This document shows, piece after piece, positions 1 through 64,000 of a stretch of 64,000 nucleotides of DNA (positions within the stretch are counted from its first letter, which is position 1; each line of letters starts with the position of its first letter). The DNA lies in contig NZ_BJXA01000032.1 of NCBI RefSeq assembly GCF_007990755.1, positions 1 to 64,000 of the forward strand, in the 5' to 3' direction. The DNA comes from Nocardia ninae NBRC 108245 (GTDB taxonomy: Bacteria; Actinomycetota; Actinomycetes; Mycobacteriales; Mycobacteriaceae). The notes below the pieces were generated by a model. The model searched no databases. It was not told the DNA's origin and worked only from the letters and a program-made list of their open reading frames with translations. Position numbers and translations under genes: made by a program.

Positions 1-855
1 CCCGCCGCAGCCCCCACGGCGGTCCCCGCAACCCCGGAGGTCACTGTTCCCAGGACCGGTACCGGTATCACCGTGCCCACCAGAGCACCGGCGATTCCGC
101 CTACGGTGCCACCAGCGAGAGCGCCCACAATCGCGCCGAGAGCCGCAGCCGGTGCGCCAGCGACGACCGCACCACCAGCACCACCGAGCGCGGCACCACC
201 CAAGGTCGCACCGCTGACCCGATCTGACCGCCCGGCCGGGATACCGATCGAATCCAGGGCCGTCGCGACCTGCGCCTCAGCGCCTGCGGCAGTGTCGTTG
301 ATCGCGTCCGCGTACTCCGGAGGTAGCCAGTCCGGTCGCGGTGCCTCCCACTGTCCGATCCGAATTGTGTTCTCCGGTGGCTCGATCGGCGCTACCGGGG
401 CCACGGGTTCGGGCAGGTGCAGGTCCTCGAGCGCGATCGGCTCCACCGGCTGGTCCGTTGATGGTGGCGGGCGGGTCCCGGACTCGTTGCGGATCTCGGG
501 CGGCTGCGAGTAGTACAGCGGTTGGGTCGGGGCGGGTTCCGGGGGCGGAGGAGGAGGTGGGGTGGCGGTGCCCGGCTGCGTGGGACCGGTGACACCAGGC
601 TGATCAGTGATCACTGCGGGCGCACCGATCGCCGCCGACAACACGACCGGCATCGCAGCGCCGGAACCGGATTCTGCGACTACGGCCGGACCCGCTACCG
701 CGACCAGCACGATGACCATGGGCAGCGTGCTCGCGAGCACCGACCTACTTCCACGGGAAGCGTTCGAGCACAGCCGATTACGATTCCCAGGCTCGCTGAT
801 TCTGTCTCGCGAATGGGTTACACGGTGGCGTCGAGTGTTCAAAGAATTGGACATG
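1..855 (-). CDS. Pro-rich/Gly-rich membrane-associated protein, 3' end outside the window
   Basis: The minus strand is open from an ATG at 855 to the window edge (285 codons, no stop), so the C-terminus is missing. GAAGGG lies just upstream of the ATG. Residues 1–37 are Arg/Ser-rich, followed by one hydrophobic segment (LPMVIVLVAVAGPAVVA) that could be an uncleaved anchor or signal peptide. A Pro-rich stretch and an acidic Pro-rich region come next. The visible end is a long Gly/Ala/Val-rich hydrophobic tract with glycine-zipper character. I do not recognise an enzymatic domain. Similar Gly-rich 'insoluble domain' proteins are common in Nocardia and Rhodococcus, but that comparison is from memory. 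Probably a cell-envelope protein. Confidence 0.7.
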
Positions 856-927
856 CCAAATAGCCCTTCGTGGTGAAGGTGAAGATTTCGGGTGGGATGG
901 GTTGCGTGTGATCTCGCGCTTGCGAAG

Positions 928-961
928 CGCCTCCCAGGAGCGAATGCGCCACTGGGAGGCG
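928..961. repeat. Inverted repeat upstream of the small ORF
   Basis: CGCCTCCCA (928–936) and TGGGAGGCG (953–961) are perfect 9-bp inverted arms around a 16-nt loop. It lies between the divergent starts at 855 and 978/984, ending 16 nt before the small ORF. It could be an operator or an RNA hairpin in the leader. No T-run follows, so a terminator is less likely. Confidence 0.5.
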
Positions 962-977
962 ACTTCTCAGGAGTTAG

Positions 978-1163
978 GTGTCAATGTCAGATGAACGGGA
1001 GAACGAGCGACAACACTTGCGCGGCGACAGACAGGCCGCTGGACGCCAGCGACAGTCCAGCATTTATCCACGCAAGTATCTGGAAGGGATCCAATGCGGT
1101 TTCCTTTCAATCGGTTTGGGACTTGCGCTTCTCATCCAAACCGGGAAACGACCTGCAATCTAG
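978..1163 (+). CDS. Small putative single-pass membrane protein
   Basis: This 61-codon frame opens with GTG at 978 or ATG at 984; AGGAG at 969–973 sits 4 or 10 nt upstream. The N-terminal half is strongly charged (DERENERQHLRGDRQ) and the C-terminal half contains one hydrophobic segment (GFLSIGLGLALLIQTG) followed by a basic tail. A polar head with one transmembrane helix is typical of small membrane proteins. No family was recognised. The case rests on the ribosome-binding site and composition only, so it may not be expressed. Confidence 0.4.
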   Translation: MSMSDERENERQHLRGDRQAAGRQRQSSIYPRKYLEGIQCGFLSIGLGLALLIQTGKRPAI

Positions 1164-1554
1164 AGGTTTCACTATCCAACTTTTCGTTAACGATCAGTTC
1201 GTCAATTAGCAATAGCGGCCATACGCTGGGAGTTCGCGCCACCTTTGACGATAGGAACGTGACAGTATTTTCCTAGTGACATCATTTGCTGCACACCCGG
1301 CCAGACTGCCTACAGGCAACCGACAGCCAGACCCGGCTGGCACATGAGCCAAGGCCCGTGCCCCAGCGTCATCAGTGGCGCAGGCCGAGCGGTTCTCCCC
1401 TCGAGTCTCGAGCCATCACAACCGGTTGCATCGCAAGGCCGCAGGCCACGCACTCCCGGCCCACAAGACTGCGGTACCGGCGCAGTACACGGTCGATGCG
1501 CTGATCCGCGTGCCCGATCTCTATCGTCGGCACAACGCGGCACTGAGATCCGGA
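1164..1554. other. Intergenic stretch, no gene seen
   Basis: About 390 bp between the small ORF and the end of the AraC gene. The first part (to about 1290) is AT-richer than its surroundings, and TTTGAC followed 16 nt later by TATTTT (around 1241–1270) could be a plus-strand promoter, but no convincing gene follows it. The short open frames here have the composition of shadow frames. Confidence 0.4.
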
Positions 1555-2505
1555 TCAATGACCGGCTGTCATGCGCCATTCGCCGGGGTATTGCCCGTAC
1601 CGTTGGCGAAAGCTTTCGCGAAAGGCACTGGCCGAACCGAAACCGGAGCCGAATGCTATCTGAGTGATAGTGCCGGTACCGATCTCGAGTCGACGCCTCG
1701 CTCGTTTCAGCCTGGTTTCGCGCAGCATTCTCGCGGGCGTGGTCGAAGCAGTTCTCAGCGCCTTGTGCAGCTGGCTCAACGAGCAGCAGAAGTGCTTCGC
1801 AATCGAATCGGGAGTGACGGTCGGATCATCGGAGTTGATTTCGATGTAGACCAGCACTTCCTGCGCCAGTCGCTCCAGCCTGGATAGCTCAGGGGCCTGG
1901 CGGTCATCGAGCGAACTCGCCAGAATCTGGCGCAGGTAGGCGTTGATCTGCGTGAAGTCGTTGCCCGTCATCGTCTCGCGATGCTCGACAAGCGAATTCA
2001 CCATCCCGACGGCTGTCCCGAGCAGAGGGCGGTGCGCATCCATCTTCAGCGGCGGCTGGTCGGTGAGCATCGTGGCGATGGGATCGCTGTCAGGAATGCT
2101 GAGGACAACCGCCCGAGCGGTGTCGTCGTGAGCAACATCCATATCACGACCCATCGAGTACAGACCTACCTCGCCAGGTTCCAGCACAGTGACGTCGTCG
2201 TTCTGCCTCAGAGCCATACGACCTTCGCGCACGATAAGGAGCCGACCACTGCGGTCATCGTCGGTACGAACGTGCTGTTTGGTGCGACGGTAATTGATCA
2301 TGGTGGAGGCGAACTCGATGAGCACATCATTGCCGCACTCCTGGACCCATGTCCGCCCGTTGAAGTCTCGGTGATCGCCGAAGTCGAAGCTCAAACCGAT
2401 GCGACCTTGATTCTCCTGGACCCGCTCAGCCCAAAAATCGGACCGGTCGCCCTTGGGGACCCAAAGGGTGGACTCGCGCCGAAGTTCGTAGCGTTGGCTG
2501 GTCAC
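1555..2505 (-). CDS. AraC-family transcriptional regulator
   Basis: The 316-residue protein has an N-terminal cupin-like ligand/dimerisation region and a C-terminal double helix-turn-helix of about 100 residues. The second helix region reads GTITQIAFGSGFGSASAFRE followed by FRQRYGQYPGEWR, which is the characteristic AraC/XylS end. Start is a GTG. It is transcribed divergently from the cytochrome P450 gene at 2854, across 348 bp that hold three phased copies of AATCCGGCA, so it probably controls that P450 and possibly itself. The effector is unknown. Confidence 0.88.
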   Translation of the reverse strand: MTSQRYELRRESTLWVPKGDRSDFWAERVQENQGRIGLSFDFGDHRDFNGRTWVQECGNDVLIEFASTMINYRRTKQHVRTDDDRSGRLLIVREGRMALRQNDDVTVLEPGEVGLYSMGRDMDVAHDDTARAVVLSIPDSDPIATMLTDQPPLKMDAHRPLLGTAVGMVNSLVEHRETMTGNDFTQINAYLRQILASSLDDRQAPELSRLERLAQEVLVYIEINSDDPTVTPDSIAKHFCCSLSQLHKALRTASTTPARMLRETRLKRARRRLEIGTGTITQIAFGSGFGSASAFRESFRQRYGQYPGEWRMTAGH

Positions 2506-2627
2506 GGTGCCCCTGTCCTATCTATCCTCCACACGGTTCAGGTAAGTCGATTCCAAGCACCGTTGCTTCGAACCAACCCCTCAGTCTGCCGCCGGTGCGC
2601 CGGTGCGTCCACCAGACGAACCCCGGG

Positions 2628-2731
2628 TGCAAAAATCCGGCACGCAATGTCGAAGAATCCGGCAATCCCTGACCCGCAGCATGAGAGCGCTGGCCCCAGC
2701 TCCGAGGCCAAACTGTGCAAAAATCCGGCAC
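2628..2731. promoter_or_regulatory. Three phased direct repeats, candidate AraC operators
   Basis: TGCAAAAATCCGGCAC occurs identically at 2628–2643 and 2716–2731. A third, partial copy (AAGAATCCGGCAA) lies at about 2653–2665. The shared core AATCCGGCA starts at 2634, 2656 and 2722, so spacings are 22 and 66 bp, all multiples of about two helical turns. Direct repeats on one DNA face are the usual binding arrangement for AraC regulators. This lies in the 348-bp gap between the AraC gene and the P450; nothing else was recognised in that gap. Confidence 0.6.
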
Positions 2732-2853
2732 TTCCGTACGAGATCCCGGTCGATTTGCTCTCCGAAATCTGAATAGCATTGCGTGACAGTCGAATACAAC
2801 CTGAGCTGAGCGCTCGCGACAGTTGGGCACTCCGGCCCTTTTCAGGAGATCTG

Positions 2854-4083
2854 ATGAACGACCAAACCAGCCTCATCGTACTGGACCCCAACGGAACCGA
2901 CATCCACGGCGAAGCTGCTCGCCTCCGTGCCCGCGGACCCCTGTCTCTGGTCGAGCTGCCCGGCGAGGTCCGGGCGTGGGCGATCACCGACCCCGAATTG
3001 CTCAAGAAACTCCTGGTCGACGCCCGAGTATCCAAGGACCCTCGCCAGCACTGGCCCGAGTTCATCAGCGGTGAAATCACTTCCGCGTGGCCGCTATACC
3101 CGTGGGTGTCGCCGGTCAACATGTTCAATGCCTACGGGTCAGATCACCGCCGACTGCGCAGAATCATCTCTCCCGCCTTCTCCTCGCGACGCACCGAGGA
3201 CATGCGCGCCCGGATCGAAGCCATCACCCACGAGCTACTTTCCGAGCTCGCCGGCACTCCCCATGGCGAGTCGGTCGATCTACGTGAGGCTTTCGCCTAC
3301 CCGTTACCTATCCGGGTGATCTCGGAGCTGGTGGGCGTACCCCACCACCTCTATCCACCCGTACGACGTTGCGCCGATGAACTTTTCGACACCTCACCGC
3401 GCACTTCGCAACAATCCGAAGCCAACAACGACCGGATATACGGCCTGTTCGCCGATCTGGTCGCCTACCGACGCGCCCACCCTGGCGACGACATGACCAG
3501 CCAGCTGATCGGTCATCGCGAACCCGACGGCTCCGGACTCAGCGAGCAGGAACTCATCGGCACTCTGCTGCTGGTGATCAGCGCTGGCCACGAAACCACC
3601 GTAAACCTGCTCGACCACGCGATCTTCGCCCTGCTAACCCACCCCGACCAGCACGGTGCCCTGCGAGCCGACCAAGCCTGCTGGGCCGACGTAGTCGAGG
3701 AGACACTTCGCCTCGAAGCACCCGCCGCTTATGTTCCCCTGCGCTACGCGGTCGCAGACATCAACATCGACGGAGTCATCATCGCCCAAGGCGACCCGAT
3801 CCTGGTCTCCTACGCCGCAGTCAACCGCGACCCGCGCACTTACGGCCCCGACGCTGACCACTTCGACATCCACCGAACCAACAAGGCCCACATGTCTTTC
3901 GGGTACGGCGTCCACCGTTGCCTCGGCGCCCCTTTGGCTCGACTAGAAGCCACCATCGCACTACCCGCACTGTTCGACCGATTCCCCAACATGCGCCTGG
4001 CTGCCGACAACACCGCACAACTGGCCACCATCAACAGCTTCATCTCCAACGGACACACCACCCTCCCGGTCCACCTCACCTGA
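2854..4083 (+). CDS. Cytochrome P450
   Basis: A 409-residue soluble bacterial P450. The start ATG at 2854 is chosen because CAGGAG lies 6 nt upstream; a longer frame opens at 2779 without such a site. Visible motifs are the I-helix oxygen-activation motif AGHETT, the K-helix EETLR and the heme-binding loop FGYGVHRCLG with the proximal cysteine at residue 356. These place it among class I actinobacterial P450s that take electrons from a ferredoxin and reductase, but no ferredoxin gene is adjacent. The substrate cannot be inferred. Regulation by the divergent AraC protein is likely. Confidence 0.93.
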   Translation: MNDQTSLIVLDPNGTDIHGEAARLRARGPLSLVELPGEVRAWAITDPELLKKLLVDARVSKDPRQHWPEFISGEITSAWPLYPWVSPVNMFNAYGSDHRRLRRIISPAFSSRRTEDMRARIEAITHELLSELAGTPHGESVDLREAFAYPLPIRVISELVGVPHHLYPPVRRCADELFDTSPRTSQQSEANNDRIYGLFADLVAYRRAHPGDDMTSQLIGHREPDGSGLSEQELIGTLLLVISAGHETTVNLLDHAIFALLTHPDQHGALRADQACWADVVEETLRLEAPAAYVPLRYAVADINIDGVIIAQGDPILVSYAAVNRDPRTYGPDADHFDIHRTNKAHMSFGYGVHRCLGAPLARLEATIALPALFDRFPNMRLAADNTAQLATINSFISNGHTTLPVHLT

Positions 4084-4248
4084 ACCCCGGCCGCCACGAA
4101 TCGCCGAACGGTTCCGGCGGGGCCGCGACTTACACCAGTGCCCGAAGCCCCGCCGGAGTTGCCGCCCGGTACCCCCACACCGAAACGCTGCCTACTTTTG
4201 CTCGCCTCCCGCCCGCCTCGCGAAACCAGATGAAAGGAGAGGCTCCGC

Positions 4249-5091
4249 ATGGTCCACCGTCCATACCGTGCACGTACCACCGTGCCACGACCGACCATCC
4301 CTACGTTGGGAACCACCTTGCGATTGATCCGTGAAGGCTTAGGGCTGACACGCCTGACCGCCCACGAGTGCCACGGCATCAGCTACTCCTACCTCTACGA
4401 AATCGAGGCGGGCAAGCGAACACCGAAGCTCGAGACTTTGGACGCGCTCGCCTCCGGTTACGGCTATGACGTCGACTCGCTCCTAACACGCCACCTCCGC
4501 GAACTACGTTCTCCCCCAGCAGATCTGATGCCAACACAACGACTCCGCGAACGAGTGACCTCGAACCGCGACTGGATGAGCCATCTCGACGACCTTCAGC
4601 AGCGCGGCGATCTCGCCGCATACCTCGACCCGTTCTGGAATGTCTTGGCCTGCAACGAACTCTTCCTATCGGCAATGCCCGGTCTCGAGAAGACGTGCTC
4701 GATCGCCGAGTGGCTGTTCAGCCCCATCGCACAGGAAGTCTGGGTCGACTGGGAGAAGGAGGCCGCATGGAATATCGCCTACATCAAAGCAATCCTCGGC
4801 CGCTATCGACGCTCCCAACAAGCCCGCGACCTCCTACGCCATCTCGGCCCCAATAACGAATTTCGTCGCATGTGGGCATCAAGTGTCGACGTGAACTACG
4901 GCCGCGACAGCGACTCCCTGCTCCACGTCCGACACCCCCCGAACAACGAAATCGTGTCCTACTGGCTCAGCTTCGCTCCCATGGTCGAGGACATGACCAT
5001 CTTGCTCACAACCGCAATCCCAAAGCCCTACGCCGGTCCCCGAAACCCCAGCACACCCGAAAGCCCGACACGGGCCACCGACACGCTGTAA
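4249..5091 (+). CDS. XRE-family regulator with MmyB-like ligand-binding domain
   Basis: The 280-residue protein carries a Cro/C1-type helix-turn-helix at about residues 22–75 (SYLYEIEAGKRTPKLETL is the typical recognition region). A C-terminal region of about 150 residues resembles the PAS-like MmyB ligand-binding domain (LDPFWNVLACNELF, then a W-x(4–7)-AWN motif). AAAGGAGAG precedes the ATG. It is co-oriented with the P450 165 bp upstream and with the gene pair downstream, and could regulate either. MmyB-type regulators often control a neighbouring oxidoreductase. Confidence 0.82.
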   Translation: MVHRPYRARTTVPRPTIPTLGTTLRLIREGLGLTRLTAHECHGISYSYLYEIEAGKRTPKLETLDALASGYGYDVDSLLTRHLRELRSPPADLMPTQRLRERVTSNRDWMSHLDDLQQRGDLAAYLDPFWNVLACNELFLSAMPGLEKTCSIAEWLFSPIAQEVWVDWEKEAAWNIAYIKAILGRYRRSQQARDLLRHLGPNNEFRRMWASSVDVNYGRDSDSLLHVRHPPNNEIVSYWLSFAPMVEDMTILLTTAIPKPYAGPRNPSTPESPTRATDTL

Positions 5092-5109
5092 AACCGACTC
5101 AGCCCCGTG

Positions 5110-5138
5110 TCAAGTCGACTAACGATACGTTCAAGTCG
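5110..5138. repeat. TCAAGTCG direct repeat, 21-bp period
   Basis: TCAAGTCG occurs at 5110–5117 and 5131–5138, exactly 21 bp apart, in the 118-bp gap between the XRE regulator and the next gene. Two identical half-sites on the same helical face suggest a protein-binding site, perhaps for the adjacent XRE protein. Too short to exclude coincidence. Confidence 0.35.
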
Positions 5139-5209
5139 GATGAACCCCGGACGCTACGACCTTGACGGGGGATACTGGCCTGTTCGGGCCATGACGAGAA
5201 GGGGTAGAT

Positions 5210-5728
5210 GTGGGCGAAGTTAGGGCGTACACGAAGGCTGAGCTTGAGCAGATAGAACAGGACCAACAGGACCCGAAGTGGCTGGAATGGCTCAAGCCCG
5301 AGAATATGAACGCGCAGCTTGACGCGTTCCTGAACGAGACTGCTCCGGACATGCCTGACAATCCTTGGACGGTTGAGGGATTGGATCATGTCGAGCGGTT
5401 CGTGCTGGAACGATTCTCGACAGTGGATGAGGCCATGCTTTCGGAGAATCATCGAGTGGCGGACCAGTTGACCCGATTTATCGGTGAAGTGTTCCGCAGG
5501 AATTTTGAGGGACGCTGGTTCAATGTTCCGAGCATGAATGGCGGCCGTTATATGAGCTTTGGTCCCGCAATCCGACATGAGTGGGTTGACGCGTATCTGG
5601 ACGTTGCCAATTTGACGACCGCTACCGTGCATCGGAATTGGGGAGATTACCTTTCTGGGATCTTCTCGAACAGTCAGGAGGCTTATCGGAAGTGGGTCGC
5701 ATCCGGTCGGCCACCTCTGATCGAGTGA
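5210..5728 (+). CDS. Hypothetical protein, possible partner/immunity protein of the next gene
   Basis: A 172-residue acidic protein starting with GTG (GAAGGGG lies 5 nt upstream). The N-terminus is hydrophilic (KAELEQIEQDQQDPKWLEWL). The central RFIGEVFRRNFEGRW segment resembles a motif I recall from small actinobacterial proteins of unknown function, some encoded beside toxins. No signal peptide or membrane segment is visible. It ends 40 bp before the nuclease-like gene at 5769 and is probably co-transcribed with it, hence the partner or immunity idea. That role is inference. Confidence 0.6.
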   Translation: MGEVRAYTKAELEQIEQDQQDPKWLEWLKPENMNAQLDAFLNETAPDMPDNPWTVEGLDHVERFVLERFSTVDEAMLSENHRVADQLTRFIGEVFRRNFEGRWFNVPSMNGGRYMSFGPAIRHEWVDAYLDVANLTTATVHRNWGDYLSGIFSNSQEAYRKWVASGRPPLIE

Positions 5729-5768
5729 CCCAGCCTGATCTCTAGCTGTGCAAGGCTCTGGGGGAGCC

Positions 5769-6929
5769 ATGAGTTATGAATGGAACGACAGGCTAGAAAC
5801 GGACTACACCCGATATGTCGGCGGGAAATGGTTTCAAGGGCTCAATGCCAGGGATCGTGAGGGCTACCGCAAGTCCAGGGATCAATGGAAGCGTTCTCGA
5901 GATATGGGCAACCGGTTCCGCGACGGCATGGCTCTGCTGCGCGGTCAGACACCAGAGCGCGGCTACGAGAAGGAAGTACGCCACGATACGCCCAAAGGTC
6001 CCAGGGTTCACGATGTGGCTAATGTGTTGCTCCGAGACGGGAACGAGTATAAAGCGGGCAGGGTCGATAAGGAGAAGGCGCTTCCACAGCTCGAAAAAGA
6101 GGAGCACTTACTCAAGCTGGGTTATCAAATAAATTGGACAGTAGTCCAAGGCGCTAGGGTTGACCGTGAGGTACTCGACAGATTCCAGGAATTAAATAAG
6201 AAATGGGGCCGTCAGTTCGATGTCCAGGAAATCACTCGTGAGCAGCGGCGTCTAGCGCTCACGATCGGTAAGCATCTCGAGAAGCAGAAGCGGGCCAAGG
6301 AGAAAGAGGCCCGAGCGCTGGAGAGGGCAGAGAAGGAACGGCAGCGTGTAGCGCAGCAGAAAGCTGTCGAGCTGGCGAAGGAACGTGCTGAGCAAAACCG
6401 CAAAATGCAGCAGTTTCGGGAAGCTGCCGCGCGGGGGCGGGCCGATGCCCCTGAACGAGTAGCGCAGGAACGGAAAACGCTGGACGTACTCCAGCGGGTA
6501 GCGCGGGAACGCGCAGCATCGGAAGCCGAACGGGACCGGGTCGCAAGGGAATCCGCCGAACGGGTGGCGAGAGAATTCCCATTCCCAGCGCCTAGCCAGT
6601 CCCAGGAGCGAGAAACTGTCGAGATTGGTGGCCGAGTTGCTTCCGAGCTGGCCGACGCGGCCAGCGTCGAACGGGAAGCGGCAGAACGTGAAGCCACGAA
6701 AGAACGCGAGCGCGCCGCCAAGTTGTCGGAGCTGAACAAGGCGCGAGACGCTGCATTCAAGGAGCGCCAAAGCCGTATGACGGAGGCGGAAAGGCTCGCC
6801 TGGTTAGGGCAGGCAGTTCACCCGCAAGGGGCGGTACTGGAGCCGCCCGGCCATGCGCCGGGGGTTGAGCGCGGCGGTACAGGGCAAGGACCGGACCGTA
6901 CTCGAGGCATAACACGTGATGGCCGTTAG
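5769..6929 (+). CDS. Protein with possible PD-(D/E)XK nuclease domain and long coiled coil
   Basis: The 386-residue product is read from ATG 5769, behind GGGGGAG; a GTG at 5748 would add 7 residues but lacks a ribosome-binding site. Residues about 60–165 look like a restriction-endonuclease-fold domain of the kind found at toxin C-termini. Candidate catalytic residues are E67/E69, D82 and E93-Y-K95, matching D-x(10)-E-x-K. Residues about 170–330 are a highly charged Lys/Arg/Glu/Ala coiled coil, with a low-complexity tail. Base composition is less GC-rich than flanking genes (for example around 6121–6210), suggesting transfer. No secretion domain (WXG/LXG) is fused, so it may act inside the cell, possibly in defence. 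Confidence 0.55.
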   Translation: MSYEWNDRLETDYTRYVGGKWFQGLNARDREGYRKSRDQWKRSRDMGNRFRDGMALLRGQTPERGYEKEVRHDTPKGPRVHDVANVLLRDGNEYKAGRVDKEKALPQLEKEEHLLKLGYQINWTVVQGARVDREVLDRFQELNKKWGRQFDVQEITREQRRLALTIGKHLEKQKRAKEKEARALERAEKERQRVAQQKAVELAKERAEQNRKMQQFREAAARGRADAPERVAQERKTLDVLQRVARERAASEAERDRVARESAERVAREFPFPAPSQSQERETVEIGGRVASELADAASVEREAAEREATKERERAAKLSELNKARDAAFKERQSRMTEAERLAWLGQAVHPQGAVLEPPGHAPGVERGGTGQGPDRTRGITRDGR

Positions 6930-7059
6930 CTACTCGCTGCCCAAGGCCCTGGGGTAGGCGCCCCACCCCCGGCAATTTGGTATGCGTTCCATATAGCAGG
7001 AGCGAGACTGTACGGGCTTCGAGGTTTGCTTGGGTCCCAGTGATTTAGCCGAACACAGC

Positions 7060-7566
7060 CTAATTTGGATCCGACACGCACGGTGGGGCTGTAAAGCCAT
7101 GCTTGCCCGTCGTGGTTGTACCGACGTGGACCTCACTGTTGACAGCCTCGGGGCGCGTAGCACAGAGGTAGCGTTCACGTGCCGCGGCGAGCTGTTCCAG
7201 GATCGGACCGGATTGTGGCTCTCCCGCTTCCTCCCAAACCGTAGCCGCACCCCGGAACTCGGCCCTGGCCTGCTCGTACTCCTCCGACCCCGCCCACGGG
7301 CGGTCGGTGGACGCCAACCGCAATACGGGTGTGTCGCCATCACCACCGTTGCCGTTACTGGTGCCGTTGCTGGTGTTCGCTCGGCGGTCGGCCAGCCAGC
7401 GCTCGAGATGAACCAGCGCCGCCCCCGACACCACTGATTCGTGCTCGTTCGCGCTGAACAACTCCCACCCGTAGGGCGGGGTATTCCGGCGACGTATCCC
7501 GTACCCCGCACGGGCGGCTTCGATGGTCACCCGCCGCCGCAGAACCTCGAAGATCCCCACGCTCAC
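7060..7566 (-). CDS. Hypothetical protein with Asn/Gly-rich linker
   Basis: A 168-residue protein whose start overlaps the stop of the upstream gene by 4 bases, so it is translationally coupled to it. A folded N-terminal part is followed by a low-complexity linker (NTSNGTSNGNGGDG) at about 64–77, then a helical segment around residues 90–135. No signal peptide or transmembrane segment. Not recognised. It is the last gene of a ten-gene minus-strand run. Confidence 0.6.
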   Translation of the reverse strand: MSVGIFEVLRRRVTIEAARAGYGIRRRNTPPYGWELFSANEHESVVSGAALVHLERWLADRRANTSNGTSNGNGGDGDTPVLRLASTDRPWAGSEEYEQARAEFRGAATVWEEAGEPQSGPILEQLAAARERYLCATRPEAVNSEVHVGTTTTGKHGFTAPPCVSDPN

Positions 7567-7847
7567 AGCACCCGCTTCGATCGGAGCTTGGTCAGGTAGT
7601 CAGGGTCGAGATCGGCGGTGTCATCGACCACCCGCATACCGATCCACGGGCACGCACCCGGAACCGTCCCCTCGTGCAAACTGATCTTCCCGTCGACAAG
7701 GGGAACCATCCCCGAACAAAGAATCGAAGGGCAGCGGACCTTGAACAGTCGACCCGCCCCGTCGTGCATTCCAACTCCACAGTGCGACAACTTTATCCAC
7801 GGCTCGCACTCGCAGTCCCGGACCGCGCTCGAGGTGTCCTCACTCAT
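7563..7847 (-). CDS. Small Cys-rich protein, paralogue of the upstream gene
   Basis: A 94-residue protein with five cysteines in its first half, beginning with a CECEPW motif, then KLSHCG and SILCSG, and ending the shared core with ACPWIGMRVVDD. This pattern repeats in the neighbour at 7840–8265, so the two are tandem paralogues. The cysteine spacing suggests a small metal-binding (zinc-ribbon-like) fold; that is inference. Its ATG overlaps the upstream gene by 8 bp and its stop overlaps the downstream start by 4 bp. Confidence 0.62.
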   Translation of the reverse strand: MSEDTSSAVRDCECEPWIKLSHCGVGMHDGAGRLFKVRCPSILCSGMVPLVDGKISLHEGTVPGACPWIGMRVVDDTADLDPDYLTKLRSKRVL

Positions 7848-8265
7848 GCTGACTTTTTTCCTGCCGGGCCGCAGTCAGGCGCGCGGCACCTTCACAGGAC
7901 GCCCCTCCGTCGATTGAGGGTGGAGAGTCGAGACCCTGTTCCAGGGGTTGCAACCTGCCTGCGGGCCATGTGTCTCTGTCGTCCACGACACGCAACCCGG
8001 ACCAGGCACACGTGCCGCCGAGCTTGTTCATGTGCGGCACGATGCGCCCGTCGAGCAAAGCGACCCACTCCAGCGCACACCACAACGACCGGCACGACAC
8101 GAACTCAATATCGCCCGAGTCGTCGTTGATGCGTACGGCACCGCATTGCGAAAGATTCAGCCATGGCTCGCCCCCGCATTCGCATACATGCCTCGGCCGA
8201 CGATAGCTCACATGGAATACCCCATTGCGGCTCCACGTTTTCCAGGTTTTTCGGTGAAAAATCAT
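7840..8265 (-). CDS. Small Cys-rich protein, paralogue of the downstream gene
   Basis: ATG 8265 is preferred over GTG 8271 because GGAAGGG is then about 8 nt upstream. The product is about 141 residues. Its core (VCECGGEPWLNLSQCG, later VSCRSLWCALEW and CAWSGLRVVDD) aligns residue by residue with the 94-residue neighbour, sharing most cysteines and the final VVDD. It adds a basic N-terminus and a C-terminal tail of about 40 residues. Function unknown; a metal-binding fold is plausible. Confidence 0.62.
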   Translation of the reverse strand: MIFHRKTWKTWSRNGVFHVSYRRPRHVCECGGEPWLNLSQCGAVRINDDSGDIEFVSCRSLWCALEWVALLDGRIVPHMNKLGGTCAWSGLRVVDDRDTWPAGRLQPLEQGLDSPPSIDGGASCEGAARLTAARQEKSQHE

Positions 8266-8348
8266 GATCACAGCCCTTCCTACAGTCCTTCGTCGGGCAG
8301 GCGCGGTAATCGTGTTTGCCGCGCCAAGGGTTACCTCGACTGCGTCGA

Positions 8349-8993
8349 TCAGATGGTGTTGGTGTGAGATTCGCTGCTACGCAGCAGGTGTCGCACGAGG
8401 GGCTCGATCGTCTCGGCGGCGTCAGGGTCGTCGCGACCGATGGTCATGCCGAGTACCGTTGCCGCCAGGCAGATCGCGATCGTGTCCGGCTCGACGGCGA
8501 GTTTGTGGCCCATGGCCGCAGCGGTGGCGGTCAACACCGAGCTGGACGTGGTGGTGAGGCGGGTGAACCGTTGTGAGGTGCTCGAGCAACTGCCGCGTTC
8601 GCCCGGGTGCCGCCTGCGGTCGGTTGCCAGTGCCACTTCCACCCGCAGCCATCTCGGGTCCCGGACGAGTGTCTCGATCCAGCTGGTTACCAGTTGGACG
8701 AATTCTTCGAAGGTCCTGAGGTGCCCGTCGTGTTGTAGTGCTGCTAGCTGGCGGGTGGTCCGGGTGATGGCAAGCTCGCACACTCGGTCGAGCACGGCGC
8801 TGGCCAGGTCGGCTTTGCTGGGGAAGTGGCGGTATACCGCGCCTCGGGTGTATCCGGCGTATTGGGCGATGCGATCGCTGCTCACGGCGGTGTAGCCGGG
8901 ATCGGCGAGCAGCCGGGTGGCGGCAGCGAGCAGATGGCGACGGGTGCGGTGCGGCTGGCCGGTACGGATAGGGCGGGGGCGGTTGGTCGGCAT
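8349..8993 (-). CDS. TetR/AcrR-family transcriptional regulator
   Basis: The 214-residue protein has an N-terminal TetR helix-turn-helix at about residues 15–65, with the diagnostic YTRGAVYRHFPSKADLASAV stretch. The C-terminal helical ligand-binding part is divergent. Its start codon shares a base with the stop of the upstream gene (TGATG), so it is co-translated with the hypothetical gene before it. The target is unknown; autoregulation of the surrounding operon is possible. Confidence 0.85.
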   Translation of the reverse strand: MPTNRPRPIRTGQPHRTRRHLLAAATRLLADPGYTAVSSDRIAQYAGYTRGAVYRHFPSKADLASAVLDRVCELAITRTTRQLAALQHDGHLRTFEEFVQLVTSWIETLVRDPRWLRVEVALATDRRRHPGERGSCSSTSQRFTRLTTTSSSVLTATAAAMGHKLAVEPDTIAICLAATVLGMTIGRDDPDAAETIEPLVRHLLRSSESHTNTI

Positions 8994-9631
8994 CAGCGGT
9001 GCTGGCTTTCGCGGTCGGCGGGTGATCGGTGACTTGGGTTGTTGTCGCTCGCGGCGGGGCGGGTGGTCGCGGTGTCGCTGCCCGGACTGTCCGGCGACAC
9101 CGGTTTCGGCGGGAACACCCCTGCGGCCTCGGGTAGGCGCACCCGCCCCGCTCGCACGTCAGCGACCAGGTGGTTGAACGCCTCGATGCACCACAACAAT
9201 TCGGCGGCGTCGCGATCGGCATGGGCTGGGTCTTGCCGCCGCAGCGCGTAGAGCACGTATTTCCACACCAGCCAGGCCGCCCAGTCGCCGTAGGACGACG
9301 GGCTGATCAGCGAATCAGGTTCGGGAACAATCATTTTCGTGTGACCGCTCGCTTCGTGGTCGAGCATGTACACCGCGAGATTGAGCAACTTGTCGAGCTC
9401 GGTCTTGTCCTGTGGCTGCTGCTGGTAGGCATAGCGCCACATGCCCACCAACTCCCGCACGCACCGCAGCAGCGCCGTGCTCGGTTCGGCGACCCCGGCA
9501 CACACCCGCAGAAACGGTCCCGCATCCGGTAGCGGCTGGCCGCCGGTGGCCTCGACGGGGGGCAGGCTCACGGCGATCGGTCGATCCGGGCTCAAGCCAT
9601 AGACGGTGTACACGGGTCGGTCATCGGGCAT
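8993..9631 (-). CDS. Hypothetical protein, mainly helical
   Basis: The 212-residue protein has a predicted-helical body (for example RCVRELVGMWRYAYQQQPQD and DAAELLWCIEAFNHLVADVR) and a C-terminal tail of about 40 residues rich in Pro, Ser, Asp and Thr. No membrane segment, signal peptide or catalytic motif is evident. It lies in the middle of the minus-strand run and overlaps the TetR gene by one base. Not recognised. Confidence 0.62.
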   Translation of the reverse strand: MPDDRPVYTVYGLSPDRPIAVSLPPVEATGGQPLPDAGPFLRVCAGVAEPSTALLRCVRELVGMWRYAYQQQPQDKTELDKLLNLAVYMLDHEASGHTKMIVPEPDSLISPSSYGDWAAWLVWKYVLYALRRQDPAHADRDAAELLWCIEAFNHLVADVRAGRVRLPEAAGVFPPKPVSPDSPGSDTATTRPAASDNNPSHRSPADRESQHR

Positions 9632-9701
9632 GGGGGATAGGGCCTTTCGGATTGGGAGGTTGCTGGGGCGAGGCGATAGGTGCGCAGGACGCGGCGGTGG
9701 G

Positions 9702-9905
9702 CTAGTCCCAGAGGTCGGCGCACGGCAATGACGGCAGATCAGGGTGGACCTCGTCGTCCACGCTCACCACGAATTCCGGGCAGCCCCGGGCCAGTTCCTC
9801 GGCGACATTGGCGGCCTGCTCGGCCGACGCGGCGAAATCCAGTTTCAGCGCACCGGATTCGATGTGAATGTGCCGGATACGACGAGGCGGGGTGCTGGGC
9901 CGCAT
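9702..9905 (-). CDS. Small hypothetical protein
   Basis: A 67-residue frame placed 6 bp after the preceding gene in a tightly packed operon. The middle reads as one strand–helix unit ([21 protein letters not shown]) with an acidic C-terminus. No known motif. Support comes from operon spacing, from its length within a compact run, and from a composition unlike a shadow frame. Confidence 0.5.
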
Positions 9906-9911
9906 CTGCCA

Positions 9912-10106
9912 TCACACCCCCGCGATTTCGGTTGTCCGGTAGAGCGCGATCTCATTCGCGTGGCTGGGGCTGGTTCCGTCCAGACGGCAACCGATCTTCT
10001 CCGCGAGGCCGGCCTCGACCTCGAGTACCTCGGCCAAGCCCTGCACGAGTGCGTCGTGCTTGCTCCGCAACCAACCCTCGACATCCTCATCGGACAGCGC
10101 GCTCAT
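9912..10106 (-). CDS. Small acidic hypothetical protein
   Basis: The start at 10106 is chosen because its ATG overlaps the stop of the upstream gene by 4 bases (ATGA); a longer frame opens at 10187 inside that gene. The 64-residue product is acidic and helical (SDEDVEGWLRSKHDALVQGL), without a recognisable domain. Translational coupling supports it as a real gene. Confidence 0.55.
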   Translation of the reverse strand: MSALSDEDVEGWLRSKHDALVQGLAEVLEVEAGLAEKIGCRLDGTSPSHANEIALYRTTEIAGV

Positions 10107-10441
10107 CGCACACTCCCCGCATTGGGAACGTGCGATGGCCAGTGATGCCCACGCGGATAGGTCTGCTCGGGGGTGACCAAGACACACAGTTCGGTGATCG
10201 CGTGCTCACCTCCGGCGAGATGCTCGAGACCCGCGGCGAGCACGGCCTCGGCCTTGGCCGCGCGGATGTAGTCGGCCATCAGCGCGTTGTGCGTCTGCGC
10301 GTCACCGCTGTGGTCGAACTCGATTACCGACATCAGGAAATAGCCGTGCGTGGCGGCCATCAGCCTCAGCGTGCCGCCGTACAAGCGGGAGAACTGGGGC
10401 GAGGGGGTGAGCCGAAGACACCCGATAGCGATGGGTTGCAT
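10103..10441 (-). CDS. Hypothetical protein
   Basis: A 112-residue product with a central helical segment rich in Ala (YIRAAKAEAVLAAGLEHLAG) and no signal or membrane segment. It starts 4 bp after the upstream gene and overlaps the next start. Not recognised; its position shows it belongs to the same operon. Confidence 0.58.
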   Translation of the reverse strand: MQPIAIGCLRLTPSPQFSRLYGGTLRLMAATHGYFLMSVIEFDHSGDAQTHNALMADYIRAAKAEAVLAAGLEHLAGGEHAITELCVLVTPEQTYPRGHHWPSHVPNAGSVR

Positions 10442-10445
10442 GGGC

Positions 10446-10922
10446 TCACCGCCTCAGCGGCGACAGGCAAGCACGAGTCGCCTCGACAACTAACACCCCT
10501 GACGGCCGGAATCCGCTGCTGGGCTCTCGCACCCACTCTCGACGCCCGATCTCCGAACCGAAAGGCGACGGCAACGCGACCTCGTAACCGACCGGAACGA
10601 CCGAGACGTGATGGCGAAACAATTCGGCGAGCAACGCCGCCGCACGGGGTATGTCCGGGTGCACCAGAAACCACCACCGTTTCGAGCGCGGGTGCGAAAC
10701 GATAGGTACGACCTGCTCCTTGTCGGGGACGAGCAGGCCCGCTCTGACCCGTGTGCCGAGGTGGGCGGGCATCATGACCGCCCCGACGCTGCCGACGGTG
10801 AACACGACCCGTGCCAAGTCAGGCCGCACTCGGGCGGGCAACCCGCACGTGACTTGATAGAACCGGCGCTGTGACTCCAGCGCTGCGGCCCGGTTGTCAG
10901 GGAGAAGCTCGCTGTTTCCCAT
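10446..10922 (-). CDS. Hypothetical protein, possibly related to small primase/polymerase-like proteins
   Basis: The 158-residue product has alternating strand/helix character with a distinctive RSKRWWFLVHPD segment and SVGAVMMPAHLG. These faintly recall small actinobacterial proteins annotated as bifunctional DNA primase/polymerase, but the catalytic acidic residues of archaeal-eukaryotic primases are not evident. I therefore leave it as hypothetical. It begins 6 bp after its upstream neighbour. Confidence 0.58.
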   Translation of the reverse strand: MGNSELLPDNRAAALESQRRFYQVTCGLPARVRPDLARVVFTVGSVGAVMMPAHLGTRVRAGLLVPDKEQVVPIVSHPRSKRWWFLVHPDIPRAAALLAELFRHHVSVVPVGYEVALPSPFGSEIGRREWVREPSSGFRPSGVLVVEATRACLSPLRR

Positions 10923-10928
10923 GCCGGG

Positions 10929-11291
10929 TCACTCGGTCCCGGCCGCTGGTGATGGCTGGCCGCAATCCGGTTCGACCATGCGGACTTTCAGCTCGGCAAC
11001 ACCCTGCGCACGCGGCAGCCCCTCGACCTTCTCTCGGACTTCACTGGTAATCCAGCCGCTCGTTTCCATCTCCGCGAGCAGCCCGGCGAACTCCTCAAGT
11101 GTGGGCATGTTCGCCTCGTAGAACAGGATCTTGCCGGTCACCCCGTCCGCCTTCCTGGGCGGCGGCGGCCCACCAGCCGAGAACTGGGCAACCTGCTCCG
11201 GGGTGCCGAATTGCTCAAGATGAAACAACTCCGCGTAGTAGCTCTGCTGCGGCGTCATGTCGTCGCGGCTCTCTTCGTCTTCCGAACCCAT
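10929..11291 (-). CDS. Acidic hypothetical protein, first gene of the minus-strand operon
   Basis: A 120-residue acidic protein with GAGGAGG ahead of its ATG. A helical N-terminus (QQSYYAELFHLEQFGTPEQV) leads into a short proline run, then a helical C-terminal half. It is the first of seven nearly contiguous genes running down to 8349. The promoter should lie in the 222-bp gap shared with the divergent XRE regulator. Confidence 0.6.
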   Translation of the reverse strand: MGSEDEESRDDMTPQQSYYAELFHLEQFGTPEQVAQFSAGGPPPPRKADGVTGKILFYEANMPTLEEFAGLLAEMETSGWITSEVREKVEGLPRAQGVAELKVRMVEPDCGQPSPAAGTE

Positions 11292-11463
11292 CGCCTACGC
11301 CTCCTCGCTCGTCGGTTGAACGCACCTGACACCCCAGGTGTGTGGTGTGTTGGAGTGCAGCCGACGGCAGCTTCTCGACAGGCGTCCGGGGTGGTCGGGG
11401 GCGACCGGGACGAGGTCCGACGTCGGGTACCCACTTACGGTGGCCCGTGTCACAATGGGTGAT

Positions 11464-11480
11464 GCGCACAAACTGTGCGC
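11464..11480. promoter_or_regulatory. Perfect 17-bp palindrome, candidate operator
   Basis: GCGCACA (11464–11470), AAC spacer, TGTGCGC (11474–11480). It lies 33 bp before the XRE regulator ATG and between the two divergent promoters. A perfect 7-3-7 palindrome is what a dimeric XRE repressor would bind. CACCTG/CAGGTG inverted arms at 11323–11328 and 11335–11340 in the same gap may be a second site. Confidence 0.6.
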
Positions 11481-11513
11481 CTATTCCCCAGCCCCTACCT
11501 CTGGACTTGCATC

Positions 11514-12725
11514 ATGAGTGGCGACAACGAATTCGGCCGACGCCTACGACGATCACGGGAGCAGGCGGGCATGACCCGGCCAGTGCTCGGCGGACTCGCC
11601 GGACGATCGGCGAGCTGGGTTAGGCACCTGGAAGAGGGGCGTCTCAAACAGCCCCGCTTGCCGATGTTGATCAAGCTGGCCGAGATCCTCGATATCCCCG
11701 ACCTGACGCAGCTCACCGGCGACGAGCCATTGACGCGGTCACTGTATTCGAAGGCATCTCACGACAAGCTGCCTTTGGTCACAGAGGCATTGGTCTCGTA
11801 TCCGACGTCGCCGCGCAGCTCGGAGGAGGACCTGACGCCGGAGGCAATCTCGGCGAGAACGCGCCAAGCATGGGCGCTGTGGCACGGGGCCGCATACCAA
11901 CGTTCGGCAATAGCGACGATCCTCCCCGACCTACTGCGCGATGTCCGAGTCTCGGTGCGTCAGATGGACGGCAACGACCGGCGCAAAGCCCAGGCCACCC
12001 TTGCGCAGGTCTACCACCTGACGCAGCTTTATCTCTCGTTCCAGCCACCCGCATCCCTCATCCTGATGTCAGGTGACCGGGCGATGACTGCGGCGCAGGA
12101 TGCGGACAATCCTCACGCGATGGCCGCTGCTGCCTGGTATGTCAACCACGTCTATCGGGACGCGGGCGAAGAGACCGAAGCTCGGGTCGATCTGGCGCGA
12201 CAGATGTGCGAGCTGCTGAATCCAGAAAAGGAGGGCGACGATCTCGCGATGTGGGGTCTGCTTCGCCTAGCGATGGCGCTGTCGTACGCGAAGATTGGGC
12301 GTGAAGGCGATGCATTGCACCATTGGGACGAGGCCGATCGCGCTGCGAAGGCGCTTGGAGAGAACTATGTTCACCCGTGGCTGATGTTCGGGCAGCCGAT
12401 GGTGGACGCCTACATGATCACCATTCAGGCAGACCTCATGCACAGTGGCTACGCGATCCGGCAGGCCGCCAAAGTCGACCTGACCAAGATGCCGTCGGCG
12501 ACCCGCAGAAGCTTCCATACCTCGGAAACGGCACGGGCACACTACATGCGTGAGGAGCCCCTCGCCGCAGTCTCGTTGCTCACCAAAGCGAGCAACGAAT
12601 CCCCTGATACGTTCGGGTTCTCGCTGTTCGCCAGGTCCGTGGTGCCCGATCTGGTCGAGAATGGCGGTGAGACAGTTCGGCGGGACGCCGAGAAGTTGGC
12701 CGCCAAGCTGGGGCTCGATGTCTGA
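11514..12725 (+). CDS. XRE-family regulator with C-terminal helical repeats
   Basis: The start is taken at ATG 11514 because the helix-turn-helix begins directly after it; a GTG at 11475 falls inside the palindromic operator. No Shine–Dalgarno sequence is visible, so the transcript may be leaderless. Residues about 5–65 form the HTH (RRLRRSREQAGMTRP, then RSASWVRHLEEGRL). The remaining 340 residues are all-helical with TPR-like character (AWYVNHVYRDAGEETEARVD). That layout is common in actinobacterial single-protein sensors. It faces the minus-strand operon and is the obvious candidate regulator of it and of itself. Confidence 0.8.
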   Translation: MSGDNEFGRRLRRSREQAGMTRPVLGGLAGRSASWVRHLEEGRLKQPRLPMLIKLAEILDIPDLTQLTGDEPLTRSLYSKASHDKLPLVTEALVSYPTSPRSSEEDLTPEAISARTRQAWALWHGAAYQRSAIATILPDLLRDVRVSVRQMDGNDRRKAQATLAQVYHLTQLYLSFQPPASLILMSGDRAMTAAQDADNPHAMAAAAWYVNHVYRDAGEETEARVDLARQMCELLNPEKEGDDLAMWGLLRLAMALSYAKIGREGDALHHWDEADRAAKALGENYVHPWLMFGQPMVDAYMITIQADLMHSGYAIRQAAKVDLTKMPSATRRSFHTSETARAHYMREEPLAAVSLLTKASNESPDTFGFSLFARSVVPDLVENGGETVRRDAEKLAAKLGLDV

Positions 12726-12747
12726 CGTCAGCACAGATACGACCCTG

Positions 12748-12841
12748 ACCGCTTGTAGCTATTCGGCTATCGGTCGAAACATTGCATGGGTTCGCAGTGT
12801 GGTGCGGGTTGGCCGACCGGTTGTAGCTACTCGGCTACTGG
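12748..12841. repeat. 26-bp imperfect direct repeat
   Basis: The two copies lie at 12748–12773 and 12816–12841 and match at 22 of 26 bases by eye (core TTGTAGCTA-TCGGCTA). The second copy overlaps the 3' end of the ABM-domain gene. Read on the minus strand, both encode P-V/I-A-E followed by a stop. Copy one may therefore be the tail of a deleted or duplicated gene copy, or both may be recombination sites. Confidence 0.5.
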
Positions 12842-13141
12842 CAGTCCCTTAGTGGCCCTCGGTGTCAGAACCTCAACGCGGTGTGACGCGATGTACTCGT
12901 CGCGTTGGCTCAAAAATTGGCGAGTATGCGGCTGGCGCTCATGCTCGTCGAACGCTTCCCGGTCGCGATACACCTCGTAGAAGATCCGTGAGAGAGGCTC
13001 TTCCTCAACAGTGTGGGTCGCGTAGACGAGAGTGCCGGGTTCGGATTCAGCGATGCGCGCAACGGTCTCGGCGACGAGCTGGTCAAAACCCGCCGCCTTC
13101 TCGGCGTCGATCAGACTGAACTTCACCACGAGTGCAAACAT
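12827..13141 (-). CDS. Antibiotic-biosynthesis-monooxygenase (ABM) domain protein
   Basis: The 104-residue protein matches the small dimeric alpha+beta-barrel ABM family. It has an N-terminal strand (FALVVKFSL), a helix, a central EPGTLVYATHTVEEEP segment, then FYEVYRDREAFDEHERQPHT, the typical middle motif. Family members oxidise quinones, degrade heme or handle reactive electrophiles; the substrate here is unknown. It converges with the XRE regulator. Cofactor-independent chemistry is usual in the family. Confidence 0.82.
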   Translation of the reverse strand: MFALVVKFSLIDAEKAAGFDQLVAETVARIAESEPGTLVYATHTVEEEPLSRIFYEVYRDREAFDEHERQPHTRQFLSQRDEYIASHRVEVLTPRATKGLPVAE

Positions 13142-13748
13142 CGACTGACCGTATCTGATTAGTCACGCTCCAAACTGCGGGTGTTGGTTCTCGTTGACTT
13201 CGTCGGCTTGCCCAGCGCGAGAAGGACGGCTCTGCGTCCACTCGTGGCGTCAAGTCGTGCCAGCGTTGGCACTGGCCCCAGCAGATGGCGGCGTGCGCGG
13301 CGTGGTTGCTGCTCATATGACGCGGCTTGTCATCAATCCCGCCATTTAATGGCTGACGTCTACCAACGACATCCACACGCGCCAACGGTAGCCACCAACA
13401 TCACAGCCGGTGCTGGTCAAGATTTCGCCGTATCAGCTGGTCAGGAACTTATGCAATCAACCACATCAACGCTGGGAGGTCCTTGACAACGACACCAACC
13501 GGAAGCTAGTTGATGTAAGTACATGGAGTTACCCATGTGCTTTCGATATCAGTTGTCCCGTGGTGTTCTGTGGAGTCTATTCGCGTGGACATGGCGGGTT
13601 GCGGTGAGTGGCCGCGGCCGTGTCCTGTGGCACAAGCGGACCCGATGGACTATTACGCACTGAGATGCGACCTCCAGCTGCGGCGACAGTGTCAGATCCG
13701 CCGTGCTGGCGGGCTCGAATTCCCTGCCGAAGGTGCTGCTCCGCTGTG
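13142..13748. other. 607-bp intergenic region, no gene seen
   Basis: This gap upstream of the ABM gene and beyond the 3' end of nnr is less GC-rich than its neighbours around 13320–13570. A TTGACA at 13483–13488 could be a plus-strand –35 box, but no good –10 or gene follows. ACATGG (13521–13526) and CCATGT (13533–13538) form a small inverted repeat. The open frames here read as shadows. It may be the remains of an eroded gene. Confidence 0.4.
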
Positions 13749-15197
13749 TCAGAGCTCGGGTCGGGCGAGGGACCGCAGGGTGCGGATAGCGGGACGAAGG
13801 TGGTGGAGTAGGGGGGTCGCCGAGATCGGGGCGGCTTCAGGGTGGCCTTCGTGCGCGGCGAGGTTGGCGGCGAGCGAGTGGGCCCGGGCGGCGGATGCGG
13901 CGGCCCAAGCGGGGGTGTGGCCCGCGGCGAGCAGGGCGCCGATGATGCCGGAGAGGACGTCGCCCGCGCCTGCGGTGGCGGCCCAGGATGCGCCTGCCTC
14001 GTTGACGAGGACAGGGGCATCGGGGGTGGCGACGACGGTGGCTCGGCCCTTCAGCAGGACGGTGAGCCGCCAGTCCTCGGCGAGTGCGCGCGCCGCTGCT
14101 ACTCGGTCCGCGCCGATTTCCGCGCCGGTCAGCCGGGCGAATTCGCCTGCGTGCGGGGTCAATACGGTCGGGGCCGAGCGTCCGCGTACCAGCTCGGGTT
14201 CTGCCGCGAGCATGGTGAGGCCGTCGGCGTCCACCACGACGGGCAGGTCGGTGGCGAGGATCTCGGTGAGCCGTTTGCGGGCGTCGGCGTCGGTGCCCGC
14301 GCCCGGACCGAACACCCAGGCCTGGACCCGGCCGACCTCCGAGACGTGCTGGGTGGCAATGACTTCCGGGAACTCGGCGAGCACGTCGGCGCTGCCGGTT
14401 CCGGCGTAGCGGACCATGCCCGAGGTCGCCAGCACCGCGGCACCGGTGCACAACACCGCGGCACCCGGATAGTCGGCACTGCCCGCGCAGACGCCGGTGA
14501 CGCCCTGGGTGTACTTGTCGTCGTGCTCGTCCGGCACCGGCCAGCTCGCGCCGATCGACGCGGGCGCCGGCGCCGCCAGCTTCGGCTCCGGCAGCTGTAA
14601 ACCGATGGGCACCAGTTCGATTCGCCCGCAGTGCGGCGCGGCTAGCACGTGCACCGGCTTGTACGCACCGAACGCGACGGTGACGGCGGCGCGGACGGCC
14701 GGGCCGGTGATCGCGCCGGTATCCGGATCCACCCCGCTGGGCAAATCCGCGGCAACGATCGGGACCTCCAGTGCGGCAACGAGTTCCGCGGCGTCCGGAC
14801 GCAACGCACCGTGACCGGAGATGCCGACGATGCCGTCGATCACCAAGTCGGGCGCGCCGACCTCGTCGCGCACCCGTCCACCAGCCTTGCGCAGCGCCGC
14901 AAGACCTTTCGCATGGGCGCGGTCCGGGTTCAGCAGTACTGCGGTCACCGCGACCCCCCGGCGGCGCAGCATCGATCCGGCCCACAGCGCGTCGCCGCCG
15001 TTGTCGCCGGAGCCGACGAGCAGGGTGACCGAGCGTCCGGCGACCCCGCCGGTGCGCACCCGCAGCTCGCCCGCGACGACGGTGGCCAGGCCGTGGGCCG
15101 CGCGCTGCATGGGGACACCGTCCGGCACCCGGGTGAACAGCTCGGCCTCGGCCGCGCGCACTTCGTCGGCGGTGAAATAGCCCCGCTGCGTGGACAT
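13749..15197 (-). CDS. nnr: Bifunctional NAD(P)H-hydrate epimerase/dehydratase
   Basis: The 482-residue fusion repairs damaged NAD(P)H hydrates. The N-terminal YjeF-type epimerase domain (about 1–205) interconverts the R and S hydrates; GSGDNGGDAL is its nucleotide loop. The C-terminal ribokinase-fold dehydratase (about 225–475) dehydrates the S form using ADP; LTPHAGEFARL and GAGDVLSG are diagnostic. Full length for the fused family. In M. tuberculosis the homologue also lies near glmS, which supports the backbone assignment. Confidence 0.95.
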   Translation of the reverse strand: MSTQRGYFTADEVRAAEAELFTRVPDGVPMQRAAHGLATVVAGELRVRTGGVAGRSVTLLVGSGDNGGDALWAGSMLRRRGVAVTAVLLNPDRAHAKGLAALRKAGGRVRDEVGAPDLVIDGIVGISGHGALRPDAAELVAALEVPIVAADLPSGVDPDTGAITGPAVRAAVTVAFGAYKPVHVLAAPHCGRIELVPIGLQLPEPKLAAPAPASIGASWPVPDEHDDKYTQGVTGVCAGSADYPGAAVLCTGAAVLATSGMVRYAGTGSADVLAEFPEVIATQHVSEVGRVQAWVFGPGAGTDADARKRLTEILATDLPVVVDADGLTMLAAEPELVRGRSAPTVLTPHAGEFARLTGAEIGADRVAAARALAEDWRLTVLLKGRATVVATPDAPVLVNEAGASWAATAGAGDVLSGIIGALLAAGHTPAWAAASAARAHSLAANLAAHEGHPEAAPISATPLLHHLRPAIRTLRSLARPEL

Positions 15198-15308
15198 GGG
15201 CGATCCTCCACTGGGTTGTTCGGCACTGCTTGTCGATCACCGCGGGTGTGCCGAGGCGCCGAGAGCGCCGCGCAGGCCCGCAACTCCAGCAGACTACGCT
15301 TGGCCATC

Positions 15309-15740
15309 ATGTCTATGGTCAAGCGCCGTGCCAGGTCAACGCAGGTAGTCACCGGATGCGCGCTGGTCGCGGCGCTGCTGGTAGCCGGGTGCGGTGGCGG
15401 CGACACGGATTCCGCCGCGACCACCACGAAGCGGTCACCGCAGTCGACGACCTCGGCCACGACGCCGCCGGGCGATACGAAACCGGCCGCCGTCACGGTC
15501 GCGGTGGACGACATGAAGTTCGCCCCCGCCGAGATCACCGTCAAGACCGGGGACACCGTCACCTGGCATTTTGCCGACAAGGCCCCGCACACCGTGCAAG
15601 GCATCGGCGACAAGGCCATGGGCCTCAACAGCCCCATCATCGACAAGGGCGACTGGAGCTACACCTTCACCGTCCCGGGCACCTACCGCTACCTCTGCTC
15701 GCTGCATCCCGAGATGCGCGGCACCATCACCGTTCAGTAG
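15309..15740 (+). CDS. Cupredoxin-domain lipoprotein
   Basis: A 143-residue exported protein. A short basic N-terminus and hydrophobic stretch end in the lipobox LVAGC (Cys28), followed by a Ser/Thr/Pro-rich spacer. The C-terminal 85 residues form a plastocyanin-like domain with the ligand set of a type 1 copper site: H94 (KAPH), C130, H133 and M136 (CSLHPEM). It is probably a membrane-anchored electron carrier or copper-binding protein on the outer face of the membrane. ATG 15309 is used; ATG 15315 is also possible. It is divergent from nnr. Confidence 0.9.
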   Translation: MSMVKRRARSTQVVTGCALVAALLVAGCGGGDTDSAATTTKRSPQSTTSATTPPGDTKPAAVTVAVDDMKFAPAEITVKTGDTVTWHFADKAPHTVQGIGDKAMGLNSPIIDKGDWSYTFTVPGTYRYLCSLHPEMRGTITVQ

Positions 15741-15879
15741 TCCAGGACTGCGCCACGTCCCACCCGACGCCTGACCGCGCGGCCGGCGTCGAGCGGGCAA
15801 GGCACTCTGCCTCGCGAGACCGCTTCACGGCTTGCGCCGAGCGGGACCAGGTTGCGCAGAGTTGTTCCGCCAGACAGGG

Positions 15880-16371
15880 TCAGACGGGTCGGTATTGCCG
15901 AGTGCGCGGACTGCGCGCCGAGCTGGTGTTGAGCGCTTCGACGGCCGCCACCAGCGGTGCCAGCTCGGGATCGGCGGCGGCTTGACCGAGGGCACTCGCG
16001 AGCGCGGCGTCGTGGGTCGGCCTGGCCTGTTCCAGCAGCGTCAGACCCGGCGGGGTGACGTCGGTGTAGATGCCGCGACGGTCGTCGGGGCACAGGTAGC
16101 GCTGCAGCAACCCGCGGTCCTCCAGCCGGGTGACCAGGCGGGTCGTCGCGCTCTGACTCAGCACGACCGCCTCGGCGACCTGGTTCATCCGTAGGTGACC
16201 GCCCGGCCCGTCGTGCTGCCGGCTGAGCACGACCAGCAGCGAGTACTCGCGGACGCTCAGATCGTGGCCTGCCTGTAGCGCCCGTTCGATGTGCGCCTCG
16301 ATCCGATCGTGCAGCAGCGAGAGTGCGTACCAGCCATCGGCCAAGCCGGTCAGGGCGGCATCCGCGGTCAT
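15880..16371 (-). CDS. MarR-family transcriptional regulator
   Basis: The 163-residue protein has the winged-helix MarR core: LSVREYSLLVVLS, the recognition region MNQVAEAVVLSQSATTRLVT, and the wing with the DRRGIYTDVTPPG signature. It is divergent from an MFS exporter, the classic arrangement in which a MarR repressor controls an efflux pump and releases on drug or phenolic binding. A palindrome and a direct repeat in the shared promoter region support this. Confidence 0.92.
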   Translation of the reverse strand: MTADAALTGLADGWYALSLLHDRIEAHIERALQAGHDLSVREYSLLVVLSRQHDGPGGHLRMNQVAEAVVLSQSATTRLVTRLEDRGLLQRYLCPDDRRGIYTDVTPPGLTLLEQARPTHDAALASALGQAAADPELAPLVAAVEALNTSSARSPRTRQYRPV

Positions 16372-16413
16372 TGCGTTCCTTCCGCGTAGGGATTGTCCCT
16401 CCAGGGTAGATGA

Positions 16414-16459
16414 CTATCGCGATAGCCCGCGCTTGCAATTATCGCGCGTCTGCAATTAT
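16414..16459. promoter_or_regulatory. Candidate MarR operators
   Basis: CTATCGCGATAG (16414–16425) is a perfect 12-bp palindrome. TGCAATTAT occurs twice, at 16434–16442 and 16451–16459, 17 bp apart. All lie in the 138-bp gap between the divergent marR and MFS genes, where a MarR dimer would be expected to bind. Confidence 0.55.
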
Positions 16460-16509
16460 TGTTTACGCCCGTAAGGCTCAGGCGCAACTTATCGTGGAGG
16501 CTCCCGCTC

Positions 16510-17706
16510 ATGCCGCTCGCACTCCTCGCCCTGACACTCGGGGCATTCGGAATCGGCACCACCGAATTCGTCGTCGTGGGACTGCTCCCCGACATCGCCG
16601 ACACCTACGCGGTGTCCATCCCCACCGCCGGGATGCTGGTCACCGGGTATGCGCTCGGCGTCGTGGTCGGCGCGCCGCTGATGACCGGGCTCGGCACGCG
16701 GGTCGCCCGCAAGCGGATGCTGCTCGGCATGCTGCTGCTCCTGGTGGCCGGCAACGTATTGTCTGCCGTCGCACCGACTTTCGGACTGATGCTGACCGGA
16801 CGGATCGTGGCCTCGCTGGCGCACGGTGCGTTCTTCGGCATCGGCGCGGTCGTCGCGGGCACCGTGGTGCGGCCGGAGCGGCGCGCCGGTGCGATCGCAA
16901 TCATGTTCACCGGACTCACCGTCGCCACCATGGTCGGCGTGCCGGTCGGCACCCTGCTCGGCCAGCACTTCGGCTGGCGGCTCACCTTCCTGATCGTCGC
17001 GCTGGTCGGGCTGATCGGCTTGGTCGGCGTCGCGCTGCTGGTGCCCGAACAGCCCGCGCCGCAGGACGCCAGGCTGCGCACCGAACTCGCCGTCTTCCGC
17101 AACCCGCAGGTGCTGCTCGCGATGGCGATGACCGTGCTCGGCTTCGGCGGTGTCTTCGCCGCGATCACCTATCTCGCGCCGATGATGACCGAGGTCACCG
17201 GTTTCGCGGACAGCTCGGTCACCTGGCTGCTGGTGCTGTTCGGACTCGGCTTCTTCGCGGGCAACCTGATCGGCGGCAAGTTCGCCGACCGGCACCTGAT
17301 GCCGATGCTCTACCTGTCCCTCGGCGGCCTGGCCGTGGTGCTCGCCCTGTTCACCCTGACCGCGCACAACAAGATCGCCGCCGCGGTCACCGTCGTGCTG
17401 ATCGGCGCGCTCGGCTTCGCCACCGTCCCGCCGCTACAGAAGCGGGTGCTCGACCAGGCTTCTGGCGCACCGACCTTGGCCTCGGCGGTCAATATCGGCG
17501 CCTTCAATCTCGGCAATGCCATCGCCGCCTGGCTCGGCGGCCTGGTCATCGCCGCGGGTTTCGGCTACACCGCCCCCAACTGGGTCGGCGTCGTCCTGGT
17601 ACTCACCGCGCTGGCCCTGGCCGTCTGGTCCGGTGTCCTGGAGCGCCGGTCCACCGCCGAAACGGCCTCGGCCCCAGCAGAATCCCTGGTAGTCGCCCGT
17701 CCCTGA
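16510..17706 (+). CDS. MFS transporter, DHA1/AraJ-like
   Basis: The start at ATG 16510 has GGAGG 9 nt upstream. The 398-residue protein has about 12 hydrophobic segments. Its first segment carries the GTTEFVVVGLLPDIA motif typical of the AraJ/YdhP drug:H+ antiporter-1 group. A basic loop between segments 2 and 3 (TRVARKR) is the family signature region. Probably exports a small toxic compound under control of the divergent MarR protein. The substrate is not predictable. Confidence 0.9.
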   Translation: MPLALLALTLGAFGIGTTEFVVVGLLPDIADTYAVSIPTAGMLVTGYALGVVVGAPLMTGLGTRVARKRMLLGMLLLLVAGNVLSAVAPTFGLMLTGRIVASLAHGAFFGIGAVVAGTVVRPERRAGAIAIMFTGLTVATMVGVPVGTLLGQHFGWRLTFLIVALVGLIGLVGVALLVPEQPAPQDARLRTELAVFRNPQVLLAMAMTVLGFGGVFAAITYLAPMMTEVTGFADSSVTWLLVLFGLGFFAGNLIGGKFADRHLMPMLYLSLGGLAVVLALFTLTAHNKIAAAVTVVLIGALGFATVPPLQKRVLDQASGAPTLASAVNIGAFNLGNAIAAWLGGLVIAAGFGYTAPNWVGVVLVLTALALAVWSGVLERRSTAETASAPAESLVVARP

Positions 17707-17816
17707 CCCGCATGCCGGGTGCCGGGTGTCGCCGGGTTCGGTGTCGTGAGCGGCCCGCGACAGAAACATCACTCGCACTGTGCCACTTCAGCGGAAGGCG
17801 AGTCCACCCCGAACGC

Positions 17817-17853
17817 GAAACGCCCCGAACCACTGGATGGTTCGGGGCGTTTC
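17817..17853. terminator. Strong bidirectional hairpin terminator
   Basis: GAAACGCCCCGAACCA (17817–17832) and TGGTTCGGGGCGTTTC (17838–17853) are perfect 16-bp arms around a 5-nt loop. It sits 10 bp beyond the glmS stop and about 110 bp after the MFS gene, serving two convergent transcripts. Confidence 0.85.
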
Positions 17854-17863
17854 GGTGAACGGA

Positions 17864-19747
17864 CTATTCGACGGTGACGGACTTGGCCAGGTTGCGGGGT
17901 TTGTCCACGTCGTAGCCGCGCGCCTGGGCCACCTCGGCGGCGAAGATCTGCAACGGCACCGTCGAGAGCAACGGCTGGAACAGCGTCGGCGCCGAGGGGA
18001 TCTCGATCAGATCGTCGGCGAACGGGCGGACCGTGTCGTCGCCCTCCTCGGCGATCACGATGGTGCGCGCGCCGCGCGCCTGGATCTCCCGAATATTGCT
18101 GAGCAGCTTGGAGTGCAGCACCGCACGACCCTTCGGGGACGGCATCACCACGATCACCGGCAGCCCCTCCTCGATCAGCGCGATCGGGCCGTGCTTGAGC
18201 TCGCCCGCCGCGAAACCCTCGGCGTGCATGTACGCCAGCTCCTTGAGCTTGAGCGCACCCTCCAGCGCCACCGGGTACCCGACGTGACGGCCGAGGAACA
18301 GCACCGTCGACACGTGTGCCAGCTCGCGCGCGATCGCCCGCACCTGCGGTGCCGTCTCCAGCACGCGGGCCACCAGCTTCGGCATCGCCTCCAGTTCGGC
18401 GAACTCGCGGGCCACCTCGTCCGGGTACTTGGTGCCGCGCGCCTGCGCCAAAGCCAGCCCGACCAGGTAATTCGCGGTCACCTGCGCCAGGAACGCCTTG
18501 GTGGAGGCGACACCGATCTCCGGCCCGGCCCTGGTGTAGAGCACCGCGTCGGACTCACGCGGAATCTGCGCGCCATTGGTATTGCAGATCGCGAGCACGC
18601 GCGCCTTCTGCTCCTTGGCGTGCCGCACCGCCTCGAGCGTGTCGGCCGTCTCGCCCGACTGCGAAACCGCCACCACCAGCGTCGAACGATCCAAAACCGG
18701 GTCGCGGTAACGGAATTCGCTGGCCAGCTCCACCTCGACGGGCAACCTGGTCCAATGCTCGATCGCGTACTTGGCCAGCAGTCCGGAGTGATACGCGCTG
18801 CCGCAGGCGACCACGAAGACCTTGTCGAAGTCGCGCAGCTCCTGATCGGCGAGGCGCTGCTCGTCCAGCACGATCCGGCCGCCGCCGTCCTGATCGTGGG
18901 CGAAATGCCCGATCAGCGTGTCCGCGACCGCGGCGGGCTGCTCCTCGATCTCCTTGAGCATGAAGTAGTCGTGGCCACCCTTCTCGGCGGCGGCCAGATC
19001 CCAGTCGATGGTGAACGGGCGGGTGCGCGCTGTCGCGTCGTCGCCCGCGAAGTCGGTGACCGTGTAGCTGTCCGCGGTGATCACCACGGCCTGGTCCTGC
19101 CCGAGCTCGACCGCCTCGCGGGTGTGCTCGATGAACGCCGTGACATCGGAGGCGATGAACATCTCGCCCCGGCCGACGCCGACCACCAGCGGTGTCGACC
19201 GACGCGCCGCGAAGATCAGATCGGGGTGATCGGCATGGGTGAAGACGAGCGTGAACGCGCCTTCCAGCCGGCGAACCACCGCGAGCGCGCTGGCCGCGAA
19301 GTCGCCTGCCGTCGGCCCCTCGGCATAAGCCCTGGCCACCAGGTGCACGGCGACCTCGGTGTCGGTGTCGCTGCGCAACTCGACGCCGGCGTCCTCCAGC
19401 TCACGGCGCAGCGGGGCGAAGTTCTCGATGATCCCGTTGTGCACCACGGCGACCTTGCCGCTGTCATCGCGGTGCGGGTGCGCGTTGCGGTCGGTCGGCG
19501 CGCCGTGCGTTGCCCAGCGCGTATGCCCCATTCCGGTGGTGCCCGCGAACCGCGTCACCCCGATTTCGGCGAGTTCGGCCTCCAGATTGGCCAGCTTGCC
19601 TGCCTTGCGTTCCACTGCCAACGCGCCCGCGCCGTCGACGATCGCCACACCCGCGGAGTCGTAGCCGCGATATTCCATGCGGCGCAACGCGTCAACGACT
19701 ACGCCGAGCGCGTCCCGGTATCCGACGTACCCCACGATTCCGCACAT
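17864..19747 (-). CDS. glmS: Glutamine–fructose-6-phosphate aminotransferase (isomerizing)
   Basis: The 627-residue enzyme makes glucosamine-6-phosphate from fructose-6-phosphate and glutamine, the first step to UDP-GlcNAc for peptidoglycan. The N-terminus MCGIVGYVG exposes the nucleophile Cys2 of the glutaminase domain (about 1–225). Two SIS sugar-isomerase domains follow (VAVSQSGETADT is the phosphate loop). The C-terminus ends in KSVTVE. Full length. No glmS ribozyme is expected or seen. It works with glmM, encoded 6.5 kb away on the same strand. Confidence 0.97.
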   Translation of the reverse strand: MCGIVGYVGYRDALGVVVDALRRMEYRGYDSAGVAIVDGAGALAVERKAGKLANLEAELAEIGVTRFAGTTGMGHTRWATHGAPTDRNAHPHRDDSGKVAVVHNGIIENFAPLRRELEDAGVELRSDTDTEVAVHLVARAYAEGPTAGDFAASALAVVRRLEGAFTLVFTHADHPDLIFAARRSTPLVVGVGRGEMFIASDVTAFIEHTREAVELGQDQAVVITADSYTVTDFAGDDATARTRPFTIDWDLAAAEKGGHDYFMLKEIEEQPAAVADTLIGHFAHDQDGGGRIVLDEQRLADQELRDFDKVFVVACGSAYHSGLLAKYAIEHWTRLPVEVELASEFRYRDPVLDRSTLVVAVSQSGETADTLEAVRHAKEQKARVLAICNTNGAQIPRESDAVLYTRAGPEIGVASTKAFLAQVTANYLVGLALAQARGTKYPDEVAREFAELEAMPKLVARVLETAPQVRAIARELAHVSTVLFLGRHVGYPVALEGALKLKELAYMHAEGFAAGELKHGPIALIEEGLPVIVVMPSPKGRAVLHSKLLSNIREIQARGARTIVIAEEGDDTVRPFADDLIEIPSAPTLFQPLLSTVPLQIFAAEVAQARGYDVDKPRNLAKSVTVE

Positions 19748-19783
19748 GGCTCACCAGAGTACTTATCGGATAACGTTCTCGTC

Positions 19784-20641
19784 GTGTCGGCGTCTGTGAA
19801 ATCGCTCCTGAGCACCCTGACCAGCCGCGGCCCCCATCGGGTGCTGCGCGGCAATCTGGCGATCGCCGGGCAGCCGGGGGTGGTGTTCACGCCCGAATCC
19901 GGGCTCAACCTGCCCGCCGTCGCGTTCGGGCACGGCTGGCTGACCGGCGCCGCCAACTACCGTGCGCTACTCGAGCATCTCGCATCCTGGGGTTTCGTCG
20001 CCGCCGCGCCGGATACCGAGCGCGGACCGATTCCGTCACACCTGGGCCTGGCGACCGATCTGCTCACCACCCTGGACATCTGCACCGGCGTGCGGCTCGG
20101 TGACGGCTCGATCAGCGTGCACCCCGACCGGCTCGCCCTGGTCGGGCACGGCATGGGCGCCGGGGCCGCCGTCATCGCCGCGACCCAGCGGGAGGTCGCC
20201 GCAGTCGCAGCACTGTTCCCCGCGCCGACCGCACCGTCCGCGGAGAACCTCGCACCCGACCTCGACACGCCCGCGCTGATTCTCGCCGGTGCCACCGATC
20301 TCGCCTCGGTCAGCTCCAACGCGATCCCGCTCGCCACCGCATGGGGCGGGCCGTCGGTGTTCCGGGCGATCGACGGCGCCTCGCACAACGGCATCATCGA
20401 GGGTCGCCGCGTGCTGGCCGCCGTCGGCGCGGGCAAGCACGAATCCAAGACCGCCCGCACCACCCGAGCCCTGCTCGCGGGCTACCTGCTCGCCACCGTC
20501 GCCGGCGACAAGACCTACCGTCCCTTCGCCGACCCGGAGGCGGAGATCCCGCACACGGTGGTCGTCGATCCGGAAGCCGAGGACGAGACCAAGCCGCCGA
20601 AGTTGAAGGTCGGTCAGCTCGCAAGCTTGCTCCGCCGCTAG
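19784..20641 (+). CDS. Alpha/beta-hydrolase fold protein lacking the nucleophile serine
   Basis: Start is GTG 19784 (GTG 19796 is an alternative); the frame runs open far upstream but only as a shadow of glmS. The 285-residue product resembles dienelactone-hydrolase/chlorophyllase-like proteins, with an oxyanion-side FGHGWLTGA motif. At the nucleophile elbow, where GHSxG is expected, it reads GHGMGAG, so residue 123 is Gly. The putative Asp (GATDL) and His (DGASHNG) remain. It is likely a non-catalytic or altered member. It is divergent from glmS with a 36-bp gap. Confidence 0.8.
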   Translation: MSASVKSLLSTLTSRGPHRVLRGNLAIAGQPGVVFTPESGLNLPAVAFGHGWLTGAANYRALLEHLASWGFVAAAPDTERGPIPSHLGLATDLLTTLDICTGVRLGDGSISVHPDRLALVGHGMGAGAAVIAATQREVAAVAALFPAPTAPSAENLAPDLDTPALILAGATDLASVSSNAIPLATAWGGPSVFRAIDGASHNGIIEGRRVLAAVGAGKHESKTARTTRALLAGYLLATVAGDKTYRPFADPEAEIPHTVVVDPEAEDETKPPKLKVGQLASLLRR

Positions 20642-20826
20642 AGCCAGCACCGTATCGGCAGCTCGGACACAACGTGACCGACGCTGGATCGCACCACGTG
20701 GGCAGTCGGCGGCTGGGTGCACCGTGTCGCCATACTGATAGCGCGCCACCGGCGCGATCACCTTGGCGGCTGGGGCGCGACACGCCTCGATGCCAAATCA
20801 CACCACCTGGGCCGTCGGCTCGGCGG

Positions 20827-21174
20827 TTAGATCAGCCAGGTTTCGCGCTGGTAGAACGCGGCTTCTTCGTCTTCCTGGTCGACCGGGAGCACGTCGCGGT
20901 TGGCTTTGCGGGCGGCGATGGAGCGGGCGACGGCTTCGCGTTGTTCGCGGGCCTCGGTTTCCAGGCGTTCTTTCTCTTCGGCCTCGGCGCGTGCCTTCTC
21001 CAGCTCGTCCGAGTGCGCTGTCCAGAACTCGCGCAGGTCGGCGGCGGACTTATCGGCGAGTTCCCGGCTGGTGTCCGCGGTCTTGCGGTTGATCTCGTCG
21101 AGTTCGTCCAGCAGCTGTGCCGAGCGGCGGCGGCATTCCTCGGCGACGCGCTCGATCTCCTCGGCATAACTCAC
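20827..21174 (-). CDS. Small coiled-coil protein, possible T7SS-associated protein
   Basis: GTG 21174 is chosen because GGGGAG lies about 9 nt upstream; the frame extends to 21225. The 115-residue product is almost entirely charged helix (EEIERVAEECRRRSAQLLDE and KARAEAEEKERLETEAREQR), predicted as a coiled coil. Its size and place before the Pro-rich T7SS-like protein match Rv3440c in M. tuberculosis by position (from memory). No membrane segment. Function unknown. Confidence 0.62.
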   Translation of the reverse strand: MSYAEEIERVAEECRRRSAQLLDELDEINRKTADTSRELADKSAADLREFWTAHSDELEKARAEAEEKERLETEAREQREAVARSIAARKANRDVLPVDQEDEEAAFYQRETWLI

Positions 21175-21335
21175 GATGTCGATTCTCCCCGATCCGCAGG
21201 TGGATATCAGCTGGCGGCTCCGCACCGCCGCTCGACCCGACCACTATCCGAGCGCACCGGGCTGACCGAGCGCTCGCTCACTACCTGACTCGGCCGCACC
21301 TCAGGCCTCCGGCTCCCCACTGCGCGGTGGCGTGC

Positions 21336-23228
21336 TCACAGCGGACCCGCTTCGGCCAGGTCGCCCATCGGGCCTGCCTCGGCCAATTCCGCGCCGCTGT
21401 CGAAGGGCGCCTCCGCATTCTGTTCGCCCGGCATGCGTTTGGGCGTGTGCTCGCCGTCTTCCTCGCGCCGCATGGGCGGGGCACCGGGGCGACCGCCCGG
21501 TTGGCCGGTGTTCTCCTCGGCAGCGTTGGGCTGCTCGACCGACTTCTTCTGCTCCGGTGCGGCCGGAGCGGGTTCGGCGGGCGACGACTTGTCCGTGGGC
21601 GGCGCGGCGGGGCTGGGGTCGCTGGGCACCTTACCCGCGGGCGGCACCGAGTCGGTGGGAGACGGCTTCTCTGCGGAGGGCGCGGACTGGCTGGGATCGG
21701 TGGACGACGGTTTGTCCGCAGGCGAGTCATCTTTCGGCTCGCTCATCTCGAGGATCGGCATCCCGTGCTCATCGAGCCGCAGACTGAATTCCTGTGTCTT
21801 CCCGTCGGCTTCGGACATCATCAACGTCAGCTGGCCGTCCGGACCCATCTCGAACTTCAGATGCTTACCGGCGACATCGAACTCGGCGGCGGGCTTACCA
21901 TCCGGCTTACTGTCGTGATCCCGGTCCGCCTGGCTCGGATCGATGACGTCCTCGACCATCTGTACCGCGCCGTCGACGCCGTCTTTGATGATCCCGGTCA
22001 GTGAACTGATCCCCGCCTCGACGAGGTCACCGATCCCGGATGCCAACGGCGACAGCTGATTCGCTACCTGACTGAGCGCCGGGAGGCCCTCCAGCGACGA
22101 TGTGTTCGGCGGCTGCACGGTCGGTGTCGACGGCACGCCGGGTGTCACCGGAGTGCCCGGGTTCGACGGCGAAGCAGGCGTCGACGGCGATTCAGGGGTC
22201 GATGGCGAAGCGGGCGTGCTCGGTACCGAGGGTGAAGCGGGAGACGAAGGCGTGCTCGGCGACGAAGGCGCACTCGGCGCGGGCGAGGCAGGTGTCGCCG
22301 GTGTGCCGGCCGGAACGGTTGGCGCCGTGGGATTTCCGGGCTGGGTGGGCAGCGCGGTGTCCTTCGGCGCGCCCTCGTTCTTCGGCTGCTCCGGCATCCC
22401 AGCCGGACGCGGATAAGCCGTGTCGGGCACCTGATTCAGCGCACCGATAAGCGGTTCATAGACGTTCTCGACCCCTTGATCGGTCAGGTCGCAGACATCG
22501 GTGAACTTGCGCACCTTGGCCGTGTAGTCAGGCTGGAACACCTTGTCGAGCCAGTCGCGACACCGCTGCTGGATCCGATCCCGATAGTCGGTGCCCGGAA
22601 TCAACAGCACGATGTCTTGCGCGACGTTGCCCTCGGCGAGTTCCGGGAAGATCCGCCACAGCTTGCTGAGCAGACTGTTCTGGGTGATGTTGCTGAAGGA
22701 GATCGACGTGCCCGAGATGATGTCGTCGACGTCTTCCGGGGTCTTCCCGTCGATCTTCACCGCCTCGCCATGCTCCAGGATGTGCGCCACGACATCGGCT
22801 TTGATCTTCACCGCGCTGCGCAAGGCGGCGATCGAGCCTGCCAGGGCCCGCCAGGCCGTCCCGGCCGTCTTCCAGTCGGCGTCGGCCCGCCCGACCTGCT
22901 GATTCAGCATGTCGATGGCGGCATCGGCGGCCTGCCCCTGCCACAGCGACGGCAGCGCCTGCGCCGAAACGCGCTGGCTGTCCACTTGCACCCCGGCGTC
23001 CTGCAGTACCTCCTGCAGCCTGGCGGAGGCGTTGTACAGCTTGTCCTCGTTCAGCCCGTTCTGCTCGTAGAAGCGCTGATGCAGCTGCGCGTAACTCGCG
23101 AGGTCGGCGGGCGGGTCACCGAAGGCGCGACGGTAGCGCGGCTCGAAATGTTCGAAGTACACAAGACTTCGGGAGCCGATGTCGAGGTACTCCTTGATCG
23201 GCGCGTGTGCGGGCACGGTGAAAACCAC
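21336..23228 (-). CDS. Large Pro-rich protein with WXG-like helical N-terminus, candidate T7SS substrate
   Basis: The 630-residue protein begins with about 260 residues of helical character containing LWQGQAADAAIDMLNQQVG, a WxG turn like that of WXG100/PPE-type substrates. Residues about 280–370 are a degenerate Ser/Thr/Ala-Pro repeat. A middle domain (FDVAGKHLKFEMGPDGQLTL) and an acidic Pro/Ser-rich tail follow. By position it corresponds to Rv3439c, described as Ala/Pro-rich (from memory). The EspC-like gene just upstream is probably co-transcribed. Likely exported by the ESX-4 system encoded in this window. Confidence 0.66.
   Translation of the reverse strand: MVFTVPAHAPIKEYLDIGSRSLVYFEHFEPRYRRAFGDPPADLASYAQLHQRFYEQNGLNEDKLYNASARLQEVLQDAGVQVDSQRVSAQALPSLWQGQAADAAIDMLNQQVGRADADWKTAGTAWRALAGSIAALRSAVKIKADVVAHILEHGEAVKIDGKTPEDVDDIISGTSISFSNITQNSLLSKLWRIFPELAEGNVAQDIVLLIPGTDYRDRIQQRCRDWLDKVFQPDYTAKVRKFTDVCDLTDQGVENVYEPLIGALNQVPDTAYPRPAGMPEQPKNEGAPKDTALPTQPGNPTAPTVPAGTPATPASPAPSAPSSPSTPSSPASPSVPSTPASPSTPESPSTPASPSNPGTPVTPGVPSTPTVQPPNTSSLEGLPALSQVANQLSPLASGIGDLVEAGISSLTGIIKDGVDGAVQMVEDVIDPSQADRDHDSKPDGKPAAEFDVAGKHLKFEMGPDGQLTLMMSEADGKTQEFSLRLDEHGMPILEMSEPKDDSPADKPSSTDPSQSAPSAEKPSPTDSVPPAGKVPSDPSPAAPPTDKSSPAEPAPAAPEQKKSVEQPNAAEENTGQPGGRPGAPPMRREEDGEHTPKRMPGEQNAEAPFDSGAELAEAGPMGDLAEAGPL
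22125..22320 (-). repeat. Repeat tract encoding (S/T/A)P-x units
   Basis: Within the Pro-rich protein, short imperfect repeats encode runs such as TPASPSTPESPSTPASPS. The DNA consists of repeated gacggcgaa/gtcgacggc-like trinucleotide blocks. The tract is probably a flexible extracellular spacer whose length could vary between strains. Confidence 0.6.
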
Positions 23229-23267
23229 GGCTACTCCCCTGCCGTCGCGGTGTAGGCGTCCCGGAGC

Positions 23268-23600
23268 TCAGGGCTGGATGTCACGGCCGGCCTTCGCGAT
23301 GTCGCCTGCGGTCTCCTGCACGGTGTCCGAGTACCGCACGACCGAGGCGCCGAGCGCGTCCGCCGTGGTGATCGTCGCTTCGGCCCAGCTCCGCATCCAG
23401 CTGCCGATGCGCTCGAAGCCCTGCTGGATCTGCTTGCCGTGCTCGGCGTAGTGCGCGCCGGCGTCGCCGGGTCCGAACGCGTTGTCGGTCACGTCTTTCG
23501 ATCGCTGCGCCACGACCTGCCCGGATATCCGTAGATCGGCGGCGAGCCGTCCCAACTCCCCCGTCTGGACCCCGACCATGCCGCTCGGATCGCCGGTCAT
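23268..23600 (-). CDS. EspC/WXG100-like small secreted protein
   Basis: The 110-residue protein has two predicted helices. The first is preceded by VGVQTGELGRLAADLRISGQ, the start typical of EspC-like T7SS substrates; the second contains GFERIGSWMRSWAEA. It lies 39 bp upstream of the large Pro-rich protein, as small helical partners commonly do with larger T7SS substrates. No signal peptide. The partner role is inference. Confidence 0.68.
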   Translation of the reverse strand: MTGDPSGMVGVQTGELGRLAADLRISGQVVAQRSKDVTDNAFGPGDAGAHYAEHGKQIQQGFERIGSWMRSWAEATITTADALGASVVRYSDTVQETAGDIAKAGRDIQP

Positions 23601-23706
23601 CTACGCCCCTCCGTGTTCGCCGAGTGCCGCCATACTTCCTTCGACGCGCGCACCCGGCGTTCGGTTCCATCGAATCCGCAGGGTCGCGACGACCCCGCCG
23701 ACGGAA

Positions 23707-24015
23707 CTACCTGCCGATCTTCCCGTGGTCGGTCCGCACCCACTCCGACGACCCGTCCGGATGCCGATGGAATTCCCAGGCGGCGTAGTCGCCGTCCTTC
23801 TCCACTACCGTGACATGGTCCGCGAGACCGTCGTGGTCGTAGTCGGTCCACACCTGCATGGCGTCGGCACCGTTGGTGGTGATGGTGTCGAGGGTGCCGT
23901 CACCGTCGATGTCCTGGGTGGGGTGGTGCAGCTCGATCGCGCCGAGACCATCCAGCGACGAGGATGCGTCGATGCCGGGCAGTTCCAGACCCGGCAATTC
24001 ACCCGAGGTGATCAT
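23707..24015 (-). CDS. Small protein with Asp-rich calcium-binding-like repeats
   Basis: The 102-residue acidic protein contains two D-x-D-x-D loops (DIDGDGTLDT and DYDHDGLADH), the pattern seen in EF-hand-like and FG-GAP calcium sites. They are followed by strand-forming EFHRHPDGSSEWVRTDHG. I recall this family as DUF6802 in Nocardia-type genomes. No signal peptide is seen. It is next to the T7SS-like pair and may also be exported. Confidence 0.62.
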   Translation of the reverse strand: MITSGELPGLELPGIDASSSLDGLGAIELHHPTQDIDGDGTLDTITTNGADAMQVWTDYDHDGLADHVTVVEKDGDYAAWEFHRHPDGSSEWVRTDHGKIGR

Positions 24016-24120
24016 TACTCCTCCTCAGCAGGACTCGTGATGCTGTTCATCCGGTCACCCGACAACAGCGCTATCGCTCCATCCTGACATCCATGGGAGC
24101 TCGACGCAGCCCCCTGTGCC

Positions 24121-24312
24121 TCACTTCTTCGGCATCAGCAGCCACAGCACCAGGTACAGGATGAACTGCGGACCGGGCAGCAGGCACGAAACCACGAAAA
24201 GCAGGCGCACGACATTGGCATTCCAGCCGAGGTACTCGGCGATGCCGCCACAGACTCCGGCGATCCACTTGTCGTGGCTGGAGCGGGCGAAACGGCGGGC
24301 AGGTGCGGTCAT
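24121..24312 (-). CDS. PspC-domain membrane protein
   Basis: The 63-residue protein matches a single PspC domain: KWIAGVCGGIAEYLGWN, VVRLLFVVSCLLPG, then a hydrophobic LYLVLWLLMPKK end. In enterobacteria PspC senses envelope stress; in actinobacteria this short stand-alone form is a small membrane protein of unclear role. No psp partners are adjacent. Confidence 0.9.
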   Translation of the reverse strand: MTAPARRFARSSHDKWIAGVCGGIAEYLGWNANVVRLLFVVSCLLPGPQFILYLVLWLLMPKK

Positions 24313-24571
24313 GATCTTCCCTCTCTGGTGGTGATCTCTTCGAACTCCACTCTGCCCAGCCGCGCCTGGTCGCGCATCGCTCCGTGGACCGATACCTACC
24401 CTGATTTCCCCGTACCCCAGTTCAGGGTGTGACCCCGAGTAAGTCCGACCGGGTGCATGGCAGGCAGGCTTGACACGGCAGACTTAAGGAAGTGAGGGAG
24501 CGTCAGCGAGTGAACCGAAAATACAGCGTGCCGGTGCGCGCGACGGAGCCGAGCGCCAGCGAGGCGGAGTC

Positions 24572-26227
24572 GTGAGTACCACTTTGCATGCGCGCGGCCT
24601 CTCCGCGGGCCACGGCGAACGCACCTTGTTCGACGACCTCGATCTCACCCTGGCACCGGGTGACGTGATCGGCCTGGTCGGCGCGAACGGCGCGGGCAAA
24701 TCCACGCTGCTGCGCATGCTCGCGGACCGGCACACCCCCACCGGCAGCATCACCCTGAGCCCACCCGACGCCACCGTCGGCTATCTGGCGCAGGAACCCG
24801 AACGGGTACCCGGCGAGACGGTCCTCGAATTCCTCGGTCGCCGAACCGGTGTCGCCGAAGCCCAGCGCACCATGGACGCGGCCGCCGAGCGCATCGCCGA
24901 CGGCGGCGAAGACGAGTATTCGCCTGCGCTCGAGCGTTGGCTCGCCCTCGGCGGCGCGGATCTGGACCAGCGCGCCGAGGAGATCGCCGCCGATCTCGGC
25001 CTGATCGCCAGCCTGCCCAGCGGCCTCGACACCCCGATGACCGGCCTGTCCGGCGGCCAGGCCGCACGCGCGGGTCTGGCCTCGGTGTTGTTGTCGCGCT
25101 TCGACATTCTGCTGCTGGACGAGCCGACGAACGATCTCGACCTGGACGGCCTGGCCCGGCTGGAGCAGTTCGTCACCGGTGTCCGGGTGCCGCTGGTGGT
25201 GATCAGTCACGATCGAGAGTTCCTGGCGCGGACCGTGAATCGCATCGTCGAGCTGGATCTGGCCCAGCAGCAGGTCGGCCTCTACGACGGCGGCTACGAG
25301 GCGTACCTGATGGAACGCGAGATCGCCCGCCAGCACGCGCGCGAGGCCTACGAGGAGTTCGCCGACACCAAGGCCGGCCTGGAGGCGCGGGCCCAGATGC
25401 AGCGCAACTGGCTCGAACACGGTGTGCGCAACGCCCGCCGCAAGGTGCGCGACCCGAAGAAGGTCGACTCGGACAAGGCGGGCCGCAAGATGCGCGCCGA
25501 GTCCACCGAGAAGCAGGCCGCCAAGGCCAGGCAGACGCAACGGCGCATCGAACGCCTGGACGTGGTCGAGGAACCGCGCAAGGAGTGGGAGCTGCGGATG
25601 ACCATCGGCGCCGCGCCCCGCAGCGGGTCGGTGGTGGCCACCCTGTCCGACGCTACGGTCACCCTGGGCGATTTCACCCTCGGCCCGATCAGCATCCAGG
25701 TCGACTGGGCCGACCGGATCGTGTTGACCGGCGCGAACGGCTCCGGCAAATCCACCCTGCTCGCGCTGCTGCTCGGAAAGATTCAGCCGGACAACGGAGC
25801 TGCCTCGCTCGGGTCCGGCGTGAAGATCGGCGAGGTCGATCAGGCCCGCGGCTTGTTCCGCGGAACCACCTCGCTGGCCGACACTTTCGGCGCGCAGATG
25901 CCCGACTGGCCGGACGCGGAGATCCGCACCTTGCTCGCCAAGTTCGGGCTGCGCGGCTCACATGCGTTGCGCGCCTGCGAAACCCTTTCCCCCGGCGAAC
26001 GCACCCGCGCCGCCCTCGCGCTGTTGCAGGCCCGCGGCGTGAACCTGCTCGTCCTGGACGAGCCGACCAACCATCTGGACCTGCCCGCCATCGAACAGCT
26101 CGAGCAGGCCGTCGAATCCTTCACCGGCACACTGCTGCTGGTCACCCATGATCGGCGGATGCTGGACACCGTCCAGTCCACCCGTCGCTGGCACATGGAC
26201 TTCGGCAAGCTCACCGAAACCACCTGA
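24572..26227 (+). CDS. ABC-F family ATPase
   Basis: The 551-residue protein has two soluble ABC domains and no membrane segments. Walker A motifs are GANGAGKST and GANGSGKST; signature motifs are LSGGQ and the variant LSPGE; Walker B regions are LLLDEPTNDLDL and LVLDEPTNHLDL. A charged helical linker rich in Lys/Arg/Gln connects them. ABC-F proteins act on the ribosome, either as translation factors or as antibiotic-protection factors; which applies here cannot be told. Start is GTG. It converges with glmM. Confidence 0.92.
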   Translation: MSTTLHARGLSAGHGERTLFDDLDLTLAPGDVIGLVGANGAGKSTLLRMLADRHTPTGSITLSPPDATVGYLAQEPERVPGETVLEFLGRRTGVAEAQRTMDAAAERIADGGEDEYSPALERWLALGGADLDQRAEEIAADLGLIASLPSGLDTPMTGLSGGQAARAGLASVLLSRFDILLLDEPTNDLDLDGLARLEQFVTGVRVPLVVISHDREFLARTVNRIVELDLAQQQVGLYDGGYEAYLMEREIARQHAREAYEEFADTKAGLEARAQMQRNWLEHGVRNARRKVRDPKKVDSDKAGRKMRAESTEKQAAKARQTQRRIERLDVVEEPRKEWELRMTIGAAPRSGSVVATLSDATVTLGDFTLGPISIQVDWADRIVLTGANGSGKSTLLALLLGKIQPDNGAASLGSGVKIGEVDQARGLFRGTTSLADTFGAQMPDWPDAEIRTLLAKFGLRGSHALRACETLSPGERTRAALALLQARGVNLLVLDEPTNHLDLPAIEQLEQAVESFTGTLLLVTHDRRMLDTVQSTRRWHMDFGKLTETT

Positions 26228-26229
26228 CC

Positions 26230-26255
26230 GGCAGCACATCACTCGATGTGCCGCC
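26230..26255. terminator. Hairpin between convergent ABC-F gene and glmM
   Basis: GGCAGCACATC (26230–26240) pairs with GATGTGCCGCC (26245–26255) with one mismatch and a 4-nt loop. It lies 3 bp after the ABC-F stop and 12 bp before the glmM stop, so it can end both transcripts. Confidence 0.6.
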
Positions 26256-26267
26256 AACCGGCGTGGC

Positions 26268-27644
26268 TCAGACCGAGGCGACGCGCTTGGCGAGATCGTC
26301 GGCGAGTTGCCTGGCCTGCGCGGGATCGGTGGCCTCCACCATCACCCGGACCAGCTGCTCGGTTCCGCTGGGACGCAGCAGGACTCGGCCGGAATCACCG
26401 AGGATGCGTTCGGCTTCCTGTACCGCGTCGCGGATTTCGGGCGCCGCCGCGACCACGGCTTTGTCGCTGACCGGCACATTCACCAATACCTGTGGCACCG
26501 TCTGCAATACGGTGGCAAGCTCGGCGAGGCTGCGCCGGGTACGCGCCATCCTGGCCATCAGTTTGAGGCCGGTGAGCACGCCGTCGCCGGTGGTGCCGAA
26601 CTTCGGGAAGATCACGTGCCCGGACTGTTCCCCGCCCAGCGTGAAGCCGCCGCGACGCAGTTCCTCCAGCACGTACCGGTCGCCAACGGCGGTGGTGAGC
26701 AAGGTGATTCCGGCCTCGCGCATCGCGATGTGCAGACCGAGGTTGCTCATCACGGTGCCGACCAGGGTGTCCTCGGCCAGCTCACCGGCCTCGTGCATGT
26801 CGAGGGCGAGGATCGCCAGGATGACGTCACCGTCGACGACATTGCCGTCGGCATCGGCCGCGAGGCACCGGTCGGCGTCACCGTCGAGGGCCAAGCCCAG
26901 GTCGGCGTTGTGCTCGCGCACCGCCTGCCGCACGGTGTCCAAATGCGTTGAGCCGCAACCATCGTTGATGTTGAGGCCGTCCGGCTCGGCGTTGATCGCG
27001 ATCACCGTCGCGCCCGCCTCGCGGAAGGCGGCGGGCCCGACCTCGGCGGCCGCGCCGTGCGCGCAGTCGACCACCACGGTCAGCCCGGACAGATCCTGCG
27101 CGGTCGCCTCGACCAAATGCTCGACGTACCGCTCGTGCGTGCTCGCGACGCTGTACTGCTTTGGGATGGCGACTCCGTGGTCGCGCGCGCCGGACGCGTT
27201 GACCACGCGCCCGATGGCGCGCCCAGTCGGCCGCAGCGGGGTGTCCTCGGCGAGCAGCGCCTCGATGCGGTCCTCGATGGCGTCGTCGAGCTTGTGCCCG
27301 CCCGCCGCGAAGATCTTGATGCCGTTGTCCGGCATGGGATTGTGCGAGGCGGAGATCATCACGCCGAAGCACGCGTCGTAGAGGCCGGTGAGGTAGGCGA
27401 CGGCGGGCGTCGGCAGCACGCCGACCTGCAGCACGTTCACCCCGGCGGCGGTCAGCCCCGCGGTCACCGCGGCCTCGAGCATCTCACCGCTGGCTCGCGG
27501 GTCGCGGCCGACCACCGCGAGGGGACGCTTCTTGCCACTGCTCAAAATCTGGGCGGCCGCACCTGAAACGCGCAGCGCCAGTTCCGGACTCAACGACTCG
27601 TTGGCCAACCCACGGATTCCGTCGGTGCCGAACAAACGTCCCAT
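26268..27644 (-). CDS. glmM: Phosphoglucosamine mutase
   Basis: The 458-residue enzyme converts glucosamine-6-phosphate to glucosamine-1-phosphate for UDP-GlcNAc synthesis. The N-terminus [11 protein letters not shown], the phosphoserine loop ISASHNP (Ser100), the metal loop DGDADRC and the C-terminal [15 protein letters not shown] sugar-phosphate loop are all present. Full length. It lies downstream of rplM–rpsI as in mycobacteria, but a strong hairpin in the 280-bp gap suggests separate or attenuated transcription. Confidence 0.97.
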
Positions 27645-27812
27645 ACCTCAGCCCCTCATCGGTGGATCCGCGGCGCGCCCGAAGGCCACAGCCTGTTGCC
27701 ACAGAGGGCCCCGAGAACGCCGCGGGTTGATCTGCGGCGTCCGCGTCAGGCCCGGAGGAGGCAGCCTGTGTAACCACGTAGGGCCCGTGGGCGCCGCAAA
27801 TTCTATACAGCA

Positions 27813-27850
27813 CGAGAGCAGGCGACCAGCCGTGCTGGCGCCTGCTCTCG
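27813..27850 (-). terminator. Terminator after rpsI
   Basis: CGAGAGCAGGCG (27813–27824) and CGCCTGCTCTCG (27839–27850) are perfect 12-bp arms, with an inner CCAGC/GCTGG stem (27826–27830, 27834–27838). It is placed about 75 bp after the rpsI stop. A second hairpin, CCGGCAC/GTGCCGG at 27879–27899, lies between the two. Confidence 0.75.
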
Positions 27851-27924
27851 TACAGCTTGCCCGACGACCACACCGCCCCCGGCACCTCCAGGGTGCCGGA
27901 TGACGGTGGTCGACGAGGCCGAAA

Positions 27925-28440
27925 TCAGCGCTTCGAGTACTGCGGCGCCTTACGCGCCTTCTTCAGACCGTACTTCTTACGCTCGACGGCACGCGGGTCA
28001 CGCGTCAGGAAGCCGGCCCGCTTGAGGGCGGGGCGGTCGTCCGGGGTGACCTCGATCAGCGCGCGGGCGATGGCCAGACGCAGGGCGCCGGCCTGTCCCG
28101 ACGGGCCGCCGCCGTGCAGCAGGGCGACGATGTCGAAGTTCTCGGCCCGCTCGACGGTCACCAGCGGCGACTTGACCAGCTGCTGGTGCACCTTGTTCGG
28201 GAAGTAATCCTCGATGGTGCGGCCGTTGAGCACGAAGTTGCCGGAGCCCGGCACCATGCGCACGCGGACGACGGCTTCCTTACGGCGGCCGACGGTCTGC
28301 ACCGGGCGGTCGATCACGACCGGGGCGAAGGTCTCCGCGGCGACCTCGGCCTCTTCGTAGCCTTCGCCGTCCTCGACAACCTCAACGGCGTCGAAGTCCT
28401 CGACAACGGCTTCCTCGTTGAACTCCTCAGGAGCGGTCAC
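27925..28440 (-). CDS. rpsI: 30S ribosomal protein S9
   Basis: The 171-residue protein ends in the conserved [12 protein letters not shown] tail that reaches the ribosomal P site. The core begins at about residue 48 ([14 protein letters not shown]). The first 45 residues form an acidic extension longer than in E. coli S9; mycobacterial S9 also has one. Its GTG start overlaps the rplM stop by 4 bases. Confidence 0.98.
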
Positions 28441-28880
28441 TGGGCCACCTGCTTGATCTCGAACGGAATGGGCTGCTGAGCGGCGTGGGGGTGGTTCGGG
28501 CCTGCGTAGACCTTCAGCTTGCCCGCGATCGCGTTGCCGAGCTTGTTCTTCGGGATCATGCCCTTGACGGCCTTCTCCACGAGCCGATCCGGACGGCTCT
28601 CCAACACCTGACCGACAGTGCGCGACTTGAGGCCGCCCGGGTGCCCGCTGTGGTGGTGGATCAGCTTGTCCGCCTTCTTGTTGCCGCTGATGGCAACCTT
28701 CTCGGCGTTGATGATGATGACGAAATCGCCACCGTCGAAGTTCGGTGCGTAGGTCGGCTTCGTCTTGCCACGCAGCAGATTCGCTGCCTGCACGGCGAGA
28801 CGGCCGAGCACTACGTCAGTGGCGTCGATGACGTACCACTGACGGGTCACGTCACCCGCCTTGGGGCTGTACGTAGGCAC
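28437..28880 (-). CDS. rplM: 50S ribosomal protein L13
   Basis: Start is GTG 28880 ([18 protein letters not shown]), giving the usual 147 residues, although the frame stays open to 28997. The core motifs [20 protein letters not shown] and [11 protein letters not shown] are present. It is co-transcribed with rpsI. A good promoter lies about 125 bp upstream. Confidence 0.98.
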
Positions 28881-29003
28881 AGTGCTTCCCTGTCTGTAGT
28901 CGGTGTTGCCGGCCAGGCATGTGGTCGAAGCTCCCGGCGGCCGGTGGAGACCCGGGTTTCGATTGCACAGCCGGTTGCCCGGCCATCCATACGCCAACGA
29001 GCC

Positions 29004-29032
29004 ACAATACCAGCCCGGATCGGACGGTCTAA
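29004..29032 (-). promoter_or_regulatory. Promoter of the rplM–rpsI operon
   Basis: On the minus strand TTAGAC (29032–29027) is followed after exactly 17 nt by TATTGT (29009–29004), a good sigma-70-type match. It lies just beyond the stop of the upstream gene (29039), so the ribosomal operon need not depend on transcription from the T7SS region. Confidence 0.6.
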
Positions 29033-29038
29033 ATCGCG

Positions 29039-30823
29039 TCAGATCTGGATCGGCGGACCGGGATCAATGGCCCGCCGCGGCCCGGGCAGCAGGTAGCGCA
29101 ATGTGTCGATGCCCGGCTGCTCACAGTCCTGATCCACGACACCCCGATCGTTGCGCCGGCCACCCGACGCATGCCCGCGGGCGGACGAGATGCCCGGCCG
29201 GACCTCGTTGGTCACGTAGGGCGTCAGTGGACAGGCGATCGGGTCGGCCGCGGCGAGTGGTCCCGGTGCCGCCGTCAGGGTCACCTCGGCCGCGGTCAGC
29301 TCGACGCGATCACCGCCGCCCGGCAGCGCGACCACGGCCAGCGCCACCGCGCCGACCACCGTGTGCGCCCCGAACAGGTTGTCCTTCATCTTGTTCCAGA
29401 GCTTGCCCTTGCGGGGCCGGTCCTCGTCGTCGTCGGATTCGGGTTCCTGCCACGGCTTGGGCCGCTCCGGCGCGGCATCGGACTGCGGCGCCTGATACGA
29501 GCGCTGACCGGGCGGCGGCCCGCCCTGGCTACCCGGATCGGCGGGCGGCCGAGCCGGCTGGTTCTCGGGGTACTGCCCCGGCGGCCGGGTGAAGCGGCCG
29601 CCCAGCTCGGCGAGATTCGGTGGAAGCCCGCGCGGCACCTCGTCCCGGCTGATCCGCGTAGTCGGATCCTCGCCGGTCGTCGGGTAGCCAGGCCCGTACT
29701 GCACCGGCGGCACCGTTCGCGGCGGCGACGGATCCATGTGGGGTTGCGGCAAGTCCGTTCGGCGCTGTGACGACTCCGCTTGGCGCTGTGCCGATTCGGC
29801 CTGCCGATGCGCGGCACCGGCCTGGCGCTGTCCGGGCGCGGCCTGCTGCGGCGCGGACTCGGCCCGGTAGTGCCCGGCCGGATCGCGGAACTGCGGGCCG
29901 GGGTCCTGGAATTGCGTGGGATCCACCCGAGGCTGCGCGGGCTCGGCATGTCTGCCCACCGGCTCCGGCTCTGCCGATTCGGTATCGGTCACCAACAGGT
30001 GGGCCGCACCCAGCACCAGTGCGTGCATCGGATGATCGGCGACCTGCAGCCGATGGCCGAGATGATTCTGGAAGGCCAACCGCAGCGCGTCGTTGAAACA
30101 CACGTTGCCCGACAGCAGCACGGTCGAGGTGTCCGCGCCGATCGAGCGGGCCGCGGCCATCACCTCGATCACCACGTTGTCCGCGGACCTGGCGTCGCGC
30201 ATGGACTCGACGGTCACCGGTACGTCGACCGATTCGGTCGGCTGTTCGTCGTCGCCGTGCACCGCGACCACCAGCATCGTCCGGCCGTCGGAGTACACGC
30301 CGGTCGCGCCGATGCCGTGCGGCCTGGCCTGATCCGGCGGATGCACCAGTCCGAGCGCGCGCACGTACCCCGACAGCGCGATGCTCTCCGGCAGCGGCTC
30401 GACGGTCACGTCGAGCTGCTCCACCAGCGCGGCGTACACCTCGACCTTCTCGTCCGGCCAGCCGTCCGGGTACGGCAGCGCCACCAGGTCCGGCTTGCCG
30501 CGCAGGTGCTTGCCGATGGCGGCCAGCGGGTTGTACATGCGGGCCCGGAACACCAGCTCCGCGGGCCAGGTCGCGCCGGCTACCACGATCTGCGGGTGGC
30601 CGAGGATGTCGCGCACGTCGGCGATGGCCATGCCGAGGTCCGGGCGCTGCCGGTCCACGCCGGCGGTGTGCAACCGTCCCGACGAATCCGCCAGCAAATA
30701 TGCCGGCGGTGTCCACATGCCCTCCACCTGAACCGGGCGGATCGGTGTGCCACCGCCACCCGCGGCCACGGACACCACATCCCAGCCGAGATGTACCGCC
30801 CCTACTCGCACCGTCACAGGCAT
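29039..30823 (-). CDS. Membrane protein with actin/Hsp70-like N-terminus and Pro/Gln-rich linker, T7SS-associated
   Basis: ATG 30823 ([15 protein letters not shown]) is the likely start of this 594-residue protein. Residues about 1–285 look like a degenerate actin/Hsp70-fold domain: a strand pair at the start, then [19 protein letters not shown] and [11 protein letters not shown] near its end. Residues about 300–480 are a Pro/Gln/Arg-rich linker with imperfect AESAQRQ-type repeats. One hydrophobic segment follows ([17 protein letters not shown]), then an extracytoplasmic tail. It resembles in layout the Rv3446c family, of which a truer member is encoded at 45538. Role inferred as T7SS-associated. 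Confidence 0.6.
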
Positions 30824-30899
30824 AAGTGTGCCTGGTGTGTGGCCGAGATGCTTGCTGTTGTCCGGAGCCCCCGGTCGGGGCCGCAAAATCGCTCGCCCA

Positions 30900-33431
30900 T
30901 CACGCGGCCGAGGACTTCAGTCGCAGCCGTCGCCAGGTGATGACGGCGAGCACCAGCGTGATCAGCAACAGCACACCGACGTCCAACGCCCAGATGCTCG
31001 CCGTGTGCTGCCACAGGGTGTCGGGCTGTGCGTTGAGGAACACCTCGCGAATGTTCACCGTCGACGCTCCGGCCGCATACCCCCAGCGCGCCGGGAACAG
31101 CCAGGACACCTGCTCGAGCACGACGCGACCGGTGACCGGAATCAACCCGCCGGCCATCACCAGCTGCACCATGATGGCGACCACCAGCAGCGGCATCACC
31201 TGCTCGTTCGACTTCGCCAGCGACGAAAGCAGCAGGCCGACAACGACACAGCACACCGCGGTCAACGCGATGTCGATGTACAGCTCGGCGCTGCCGGAGG
31301 CCAGCACCGCACCCTCGCCCGGCCGCTTCTTGCCCGCGAGCACGATGCCGACCAGCACCGCCGACTGCAGCAGCGCGGTGATACTGAACACCGCGATCTT
31401 CGCCGACAAGTACGCCGATGGCAGCAACCCGACCGCGCGTTCCCGCTGGAAGATGGTGCGTTCACCGACCAGATCGCGCACGGTGAGCGTGGACCCCATG
31501 AAGCAGGCGCCGAGGATGAGCACCACCAGCAGCTGCTGGGTCTCGCCGCCGCCGGTCGGCACGAAGGTGCCGTCCGGCAACGCCTTCAACGCCCCGCGCT
31601 GGAAACCGTCCTTGCCCGGCACCACCAGTGAGAGCGCGCCGAGGATGAACGGCAGGATCACCAGGAACGACAGATAGCCGCGGTCGGCCAGGATCAACCG
31701 GATCTGCCTGCGGCACAGCGTCGAGAACTGTTTGCCGCCACTGGATTGCGGCGGCGAGCCCGCGGACCCGTATTGCTGCGGTGGCGGGGGTGGCGGTGGC
31801 GCGAACGCCTGCCTGGATCGGTAGGCGGCGAACGCCTGATCTGGATTGGCCGCCACGTTGGCGAAGATCTCTGCCCAGTCGGTGGTGCCGAGCGCGGCAC
31901 CGACGCCGGCCGGGTTGCCGCAGTAGGCGGTCTTGCCGCCGGGCGCGAGCAGCAGCACCTGGTCGCACATGTCCAGGTGTGCGATGGAGTGCGTCACCAC
32001 GATCACCACGCGGCCCGCGTCGGCGAGCTCGCGCAGCATCACCATCACCTGCCGGTCCAGCGCCGGATCCAGGCCCGAGGTCGGCTCGTCCAAGATAAGC
32101 AAGGACGGTCCGGTGAGCAGTTCCAGCGCGACCGACGCGCGCTTGCGCTGGCCGCCGGAGAGCCGGTCCACCCTGGTGTCGGCGTGCTCGGTCAGCGAAA
32201 GTTCTTTCAGCACACCGTCGATCACCTGCTGGCGGTCGGCCCGGCTGTTGTCCGGCGGCAGCCGCAGCTCGGCCGCGTAGCCGAGCGCCTGGCGCACGGT
32301 GAGCTGACGGTGCAGCACATCGTCCTGCGGCACCATGCCGATCCGGGAGCGCAAGGCCTCGTATTCGGCGTGCAGGTTGCGGCCCTCGAAGGTGACCACA
32401 CCACCGGAGGGCTGCGTGGTACCCGCGATCAGCCTGGACAGCGTCGACTTGCCCGCGCCGGACGGACCGATCAGCGCGGTCAGCGTGCCCCGGCTGGCCT
32501 GCATATTGACGTCGACCAGCAGCTGCTTGTTGCCCTCGACGGTGAACCCGACCCCGTGGACCGCGAGCCCCTGCTCGGCCACCGGCTTCTGCCGCAGGAC
32601 CAGCGTGCCCTGCTGGACGACGAAGTCGATGTTGCCGATGGTGATGATGTCGCGCTCGCGCAGCACCGCCCGCTGCTGGCGGTGGCCGTTGACGAAGGTG
32701 CCGTTGGCCGAGCCGAGGTCCTCGATGGTCAGCCCGTCGGCGGCCGCGACCAGACGCGCGTGCTTGCGCGAGGCCAGCGGATCGTTGACGACGATCTGGT
32801 TGTCGGTGGTGCGGCCGATCGACAGGCCCCCGGCGGGCAGCCGATCGGCCCTGGCGACCGCCGCGGTCGACGCCCGCGCGCGCACCGGCGGCATGTTCGA
32901 GGTGTCGGCCCGGGTCGTCATATTGATATTGACCTGCGGCGGCGCATCCTGCGGCGGTTGATAAGCCGGCCGCTGGAACTGCTGGGCGGGCCGCTGCCCC
33001 GACATCGGCTGACCAGGCATGGGCTGGCCCGGCATCGGCTGACCCGGCATCGGCTGGCCGGACATCGGCTGCTGACCCGACTGCGGTGGCCGTACCGAAG
33101 GGCGCTGCGGGGGTTGCGGATTAGCGGGCAGCAGATGTAGCAACGGTCCACTGATCGCGTCGCCGAGCCGCACCTGCGTGGGCCGATCGATCGAGACCGC
33201 CTGGGTCAGCCGGCGCGCGTCGACGAACACGCCATTGGTACTTCCATTGTCCGACAACACCCAGGCGCTACCCTGCCATGCGAGCGTCGCGTGCACCCGC
33301 GAAACGAGCGGGCTGTCGACGAACAGCGTCACCTCCGGCGCACGACCCATGGTGACCTGCTGGCTCGAATCGAAGACTCGTTCGTTTCCATCATGGCGCA
33401 CGGTGATGGTCTGCGCCCCCGGTGAAGACAT
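30900..33431 (-). CDS. FHA–FHA–ABC transporter with membrane domain (Rv1747-like)
   Basis: The 843-residue protein combines two N-terminal FHA domains with a half-type ABC transporter. The FHA domains lie at about 1–100 (GRAPEV, SRVHATL, NGSTNGVF) and 205–275 (GRTTDNQI, SRKHARL, GSANGTFV). The ATPase spans about 295–520, with GPSGAGKST, LSGGQRKRASVAL and LILDEPTSGLDP; an ABC2-type membrane domain of about six segments lies at 585–843. A GQPMP repeat separates the FHA domains. In M. tuberculosis, Rv1747 has this architecture and is regulated by the kinase PknF through its FHA domains. The kinase encoded 7 kb away at 40243 is the candidate partner here. Confidence 0.92.
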   Translation of the reverse strand: MSSPGAQTITVRHDGNERVFDSSQQVTMGRAPEVTLFVDSPLVSRVHATLAWQGSAWVLSDNGSTNGVFVDARRLTQAVSIDRPTQVRLGDAISGPLLHLLPANPQPPQRPSVRPPQSGQQPMSGQPMPGQPMPGQPMPGQPMSGQRPAQQFQRPAYQPPQDAPPQVNINMTTRADTSNMPPVRARASTAAVARADRLPAGGLSIGRTTDNQIVVNDPLASRKHARLVAAADGLTIEDLGSANGTFVNGHRQQRAVLRERDIITIGNIDFVVQQGTLVLRQKPVAEQGLAVHGVGFTVEGNKQLLVDVNMQASRGTLTALIGPSGAGKSTLSRLIAGTTQPSGGVVTFEGRNLHAEYEALRSRIGMVPQDDVLHRQLTVRQALGYAAELRLPPDNSRADRQQVIDGVLKELSLTEHADTRVDRLSGGQRKRASVALELLTGPSLLILDEPTSGLDPALDRQVMVMLRELADAGRVVIVVTHSIAHLDMCDQVLLLAPGGKTAYCGNPAGVGAALGTTDWAEIFANVAANPDQAFAAYRSRQAFAPPPPPPPQQYGSAGSPPQSSGGKQFSTLCRRQIRLILADRGYLSFLVILPFILGALSLVVPGKDGFQRGALKALPDGTFVPTGGGETQQLLVVLILGACFMGSTLTVRDLVGERTIFQRERAVGLLPSAYLSAKIAVFSITALLQSAVLVGIVLAGKKRPGEGAVLASGSAELYIDIALTAVCCVVVGLLLSSLAKSNEQVMPLLVVAIMVQLVMAGGLIPVTGRVVLEQVSWLFPARWGYAAGASTVNIREVFLNAQPDTLWQHTASIWALDVGVLLLITLVLAVITWRRLRLKSSAA
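33001..33075 (-). repeat. Tandem 15-bp repeat encoding GQPM(P/S)
   Basis: About five tandem units of 15 bp (ggcatcggctgacc-like) lie in the linker between the two FHA domains and encode repeated PMPGQ pentapeptides. It is a flexible spacer and a likely site of copy-number variation. Confidence 0.8.
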
Positions 33432-33538
33432 GCAGCGGATACTATTCCATCACCCGGACATCGGCGGTGCCCCCGACGCGCCTCATACCCCGATCCGGCG
33501 ACCGATGTGAACGCGATACCGGCCGATGAGGGGGATCC

Positions 33539-34987
33539 TTGCCGAAAGTCCGTGCGACGGCGACCATTACCGCCGCGCTGATCGTCGTGCTGCTGGTCGC
33601 GGGCTGTACCCGACTCATCGACGGCCGTGCCGTCTCGATCTACGACGACCCGTTCAAAGTGGCAGGACTGCCAACCACCAGCGGTCCCAGCGGCCCCCGG
33701 CCCGGCGTCGAGGACAGCTCGCTGAAGGCGACCAACGGGGACGGTAGCGCCGAGGACACCCTGGCCCTCAACGCAGTCGAGGACATCCAGACCTACTGGC
33801 GCACCGAGTTCGGCAAAGAGTTCCAGAACGCCGATTTTCAGCCGGTCGAGAAGCTCATCTCCTGGAGCGCGAAGGCGCCGCGCAGTGATTCCGTCGAATT
33901 CTGCAAGGAGACCACCTTTCATCTGGTGAACGCCGCGTACTGCCGCTTGGACAACTCCATCGGCTGGGACCGCTCGGTGCTGCTGCCCGCCATGACGGAG
34001 ACCTTCGGCAAGATGGCCGTGGTCATGGTGCTCGCGCACGAGTACGGGCACGCGGTGCAGACCATGGCCAAGCTGGTCGGCGCCAAGGATCCGGTGATCG
34101 TCAAGGAGCAGCAGGCGGACTGCTTCGCCGGTGCGTTCATGCGCTCGGTCGCGGAGGGCAAGTCCAAGCACTTCACCATCAATACCTCCGACGGCCTCAA
34201 CTCGGTGCTCGCCGCCACCGTGGCCATCCGCGACTCCGACCCCGACGATCCGGAGAGCGTGCACGGCTCGGCCTTCGAGCGCGTCACCGCCGTGCAGGTC
34301 GGTTTCACCGACGGCCCGAAGGGCTGCAAGCGCATCGATATGGACGAGATCACCCAGCGGCGCGGCAATCTACCGAAGGACTTCAAGGACGACACCGGCC
34401 GCGGCGAATACGAGATCAACAAGGAAACGCTGATCGAGCTCAGCAAGGCCCTCGCCGCGCTGCTGCCGACCAAGCCGTCACCGACCTACGACTACTCCGG
34501 CGCCAAGATCACCTGCCGCAACGGGGTGCCGACCGAGCCGGTCAGCTACTGCCCCGAGAAGAACACCATCGGCACCGACATCCCCGCCCTCGCCCAGCGC
34601 GGTGCCTCCAACTGGGATGTGGACGACCCCCTGCCGCTCAAGGTGACCGGCGACTACAACGGCTACATCGTCTTCATCTCCCGCTACACCCTTGCGGTGC
34701 AGCAGAACCAGGGTCAGCAGCTCGTCGGCGCCAAGACCGGCCTGCGCGCGGCCTGCCTGTCCGGCGTGATCACCGGCAAGCTCGCCCAGCCGGGCCGAAG
34801 CTCCGGCCAAGGCGACATCAGCCTGGCCGCAGGCGATCTCGACGAAGCCGTCTCCGGCCTGCTCACCGACGGCCTGGCGGCCAGTGACACCGAGGGCAAC
34901 ACCGTGCGCAGCGGGTTCGCCCGCGTCGACGCCTTCCGCGCCGGCGTGATCAACGGCGAAAAGACCTGCATGTCAAGGTATTCCTGA
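33539..34987 (+). CDS. Neutral zinc metallopeptidase lipoprotein
   Basis: Start is TTG 33539 with GAGGGGG 5 nt upstream. The signal segment ends in lipobox VAGC (Cys23), so the 482-residue protein is anchored outside the membrane. The zinc motif HEYGH lies at residues 167–171 in VVMVLAHEYGHAVQTMA, with a downstream acidic region (KEQQADCFAGAFM) supplying the third-ligand glutamate/aspartate type seen in YpfJ-like peptidases. It is divergent from the FHA–ABC gene. Substrates might be surface or T7SS proteins (inference). Confidence 0.88.
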   Translation: MPKVRATATITAALIVVLLVAGCTRLIDGRAVSIYDDPFKVAGLPTTSGPSGPRPGVEDSSLKATNGDGSAEDTLALNAVEDIQTYWRTEFGKEFQNADFQPVEKLISWSAKAPRSDSVEFCKETTFHLVNAAYCRLDNSIGWDRSVLLPAMTETFGKMAVVMVLAHEYGHAVQTMAKLVGAKDPVIVKEQQADCFAGAFMRSVAEGKSKHFTINTSDGLNSVLAATVAIRDSDPDDPESVHGSAFERVTAVQVGFTDGPKGCKRIDMDEITQRRGNLPKDFKDDTGRGEYEINKETLIELSKALAALLPTKPSPTYDYSGAKITCRNGVPTEPVSYCPEKNTIGTDIPALAQRGASNWDVDDPLPLKVTGDYNGYIVFISRYTLAVQQNQGQQLVGAKTGLRAACLSGVITGKLAQPGRSSGQGDISLAAGDLDEAVSGLLTDGLAASDTEGNTVRSGFARVDAFRAGVINGEKTCMSRYS

Positions 34988-35007
34988 CCTGAAGATGGGT
35001 TCGCTTC

Positions 35008-36297
35008 TCATCCGCCGAACGGTGGCGGGGCCATCGGCTCGAAGCGCAGCACACGATTACCGAGCATGACCTCGGCGCCCGGGACCAGCACCATGGATTG
35101 GTTGGGGGCCAGGCGAATCCAGTCGCGGTAGCCGGGCAAACGGGTGCGGGTTCCATTGGTCGAGCCGCGATCCACGACGGTCACATCCCAATTCATGAGG
35201 TGGATCTCGGCGTGCGCGCGGGACATGCCGCCCGAGGAGTCCTCCACCCGCAACGGGACCAGGCCACGTTGCGCGGCATCGGAATGCTCTGGGTCGCGGC
35301 CGATTACCGCGTCCGCGGCGAGCACGAAGGATATGCCGTCATCGAGGATCAGCATGCCCAGCGGCGGCCGGACCACCTCGATCAACGGCTGGGTCTGGTC
35401 CACCGGCATGCCACACACCGTGCAGAACGCCGCCCGTGGGTCGCTGGGATGCGCTCTGGCGCACTTGAATCCCATCACCTTGACGGTGAGCGCGGTGGAC
35501 TTCGCGGTGGCTTCCAGTCGGCGCTGCAGGTCCGGGTCGGGCGGCGGGGCCGGGGTGGTACCGCGCAGCTGGGTCGGCGCGTGCTGCGGGTCCGGTGTAC
35601 CGCCGGTCCGGTGCGCGGCGGTCGCCGCCTGACTTCCGGTGGGCGGCTCCGCTTCTCGCTGCGACTCCGATGGCGGGTCGTGGTCGATGCGCGCGGTCGG
35701 CAGCGGCGCCTCCTCGTTGCGCCGATGCGCTCCTTCACGTACCGCGCCGGACCGGGCCCGCGCCCCGTCGGACCAGATGATCGCGCCACCCGCCTGTGCG
35801 ATGCCCTCGACGAGCCAGCCGATGCCGCGCTCCGCAGGCAGCTCGGGAATACGCCCCTTCGCGTCGTCGACGAACAACGCGACGGCCCGAGCGGGCACGT
35901 TGGCCACCCGATCGACGGTGAACGCCGCGTCACTGCCCCGGTACCGCTCGACCGCGCCGTCCCCGGCCAGCACCGCAGTCACCGCACCGTGCAGGAAAAT
36001 CGCCACCCCGCCGTTCGCTGCACGGGACAGAATCCCGAAGTCGATCGGCTCCCCCGGGCTGATCTGCTCGGCATGCTTCATCAACCAGCGCGTGGCCTCC
36101 CGCGCCACCAACGCCCCCGGCCCGTTCGGCTCGTGCTCGGTGGCCGTACGAACCAATTCGGCCAGCGATTCCAGGGCTAGCGCGGCCGGCGAATCCTGGG
36201 CCGGCCTGCCCCGTCCGCGATGCGCGACAACCACCACCGCCCCCGCGACGCGCGCCACCGCGTGACTACCGACAACGACCTCGACCTGCCGGTCCAT
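35008..36297 (-). CDS. FHA-domain protein with zinc-ribbon-like motif
   Basis: ATG 36297 (MDRQVEVVVGSHAVARV) is preferred within a longer frame that opens at 36420; no clear ribosome-binding site decides it. The 429-residue protein has an N-terminal alpha/beta domain of about 200 residues that I cannot assign. A Pro/Arg-rich linker and a short zinc-ribbon-like segment (CARAHPSDPRAAFCTVCG) follow. The C-terminal FHA domain (about 330–425) shows IGRDPEH, SRAHAEIHL and RGSTNGTR, the phosphothreonine-binding residues. It is a likely reader of the neighbouring Ser/Thr kinase. Confidence 0.85.
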   Translation of the reverse strand: MDRQVEVVVGSHAVARVAGAVVVVAHRGRGRPAQDSPAALALESLAELVRTATEHEPNGPGALVAREATRWLMKHAEQISPGEPIDFGILSRAANGGVAIFLHGAVTAVLAGDGAVERYRGSDAAFTVDRVANVPARAVALFVDDAKGRIPELPAERGIGWLVEGIAQAGGAIIWSDGARARSGAVREGAHRRNEEAPLPTARIDHDPPSESQREAEPPTGSQAATAAHRTGGTPDPQHAPTQLRGTTPAPPPDPDLQRRLEATAKSTALTVKVMGFKCARAHPSDPRAAFCTVCGMPVDQTQPLIEVVRPPLGMLILDDGISFVLAADAVIGRDPEHSDAAQRGLVPLRVEDSSGGMSRAHAEIHLMNWDVTVVDRGSTNGTRTRLPGYRDWIRLAPNQSMVLVPGAEVMLGNRVLRFEPMAPPPFGG

Positions 36298-36443
36298 CAA
36301 AGGAATCGGCCTCGGCGAAGCGGGCGTTGCGGGGTCGTTTGCACACGACCCAGGGTATTGCAATCCCACAACTATCGGGCCCCCTGCCCGGCGTCCGTCC
36401 GGTAACTTCAGTGGCAGCACGTGGAGGAAACGAGGGGCCGGTC

Positions 36444-37649
36444 ATGGTTCGGACATCACGTATCGCGCTGGTCGCATCGTGTATCACAGTGGCTGGTCTG
36501 CTGACCGGATGCGGCGGCGTGCCGGGCACCGCCACCGCGGGCGAGATCGACGTACGCCAGCTGGAAGTCGGCACCTACGCGGTCGACCGCCACCGGTACG
36601 ACCAGGACGCGGGCGACAAAGCCGCGCTGGTCGAGGGCATGCGAATGTCCGACGCGGTGGTCCCGACCGTGCAGATCGACCCGTCGCTGAAGGTCGGCCG
36701 GGGCAGCGCCGTGGTCGCCGACGCCGAGCAGGCGCTCGATTTCGTCGCCAAGTCCTCCAAGCCGGTCTTCGACGATCGCAAACTCATCACCGGCTACGCC
36801 GCCAGCGGCGCCGATCGCCCCGACCCCGAGGGACAGACCAACCCGGCCCCCGAGGCCACCGCGGTCACCATCGCGTTGTTCCGCTTCCCGGACCCGGCGA
36901 TCGCGAAGCTCGCCGCGCGTGAGCTCGAGGACGTCGACATCGCCATCTCACCGGAGAACCGCAAACTACCGTCCACCACATACCCGGACGCCTACATCCA
37001 TTGGCGCCCCGGCGTTCCCACCGTCGGCACCTTCATGGCCCACAAGGAATTCGTCATCTCCTTGTTCATCCAGCGCCCCCACGCCGACAGCACCGACCTG
37101 GTGGAGTGGGTCGACAAATCCCTCGCCGCCGAGCTGACCCAGCTGGACAAGTTCCAGGCCACGCCGCAGGCGAAGATCAAGGACTTGCCGGTCGACCCCG
37201 AAGGGCTGCTCGCCCGCGTCGCCGTCAGCGACCGCAAGAACCGCACCCCCGACACCGCCACCTTCGCTATTTTCGGCCCGCACCACATGGTGCACCGGGC
37301 CGACGACGAATCGGCACACCTGCGCCTGATCCAAGAGGCGGGCGTGGACCGCCAGGCCATCGCCGACGACAGCTACGTCGCGCGCACCAGGGACAGCGCC
37401 GCCGCCCAGGAACTGGCCGCCGGATTGATGGAAAGCGAAGGCGCACACTACGACACGCTGGGGGCGCCGAAGGACGTGCCCGGTGCGAAATGTCTGCAGC
37501 TCAACAGCAAGGGCAATCCGGAACGCGAATACAAGTTCCGGTGCTACGTCGCATACAAACGTTATGTGGGTGTCGTCACCAGCGACAAAGAACCGGATGT
37601 CCGGCAGAAGGTGGCGGCCGAATACGCGCTGCTCGCGAACAGTCTGTGA
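36444..37649 (+). CDS. Lipoprotein, type A of the five-member array
   Basis: The 401-residue protein has a signal peptide ending in LLTGC, then GEIDVRQLEVGTYAVD, the start shared by type A members. Mid-protein it has FPDPAIAKLAARELED and a YPDAYIHWRPG motif. The C-terminus carries two spaced cysteines before VAYKRYVGVV and ends with AAEYALLANSL. All five members share this end. I believe the family is annotated DUF7373 in Nocardia (from memory). No enzymatic motif is visible. Probably a surface-exposed sensor, adhesin or T7SS accessory protein. Confidence 0.82.
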   Translation: MVRTSRIALVASCITVAGLLTGCGGVPGTATAGEIDVRQLEVGTYAVDRHRYDQDAGDKAALVEGMRMSDAVVPTVQIDPSLKVGRGSAVVADAEQALDFVAKSSKPVFDDRKLITGYAASGADRPDPEGQTNPAPEATAVTIALFRFPDPAIAKLAARELEDVDIAISPENRKLPSTTYPDAYIHWRPGVPTVGTFMAHKEFVISLFIQRPHADSTDLVEWVDKSLAAELTQLDKFQATPQAKIKDLPVDPEGLLARVAVSDRKNRTPDTATFAIFGPHHMVHRADDESAHLRLIQEAGVDRQAIADDSYVARTRDSAAAQELAAGLMESEGAHYDTLGAPKDVPGAKCLQLNSKGNPEREYKFRCYVAYKRYVGVVTSDKEPDVRQKVAAEYALLANSL

Positions 37650-37734
37650 GGCGGTCCGCAACATTATGGTCGGGTGCCGCGGCACGCGGTGACGTAGGAT
37701 TCCGCGGGAACCACAGTCCGTCAGGGGAGGGACC

Positions 37735-38949
37735 TTGCAGCCGCACGCGAAGACGATGCCGCGCCGAACGACGTATGCCCTGGTCGCGACGGCAGCACTG
37801 GTGGTCGTCAGCGGTGGCTGCGGGTCCGACGAGCAGCGTGCGAACAACCCGCCTCCGTCCATCGATCTCAGCAGGCTCGATGTAGGAAATTACGATACGA
37901 AGCCGCGTCAGTTAGGCGCCGTGAAAAGTCACGACCAGGCTCGAATTATCGAAGCGGAACGGCTCGGCAATTTCGTGCCCGCGGCACTGGACATCGATCC
38001 CCGCTTCGTGCACGGCAATCCGTTCATGGCAACGGTGTTCGTCGATCCGGAAGCCGCCCTCGGCAAGGTGATGGCGGTGGACCGATTCGCCGAGGCCGCC
38101 CCGGATTTCGTCGCCGGCTTTCAGAGCTTCGGCCGCACCGAGGCCGAGAACCGAGGCATTGATCTGATGAACGCGGTCATGGTCTTCCCGGACGAACAGA
38201 AGGCCAAGGACGCGGCCGCCGCGCTGGAACGGGTCGACTACGAGGCAGGCGAGCGCAACACCGCCGTGCCGATCCCGAAATATCCGGCGGCATATGCCCA
38301 TTGGCAGCCGAACCAGCAGTCGATCGGATCATGGTTCGCCACCGGCAAATTCGTCGTCTACACGTGGGTCTACGACTATCTGAAGATCTATATCGAGAAG
38401 GTCGACCTGCCCGCCCTGATCGCGCTGGTGGAGAAGAGCCTCGACACGGTGGTTCCGTCCATCACCAAGTTCACACCGACCCCGCCCGACCAGCTGATGA
38501 ACTTGCAGATCGATCTGGACGGCATGCTGAACCGCACCATCGCACGCCCCAGAGAGGACTCGTGGCTCAATCCGCCCGGTGCGTACCACGGCCGCACCGC
38601 TATCCATTTCGCCAATAACGCCGCCGAGGTGTTGCGCGACATCGAGAAAGCGGGCGTCGACCGTTTCGCGGCGAACGGGATCGACCTCTATCGGGCCCGT
38701 GATGCCGCCGCGGCCACGACATTGCAGCAAGACCTCGGTGGGCTCACGAAGCGATTCAAGAAGGCCGACTCCCCCGCCAACCTGCCGGTTGCCGAATGCA
38801 AGGAGTACATCGGGCGCGGCAACCTGGCGATCCGCTTCTACTGCTCGGTGTCCTACGACCGCTACGCCGCGTTCTCCGCGTCGCACCAGTTGTTGGACGC
38901 CCAACAGCGGATCGCCGCCGAATACACAGTGCTGGTGAATGCCCGATGA
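37735..38949 (+). CDS. Lipoprotein, type B of the array
   Basis: Start is TTG 37735, directly behind GGGGAGG; ATG 37756 would be 25 nt away from it. Signal peptide with candidate lipidation Cys in SGGCGS. The 404-residue protein carries the type B signature SRLDVGNYDTKP with FVPAALDIDPRF about 45 residues later, then NAVMVFPDEQKAKDAAAALE and YPAAYAHWQPN. It ends with the family C-terminus (FYCSVSYDRYAAF, QQRIAAEYTVL). Its TGA overlaps the next ATG (ATGA), coupling it to a type A partner. Confidence 0.82.
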   Translation: MQPHAKTMPRRTTYALVATAALVVVSGGCGSDEQRANNPPPSIDLSRLDVGNYDTKPRQLGAVKSHDQARIIEAERLGNFVPAALDIDPRFVHGNPFMATVFVDPEAALGKVMAVDRFAEAAPDFVAGFQSFGRTEAENRGIDLMNAVMVFPDEQKAKDAAAALERVDYEAGERNTAVPIPKYPAAYAHWQPNQQSIGSWFATGKFVVYTWVYDYLKIYIEKVDLPALIALVEKSLDTVVPSITKFTPTPPDQLMNLQIDLDGMLNRTIARPREDSWLNPPGAYHGRTAIHFANNAAEVLRDIEKAGVDRFAANGIDLYRARDAAAATTLQQDLGGLTKRFKKADSPANLPVAECKEYIGRGNLAIRFYCSVSYDRYAAFSASHQLLDAQQRIAAEYTVLVNAR

Positions 38950-40166
38950 GGCGCGCGTTCCTGATCCCCTTCGCCGCCTTGCTCGCGGCGGGCCTCACGG
39001 CCTGCGGATCCACCATGCCCGGGACCGTCGAACCCGCCGAGATCGACATTCGCACGCTCGATACCGGGTCCTACCCGACCGAGCCGCTCAATGCGCACGA
39101 CGACGACTACAAACCGGATTTCATCACCATGCCGCACATCGCGGCGATGCGGTTGTCGGACTACGTGGTACCCGCCTACGAAATAGACCCGAAACTGAAA
39201 TACAGCCAGCTGCCGTTCGAGATCACCCGCGGCTCGCTGCCGTCCGAACTCGGCATCGAACCCGACCTGAAACCGATCGCCGCGCGGCACAAACTGCTGT
39301 TCGGCTTCCGGACAACCGGTTTCGATCAGAAGACGTCGATCATTCCGTCCGGCTGGCCGGTCAAGACCCGGCAGAACACCACGACCATCTCGACGATGGT
39401 CATGCAGTTTCCCGACGTCGAGCGGGCAACGGCGGCAGCGGCCGAGTTCCATGACGCCGACCTCGCCGCCAACCGCGACAACCAGCGGGTGCCGCTGCCC
39501 AAGTACCCGGCGGCCCGGGCACAGTGGCGGCCGGATGCGCCGTTCCTGCGCACCACCCTCGCCCACGGCCCTTATGTCGTCGCACTGCTCGTCTCCTCCA
39601 ACGGGCCGGACCTGCCCGCACTGACGGCGCTCGCCGAAAAGACCTACGACATTCAGCTTCCGGTGCTGGACCAGCTGAAGCCGCTCACCGAAGAAGAGAC
39701 CTATCAGCTGCCATGGGACCCGGATCATCTGCTGAGCCGCGCATTGAATCCGAACAAATTCGAACGACCGGCGATAGGCACGCAAGCGCTCTACAATTTG
39801 CGCGGAATCGTCCAGTACGCCGATGATTTGAGCGTCGCGAAACAGCGCTTCAGCGCGATGAACGCCGACCGCTTCGCCGTATCCGACGGAACAATCGTGG
39901 CCCGCACACCCGACGCGGCGGCGGCGAAGAGAATTGTCGCCGAAAGGCTCACACCCGCCCCGGTCGCGAACGATGCCGCAGCACCACCGAATGTGCCGGA
40001 TTCGGCCTGCGTCGAGCACAGGCAAGAGGCCTTCAACTTCGAGATGAAGCGATTCACCTGTGTCGTCGCTTACCGCCAATACGCGGGATTCGTGACCGGC
40101 AACCAGTTGCTCGACGTCCACCAACGCGCCGCCGCGCAGTACGCAATCTTCGCCAACAGCCGGTAA
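38946..40166 (+). CDS. Lipoprotein, type A, coupled to the preceding type B gene
   Basis: The 406-residue protein begins with a signal peptide ending in GLTAC and the type A signature PAEIDIRTLDTGSYPTEPL. Further shared motifs are RHKLLFGF, TMVMQFPDVERATAAAAEF, YPAARAQWRPD and the C-terminal FTCVVAYRQYAGF with AAQYAIFANSR. The overlapping start shows it is made together with the type B protein, perhaps as a heteromer. Function unknown. Confidence 0.82.
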   Translation: MRRAFLIPFAALLAAGLTACGSTMPGTVEPAEIDIRTLDTGSYPTEPLNAHDDDYKPDFITMPHIAAMRLSDYVVPAYEIDPKLKYSQLPFEITRGSLPSELGIEPDLKPIAARHKLLFGFRTTGFDQKTSIIPSGWPVKTRQNTTTISTMVMQFPDVERATAAAAEFHDADLAANRDNQRVPLPKYPAARAQWRPDAPFLRTTLAHGPYVVALLVSSNGPDLPALTALAEKTYDIQLPVLDQLKPLTEEETYQLPWDPDHLLSRALNPNKFERPAIGTQALYNLRGIVQYADDLSVAKQRFSAMNADRFAVSDGTIVARTPDAAAAKRIVAERLTPAPVANDAAAPPNVPDSACVEHRQEAFNFEMKRFTCVVAYRQYAGFVTGNQLLDVHQRAAAQYAIFANSR

Positions 40167-40242
40167 TGCGACGCCGCCGTCCCATCCCGAGCGGTCCAGT
40201 ATGCTGCCGCGTGGGGAGCACCGACTCAGGAGATTGTGGATC

Positions 40243-41796
40243 ATGGCGATAAGCCCCGGCACCATCGTGGGCGGGTACCGCATCCAGGGCGTGCTCGGTG
40301 CGGGCGGCATGGGCACCGTTTACCTGGCCAAACATCCCAGCCTGCCGCGGATGGACGCGCTGAAGGTGCTCAGCGGCGAACTCAGCAACGACCACGAATT
40401 CCGCACCCGCTTCGAGCGCGAAGCCAATCTCGCCGCCGGACTCGACCATCCGAACATCGTGTCGGTCTACAACCGTGGCGAAGAAGACGGCCGGCTGTGG
40501 ATCGCCATGCAGTACGTCGACGGCACCGACGCCTCCGCGGAACTGACCCGCGACCGGCATTCGATGAATCCGCTACGCGCGCTACGCATTACCACCGAGG
40601 TGGGCAAAGGCCTCGACTACGCGCACCGAAAAGGCTTGCTGCACCGCGACGTCAAGCCCGCCAACTTCCTGCTCTCCTCCAGCGAGGGTGACGAAGAACG
40701 CGTCCTGCTCACCGATTTCGGCGTCGCCAAATCCAACGACGACACCACCGAACTCACCCAGACCGGCAGCTTCGTCGCCACCATCGCCTACGCCCCGCCC
40801 GAACAGCTGGTCGGCGGCCACCTCGACCATCGTGCCGACATCTACAGCCTCGCCTGCGCCTTCTTCAAGCTGCTCACCGGCCGAAACCCTTACCCGGCAA
40901 CGCAACCCGCGCTGGTCATGATGGGCCACCTGCACGAGCCACCCCCGCTGGCCACCGCCGTCGACCCCGGGCTACCGCCCGCCATCGATCATGTCTTCGC
41001 CAAGGCGCTGGCGAAAGACCCCACCGACCGGTACAACACCTGCCGCGAATTCACCGACGCGGCCGCGAGCGCGCTCATCCCGGGGCACAATCCCGCCCCC
41101 ACGAACACCTCGCCGACCTATCCCATCCAGGTCTTCGATCCGCGGCCGAATACCGACCCGCGCGTAGCGGTTTCGTCACCACACGCAGTGGTGTCCGCTC
41201 CGCCCAGTTCTCGGAAACGGTGGTTCGTCGGCGCAGGTGCCGGTGCAGTCGTCGTCGCCTTGGCCGTAGGCATCGGGATTTGGACGTTGGGCGGGAACGA
41301 CTCCGCCAATACCAGTGCCGCCACCGGCACTGTCTCGGCCGGTTCGACCGTCGCGGTGAGTTCGTTGCCGTCGATCGAACAGGCCCGGGCTACCAATCCG
41401 GCGTTCCGCGGCAAGACCATCACCGTGGTGGATGTGCCACGGAGCAAACAGGTCTCGATTTTCCTGGGCGGTTCGGCGCAGACGAAGTTCCTCGAAGACT
41501 TGGGTTTCGTCTATAACCCCAACTACCCCAAACAGGGTGATGAGACGTTGCGCGTGCTGCCCAACGCCGAGTCGCTCGAGGTCAACGCGGACAGCTTCGT
41601 GCTAGCGGTGCGGACCGACGAAGACGCTGGCAGCGGCGGGCTGCGCGGACTGCCCTATCAGGTCGCGGGTACTCGGGCCACGGTCATCCCGCTGGACGAT
41701 GCCGAAGCTGTAGCGGCGTTCCGCAATTGGGGTGCCGGCTCGGAGCAGGTGTTGCTCGACAAGCTGGTGCCGCTGCTGCAGAAGCGGGTGAAGTAG
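40243..41796 (+). CDS. Transmembrane Ser/Thr protein kinase with extracellular sensor domain
   Basis: The 517-residue PASTA-less PknB-type kinase has all catalytic elements: glycine loop GAGGMG (19–24), Lys41, HRD at 134–136, DFG at 158–160 and APPEQ at 184–188. A Pro-rich juxtamembrane segment precedes one transmembrane helix (about 327–349) and an extracellular domain of about 160 residues. That domain (ARATNPAFRGKTITVVDVP, NWGAGSEQVL) is unfamiliar to me. It sits between two lipoprotein pairs and near two FHA proteins, so it probably senses an envelope signal and phosphorylates the FHA–ABC exporter, the FHA protein or T7SS components. Confidence 0.93.
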   Translation: MAISPGTIVGGYRIQGVLGAGGMGTVYLAKHPSLPRMDALKVLSGELSNDHEFRTRFEREANLAAGLDHPNIVSVYNRGEEDGRLWIAMQYVDGTDASAELTRDRHSMNPLRALRITTEVGKGLDYAHRKGLLHRDVKPANFLLSSSEGDEERVLLTDFGVAKSNDDTTELTQTGSFVATIAYAPPEQLVGGHLDHRADIYSLACAFFKLLTGRNPYPATQPALVMMGHLHEPPPLATAVDPGLPPAIDHVFAKALAKDPTDRYNTCREFTDAAASALIPGHNPAPTNTSPTYPIQVFDPRPNTDPRVAVSSPHAVVSAPPSSRKRWFVGAGAGAVVVALAVGIGIWTLGGNDSANTSAATGTVSAGSTVAVSSLPSIEQARATNPAFRGKTITVVDVPRSKQVSIFLGGSAQTKFLEDLGFVYNPNYPKQGDETLRVLPNAESLEVNADSFVLAVRTDEDAGSGGLRGLPYQVAGTRATVIPLDDAEAVAAFRNWGAGSEQVLLDKLVPLLQKRVK

Positions 41797-41944
41797 CCCG
41801 AGCGGTATCGCGGGGCAACCACTTCGAATGCTATGTTGCCGACTGCGATACGTCGTCGCCGCAGGCTTGACCAGCGCGCGAACGTATTCCGGGGGGATCG
41901 CTGTTCGTCGGATGCCCTCCGCTTGCCGGTCGATGGAGGGAACG

Positions 41945-43132
41945 ATGCGGAGACCACTCAGAATGCTGGCAGCCGGACTGGTCGCCTTGTCGGTGAGCGC
42001 AGCTGGGTGTGGGTCGGATTCACCGCCGCCGACGCCGGTCGTTGATGTCAGCCACCTCGACGTTGGTAGCTACGCAACCGCACCACGCGAAATCGGCAAG
42101 CCCGGATTCGACCGCGCGAGATTGAGCGAAGGCCAACGCCTCGCCAGCTTTGTTCCGTTGCCGATGGACATCGACCCGCGATTCACCGTCCAGTCCGGCT
42201 CCGGCACCAACGTCACCCTGGGATTCATCGAAACCGTCTATGCCCTCGAACTTTCCGCCGACCCTTTCCGGGCGATCACACCAGGCTTCATAGCGGGCTT
42301 CTACAGCCTCGGATATTCCGAGAGCGATATATTGATCGCCACGTCACTCACGAATACCGTGCTGTTGTTCTCCGATCAGCAGGCCGCCACACTGGCCGCA
42401 CCGGCTCTCGCACAGGCAGTCGCCGAGAAGAAGGGACTGAGCGCACCCGTCGCCATCGGCAACCGTCCGGATGCATTCGCGTTCTGGAAACCGGGGACTC
42501 AGGAGCTTTACGCGTTCCAGGCGAGCGGGCAGTACGTCATCTACACCACGATCAGAGATCGAGCCAAGATCCTGCTCGAGACCACCGATCTACCCGCCAT
42601 GGTCGCGCTCACCGAGAAGAGCTTCGATACGGTGGGTACCCGGCTTCGCGAGTTCCGCCCGACGCCACGGGACAAGCTGACAGATGTCCCTCTCGACCGC
42701 GACGGCATGCTCGGGCGTTCATTGACTCGACCGAGAGAAGACGATTGGAGCAATCCTCCCGGCCTCTACGACCGCACCGGTGCGCTCCATATGAGCGATG
42801 ATCCGCTGAGCGATAAGAAGCTCTTCGAGGAAGCCGGGGTCGACTGGATAGCGAACTCCGCCGGAAACGTCTACCGGGCCGAGGATTCAGCAGGCGCGCA
42901 ACTCATTCGGGACCGGCACAGTGAATTGAGCAAACTATATCGCCGGATCGACCCGCCGAAGAATCTGCCCGACGCACGCTGCCGTGAGTTCCGGGCGAAG
43001 AATTCGCTCGTCCTCAGATTCCATTGCGTGGTGTCCTACGACCGCTATACCGCAGAGGTGCGGTCGGGCCAGCTGATCGATGTACAGCAACGGATCTCGG
43101 CGCAGTACGCGATTCTCACGAAAGCGAAATGA
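41945..43132 (+). CDS. Lipoprotein, type B, second B–A pair
   Basis: ATG 41945 is preceded by GGAGGGA. The signal peptide ends in SAAGC. The 395-residue protein shows the type B signature SHLDVGSYATAP with FVPLPMDIDPRF downstream, which makes it a paralogue of the gene at 37735. It shares TRPREDDWSNPPG with that protein's ARPREDSWLNPPG. The C-terminus FHCVVSYDRYTAEV and QQRISAQYAIL is the family end. Its stop overlaps the next start by 4 bases. Confidence 0.82.
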   Translation: MRRPLRMLAAGLVALSVSAAGCGSDSPPPTPVVDVSHLDVGSYATAPREIGKPGFDRARLSEGQRLASFVPLPMDIDPRFTVQSGSGTNVTLGFIETVYALELSADPFRAITPGFIAGFYSLGYSESDILIATSLTNTVLLFSDQQAATLAAPALAQAVAEKKGLSAPVAIGNRPDAFAFWKPGTQELYAFQASGQYVIYTTIRDRAKILLETTDLPAMVALTEKSFDTVGTRLREFRPTPRDKLTDVPLDRDGMLGRSLTRPREDDWSNPPGLYDRTGALHMSDDPLSDKKLFEEAGVDWIANSAGNVYRAEDSAGAQLIRDRHSELSKLYRRIDPPKNLPDARCREFRAKNSLVLRFHCVVSYDRYTAEVRSGQLIDVQQRISAQYAILTKAK

Positions 43133-44397
43133 GCCGCATGATCAACCTACGTATGCGGCACGTGCCCGCTGCCCTCGTGCTGCTCATCGCCACCGGGTGC
43201 GGCGCGCCGATGACCGGGACACCGCAGCCAGGTGAGATAGATGTCCGTTCCCTCGACGTCGGCCAATACTCTACGGAGCCGCTGGATACCTACTCCGAAT
43301 ACGCGCACTCGGTGCGCCGCGGAACAGCACTGGCGATCTCGCGCCTGGCAAACCATGTGGTGACCGGTATCGATATCGACGCCAAGCTGCGCTACGGCAC
43401 CGGCGTGCAGGAAATCGCCAAGCCCGACGATGTCAAGAACGTCCTGGCGGAACCGGGTGTATCGATCGCGGCTCGGCACAAGATGCTGTTCGGATTCGCT
43501 TCCGGTAGTAGCGATTTCCGGGCGGAGCCGCACGTGGCCGTGGCGCCGGATGCGACGCTCACCACCGTGGCGGTCATGCAGTTTCCTGACCCAGGGTCCG
43601 CAGAACGGGCTGCGGCCGAATTCGAAGAGGCTGACTTCTCCGTGGCTTCGGACCAGAACGAGCGTGTGCAGCTCGCGAAGCACCCACGGGCGCATTCCCA
43701 TTGGCGGCCCGGCACTCCGACGATCGGTTCGGTCGTCGCGCACGGAAACTATGTGGTCAATACCTTTATCTCCACAGCCAGGCCCGACCTCGCCGACCTG
43801 ACCGCCCTTGCCGAGAAGGTCTACACGGCACAGCTGCCGATGCTCGACACCCTCGCGCCCCTGTCGGCCGAACAGGCCCTGCGATTGGACCTCGACCCCG
43901 AGGGTGACATTCGTCGAATCCTCAATCCAGGCAAACTCGATATACCCAGTGTCGGCAGTCTCGCGGCATACAAACTGCAAGGATTTCTACATTGGCAGAC
44001 AGACCGCACTGCGGCGAAAGATCTTTACGCACACGGTGAACGTTTCGTCTTCTCGAGCGCCTACTCGTCGACAACGAACAGCTACACCAGGGGAATCGCC
44101 CAAAGCTTCGGTAAGGGCATCGGCAGATTCTTGGACGGAGCCATTCTGATCCGAGCGCGGGATATCGACTCGGCGCAGGCTCTTTGGTCGAAGATTCTCG
44201 ACGCACCGGATACGAGTCAGGCACCGCCCAGAGTTCCGAACAGTAAATGCGCCGAGCTTCCGACGGAGGGGTACGTCAGGGACTGGGTTTGCGCCGTTCG
44301 GTACCGCAACTACGTGGGCTATGTCTGGAGCACCCAACTGCAGGACACACAGCAGCGCGCGGCCGCTCAGTACGCACTGCTCGCCAACAGCCAGTAG
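43129..44397 (+). CDS. Lipoprotein, type A, second B–A pair
   Basis: Start is ATG 43129 inside an ATGA overlap; ATG 43138 is also possible. Signal peptide ending in LIATGC. The 422-residue protein has PGEIDVRSLDVGQYSTEPL, RHKMLFGFASG, AVMQFPDPGSAERAAAEFEE and HPRAHSHWRPG. It ends with WVCAVRYRNYVGYV and AAQYALLANSQ. It is paralogous to the gene at 38946, with which it shares order, overlap and length, indicating duplication of the whole B–A pair. Confidence 0.82.
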   Translation: MSRMINLRMRHVPAALVLLIATGCGAPMTGTPQPGEIDVRSLDVGQYSTEPLDTYSEYAHSVRRGTALAISRLANHVVTGIDIDAKLRYGTGVQEIAKPDDVKNVLAEPGVSIAARHKMLFGFASGSSDFRAEPHVAVAPDATLTTVAVMQFPDPGSAERAAAEFEEADFSVASDQNERVQLAKHPRAHSHWRPGTPTIGSVVAHGNYVVNTFISTARPDLADLTALAEKVYTAQLPMLDTLAPLSAEQALRLDLDPEGDIRRILNPGKLDIPSVGSLAAYKLQGFLHWQTDRTAAKDLYAHGERFVFSSAYSSTTNSYTRGIAQSFGKGIGRFLDGAILIRARDIDSAQALWSKILDAPDTSQAPPRVPNSKCAELPTEGYVRDWVCAVRYRNYVGYVWSTQLQDTQQRAAAQYALLANSQ

Positions 44398-44787
44398 TAC
44401 GTCGACTCCGGCCACACCCCGGCTCTTTCCTTGCCGATATACCCACGATCTGCTGTAGCGGGAGCCATAGTGGTTGGGTAAGGTACAACCAGCCAGCCCA
44501 CTCGCCAATCAGAACATCAGCGAGCAGGGGGAAGGAGGGGAGCCGAGCGCTGGCGCTGCAAACATGCCATATCGACCACGTCCATAGCCTGACGAGCGGC
44601 CCATACGCGGCCCCGCCAGCACGGGCGGGCAGGTCGAAGGACGCTGGAGTCTGGTCTCCGTTGGGGGAGATCCAAACTTTCTCGAGTCGGATGGAACCGA
44701 TCAGACCTACCGAGCGTCCAATCAGATGTACAGGCCAACTGGGGGCTTCTGCCGTTGGCCGAGACGGGAAACCGAGAAGGAGCCAAA
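44398..44787. other. Long leader/intergenic region before the WXG100 pair
   Basis: About 390 bp with no convincing gene; open frames crossing it are shadows. It should hold the promoter of the WXG100 pair. GGTAAGGTAC near 44480 is a weak –10 candidate and no matching –35 is clear. AAGGAG at 44777–44782 is the ribosome-binding site for the first WXG100 gene. A long 5' leader is possible. Confidence 0.4.
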
Positions 44788-45105
44788 ATGGCAGGACAGC
44801 TCGAAGCGAACGAAATCCTCATCGAGAAGTTCGCACAAAACGCCAGGGATCGTCACGCTGACCTGATGAAGGCGATCACCCTGCTGGATAAGAAGTCGGA
44901 CGACACGACCATGACCTGGCAGGGCCAGGCACGGGCGGCGTTCGATGCGCTGATGGACAACTACTTCGCCCAGGCGCGCAAGCTGAACGACACGCTGGAC
45001 CAGACCGCCGACAAGCTCAGCAAGGCGGGTAAGTCCTTCGCGGCTCAGGACGAGCAGTTCGCCCAGCAGGTGGCACAGCAGGCCTCCAGCCTGAACCTGC
45101 CCTGA
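44788..45105 (+). CDS. WXG100 protein, EsxU/EsxB-like
   Basis: The 105-residue helical-hairpin protein has the WXG turn at W44-Q45-G46 (MTWQGQARAAFDALMDNYF). It has no signal peptide, as expected for ESX substrates that leave through the T7SS as heterodimers. It is paired with the second WXG100 gene 40 bp downstream. Compared from memory with M. tuberculosis ESX-4, it is closer to EsxU. A C-terminal YxxxD/E export signal is not obvious. Confidence 0.9.
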   Translation: MAGQLEANEILIEKFAQNARDRHADLMKAITLLDKKSDDTTMTWQGQARAAFDALMDNYFAQARKLNDTLDQTADKLSKAGKSFAAQDEQFAQQVAQQASSLNLP

Positions 45106-45145
45106 TCGCTCAGCCGAACCACCAGATACCAAGGAGAAGCTCCAG

Positions 45146-45448
45146 ATGGTAGCAAACGACCCAAGCACAATTTCCTCCAACTTCGGCGCGGTCGAGGCTG
45201 GCGCGCAGTCCATCGTGGCCGAAGCGCGGAACATCACGGCCATGCTCGAGGATTTCCACAAGCAGGTCACCGACTTCGTGACCAACTACTGGAAGGGTGA
45301 CGCCAACGAGGCCTTCGCTCAGCTCCAGTCGCAGTGGAACACCAGCGTCACCCAGCTGAACGCCACGCTGGAGACCGCCGGTCGGGCTGTCAGCAGCGGT
45401 AACACCGATCTGCAGGCCACCGACACCAGCTTGGCAAACCTCTTCTGA
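45146..45448 (+). CDS. WXG100 protein, EsxT/EsxA-like
   Basis: The 100-residue partner of the preceding protein has W49-K50-G51 in VTNYWKGDANEAFAQLQSQW. The N-terminus (NDPSTISSNFGAVEAGAQSI) resembles EsxT of mycobacterial ESX-4. The stretch YWKGD would fit YxxxD, but at the turn rather than in the usual C-terminal position. A strong terminator follows. Unlike in M. tuberculosis, the pair is on the opposite strand to eccC. Confidence 0.9.
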   Translation: MVANDPSTISSNFGAVEAGAQSIVAEARNITAMLEDFHKQVTDFVTNYWKGDANEAFAQLQSQWNTSVTQLNATLETAGRAVSSGNTDLQATDTSLANLF

Positions 45449-45463
45449 GATCCTGTCTCGGCC

Positions 45464-45504
45464 AATTCGGGCCCCCGGCAAGCATATTGCCGGGGGCCCG
45501 AATT
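45464..45504. terminator. Perfect 18-bp-arm bidirectional terminator
   Basis: Arms 45464–45481 and 45487–45504 are perfectly complementary, starting AATTCGGGCCCCCGG, around the loop GCATA. It separates the WXG100 pair from the convergent gene ending at 45538, and is AT at its base on both sides. Confidence 0.88.
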
Positions 45505-45537
45505 ATGTGAACTGCCGCAGTGCTACCGCACCAGAAT

Positions 45538-46995
45538 TCACGGAATCACGCGGACCGAACTACCGAAGGTCTCGCACGTAGTCGAGAGCGCCTGCCAATT
45601 GTTGTCGGCATATTGGCAGCCGATGCTGACCTGAATTCCATACTCCAGCAGCACATGCCAGCGGACAGTAGAACCGTCACCGGGCCGTTCGGTATACGCG
45701 AGAGTGGATCGTCCCCCGTAGACGACATCGCGTTTGAGCTCGGACATCACCCCGGCCGGCCGTTGCTTCATCTGCGTCTCGAGCCGCGCCGCAACCTGCT
45801 CATAGCTCGACCCCGGCGCTACCGGCGTTTGCGTCACTGTGACACGTAGCCGGGCACCATCGTCCGGGGACAGCTCGACCCGGGACCTACCGCTGGTGTC
45901 GGGAGCCGACGCCATATGCCAACCAGCCGGCACCTGAAAACGAATGCGCCCATACGTTTCCGGCCCGATGGCAACAGTGCTGCTAGGCGGGCCGGCGGTA
46001 CTGCTCGGCACCGATTCGCTACTCGGCGCCGAGGTGCCAGGCGCGGCAGTCGGACCGTCATCGGGTCCATTCAGCAGCACAACCCCGCCGACGATAGCGG
46101 CACCGACAACGACAATCGCAGCAACAGCCGCGCTCACATAACCGAGCCCGTTGCGCCGAGGCTGTTGCGCCGCAGCACGTTCGCGCAGCGGCTGCATCCA
46201 TTCGGTCTGCGGCAGCGCGGCCGGCAACTCCGGTTGCTGGATCGGTTCGGTCTGGTGCCCGCGGATCAGATCGGGCCCGGTCAGCGCCCGCAGCGCGACA
46301 CCCGGTCCACACCGCTGCTGCACGGCCGCGCGAAGTACATCGAGTTTCGCCGCATCGGTGACACCCACCGACTGCGCCAGATCGGCAGGCTGACCATCGA
46401 GCAGCCGGTCGAGCAGCGCGCACAGGGTGGTGAAGCCGCTGGATTCCGGCAGTATCTCGGCGAGCGCGAGAGTTGGCGCATGTTCACACGATTCGACGTG
46501 TACACCCTGATGGCTGCGGATGACCGTGCTGGCCGTGGTGGTGAGCGCACCGAATTCCAGCACCAATGTGCGCCGACTGTGGCTGGTGCCCTCGTCCGAC
46601 GCGACGGCCCGCACCGCCAACTCCTCGAACACCACGTCCGTGGTGAACCGCCGAGCCGCCTGGTCGAGCACGGAACGACGCGACGCACCCCATTCCGTCG
46701 GACAGATCACCGTGATCCGCTCGCACGGCGCGCTGACGCGCAAATTCTCCAACACGGCGCCGAACACCGCGACCAGACCGTCGACCACGGACGGAACGCG
46801 CGGCAGCAACGCGACGGCCTCGGCGGGCACGTACTGCACCACGGAACTCACCTGTGTCGGCGGGGTCAGCGACTCCCCGACCACCAGGTCGAACCCGTTG
46901 CTGCCCAACACGATCGACGGTGCCACGTCCCAGTGCGTCGTCGCGCCACGCGCCCAGACGCGCGTGTCGGTGACCACCAGCTCGACGGTAGCCAT
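45538..46995 (-). CDS. Type VII secretion-associated protein, Rv3446c family
   Basis: The 485-residue protein has an N-terminal actin/Hsp70-like region (about 1–210, e.g. HSRRTLVLEFGALTTTASTV). A transmembrane helix (GYVSAAVAAIVVVGAAIVGG, about 283–308), a Ser/Thr/Pro linker and an extracytoplasmic C-terminal domain (IRFQVPAGWHM, RWHVLLEYG, CETFGSSVRVIP) follow. This is the family found between eccC4 and esxU in ESX-4 loci. Its ATG overlaps the eccC stop by one base, so the two are translationally coupled. Its role in secretion is not established. Confidence 0.85.
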   Translation of the reverse strand: MATVELVVTDTRVWARGATTHWDVAPSIVLGSNGFDLVVGESLTPPTQVSSVVQYVPAEAVALLPRVPSVVDGLVAVFGAVLENLRVSAPCERITVICPTEWGASRRSVLDQAARRFTTDVVFEELAVRAVASDEGTSHSRRTLVLEFGALTTTASTVIRSHQGVHVESCEHAPTLALAEILPESSGFTTLCALLDRLLDGQPADLAQSVGVTDAAKLDVLRAAVQQRCGPGVALRALTGPDLIRGHQTEPIQQPELPAALPQTEWMQPLRERAAAQQPRRNGLGYVSAAVAAIVVVGAAIVGGVVLLNGPDDGPTAAPGTSAPSSESVPSSTAGPPSSTVAIGPETYGRIRFQVPAGWHMASAPDTSGRSRVELSPDDGARLRVTVTQTPVAPGSSYEQVAARLETQMKQRPAGVMSELKRDVVYGGRSTLAYTERPGDGSTVRWHVLLEYGIQVSIGCQYADNNWQALSTTCETFGSSVRVIP

Positions 46996-49900
46996 CAGGT
47001 TTGCGGCGGCATCCAGGCCGTCTGGATCAGACCCTCACTGTTGCGCGTGACGTACGTGCCGCGGCCCGGCGGCATCGGGCTCGGCCGCGTCGTCCCCATC
47101 AGCACACCCTCGTCCCGGCTGCAGCTCATGATCAGGCCGGCCGACCCGAGGTCCTTCATCCTGGCCAGCGTCGCCTCGAACATGGCACGTCCCGCGCCAC
47201 CGGAGCGCCGCGCGATGATCAGATGGAAGCCGAGGTCACGGGCGTGCGGCAGGTGTTCCACCAACGCCTGGACCGGATTACCGCTGGAGGTGGCCACCAG
47301 GTCGTAGTCGTCGACGACGACGTACAGCTCGGGGCCGCTCCACCATGAGCGATCCTTCAGCTGCTGTGGCGTCACGTCGGGACCTGGCGTCCGGTTGCTG
47401 ACGTACGCGGCGAGATCGGCCATGTTCTGCGTGAACTGGGGTGCGGTCGAGCCGTAGCCGGCGAGGTAACCCTCCGGCACCGTGCCGAGCATCGAGCGTC
47501 GGTAGTCGCCCATGATGATCCGCGCCTGGTCCGGGGTGTTCGATGCGGCGATGCCCTCGACGATCGACCGCAGCAGCGTCGTCTTTCCCGACTCGGTGTC
47601 GCCGATGACGAGGAAGTGCGGACTCACCGTGAAGTCGAGGTAGACCGGGGCCAGCTCGGCTTCGTTGATACCGATCGGGATTCGCATGCACTTGACCGAC
47701 TGATCGACCTGCGACGGCCAGTCGCCCGCGAGGTAGAGCAGCTGCTCGCGCGGCAGCTCCTCGGGCAGCATGCGCACCGGCGGGGCCGGCCGGCCCGGGG
47801 TCAGGCGGGCGATGGTCGAGACCGCCTCGCCGACTGCCTGACCGATATTGGTCGGGTCCGAACTGCCATCGATCCGTGGCAGACCGGTCAGCATGTGCAG
47901 GCAGTCCGGCGTCATACCGCGGCCGGGGCGGGCCTGCGGAACCATCGAGGCGAACTTGCGGCCGAGGTCGGAATCCATCGGATCACCGAGGCGCAGTTCG
48001 ATTCTGGTGGCGATCTGGTCCTTCAGCGCGGGCCGCGCCTCCGCCCACCGGTTCAGCGCGATGACGATGTGCACGCCATACGACAGACCCTGCACCGCCA
48101 GGTTCATGATCACCTGTTCGAGCATCTCGAAGTCCTGGCGGATGGAGCCGAAGCCGTCGATCACCAGGAACACATCGCCGAACGGGTCCTCGTGCGCGCC
48201 GGTCGCGGCCGGGCTGCTGGACGGATCCATCGCGCGCAGCCTGCGGAACTCGGTCATCGACTCGATGCCGAGCTGCCGGAATCGGGCCTCGCGCTGCCGC
48301 ACGATGGTGGTCATCTCGGCGACGGTGCGCCGGACCTGGTCCGCGTCCAATCGGCTTGCGACGGAACCGACATGCGGCAGGCCCTGCAGGCTCATCAGTG
48401 TGCCGCCACCGAAGTCGAGGCAGTAGAACTGCACCTGCTCGGCGGTGTGCGTCAGCGACATGGCCATGATCAGCGTGCGCAGCGCGGTCGACTTACCGGA
48501 CTGCGGGCCACCGACGACGGCGACGTTGCCGCGCGCACCGGACAGGTCGACCACCAGCGGGTCGCGCCGCTGGTCGTACGGCCGGTCGACGATGCCGATC
48601 GGGGCGCGCAGCGTGGCCACCGCGGAGTATTCGCCGGTGAGGATGGAGCGCGGGATCAGCTGGTCCAGCGTCGGTGCCTCGTCCAGTGGCGGCAGCCAGA
48701 TCTCGTGCGCGGGACGGCCGTGGCCGTTGATCCGCGAGACCAGCATGTGCACGTTGGAGACCTGCTCGCCGTCCTCGGCCTGCTGGTCGGCGGCGCTGGG
48801 CTCGGCGGGCAGCGGAACCCGGTCCACCGCACGGAAATCCACGTGGGTGGCGGTGAACGGCCGGGCCTTGATGTCGATCTCGCCAGACTGGGTGGCGACG
48901 GTGATGTCGCGCTGCGAACCGCCGCCGACGTAAGGGCCGGAGACGTAGGACGCCTGGAACCGCACGATCTCGCCGGAGTCCGACTTCAGGTAACCGCCAC
49001 CGGGATTGTTCGGCAGGTTGTAGGCGTCGGGCACGCCGAGCACCTGACGGGATTCGTTGGCGGAGAAGGTCTTCAAGCCGATCCGGTAGGACAGATGGCT
49101 CTCCAGGCCCTTCAGCTTTCCCTCTTCCAGGCGCTGCGAGGCGAGCAGCAGGTGCACGTGCAGCGAGCGGCCGAGCCGGCCGATCATCACGAACAGTTCC
49201 GCGAAATCCGGGTGCTGGGTGAGCAGTTCGGAGAACTCGTCGAGCACCACGAACAGGGCGGGCAGCGGATCCAGGTCGGCGCCTGCCGCACGGGCCTTCT
49301 CGTATTCGGAGACGTTGGCGAAGTTGCCCGCGGCGCGCAGTACCTCCTGACGGCGGTTCATCTCACCGGCCAGCGCGTCCTTCATGCGGTCGACGAGGTC
49401 GGCTTCTTCTTCCAGGTTGGTGATGACGGCCGCGACATGCGGCACGCTGTCGAGTCCGAGGAAGGTCGCACCACCCTTGAAGTCGACGAGCACCAGGTTG
49501 AGCTGGTCCGGCGAATGGGTGGCGAGCAAGCTGAGCACCAGGGTGCGCAGGAACTCCGACTTGCCGGAACCTGTTGCGCCGATGCACAACCCGTGCGGGC
49601 CCATGCCGTTCTCGGCGGCTTCCTTGATATCGAGTTCGACCGGCAGGCCGTCGGCGCCGACGCCGAACGGCACCCGAAGCCGCTCCCGGCCGTAGCGCGG
49701 CCGCCAGGCGTGTTCGGGGTTGAACGAGCCGATGTCGCCGAGGCCCATCAGCTGGCTCCAGGTCGAAATGACCTCGGAGTCATCGGTTTCCACGTCGCTG
49801 CTGCGCTGGGTCGCCGCCCGGTACGGCGCGAGCCTGCGGGCCACCTGCTGCGCCTGCTGCGGGCTGATCCGGTCGATCAGCGCGAAGCGCTCCTGGTTAC

Positions 49901-51029
49901 CGGTCGCGCCGCGGCCGACGCACTCACCGTTCTCCACGATCATCTTGATGCCGCGCGAGACCGCCAGTCGCGGTGCGTACCCGCACAGGTCGATGATGGT
50001 GACGCCCTCGTAGCCGGATTCGCGCAGCTGATCTTCCTCGGCTTCCAGCAGTCCGCCGTCCACGATGATGACGATGTGCACCATGTTCGCGTTGGCAGGC
50101 TGGTTACGCGAGTAGCGGACCCGGTTGCCGAGCAGCGGCTGCAGCCCGGCCATCGCCTCCCGGATCGAGCCGTAGAACATGCGCTGGGTGCCGATGCCGT
50201 CCTGCGCGTCGGGGTGCTGGGTGTGCGGGAGCCACTTGGTCCACTCCCACTCCCGCGCGGTGTCCGGGCCGCAGACCACCGCGACGAGCACCTGGTCCGG
50301 CGCCTGGAACATGCACAGCTGCAACAACATCGCGCGGGTCATGTCCCTGGCCTCGACCCGGTCGCCGTCCAGCGCGATGGTCGCGAAACCCTTGACCGCG
50401 ATCGCCGTCGGCAGGTCGGGCACGGTCGAGTGCGCGCGCACGAAGCGGCGCAGCGAGACGGCCGCGATCGGCTCGAGCTCTTCGACCGGTCCGGTCTCCG
50501 GCGCGACCAGGCGGGTCGCCAGCCGCTGGCCGCCGACGCCGATGCGGGCGTGGCAGAAATCCTTGTCGCCCGCGCGGCGCTCCCACATGCGGCTGGTGCC
50601 GGCGAGCATCCAGATCAGACCCGGTTCGGGGTGGCTCCACTCGACCGAGGCGCGCTGCTGGGTGGCCGTGTTGTCCACGTCCCGGCGTACCTGGTCGAGG
50701 TAGCGCAGATAGTCCTTGCGATCTTCGTTCGCCTCGGCGGCCTTGGCCCCCTTGCCGCCGCCCTGACCTGCGAACATGCCGACCATCGAGAACATCATCA
50801 TGAGCGGGAACATCATGCTCATCGGGTTCGATCCGATGCCGCCGCCCTGGGTGAACAGCAGCGCCATCATGCCGACCATGCCGATGATCATCACGACCGG
50901 CATCAGCTTCATCAGCAGATTGCCGGGGGTCACCCGGGGGATCTCGGGCGGCGGCTGCAGCGTGACCTCACCGCCGGGCGAGCGCGGCATCTCTCTACGT
51001 GCGCGGCGCTGGAACCGTACGGTACTCAT
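46995..51029 (-). CDS. eccC: Type VII secretion ATPase EccC (ESX-4 type)
   Basis: The 1344-residue FtsK/SpoIIIE-type motor has two N-terminal transmembrane segments (about 38–80, MMALLFTQGGG and GNLLMKLMPVVMIIGMVGMM). A stalk/DUF domain and three ATPase domains follow. Walker A motifs are GATGSGKSEFL, GGPQSGKSTAL and GDTESGKTTLL. Walker B LVDFKGG is clear in the first domain; the third has the weaker IIMGDYRR. It recognises and moves WXG100 substrates. A single-polypeptide EccC is usual for ESX-4. It is divergent from eccD across 239 bp. Confidence 0.97.
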   Translation of the reverse strand: MSTVRFQRRARREMPRSPGGEVTLQPPPEIPRVTPGNLLMKLMPVVMIIGMVGMMALLFTQGGGIGSNPMSMMFPLMMMFSMVGMFAGQGGGKGAKAAEANEDRKDYLRYLDQVRRDVDNTATQQRASVEWSHPEPGLIWMLAGTSRMWERRAGDKDFCHARIGVGGQRLATRLVAPETGPVEELEPIAAVSLRRFVRAHSTVPDLPTAIAVKGFATIALDGDRVEARDMTRAMLLQLCMFQAPDQVLVAVVCGPDTAREWEWTKWLPHTQHPDAQDGIGTQRMFYGSIREAMAGLQPLLGNRVRYSRNQPANANMVHIVIIVDGGLLEAEEDQLRESGYEGVTIIDLCGYAPRLAVSRGIKMIVENGECVGRGATGNQERFALIDRISPQQAQQVARRLAPYRAATQRSSDVETDDSEVISTWSQLMGLGDIGSFNPEHAWRPRYGRERLRVPFGVGADGLPVELDIKEAAENGMGPHGLCIGATGSGKSEFLRTLVLSLLATHSPDQLNLVLVDFKGGATFLGLDSVPHVAAVITNLEEEADLVDRMKDALAGEMNRRQEVLRAAGNFANVSEYEKARAAGADLDPLPALFVVLDEFSELLTQHPDFAELFVMIGRLGRSLHVHLLLASQRLEEGKLKGLESHLSYRIGLKTFSANESRQVLGVPDAYNLPNNPGGGYLKSDSGEIVRFQASYVSGPYVGGGSQRDITVATQSGEIDIKARPFTATHVDFRAVDRVPLPAEPSAADQQAEDGEQVSNVHMLVSRINGHGRPAHEIWLPPLDEAPTLDQLIPRSILTGEYSAVATLRAPIGIVDRPYDQRRDPLVVDLSGARGNVAVVGGPQSGKSTALRTLIMAMSLTHTAEQVQFYCLDFGGGTLMSLQGLPHVGSVASRLDADQVRRTVAEMTTIVRQREARFRQLGIESMTEFRRLRAMDPSSSPAATGAHEDPFGDVFLVIDGFGSIRQDFEMLEQVIMNLAVQGLSYGVHIVIALNRWAEARPALKDQIATRIELRLGDPMDSDLGRKFASMVPQARPGRGMTPDCLHMLTGLPRIDGSSDPTNIGQAVGEAVSTIARLTPGRPAPPVRMLPEELPREQLLYLAGDWPSQVDQSVKCMRIPIGINEAELAPVYLDFTVSPHFLVIGDTESGKTTLLRSIVEGIAASNTPDQARIIMGDYRRSMLGTVPEGYLAGYGSTAPQFTQNMADLAAYVSNRTPGPDVTPQQLKDRSWWSGPELYVVVDDYDLVATSSGNPVQALVEHLPHARDLGFHLIIARRSGGAGRAMFEATLARMKDLGSAGLIMSCSRDEGVLMGTTRPSPMPPGRGTYVTRNSEGLIQTAWMPPQT

Positions 51030-51202
51030 TCCCGCACCTCGCTACCGCCCGGCGCCGGAATGCGCGGGCACATGATTCGGACGCGACGCTCCCTCATGGT
51101 GCGAGAATCCCCCTCCTCGACTGCTGTGATTCCGGCTCAGTGTAGAGGCAGCAGCGGACATGTCGTACAGTTCGACCAGCATTCTGCTGCCCGAAACGTG
51201 GG

Positions 51203-51237
51203 TTCGCAAACTCGACGTCGGCTCTCGAGTTTGCGAA
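51203..51237. promoter_or_regulatory. Perfect 13-bp inverted repeat between eccC and eccD
   Basis: TTCGCAAACTCGA (51203–51215) and TCGAGTTTGCGAA (51225–51237) flank a 9-nt loop, 31 bp before the eccD start and 173 bp before the eccC start. It may be an operator controlling both arms of the T7SS or an RNA hairpin in the eccD leader. It is not a terminator for any gene here. Confidence 0.65.
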
Positions 51238-51268
51238 AATACGAGGTAGAAGACGAGTTGGGGGAAGC

Positions 51269-52735
51269 TTGACGCACGCGCGACTTGACCACATCGATGA
51301 AAACTCCGCGCACGGCATCGTCCGCGCACCAGATCTCGCCCGGGTGACGATTCTCGCCAAACACACCCAGGTGGATATGGCGATCCCGGTCGACGTGCCT
51401 GTTGCCCTGGTGATCCCGAGTGTCGTCGACATGGTCGCACAACACAGCCGCAGCAACGACTTCGACAACGAAGGCGAGCGCTTCGAGCCGGCCGAGTGGG
51501 TGCTCGCCCGAATCGGTCATCCCCCCTTCTCCAATTCGCTGAGCCTCGGCGAGCACGGTGTCCGCGACGGCGAGCTGCTCATGCTGGAGAGCGCCTCGCA
51601 TACCGCACCGACGCCGCTGTTCGACGACATCATGTACAACGTCGCGATCGCCGACACCGACCATTACCGCAGTTGGACCCCGAAGGTCGCGCGGATCACC
51701 GGCTCGGTGCTCGCCGCGCTCACCATGCTCGTCGGCTGTCTCGGTCTGCTGCTCTCCCCCGATGCCCTGCCCTCCTGGGTCAGCGGTTCGGTCGCGCTCG
51801 CCGTCGCGATCCTGCTCGTCATCGCGTCCATGGTGCTCAGCCGGATGTACGGCGACACCTCGACCGCACTCGTGCTCGGCGGCTGCGCGCTGCCGCCCGC
51901 GTTGACCGCGGGCATGCTCTACGTGCCCGATCACTACGGCTGGCCGCACATCCTGCTCGGCGCCGTATTGTTCGGCGCCACCGCGGTTTTGGCGTGGCGG
52001 GTCAGCGGCGTCGGCCTCGCGCTGTTCATCGGCGCGGCCACCCTCGCGCTCTACGCGGTGCCTGCCGCCCTGGTCGGGATGCTCACCGGGCAGCCGGAAC
52101 GCGCGATCGGCGCGGGCGCCGCGGCCCTCGGACTCGCCGGACTCGCCCTGGCACCCCGGATCTCCATGCTGCTGGCCAAACTGCCACTGCCGCCGGTCCC
52201 CTCGCCCGGCACCCCGATCGACCCGACCGAAGACGACCCCGACGATCACCGCGCGCTGCCCACCATGGAAGCACTGCGGGTGAAGTCCGAGCGGGCCCGC
52301 ATGTACCTGGCCGGCCTGGTCGCCGCCACCACCCTGGTCACCGTCGTCGGCGCGCTCGCCAGCACCGACCCGGAAGCCGAGAACCCGTACTGGCAAGGCA
52401 TCGCGCTCGCCCTGGTCTGCGCGGTGGTCCTGATGTTCCGCAGCCGCACCTACGCGGGCGCCGAACAAGCCGTCGTACTCATCGCGGGTGGCGCGGGCAT
52501 CGTGCTGATCATGCTGGTAGGAGCCGGTTTCGCGATGGACCAGCCCCTCGCCGTCTTCGGCGCCGCCATGGTCATCCTCATCTCAGCCCTGATCCTCGGC
52601 ATCATCATCCCGAACCAGTCGGCCACCCCGCCGATGCGCCGCGGCGTCGAACTCCTCGAATACGCTTTCGTAGCCGCCGTCCTCCCCCTGGTCTTCTGGG
52701 TGGCCAGCCTCTACTCCCTCGTCCGCGGGCTGTGA
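51269..52735 (+). CDS. eccD: Type VII secretion membrane protein EccD
   Basis: Start is TTG 51269 behind GGGGGAAG. The 488-residue protein has a cytosolic ubiquitin-like N-terminal domain (VTILAKHTQVDMAIPVDVPV to about 110). About eleven transmembrane segments follow, with one long cytosolic loop (PSPGTPIDPTEDDPDDHRAL). This is the EccD topology; EccD dimers form the central membrane ring of the T7SS. Its stop overlaps the mycP GTG start (GTGA). Confidence 0.95.
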   Translation: MTHARLDHIDENSAHGIVRAPDLARVTILAKHTQVDMAIPVDVPVALVIPSVVDMVAQHSRSNDFDNEGERFEPAEWVLARIGHPPFSNSLSLGEHGVRDGELLMLESASHTAPTPLFDDIMYNVAIADTDHYRSWTPKVARITGSVLAALTMLVGCLGLLLSPDALPSWVSGSVALAVAILLVIASMVLSRMYGDTSTALVLGGCALPPALTAGMLYVPDHYGWPHILLGAVLFGATAVLAWRVSGVGLALFIGAATLALYAVPAALVGMLTGQPERAIGAGAAALGLAGLALAPRISMLLAKLPLPPVPSPGTPIDPTEDDPDDHRALPTMEALRVKSERARMYLAGLVAATTLVTVVGALASTDPEAENPYWQGIALALVCAVVLMFRSRTYAGAEQAVVLIAGGAGIVLIMLVGAGFAMDQPLAVFGAAMVILISALILGIIIPNQSATPPMRRGVELLEYAFVAAVLPLVFWVASLYSLVRGL

Positions 52736-54147
52736 ACCGGATCCTGCGCACCGGTGCGGCAGCGGCGGTGCTCGCATTAAGTGTCTCGTTCGGGGTGGGA
52801 GCGAGTCAGGGTGTGGCACATGCTGATCGGCCGCCGCCGGTCAATCCGGCATTGCTGCCGCCCGGTGACCCGGCACGGCCGCCGGACAAGACCGAACACC
52901 CCGCCAACACTCCCTGCGCCTCTACCCAGCAGGGCGGGGATGGCCCCGCCACCCCCCTGCCGCAGCTTGCGCTCAACCTCGAACATGCTTGGGAGTTTTC
53001 CCGCGGCGAAGGCCAACTGGTAGCGGTCATCGATACCGGTGTCACCCGTCATCCTCGCCTGCCCGATTTGGATGCGGGTGGCGACTATGTGGCGGAGCCC
53101 GGCGACGGTGTGAGCGAGGACTGCGACGGCCACGGGACGGTCGTAGCGGGCATCATCGGGGCGAAACACGTAGAGGGGCAAGGCTTTTCAGGAGTCGCAC
53201 CCGACGCGCGCATTCTGTCGATTCGGCAGACGAGCAAGTTCTACGACGTGCCGGGCCGACAGGACAGAAAACCGGAAGATCCGCCAAAGGGATACGGCAA
53301 CGTCAACGCGCTCGCCTCTGCGATCCGTCGAGCCGCCGATATGAATGCTTCGGTAATCAACATCTCGTTGGTCTTGTGCGTACCCGGTAGCACGCAACCA
53401 GCCGACGACGCGGTCGGTGCCGCCGTGCGCTACGCGACTTTGGAACAGGATGCCGTGGTAGTGACGGCGGCAGGCAATACCGATGGCAACTGCAAGCCGA
53501 GCAACCCGGACGTCATCAACCCGCTCCGTCCGAACAGCGACCCGTGGAAGAACGTCACTACCAACGTCACACCTTCACGTTTCGACGACTATGTCCTTTC
53601 GGTCGGATCCATCGACAAGGATGGCGCGCCCTCAAAATTCACCGTGCCGGGCCCATGGGTCGGAGTCGCCGCGCCCGGCGAGGACATCGTCTCGCTCGAC
53701 GCGCGCGGCAACGGCACCATCACCGGCATATACGACAGCGAAAGGATGGTCCCGCTGGCGGGCACCAGCTTCGCCGCGCCCTATGTGTCCGGAGTTGTCG
53801 CGCTGGTCCGCGCCCGCTTCCCTGAACTCAGTGCACTCGAAGTGATCAAACGTATCCAGGCCACCGCACACGCCCCAGGTGAAGGTTGGAACCCTTACGT
53901 CGGCTATGGCGCGATCGATCCGATTGCGGCGCTCACCGCCGAAACCACGAAACCCCTTCCGCCGAAACGGCCTGCCGAACCCAAGCAGGTACAGCTGGCA
54001 GTTCCCGCACCCCCACCGCCGCCGGACAACCGAGCCCGCAATATCGCCCTGATCGGCAGCGCAACCGTCGCGATCCTGCTCACGCTGGGCATGCTCGCGT
54101 CCTTCCCGATCCGCCGCAGATTCGGTGTCACCGGCGACGACATGTGA
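52732..54147 (+). CDS. mycP: Mycosin, type VII secretion-associated serine protease
   Basis: The 471-residue subtilisin-family protease begins at GTG 52732, overlapping eccD; an open frame far upstream is a shadow. It has an N-terminal Sec signal (VLALSVSFGVGASQGVAHA), a Pro-rich extension and the catalytic triad Asp101 (VIDTGV), His134 (CDGHGTVVAG) and Ser346 (AGTSFAAPYVSG). A Pro-rich linker and C-terminal transmembrane helix (IALIGSATVAILLTLGML) anchor it at the outer face. Mycosins stabilise the ESX membrane complex. Confidence 0.96.
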   Translation: MNRILRTGAAAAVLALSVSFGVGASQGVAHADRPPPVNPALLPPGDPARPPDKTEHPANTPCASTQQGGDGPATPLPQLALNLEHAWEFSRGEGQLVAVIDTGVTRHPRLPDLDAGGDYVAEPGDGVSEDCDGHGTVVAGIIGAKHVEGQGFSGVAPDARILSIRQTSKFYDVPGRQDRKPEDPPKGYGNVNALASAIRRAADMNASVINISLVLCVPGSTQPADDAVGAAVRYATLEQDAVVVTAAGNTDGNCKPSNPDVINPLRPNSDPWKNVTTNVTPSRFDDYVLSVGSIDKDGAPSKFTVPGPWVGVAAPGEDIVSLDARGNGTITGIYDSERMVPLAGTSFAAPYVSGVVALVRARFPELSALEVIKRIQATAHAPGEGWNPYVGYGAIDPIAALTAETTKPLPPKRPAEPKQVQLAVPAPPPPPDNRARNIALIGSATVAILLTLGMLASFPIRRRFGVTGDDM

Positions 54148-54356
54148 TCCAGAAGGGCCTCAGCGAATTCCGCCGCGGCCCGTCTGATCAATCGATCTGG
54201 TTGATACTTTTCTGGATCCGAGCGTGTCCCGCCGACGCAGAAGGCTCCGATCGGCGACTCGCGGGTTCGACCGAGCAATGGCCGTGGGGCATGTAGCGTC
54301 TGCACAGCGAACTGCGGTACATAAGGTGCCGGATCCGATCAATGCAGGTAGTCCCC

Positions 54357-55157
54357 ATGAAGCAGCAAGAACAAGCAGCCGACGGCACGCCCGATACCGA
54401 GGGGTTGAGCCGGCGCGAGGCGTGGGAGCAGGCCACCGGCGTGCCGATGATGCTGCTCGCCGTGCTGTTTCTCGCCGTCTACGCCTGGTATGTGCTGGAT
54501 ACCGGCGCCTCGCCACAGCTGGACGCGTGGCTCAGCCGGGTCGACATTGCGATCTGGGCTTTGTTCGCGATCGACTTCGGGACGCGATTCGCGTTGTCCA
54601 CTCGACGGTGGGAGTTCCTGCGCAACCATCCCATGGAGTTGCTGATCGTGCTGATTCCGCCGTTTCGCCCGCTACGGCTGGTGCGAGCGGCGGTGCTGGT
54701 GCTCGGCACCCTGAACCGGCAATCGCTGACTCAGCGGTCTCGCCTGTCGGTGTTCGTCGGAACCAGCTCGATACTGGTGCTGTTCCTGTGCAGCCTGGCC
54801 TTCTTCGACGCCGAGTACGGCGCGGAAGGCAGCAAGGTGCTGAGCTTCGGTGACGCGCTGTGGTGGTCGGCGGTCTCGGTCACCACGGTCGGTTACGGCG
54901 ACGTCTACCCAGTCACCGTGGAAGGTCGACTGATCTCCCTGGTGCTGATGACCTTCGGCATCGGCCTGATCTCCTTCGCCATCGGCACCACGACCAGCTG
55001 GGTGATCGATCAGCTGAAGACCGTCGAGGAGACCGCCGACCGCACGGATCGGGAGATCGGTGTGTTGGTCGAGGAGCTCCGTTCGTTGCGCGCCGAAGTT
55101 GCCGCGTTGCAGAACAACTCCGACGGCTCGAATACGGTTGTCGCGGACGGCCGTTAG
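54357..55157 (+). CDS. Voltage-gated-like potassium channel
   Basis: ATG 54357 is used; 54342 would add five residues. The 266-residue protein has four voltage-sensor-like segments including an Arg-bearing S4-like stretch (PPFRPLRLVRAAVLVLGTL). The pore helix and selectivity filter SVTTVGYGDVYP, S6, and a C-terminal coiled coil (RSLRAEVAALQNN) follow. This is a single Kv/KcsA-type subunit that would form tetramers. It lies between mycP and eccB, in an ESX-4 locus where no channel is expected. A link to secretion is unproven. Confidence 0.9.
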   Translation: MKQQEQAADGTPDTEGLSRREAWEQATGVPMMLLAVLFLAVYAWYVLDTGASPQLDAWLSRVDIAIWALFAIDFGTRFALSTRRWEFLRNHPMELLIVLIPPFRPLRLVRAAVLVLGTLNRQSLTQRSRLSVFVGTSSILVLFLCSLAFFDAEYGAEGSKVLSFGDALWWSAVSVTTVGYGDVYPVTVEGRLISLVLMTFGIGLISFAIGTTTSWVIDQLKTVEETADRTDREIGVLVEELRSLRAEVAALQNNSDGSNTVVADGR

Positions 55158-55161
55158 CCGA

Positions 55162-56649
55162 CTATTTGGCGGCGACGGGTTGCTTGGCCGGGTTCGGATC
55201 AGGGGCTACACCGTCGTGGGCGACCATGGCTTCCTCGCGACCCATCGTCGGCCCGCCGGCGAGTAGACCCACGATCGGCCATGGCGCGGGTTCCGGCGTA
55301 ACGCCCGATTCCGGGTCCATACCAAGCGCTTTCGCCGCATCGTTGTTCTTGATGCCGTAGCGAACACCGGTGTCGGACACGTAGAACATGCTGTCCTTGC
55401 GGCGGCTGTCCGGTTCGATGCCGGTGGTTTGCACGAAGGCGCCCGAGCCGGGCTTGAAGTAAACGGAGTCGACGTTGTCACCCTTGCCGTCGGCCTGGGC
55501 GAGCGGTACCAGCTGGGCTTTGCTCGACATCGGCAGATCGCTGGCGTCGATCACCGACAGGGTCGCGCGCACGGCGACATCGGCATTACCCGCCGCGCCG
55601 GGGATCGGCTTCCACGACAAGCAACTGACCGGACGGGAATTGGCCTGGACGATCGTCGGCGCGGCAGCCGGGTACGTGTCCACCTTCAGCGCCTTCGACG
55701 GGCGCGTTTGGTTGGCCTCGAAATCGCCGATTGCCGTGTTGTGGCCCGGATTCGGCTGCGAACTGCGGATAATTTCGGCGGTCAGTGGATTGATCTGCTG
55801 CAGTCCGTCGCGCAGGATCACGTAATTCTGATCAGCTTTACCTCCGAGTTGAACAACGGTGCCGATCTTCAGATTGTTGATCGAGTACCCGTCGGGCTGC
55901 CCACCCGGATCGTCGATTTTCGGCGGCACGATCGGATTCACTTCGGGAATGGAATTCAGCAGGCCCTCGCTGATAGGTCGCGGCGTTGCACCGCGGATCT
56001 TCAGTGGTCCGGTGACGGACGGGTCGTTCATGTCGACCCGGGCACGCGTCTTGTTCCACACGAGGTAGGTCGCGCTCTTGCCCTTGACCAGCAGCGCCTT
56101 GTCGTTCCCCATTTCCGCTGCTTTGTCGCCGAGTTCGAGGTCGCCGATCAACACCGACGTGCTGCGGTCGTCGCTGCCGTCTGCCTTCAACGAATCACAG
56201 ACGGTCCAGGCCCGCCCTTTTCCTGCTTTGTCGAAGATCAGCGAACCAGGCGCACCGGGGATGCCGATGAGCTGGCCGCGCGGCTTCTTGCCCAGCTCGG
56301 AATCCTTGACGACCGCAGGCTTGGACGCGTCACCGGCGGCCAGCCGGGCCGAGGCCAGGTTGAGGGTCGGGTGCACGACATCGCCGATCACCACGTAGAC
56401 GCCGCCGGACTCCTTGGCGATCAGGATCTTGCTGTTGTCGATCTTGGCTTGCGGTCGCAGCAGTGCGAGGACGCCGCAACCTGCCAATACGACGATCGCC
56501 AAGACGAGGCCGACCGCGTAGGCCCGCGACTGCGAACGCATCGGGTCGTGCAGCATCCGCACGTCCCGGCGGACCAGCGCATGCTCCATCCGGCGAACCA
56601 GAAAGCGGTAGCCGCTCACCTGCCACCGAGTGGTGGGTTTTGAAGGCAT
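55162..56649 (-). CDS. eccB: Type VII secretion protein EccB
   Basis: The 495-residue protein begins PTTRWQVSGYRFLVRRMEHA, the conserved EccB cytosolic start. One transmembrane helix follows (YAVGLVLAIVVLAGCGVLALL, residues about 44–64), then a large periplasmic domain with the R3-type SGGVYVVIGDVVHP motif. GGGGGAGG precedes the ATG. It is on the opposite strand from eccD–mycP, converging with the channel gene, and is divergent from eccE. Confidence 0.96.
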   Translation of the reverse strand: MPSKPTTRWQVSGYRFLVRRMEHALVRRDVRMLHDPMRSQSRAYAVGLVLAIVVLAGCGVLALLRPQAKIDNSKILIAKESGGVYVVIGDVVHPTLNLASARLAAGDASKPAVVKDSELGKKPRGQLIGIPGAPGSLIFDKAGKGRAWTVCDSLKADGSDDRSTSVLIGDLELGDKAAEMGNDKALLVKGKSATYLVWNKTRARVDMNDPSVTGPLKIRGATPRPISEGLLNSIPEVNPIVPPKIDDPGGQPDGYSINNLKIGTVVQLGGKADQNYVILRDGLQQINPLTAEIIRSSQPNPGHNTAIGDFEANQTRPSKALKVDTYPAAAPTIVQANSRPVSCLSWKPIPGAAGNADVAVRATLSVIDASDLPMSSKAQLVPLAQADGKGDNVDSVYFKPGSGAFVQTTGIEPDSRRKDSMFYVSDTGVRYGIKNNDAAKALGMDPESGVTPEPAPWPIVGLLAGGPTMGREEAMVAHDGVAPDPNPAKQPVAAK

Positions 56650-56760
56650 TATTCCTCCCCCGAACAGTGCTCACATTCGCGCAACACAGTACAGTTCCCG
56701 AGGACTCTTGTTCAGCTCGCCCACTATTATGGGCCGACACCGGGTACTTGGGGGACGACG

Positions 56761-58413
56761 ATGGCGGAACCTGCCGGGGCGGGACCACGGCCGCTCCTTG
56801 GCCGAATCTCGCTGCAGAATCTGTTGATTGCGCAGGTGATCGGCTTCATCGCGGGGGCGGTCGCGTTGATTGCCGGACTGCAACCGCTGATTGCCCTCGG
56901 GGTGGGCATCGTCGTCGCACTGATTCCACTGATCCCGATCGCCAAGCGCACCGTGCTCGATTGGATCGCCACCTGGTGGCGCTACCTCACCAAGCGGGAC
57001 TACACGATCGGCCAGACCGTCGACTTCCGCGGCGCCGACGGACGTTCGCTCGGGCTGTACTGGGACGGCAGCCGAGTCGTGACGGTCGTCGAGGTGCTCG
57101 CCCCGCCCGGTGGGCTGACCCGGATCGCCCGCAACACCGTGCACGCCTCGCACCTGCTGCCGCTGCCGGAACTGGCGAAATGCCTGAATCAGCACGACAT
57201 CCTGCTCAGCGGCATCGACATCGTCAGCCACGGGCACCGCAGCCGATCGGGCACCCCCGCGGGGAAGATCTACGAATCGCTGCTCGGGCCGCTGCCCGCG
57301 ACCGCGCATCGCACCGTCTGGCTGGCGATCAGCTTCGACGCGGTCGCGTGCCCGGAGGCGGCGGCCCGGCGCGGCGGCGGTGCGGAGGGCGCGTCGCGCG
57401 CGGTCACCATCGCGACCCAGCGCATCATGCGCACGCTCGAAGACGCCGACTGCAACGCCCGCATCCTGACCGCACCGGAAATCCGCAAGGCGGTCCTGCA
57501 GATCACCAGCGGTTTCGATCCGCGCACCCTCGAACATCGGTGGCGTTACGCCGAAATCGGCAACAGCGTGAACATCGGCATGGCCGTCGACCCGAAGCGA
57601 CTCGGTTCGGATCTGCTCGCCCAGCTGTGGGTGGCGCCCTCGCGCGGCACCACGGTGGCGGTGCGGCTGCGGCCGGGAAGCTCGGCGGAGTCGGTGAGCA
57701 TCGGTGCGGCATGGCGGCTGACCGCGCGGGAACTGCCGGAGCGCTACAAACTCGCGGGCATGGTGTCGATGAACGGCCGGCATCGCGACGGGCTGCTCGC
57801 GCACCTGCCGCTCGCGGTTCCGGGCGTGGACGCCACCGTCCCGATGAGCGAATACCCGATCGACGTGATCGACGCGTTGCACCTACCGTCCTCGGGTTGC
57901 GGTCAGCTGATCGGCTCCGACGACGAAGGCAACGGCGTCGCGGTCCGCATCGTCGGCGCGGGCATCTCGACCGTCTATGTGGCCGGGGAGCTTTATCTCG
58001 CACAGCAATTGGTGTTCCGCGCGCTCGCGGTCGGCGAACGTATTCTGATCCGCACCGACCGGGCGCATGCCTGGGAGAACCTGGTCACCACCATCGGCAA
58101 TCCGGAGCGCCTGACCCTCGCGGTCGAAACTCACCAGTCCGACGCGGGTTTCACCGCGACCGTGGTGGACGGCGTCCTCGCGCCAGCCCCGCACGCGGGT
58201 GTCACCACCATCTACGTCACCGGCGACCCGATGGGCTGGCCCGCCACCCGCCCCGACCTGTCCATCCACCAGCCCGCGGCGATCGGCAACCACGTCATCC
58301 TGCGCACCGGCACGGCGCAGGTCGACCTCACCCTGGTCTCCATCCCTCGCGAAGCCACCTACATCGGCCACCCGCGCGGGCGTCGCGGCGCACCGGTCGG
58401 TGCCACGGGCTAA
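56761..58413 (+). CDS. eccE: Type VII secretion protein EccE
   Basis: The 550-residue protein has two N-terminal transmembrane helices (NLLIAQVIGFIAGAVALIAG and GIVVALIPLIPIA) followed by an EccE domain (WWRYLTKRDYTIGQ, then the long periplasmic part). GGGGGA lies 5 nt before the ATG. EccE is part of the ESX membrane complex but is absent from M. tuberculosis ESX-4; it is present in M. abscessus ESX-4 (from memory). Its presence suggests a full, functional secretion complex here. Confidence 0.93.
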   Translation: MAEPAGAGPRPLLGRISLQNLLIAQVIGFIAGAVALIAGLQPLIALGVGIVVALIPLIPIAKRTVLDWIATWWRYLTKRDYTIGQTVDFRGADGRSLGLYWDGSRVVTVVEVLAPPGGLTRIARNTVHASHLLPLPELAKCLNQHDILLSGIDIVSHGHRSRSGTPAGKIYESLLGPLPATAHRTVWLAISFDAVACPEAAARRGGGAEGASRAVTIATQRIMRTLEDADCNARILTAPEIRKAVLQITSGFDPRTLEHRWRYAEIGNSVNIGMAVDPKRLGSDLLAQLWVAPSRGTTVAVRLRPGSSAESVSIGAAWRLTARELPERYKLAGMVSMNGRHRDGLLAHLPLAVPGVDATVPMSEYPIDVIDALHLPSSGCGQLIGSDDEGNGVAVRIVGAGISTVYVAGELYLAQQLVFRALAVGERILIRTDRAHAWENLVTTIGNPERLTLAVETHQSDAGFTATVVDGVLAPAPHAGVTTIYVTGDPMGWPATRPDLSIHQPAAIGNHVILRTGTAQVDLTLVSIPREATYIGHPRGRRGAPVGATG

Positions 58414-58644
58414 CGCCGCGCATCTCCTGTTTCGCCGCGTACCGCACCATCGACAGGTCGGGAGCCAGCCCCGACGAGTCGCGCAAATTCCCTTGTGCGC
58501 AAGCCAATTCAGGGGATGAATCAGCCCCGCGGGTAAATACTGCATCGACGGCAAGAGTTGACGGCAAGAGATCGGCAAACTAGCGTCCAGATAGGCGGCT
58601 CGGTTGGAGCCGCCCCAATGGGGAGTTCTGGGGAGGATTCATTC

Positions 58645-58896
58645 ATGAAGTTTTCGATCTATGCGTTTGCATCGCTGCTGGCCGCCGGCATCGCTTCGGC
58701 GGCGCTGAATCCTGGTGTAGCGAACGCGATTCCGTCGAGCTGCACTATCGCGAATTCCGCGGTCGTCTGCAAGACCGCGCGAGATTGCGAGAGTGCACGT
58801 AAAGAGCTCAAGGCGCAGCATCCGAATATCAGCCGATGCTATAACCAGCAGCCAGACAAAGATCGATTCGAGTACGTACATATGGCGCGCTGGTAG
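58645..58896 (+). CDS. Small Sec-secreted Cys-containing peptide
   Basis: The 83-residue product begins at ATG 58645 behind GGGGAGG. Its signal peptide (YAFASLLAAGIASAALNPGV, cleavage probably after ANA) leads to a mature part of about 54 residues. The mature part contains four cysteines (SSCTIANSAVVCKTARDCES and SRCYNQ), likely two disulfides, and ends YVHMARW. It is 231 bp after eccE. I do not recognise a family. It could be a stable secreted effector or surface peptide. Confidence 0.72.
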   Translation: MKFSIYAFASLLAAGIASAALNPGVANAIPSSCTIANSAVVCKTARDCESARKELKAQHPNISRCYNQQPDKDRFEYVHMARW

Positions 58897-59136
58897 TCAC
58901 GGGCGCACACCGCGGCGCAGCGGTGGCGAGCGCATGCTGACGTAGCGCACCTGGTGACGCGCCGTGCACGATTTCGTGCGCGGCGCGTTACTTGTTGCAC
59001 GGCAGGCACATTGGCGCGGCGAATGCGTACCAGTTCGCACCGGCACTCGACCTACTGCTCCACGTTCTGGCGCGGCACGCCTCAGATTGCCAAGAACTTC
59101 GTGCGCGGCAGGCGAGCCGGCGCGCAACTGCGGTGA

Positions 59137-59697
59137 TCAGCCCGGGTAGGGGTCGACGTTCCGTGCCACCCGCAAAGTTCTTGCCCACCAGGACAACTGG
59201 CGGAGCATACGAGCGGCGGCGTCGATGGCCGCACCGTCCTGCGTTTCTCCGGCGGCGTCGAACTGCTTCTTGGCCTGGTGGAAGCTGACGGTTTCGCGGA
59301 TCGAGACCATGTGGATCTCAGCCACCACCTGACGTAATTGCTCCACGGCTCGCAGGCCGCCGGAGAGCCCGCCGTAGGAGACGAAACCGATCGGCTTGGC
59401 GCGCCATTCATGTTTCGCCGTGTCGAACGCGGTCTTCAGCGAAGCCGGGTACCCGTGGTTGTACTCGGAGGTGATCGCGACGAAGGCGTCCGCGGCGGCC
59501 AGCCTGGCCCGGTAGTCGGCGACCTCGGGGGTCTCGGTGAGGCTGGTCGGCAGCGGGGTGTCCGCGAGATCTATGACGCCCGTGTCGAACTCGTCATGCG
59601 CGCGTAGTGTGCCCAGGAACCAGTCGGCGACCACCGGAGCGAACCGCTCCGGACGCACGCTGGCCACGATGACCTCGAGCCGCAACGGAGTGTCCAT
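59137..59697 (-). CDS. NADPH-dependent FMN reductase-family protein
   Basis: The 186-residue flavodoxin-like protein carries the FMN-binding ITSEYNHGYPASLKTAFD motif and KPIGFVSYGGLSGG, both typical of the NADPH:FMN/azoreductase-like family. It begins LRLEVIVASVRPERF, where the S-x-R phosphate loop lies. Probably a soluble quinone or flavin reductase. It is divergent from the NmrA-like gene, with a 45-bp gap. Confidence 0.92.
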   Translation of the reverse strand: MDTPLRLEVIVASVRPERFAPVVADWFLGTLRAHDEFDTGVIDLADTPLPTSLTETPEVADYRARLAAADAFVAITSEYNHGYPASLKTAFDTAKHEWRAKPIGFVSYGGLSGGLRAVEQLRQVVAEIHMVSIRETVSFHQAKKQFDAAGETQDGAAIDAAARMLRQLSWWARTLRVARNVDPYPG

Positions 59698-59742
59698 CGC
59701 GTGAGCTTAACGCGCGCGGGGCGGGCCGAAAGGAAGAAGAAA

Positions 59743-60576
59743 ATGATCTTGGTAACCGGCGCTACCGGAAACATCGGTGGCGAGGTGGTGACGGCGCTGA
59801 GCGAGTCCGGCGCGCCGGTGCGCGCGCTGGTGCGCGATCCGGCGACGGCCACGCTGCCCGCGGGCGTCGAGGCGGTGACCGGCGATCTGAACCGGCCGGA
59901 GACCATGGTCGACGCCCTCGACGAGGTGCGCGCGCTGTTCCTGCTGCCCGGCTACGACAACCAGGCCGACCTGCTGGACCGCGCGAAAAAGGCCGGGGTG
60001 CAACGGGTCGTGCTGCTGTCGAGCGCCTCGGCGGCACTGCAGGATCTGGACAACGCCGTCTCCCGCTACATGACGCTGTCCGAGCGGGCGGTGCGCGAAT
60101 CCGAACTGGCCTGGACGTTTCTGCGGCCGCGCTCGTTCATGTCGAACGCACTGCGCTGGCTGCCGCAACTCGCGGCCGGTGACGTGGTGCGGGTGCAGTT
60201 CCCCGAGGTCCGGTTCGGCGCGATCGACCCCGCCGACATCGCCGCCGTCGCCGCCCTGGCACTCACCGGCGACCACCTCGACGGCCGGACGCTCGAACTG
60301 ACCGGCCCGCAGGCCCTGCTGCCCGCCGACCAGATCGCCATTCTCGCCGCGACTTTGGACCGGCCGCTGGTCGCGCAGGGCCTGAGCACCGAGGAGACCA
60401 GGGCGGAACTCAGCGCGACCATGCCGCAGCACTACGTCGAGGCCTTCCTGAGCTTCTTCGCCGGCGGCACCCTGGACGAGGCGACGCTGCACCCCACCGT
60501 GCAGGAAGTCACCGGACGCGCGCCACGCACCTTCGAACAGTGGGCGCAGGCGCACGCCGCCGCCTTCACCGGCTGA
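59743..60576 (+). CDS. NmrA-like NAD(P)-binding protein
   Basis: Start is ATG 59743, with AGGAAG upstream. The 277-residue Rossmann-fold protein has VTGATGNIGGEVV (dinucleotide loop), then the region around VVLLSSASAAL and a C-terminal substrate part. It lacks the YxxxK of classical short-chain dehydrogenases, as in the NmrA/HSCARG atypical group. It may be a redox-sensing regulator or a quinone oxidoreductase (QOR2-like). Paired divergently with the FMN reductase, suggesting a shared role in quinone stress. Confidence 0.88.
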   Translation: MILVTGATGNIGGEVVTALSESGAPVRALVRDPATATLPAGVEAVTGDLNRPETMVDALDEVRALFLLPGYDNQADLLDRAKKAGVQRVVLLSSASAALQDLDNAVSRYMTLSERAVRESELAWTFLRPRSFMSNALRWLPQLAAGDVVRVQFPEVRFGAIDPADIAAVAALALTGDHLDGRTLELTGPQALLPADQIAILAATLDRPLVAQGLSTEETRAELSATMPQHYVEAFLSFFAGGTLDEATLHPTVQEVTGRAPRTFEQWAQAHAAAFTG

Positions 60577-60683
60577 GGCGGGTAAGCGGACCCTGTCCAC
60601 GGTCGGCCTCGGCGAGTCAGGCACGATATGCACTGGCTATCAGCCTGACCGTGGCATAGGGTTCGACTCGGGAGGGGGGATTT

Positions 60684-61715
60684 GTGATACTCGGGCGCTG
60701 GTTGCTCATCGAAACGCTCGGACACGTCGACACCTGGTCGCTGCTCGCGGTCGGTACGGCGCCCCGGGAATGGAAGTCGTTCCAGCGCGCCGTTTCCACC
60801 CGATTACAACCCCTCATCGCCACCGCCTACACCAGCGGCACGGTCGTCGACCAGCAGCTGCCGCAGTCCCGGCACGACTGGTCAGGCCAGCGCATCGTGG
60901 TGGTGCCCCTGCACGGGCCCGACGAACGGGTCCATGCCGTCCGGCTGTGGGTGGGCACGGGCGATCCGCCACCGCCGGTCGGCGTCGCCGCGTTCGGGGT
61001 CGACGCGCGAGCCCGGCGGATCGAAGCCCTCCCCTACGACCTCGGGCCGCATTTCGAGGACGGCCGCATCGTCTGGATCGGTGCCGAATCCTTCGAGCTG
61101 ATCGAACGTTTCGACGGCGCACTCGATCTCGTAGCCACGCTGGCCAGATCGACACCCGGCGACCGGTGGCTCGACACCGCGACCGTGCGTGCGCGGACCG
61201 GTCCGCGCACGCTGCTGCTCGCCGCGCGTAACCCCGACGAGAACCGGTACCGCTGGCTGGGTCTGGCCGTCGATGTCACCGATAGTGTTGCGCCCCAGCG
61301 TAAATCGTTCGAGGCAGCGACCCTGGACCTACTGCGCGGCGCACAGCCGAACCTCTACCTCGCCATCGTCGACCTGGCCCAGGTGCGGCTGATCCGCTGG
61401 GTCACCGAGCCGGTGCCCGGGTTGCGCTGGGGCCGCGGCACCGACGAGCGCACCGTGCCACACCCCGCCGATCGGGACCGAATAGTCTGCGCCCGCAACG
61501 ACATCCGCTCCGGTGCCGAGCGGGTCACGCTGGCGGCGGTGCGGATGGCCACCGATACCGGCGACTGGCTCGTCGCCGACCTGGAGGCCTCACCGCTGCC
61601 CGGTGGAACGACGGGCGCGCGGGTGCCCGAATTCGCCTTGGTTCAGCTGGAAATCATCGACGACCCGCAACCGGAGGAACCGTCGGCCACTGACCAACCG
61701 CCCGCAACCCCGTGA
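60684..61715 (+). CDS. Hypothetical protein, PAS/GAF-like sensor family
   Basis: Start is GTG 60684 behind GGAGGGGGG. The 343-residue soluble protein opens with RWLLIETLGHVDTWSLLAVG, a start I recall from mycobacterial/nocardial proteins with DUF5593-type PAS/GAF-like domains. Two alpha/beta sensor-like modules (about 1–170 and 215–320) can be imagined, with no DNA-binding or catalytic motif. The tail is acidic and Pro-rich. Function unknown. It converges with the epimerase gene 4 bp away. Confidence 0.6.
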   Translation: MILGRWLLIETLGHVDTWSLLAVGTAPREWKSFQRAVSTRLQPLIATAYTSGTVVDQQLPQSRHDWSGQRIVVVPLHGPDERVHAVRLWVGTGDPPPPVGVAAFGVDARARRIEALPYDLGPHFEDGRIVWIGAESFELIERFDGALDLVATLARSTPGDRWLDTATVRARTGPRTLLLAARNPDENRYRWLGLAVDVTDSVAPQRKSFEAATLDLLRGAQPNLYLAIVDLAQVRLIRWVTEPVPGLRWGRGTDERTVPHPADRDRIVCARNDIRSGAERVTLAAVRMATDTGDWLVADLEASPLPGGTTGARVPEFALVQLEIIDDPQPEEPSATDQPPATP

Positions 61716-61719
61716 CCTG

Positions 61720-62733
61720 TCAGCCTGCCGCGGCCTCCGCAGGCACAGCCACGAACTCGGCCAAGCCTTGCTGCGGCGCGACCACCGCACTGAAACCCAA
61801 TGTGCGCCTGGCCCGTTCGGGATCGGCGACGAAATGACGGACATCGCCGATCCGGTATTGCCCGGTCACCACGGGCGCGGGACCACCACACGCCTTCGCC
61901 ATGATCGAGGCGACCTCCCACAACGTGATCGGCCGCCCGGACGCGATATTCAGTGGAACGAACCCGGGCAGCGCCCGCTCGACCGCCGCGAGCACGGCCA
62001 CCGCGGCATCGCGCACGTGCACGAAATCCCGGACCTGCCCGCCATCCTCGAACACATGCGGCGCCCGCCCCTCATCCAGCGCGGCCCGCACCTGACCCAC
62101 CATCCCGGCCCGCGCGCCTACACCGTAGACCTGATGCATCCGCAGCGCGGTCACCGCGCCACCGACCTGCAAACCCCAAGCGAAGGCATAGTTTTCCTGC
62201 GCCACCTTGCTCGCGCCGTAGCTGCCGCGCGGGCGCAGCGGCGCGTCCTCCCCCACCGGCTCCCAGGTCAGCACGTCGCCGGTGCGCGGAGCCCGATGGT
62301 CGAACATGCCCCGATCCAGATCCGCGCGCCTGCGCAGCCCGGGGAAGAACGGCCCGCCGCGCACGCTGCGGTAGCGGCCCTCGCCGTACACGCTGATCGA
62401 TGACGCGAGCACCAGGCGGCGCACCTTCGCCCGCTCCATGGCGCCGAGTAACGCGGCGGTGCCCAGATCGTTGTGTGTCGCGAATTCGGCCGGACCGGCG
62501 CCCGCGGTGACCGCGGCGAGATGGCAGACGACGTCGATGCCCGCGAGCAGCGGCGCGAGCGCGTCGGCGTCGCGCACATCGACCCGCGAAACACCGTCCG
62601 GCGGCTGCGCGTCCGGCCCGTGCACGGTGTCGAGCATCAGATCGATGCCGACTACTTCATGACCTGCGGAAGACACGGCCTTGCACACGTGTGTTCCGAG
62701 GAAACCGGCCGCGCCGGTGACCAGCACTCTCAT
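61720..62733 (-). CDS. NAD-dependent epimerase/dehydratase, GalE3-like
   Basis: The 337-residue extended SDR has VTGAAGFLGTHVCKAV for NAD binding and the catalytic GSYGASKVAQEN (YxxxK variant: Tyr and Lys both present). Also present are VCHLAAVTAG and DFVHVRDAAVAV of the sugar-nucleotide epimerase group. It follows the MTA phosphorylase gene by 33 bp on the same strand, the order of Rv0535–Rv0536 (galE3) in M. tuberculosis from memory. The substrate is probably a nucleotide sugar but is not established. Confidence 0.9.
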   Translation of the reverse strand: MRVLVTGAAGFLGTHVCKAVSSAGHEVVGIDLMLDTVHGPDAQPPDGVSRVDVRDADALAPLLAGIDVVCHLAAVTAGAGPAEFATHNDLGTAALLGAMERAKVRRLVLASSISVYGEGRYRSVRGGPFFPGLRRRADLDRGMFDHRAPRTGDVLTWEPVGEDAPLRPRGSYGASKVAQENYAFAWGLQVGGAVTALRMHQVYGVGARAGMVGQVRAALDEGRAPHVFEDGGQVRDFVHVRDAAVAVLAAVERALPGFVPLNIASGRPITLWEVASIMAKACGGPAPVVTGQYRIGDVRHFVADPERARRTLGFSAVVAPQQGLAEFVAVPAEAAAG

Positions 62734-62766
62734 TCACCGCACCCTTGTTCGGCACCCCCGCATGGG

Positions 62767-63576
62767 TCAGGGTAACTCGAACGGGAGCGACACTCCGGTA
62801 TGAACGCGGCACCGATCGCAGGTGTCGGTCTCGGTGACCGCGGCCACCGAGCGGCGGATCAGGTCCTTGAACGGCACCAGGTTGCGCTTGAACTCGGCGA
62901 ACACATCGACCGCGTGCACGCCGGTACCCTCCTCCAGGCCCGCATCCAGATCGGTCACCAAAGCGACTGCGGCGTAGCACATCTCGAGTTCTCGGGCGAG
63001 CACGGCCTCGGGGTGACCGGTCATGTTCACCAGGTCCCAGCCCTGCCCGGCGAACCAGCGACTCTCCGCCCTGGTGGAAAATCGGGGGCCTTGGACGACG
63101 ACCATCGTGCCCGCGCCCTTCATCGGCAGCACATCGTCGGCGGATTTGATCGTCGCGGTACGAAGGTCATCGCAGTACGGGTCGGCGAAGGAGACGTGCA
63201 CGCCACCGCCGTCGAAATAAGTCTGCGGACGGCCCGAGGTCCGGTCCACCAACTGGTCCGGCACCGCCACCGTGCCGGGACCCCAGTCCCCGCGCAGGCT
63301 GCCCACAGCGCAGGGCGCGAACACCCGCCGCACCCCGAGTGAACGCAACGCCCACATGTTCGCCTGGTACGGCAGGGTGTGCGGAGCGAACTCGTGACTC
63401 TTGCCGTGCCGCGGCAGGAAGGCGACCGGCCGCCCCTGCACCTCGCCGATCGCAACCGGCGCACTCGGCGCCCCGTACGGGGTTTCTACCTCGACGTGCG
63501 TCGCCTCGTTGTCGAAGAAATCGTAGAAGCCGCTGCCGCCGATGACGGCGAGCGCAGGCCTGGCATGCGAACTCAT
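62767..63576 (-). CDS. mtnP: S-methyl-5'-thioadenosine phosphorylase
   Basis: ATG 63576 (MSSHARPALAVIGGSGFYDF) is the start; the frame is open further upstream but lacks the family fold there. The 269-residue enzyme splits methylthioadenosine, a by-product of polyamine and homoserine-lactone-type reactions, into adenine and methylthioribose-1-phosphate. Motifs include GGSGFYDF, LPRHGKSHEFAPH, QGPRFSTRAESRWF and MTGHPEAVLARELEMCYA. It is the first gene of a two-gene operon. Confidence 0.93.
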   Translation of the reverse strand: MSSHARPALAVIGGSGFYDFFDNEATHVEVETPYGAPSAPVAIGEVQGRPVAFLPRHGKSHEFAPHTLPYQANMWALRSLGVRRVFAPCAVGSLRGDWGPGTVAVPDQLVDRTSGRPQTYFDGGGVHVSFADPYCDDLRTATIKSADDVLPMKGAGTMVVVQGPRFSTRAESRWFAGQGWDLVNMTGHPEAVLARELEMCYAAVALVTDLDAGLEEGTGVHAVDVFAEFKRNLVPFKDLIRRSVAAVTETDTCDRCRVHTGVSLPFELP

Positions 63577-63798
63577 GCCCCGATTCTCCCGTCCCCGAGA
63601 CGTCCGCCGATCAACGGGTACCGCAACTCCGAGCGCACGCCAGGTAGAGCCTTGTCGGTGGACTCGGCCATGATGGCGGGCGGGGTGCTCGCGGTCTGCG
63701 GTATCGCGCTGGCGCGTGGTGGAGCCGAGGATCGGGTCGCTGCTCGGCCGCGTGACCCCGTGGAACAGGCGCTGACCTGACAAGTCGGGCGGAAAACT

Positions 63799-63816
63799 GT
63801 ACCCTAGGGGGGTATG
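63799..63816. promoter_or_regulatory. CsoR-type operator
   Basis: GTACCCTAGGGGGGTATG contains TACCC (63800–63804) and GGGTA (63810–63814) around CCCTAGGG. A-T-flanked G-tract palindromes are the binding sites of CsoR repressors, and this one lies 40 bp upstream of a csoR gene, so autoregulation is likely. Confidence 0.65.
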
Positions 63817-63855
63817 AATCCGGTTCGACCGTAGACCGGCAGCCAGCGAGGAGAC

Positions 63856-64000
63856 ATGGTGACATCCAGCCCCCAGGACCACGCCGCGCACGATCACGCC
63901 GCGCACGGCTACATCACCGCGAAGGACGACTACCTCAAGCGACTGCGCCGGATCGAGGGCCAGTCGCGCGGACTGCAGCGCATGGTCGAGGAGGAGAAGT
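63856..64000 (+). CDS. CsoR-family metal-sensing repressor, 3' end outside the window
   Basis: Only the first 48 residues are in the window. A His-rich leader (DHAAHDHAAHG) precedes YLKRLRRIEGQSRGLQRMVE, the conserved first helix of CsoR/RcnR repressors with the R-x-E-G-Q motif. ATG 63856 is only 2 nt from AGGAG, so GTG 63859 may be the real start. Metal specificity (copper being the usual ligand) cannot be confirmed because the Cys/His ligands lie beyond the edge. Confidence 0.9.
   Translation, partial: MVTSSPQDHAAHDHAAHGYITAKDDYLKRLRRIEGQSRGLQRMVEEEK

Follow-up and report, generated by a model that had tools for sequence, protein, structure and literature searches.

The closest described system is the mycobacterial PknQ–MupFHA pair. 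PknQ (MUP011), encoded on the Mycobacterium ulcerans plasmid pMUM001, is reported to have a FepB-like ectodomain and MupFHA as its FHA partner (Arora et al. 2014, PMC4238996). The same source reports an effect of Fe3+ and hemin that is also seen with the kinase domain alone and is therefore uninformative on the ectodomain (PMC4238996). The words 'lipoprotein' and 'siderophore' are absent from the main text of that paper (PMC4238996), and a literature search combining PknQ with siderophore found no paper. Since PknQ–MupFHA has already been described, the original remark that no described pathway has this layout needs correcting. Pfam labels DUF7373 (PF24088/PF24092), the lipoprotein family of this locus, as a family of unknown function, and its name was not found in the literature searched.

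The window, a 64,000-nucleotide stretch of Nocardia ninae DNA, contains five two-class DUF7373 lipoproteins and one receptor Ser/Thr kinase in the gene order A, B–A, K, B–A (Table 1). All six predicted genes were found, each lipoprotein carrying a lipobox and both DUF7373 domains. The array lies, as predicted, inside an ESX-4-type locus with EccB, EccC, EccD, EccE, mycosin, TIGR03931 and a WXG100 pair, the pair being assigned by sequence reading; all of these except EccE make up the gene set by which such a locus was recognized. The name ESX-4 follows from gene content and from the likeness to the mycobacterial rplM-side locus rather than from a tree; rplM/rpsI flank the array on the side away from the ESX genes. 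Promoter and terminator scans gave no signal above chance. A minus-strand frame at 33329-34264 is probably no gene and lies opposite the metallopeptidase gene; it enters none of the present counts. The FHA–ABC fusion presumably resembles mycobacterial Rv1747.

Table 1. Features of the lipoprotein–kinase array and the surrounding ESX-4-type locus in the N. ninae window.
Feature	Coordinates	Strand	Match
FHA–ABC transporter fusion (two FHA stretches, ABC ATPase, ABC2 membrane); candidate output	30900..33431	-	Pfam
Putative neutral zinc metallopeptidase gene	33539..34987	+	PF04228 E 3.5e-6
FHA-domain protein, divergent from array; candidate phospho-dependent output partner	35008..36420	-	FHA E 3.3e-5
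Lipoprotein A1, DUF7373 (PF24088+PF24092), class A, distal upstream	36444..37649	+	Pfam E 2e-61 / 5.5e-56
Lipoprotein B1, DUF7373, class B; start TTG 37735 or ATG 37756	37735..38949	+	Pfam E 4.9e-63 / 8.3e-34
Lipoprotein A2, DUF7373, class A	38946..40166	+	Pfam E 2.3e-56 / 4.8e-35
Receptor Ser/Thr kinase	40243..41796	+	Pkinase E 2.3e-42, aa 12-265
Kinase extracellular domain, predicted class III (siderophore/heme) SBP C-lobe without N-lobe	41371..41793	+	
Lipoprotein B2, DUF7373, class B	41945..43132	+	Pfam E 7e-49 / 1.5e-35
Lipoprotein A3, DUF7373, class A	43129..44397	+	Pfam E 1.7e-58 / 5e-27
Two WXG100-type (Esx) genes, 44788-45105 and 45146-45448	44788..45448	+	Sequence reading; 75 and 82 phmmer matches among frames searched
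TIGR03931, type VII secretion-associated (Rv3446c family)	45538..46995	-	E 2.7e-42
EccC	46995..51029	-	TIGR03924 E 0, TIGR03925 E 1.9e-272
EccD	51269..52735	+	TIGR03920 E 9.3e-135
Open frame with mycosin, match residues 493-874	51496..54147	+	TIGR03921 E 1.9e-127
EccB	55162..56649	-	TIGR03919 E 4.1e-158
EccE	56761..58413	+	TIGR03923 E 3e-99

All five lipoproteins match PF24088 (E 7e-49 to 5e-63) and PF24092 (E 5e-27 to 6e-56), which jointly span most of each mature protein and score 95 to 213 bits against a Pfam gathering score of 27. The lipobox cysteine falls at residue 20-29 of the likely starts. Among 111 aligned family members the consensus opens with EIDVRxLDVGxY, has KYPxAxAHWRPG at its centre and closes with AAAQYALLANS, and two C-terminal cysteines are invariant; the motifs originally picked out are those of the family. 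Most of the 110 other members share 23-35% identity with A1. The AF2 model of mature A1 has a pLDDT of 96.4 and a pTM of 0.92. The N-domain of DUF7373 has a predicted PknH-sensor fold, the fold matches covering mostly residues 42-217, and in the A1 model the C-domain has a similar order of elements. An hhalign comparison of the two domains is in register and weak (score 21.8, probability 6%; 9.7-12.5 in five column-shuffled controls). No PknH-named Pfam family is among the 16 families matched by the 111 members at E<=1, a range in which the HMMER filters lose most matches above about 0.1. A PDB sequence search with A1 found no match, and a search with the 111-row profile gave a single chance-level match, to a mini-protein (E 1.1).

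The kinase comprises a cytosolic kinase domain, one hydrophobic segment (around aa 330-350 by sequence reading), a short linker and an extracellular domain, whose closest named relative found is from Nocardia suismassiliense (94% identity). This domain, originally called unfamiliar, is recognizable by fold: the prediction corresponds to the C-lobe of a class III siderophore/heme-binding protein (Peripla_BP_2 / FhuD-BtuF fold) without the N-lobe. At E<=1, none of 36 Nocardia ectodomains gave a match to PF01497, and for this reason the assignment rests on the fold and on plasmid relatives. The linker is too short for an N-lobe in all 142 Nocardia kinases measured, with 62-152 aa against 253-266 aa in three plasmid kinases; the latter have room for the whole binding protein, the Nocardia kinases for the C-lobe only. 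In three plasmid kinases, the C-lobe matches the Nocardia ectodomain profile with E values of 8e-31 to 4e-35. The Nocardia kinase accordingly shares the PknQ-type plan of Pkinase domain, transmembrane segment and C-lobe-homologous ectodomain, with half a binding protein only, as judged from the three plasmid kinases scored. Fusions of kinase and DUF7373 were also considered and rejected: none was found among the frames of the window and of stretches L061-L200, of which L192-L200 are a hand-picked, non-random set of high-scoring DUF7373 matches away from sensor kinases.

Within Nocardia, the association of kinase and lipoproteins is far above chance. The sensor kinase is kept together with a defined lipoprotein set in 113 of 118 genomes, and for 142 of 144 sensor-kinase frames the same strand holds a DUF7373 frame at most 300 bp away, this distance (like the 10-kb distance used below) being taken between stop-to-stop frames, which extend upstream of true starts. 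Of the 25 DUF7373 clusters in seven complete genomes, 21 have a kinase no farther than 3 kb away, against a random mean of 0.67, as counted with kinase lists of 264 of 280 entries that omit weak or second-fragment ones; surface lipoproteins free of a kinase link can be rejected for the genus on this count. Copy number ranges from 0 to 19 per genome. The sensor domain is missing from four Nocardia genomes that do carry DUF7373, two of them complete (G029 and G088) and two less so (G015, 78%; G031, 85%). An FHA homologue frame occurs in 86 of 129 sensor-kinase stretches, in 78 of which a DUF7373 frame is no more than 1.5 kb away from it, and was not found in the other 43. The fetched stretches extend for some 10 kb or until the contig stops, which makes every count within 10 kb a minimum. 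A conserved neighbourhood is in itself no proof of direct lipoprotein–kinase contact.

The two lipoprotein classes of the original prediction were recovered by a FastTree phylogeny of the 518 of 538 DUF7373 frames that were long enough. Its midpoint split, at a root that is unproved, separates 280 members including A1, A2 and A3 (support 0.977) from 238 including B1 and B2 (0.951). Clades are also tied to position: A1 falls in clade 0 (46/75 members at position u-3), B1 in clade 5 (29/35 at u-2), A2 in clade 2 (49/58 at u-1), A3 in clade 11 (12/12 at d+2) and B2 in clade 15 (11/11 at d+1, with a clade support of only 0.288). Classes A and B alternate in 292 of 324 pairs of DUF7373 neighbours. 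B–A junctions are tight and frequently overlap by 4 bp, as judged from the 154 of 165 B–A and 126 of 127 A–B pairs for which gaps could be computed, with start codons picked by a rule combining lipobox distance, codon and positive charge. In the window, both the ATG of A2 and that of A3 overlap the stop of the preceding B gene by 4 bp.

Outside Nocardia the picture differs. None of 17 DUF7373 domains in eight genomes of five other genera has a kinase within 3 kb, and in seven genomes of one related genus only 8 of 15 do; the DUF7373 totals outside Nocardia may be low, since at most 10 candidates were scored per genome. The core of the surface sensor originally proposed is supported by an arrangement conserved in Nocardia and by the shared gene order on plasmids. 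Lipoproteins lying mostly away from kinases and ESX genes, the pattern that would speak against the proposal, were looked for and not found in Nocardia; with respect to kinases, that pattern does hold in the eight genomes of those five genera. The order DUF7373–DUF7373–kinase was seen on four mycobacterial plasmids examined closely, and lone DUF7373 copies on some plasmids, in a set of records that includes several near-identical plasmids and is not independent. These plasmid kinases sit after the DUF7373 genes and keep the whole binding protein: PF01497 was found in all five examined, and the pMUM001 ectodomain is 62% identical to that of M. avium pS2b. The nine DUF7373 proteins encoded on five plasmids with such kinases group in a separate clade (0.999) outside Nocardia A and B. 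Common A/B ancestry with the plasmid pairs is therefore rejected, and the pairing there either arose separately or was overwritten.

The sensor kinase and its flanking lipoproteins probably form one signalling unit. On balance, we lean towards a lipoprotein-assisted receptor Ser/Thr kinase in which B–A pairs act as co-receptors and output passes to FHA proteins, a reading we hold slightly more readily than not. Counting against it are the DUF7373 domains without a nearby kinase outside Nocardia, the lone plasmid copies, the four Nocardia genomes that have DUF7373 but lack the sensor domain, the 43 stretches in which no FHA homologue was found, and the plasmid pairs that fall outside the A and B classes. 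A and B would be made in matched amounts and may act as heterodimers at the outer surface of the membrane. Docking of the pair on the kinase C-lobe, together with binding of a small or amphipathic molecule by the pair, would alter kinase dimerization and autophosphorylation. The signal would then pass to the adjacent FHA protein, and perhaps to the FHA–ABC transporter and the ESX-4 genes. The first ligand candidates are molecules of the iron-siderophore or heme type and lipids of the envelope.

A more radical version, which we consider unlikely, is a split receptor. The Nocardia kinase would have discarded its ancestral siderophore-type N-lobe and exchangeable A/B pairs would supply the ligand-binding half, with the ligand held between lipoprotein and C-lobe; by swapping pairs, one kinase could read several signals and control ESX-4.

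Somewhat less probable is that the array serves ESX-4, the lipoproteins being type VII substrates, chaperones or envelope-anchoring parts and the kinase regulating secretion. A WXG100, EccC or TIGR03931 frame lies within 10 kb of 125 of 144 sensor kinases, and in four stretches (L128, L131, L134 and L142) kinase–DUF7373 groups lie between EccE and EccB frames. On a Tsukamurella plasmid, an SBP-kinase directly follows eccE. Furthermore, 9 of 25 DUF7373 clusters, which contain 47 of 69 domains, have EccC within 20 kb, against a random mean of 0.29 clusters. In the seven complete genomes, however, the other 16 clusters lie farther than 20 kb from EccC, compared with the 21 of 25 close to a kinase, and the lipoproteins bear ordinary lipobox signal peptides. 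The module-bearing plasmid pRAW appears in a paper on ESX plasmids, yet the stretches around the pMUM002 and pRAW modules are free of genes with an ESX or type VII annotation. The ESX linkage is real, yet secondary to the kinase linkage, which weakens the earlier suggestion that the lipoproteins are handled by the secretion system.

A carrier role is as unlikely as service to ESX-4: the lipoproteins would transport lipids or other molecules of the envelope, and the kinase would only tune this traffic through the FHA–ABC transporter. A kinase that senses iron or siderophores by itself, its ectodomain binding a ferric ligand and the lipoproteins being unrelated neighbours or regulated targets, is more doubtful still. 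It would suit the predicted class III C-lobe fold and the plasmid relatives with a whole binding protein, but the ligand of this fold normally sits between two lobes, there is no room for the N-lobe in any of the 142 Nocardia kinases, and the lipoprotein linkage is far beyond chance. Paralogue expansion for surface variation under immune or phage pressure, with the kinase as a bystander, would accommodate the variable copy number and the low identity to A1, but is very improbable because class alternation and position-specific clades recur genus-wide, unlike free surface variation.

With lipoprotein-assisted signalling as the favoured reading, the locus matters in several respects. As 113 of 118 genomes keep the kinase with defined surface lipoproteins, few and paired genes with recognizable folds, the input side of a receptor Ser/Thr kinase becomes testable. 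The DUF7373 family gains a fold relative and a likely job, and PknQ, a little-studied mycobacterial plasmid kinase, is tied to a chromosomal system. The Nocardia kinase is also an example of a receptor without half of its binding domain that has kept conserved positions in the remainder, among them an RxD..AGxGG loop of the C-lobe. If the ESX-4 link is functional, it offers a lead to the control of that poorly understood secretion system.

Among known systems, PknH of M. tuberculosis (sensor domain PDB 4esq) carries its sensor domain as part of the kinase itself, whereas the DUF7373 proteins are lipoproteins in their own right, longer than that domain and encoded next to a kinase whose ectodomain is of another type. 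GlnH–GlnX–PknG of mycobacteria and corynebacteria shares the trait that a binding protein outside the cytoplasm passes information to a Ser/Thr kinase, but there the transmembrane GlnX is reported to be required; PknG itself is not known to have an extracellular sensor. PknQ–MupFHA comes closest. It shares with the Nocardia system a receptor Ser/Thr kinase with an SBP-type ectodomain, and its FHA partner is reported to be encoded on the same plasmid. A DUF7373 coding sequence lies directly upstream of the pMUM001 kinase gene, and the C-lobe of the related kinase on pMUM002, like that of others, is a homologue of the Nocardia ectodomain. The Nocardia array differs from PknQ in its five lipoproteins, its A and B classes and its place in an ESX-4-type locus.

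The original prediction had described five related lipoproteins around a receptor Ser/Thr kinase, and its lipoprotein motifs, its classes A and B and its gene order were all borne out: the observed array is real. Both DUF7373 domains (PF24088 and PF24092) were found with Pfam in all five lipoproteins (A1, B1, A2, B2 and A3). B1 and A2, and likewise B2 and A3, share 4 bp: the ATG of the downstream gene sits in the stop of the upstream one, which probably couples the translation of each B-A pair.

Array and surrounding genes in the window
Feature	Position	Strand or orientation	Remark
Six-gene array: A1, B1, A2, receptor Ser/Thr kinase, B2, A3	36444-44397	+	
Two WXG100-type genes, then ESX genes	directly downstream of array		WXG100 pair read from sequence
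FHA protein gene	upstream of array	divergent	
Zinc-metallopeptidase gene	beyond FHA gene	+	
FHA-ABC transporter fusion, rplM/rpsI	further upstream, beyond zinc-metallopeptidase gene		

In the window (33539-36420), and also on an M. arabiense plasmid (L270, 1-9840), the module is accompanied by a neutral zinc metallopeptidase beside an FHA gene. The window's genome contains six DUF7373 domains, five in the array and one on another contig. In stretch L192 (G000:C76:15900-35800), at 5921-11003, this sixth gene follows two kinase-type frames; their outside parts are unlike the lobe of a substrate-binding protein (SBP) predicted for the window's sensor kinase.

DUF7373 is present in 117 of 118 Nocardia genomes and the outside domain of the sensor kinase in 113. 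The five genomes without this domain are G015 and G031 (78% and 85% complete), G029 and G088 (both complete) and G063, which lacks DUF7373 too; the other four retain it. Stretches of up to 20 kb were fetched around the kinase hits and their genes mapped by profiles, which gave 144 sensor-kinase frames, 143 from these stretches plus the one in the window. At 142 of them, a DUF7373 frame on the same strand lies no more than 300 bp away. Both exceptions are cut by contig ends: L178 starts at the third base of its contig and shows no DUF7373 downstream, and in L090 two DUF7373 frames adjoin the sensor domain on the opposite strand, a reversed arrangement at the contig end (7183-10472). Of the 729 DUF7373 matches in genomes other than the window's own, approximately 514 fall in the sensor-kinase stretches. 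A WXG100, EccC or TIGR03931 frame was found within 10 kb of 125 of the 144 frames (EccC at 110, WXG100 at 88).

A kinase-independent census, in which DUF7373, kinase and EccC domains were listed in seven complete genomes, grouped 69 DUF7373 domains into 25 clusters. Of these clusters, 21 (65 domains) have a kinase domain no more than 3 kb away, against a mean of 0.67 and a maximum of 5 in 5000 trials of random placement, whereas nine (47 domains) have EccC no more than 20 kb away, against a random mean of 0.29. This difference identifies the kinase as the main partner of DUF7373 and the secretion locus as a frequent address. In four stretches (L128, L131, L134 and L142), kinase-DUF7373 groups have an EccE frame on one side and an EccB frame on the other, which may be a second type VII locus.

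The lipoproteins form two alternating classes. Midpoint splitting of a 518-member tree separated 280 sequences (with A1, A2 and A3) from 238 (with B1 and B2), and neighbouring pairs along the sensor-kinase loci are mostly B-A (165) or A-B (127), with few B-B (18) or A-A (14). The B-to-A junction is tight: of 154 gaps, 59 are exactly -4 and 124 are within 20 bp; the A-to-B junction is looser (-4 in 7 of 126, more than 30 bp in 66). The most frequent arrangements, with K for the kinase, are ABAK (n=26) and ABAKBA (n=11), the latter being the window's order. Members of the clades of the window's proteins tend to occupy one place relative to the kinase (A1 46/75, B1 29/35, A2 49/58, B2 11/11, A3 12/12), while some other clades are spread over positions. 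From this alternation, the tight B-A junctions and the position-specific clades, we read B-A as a putative heterodimer unit.

Nine stretches (L192-L200) were hand-picked around DUF7373 genes distant from sensor kinases. Five contain a kinase frame without the SBP-lobe ectodomain, and four (L194, L195, L199 and L200) have DUF7373 beside the ESX-side FHA gene and show no kinase frame in the sequence fetched. The DUF7373-linked kinases of L192, L193, L196 and L198 differ from the sensor kinase in their outside parts, and the link between lipoproteins and kinases therefore extends beyond one ectodomain type. The outside parts in L193, L196 and L198 resemble each other, with an FP-x-LLP stretch followed by GY and cysteines.

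The link recurs on mycobacterial plasmids. Two DUF7373 genes lie directly upstream of an SBP-type kinase on the four examined closely (pMUM002, M. branderi pJCM12687, M. avium pS2b and pRAW), with a 4-bp overlap between them on both pS2b and pRAW and annotated gaps of 28 bp in M. branderi and 116 bp on pMUM002; pJCM18538 has a single DUF7373 gene upstream of the kinase. On pRAW (L268, 15115-20849) the order is FHA-HTH protein, DUF7373, DUF7373, SBP-kinase, making a kinase-to-transcription-factor route possible. In 24 plasmid records the match spans 97% or more of the SBP query (annotated as kinase in 21, ABC transporter substrate-binding protein in two and hypothetical in one), and 23 of them carry DUF7373 no farther than about 4 kb away. 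In the 24th, from Tsukamurella, the kinase gene follows eccE, and no DUF7373 was seen among its functionally annotated neighbours or among the matches listed. This T. tyrosinosolvens gene (L269, 2463-9825) is directly 3' of eccD-mycP-eccE, an independent link of the SBP-kinase type to type VII secretion.

A kinase lies no more than 3 kb from 8 of the 15 DUF7373 domains in seven genomes of one related genus, and from none of the 17 in eight genomes spanning five other genera. No annotated kinase was found within 8 kb of DUF7373 on two Prescottella/Rhodococcus plasmids. The DUF7373 family is thus wider than the kinase system, and the kinase link belongs to Nocardia, partly to a related genus, and to mycobacterial plasmids. 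On the Prescottella equi and Rhodococcus plasmids (L264 and L266), DUF7373 genes are near Hsp70, and in L264 also near dynamin/GTPase genes. Across the order, the ectodomain profile matches 96 of 298 genomes. Beyond Nocardia and the related genus, the matches listed are mostly in frames of approximately 335-400 residues, which look like ordinary binding proteins.

From the observed gene linkage, A/B classes and tight B-A junctions, and from the predicted folds, we infer a dimer, its docking, a ligand and an output. Matched B-A pairs on the outer face of the membrane would hold a ligand in clefts of the PknH type and attach to the kinase at its exposed C-lobe. Docking would change the dimer state of the kinase, which would then phosphorylate the neighbouring FHA protein and perhaps the FHA-ABC transporter. 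The FHA homologue is found in 86 of 129 sensor-kinase stretches, which falls short of establishing it as a constant component. As for the ESX genes, their link to the module may be one of regulation or only of position.

A literature search for the name DUF7373 found no paper. Judged by titles and the openings of abstracts, nothing on the array appeared among the matches listed for Nocardia with ESX-4, nor in searches for Nocardia with kinase, lipoprotein or type VII; neither "lipoprotein" nor "kinase" occurs in PMC4791881. DUF7373 as a lipoprotein partner family was thus not found described in the literature searched. The closest described system is that of PknQ of M. ulcerans pMUM001, a kinase of 660 residues whose outside module is FepB-like (PMC4238996). 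According to this source, MupFHA is bound and phosphorylated by PknQ and suppresses PknQ autophosphorylation, in a circuit that includes a DivIVA protein; Fe3+ and hemin inhibit PknQ in vitro, and also the kinase domain alone. Neither "lipoprotein" nor "siderophore" appears in its main text. On pMUM001 (L271, 3261-4422) the DUF7373 coding sequence upstream of PknQ appears as two frames, and pMUM002 carries an unbroken copy. GlnH-GlnX-PknG, where an extracytoplasmic binding protein is described as informing a kinase, offers a precedent for binding-protein input. The array is a form of the SBP-type receptor kinase system, a kind already known.
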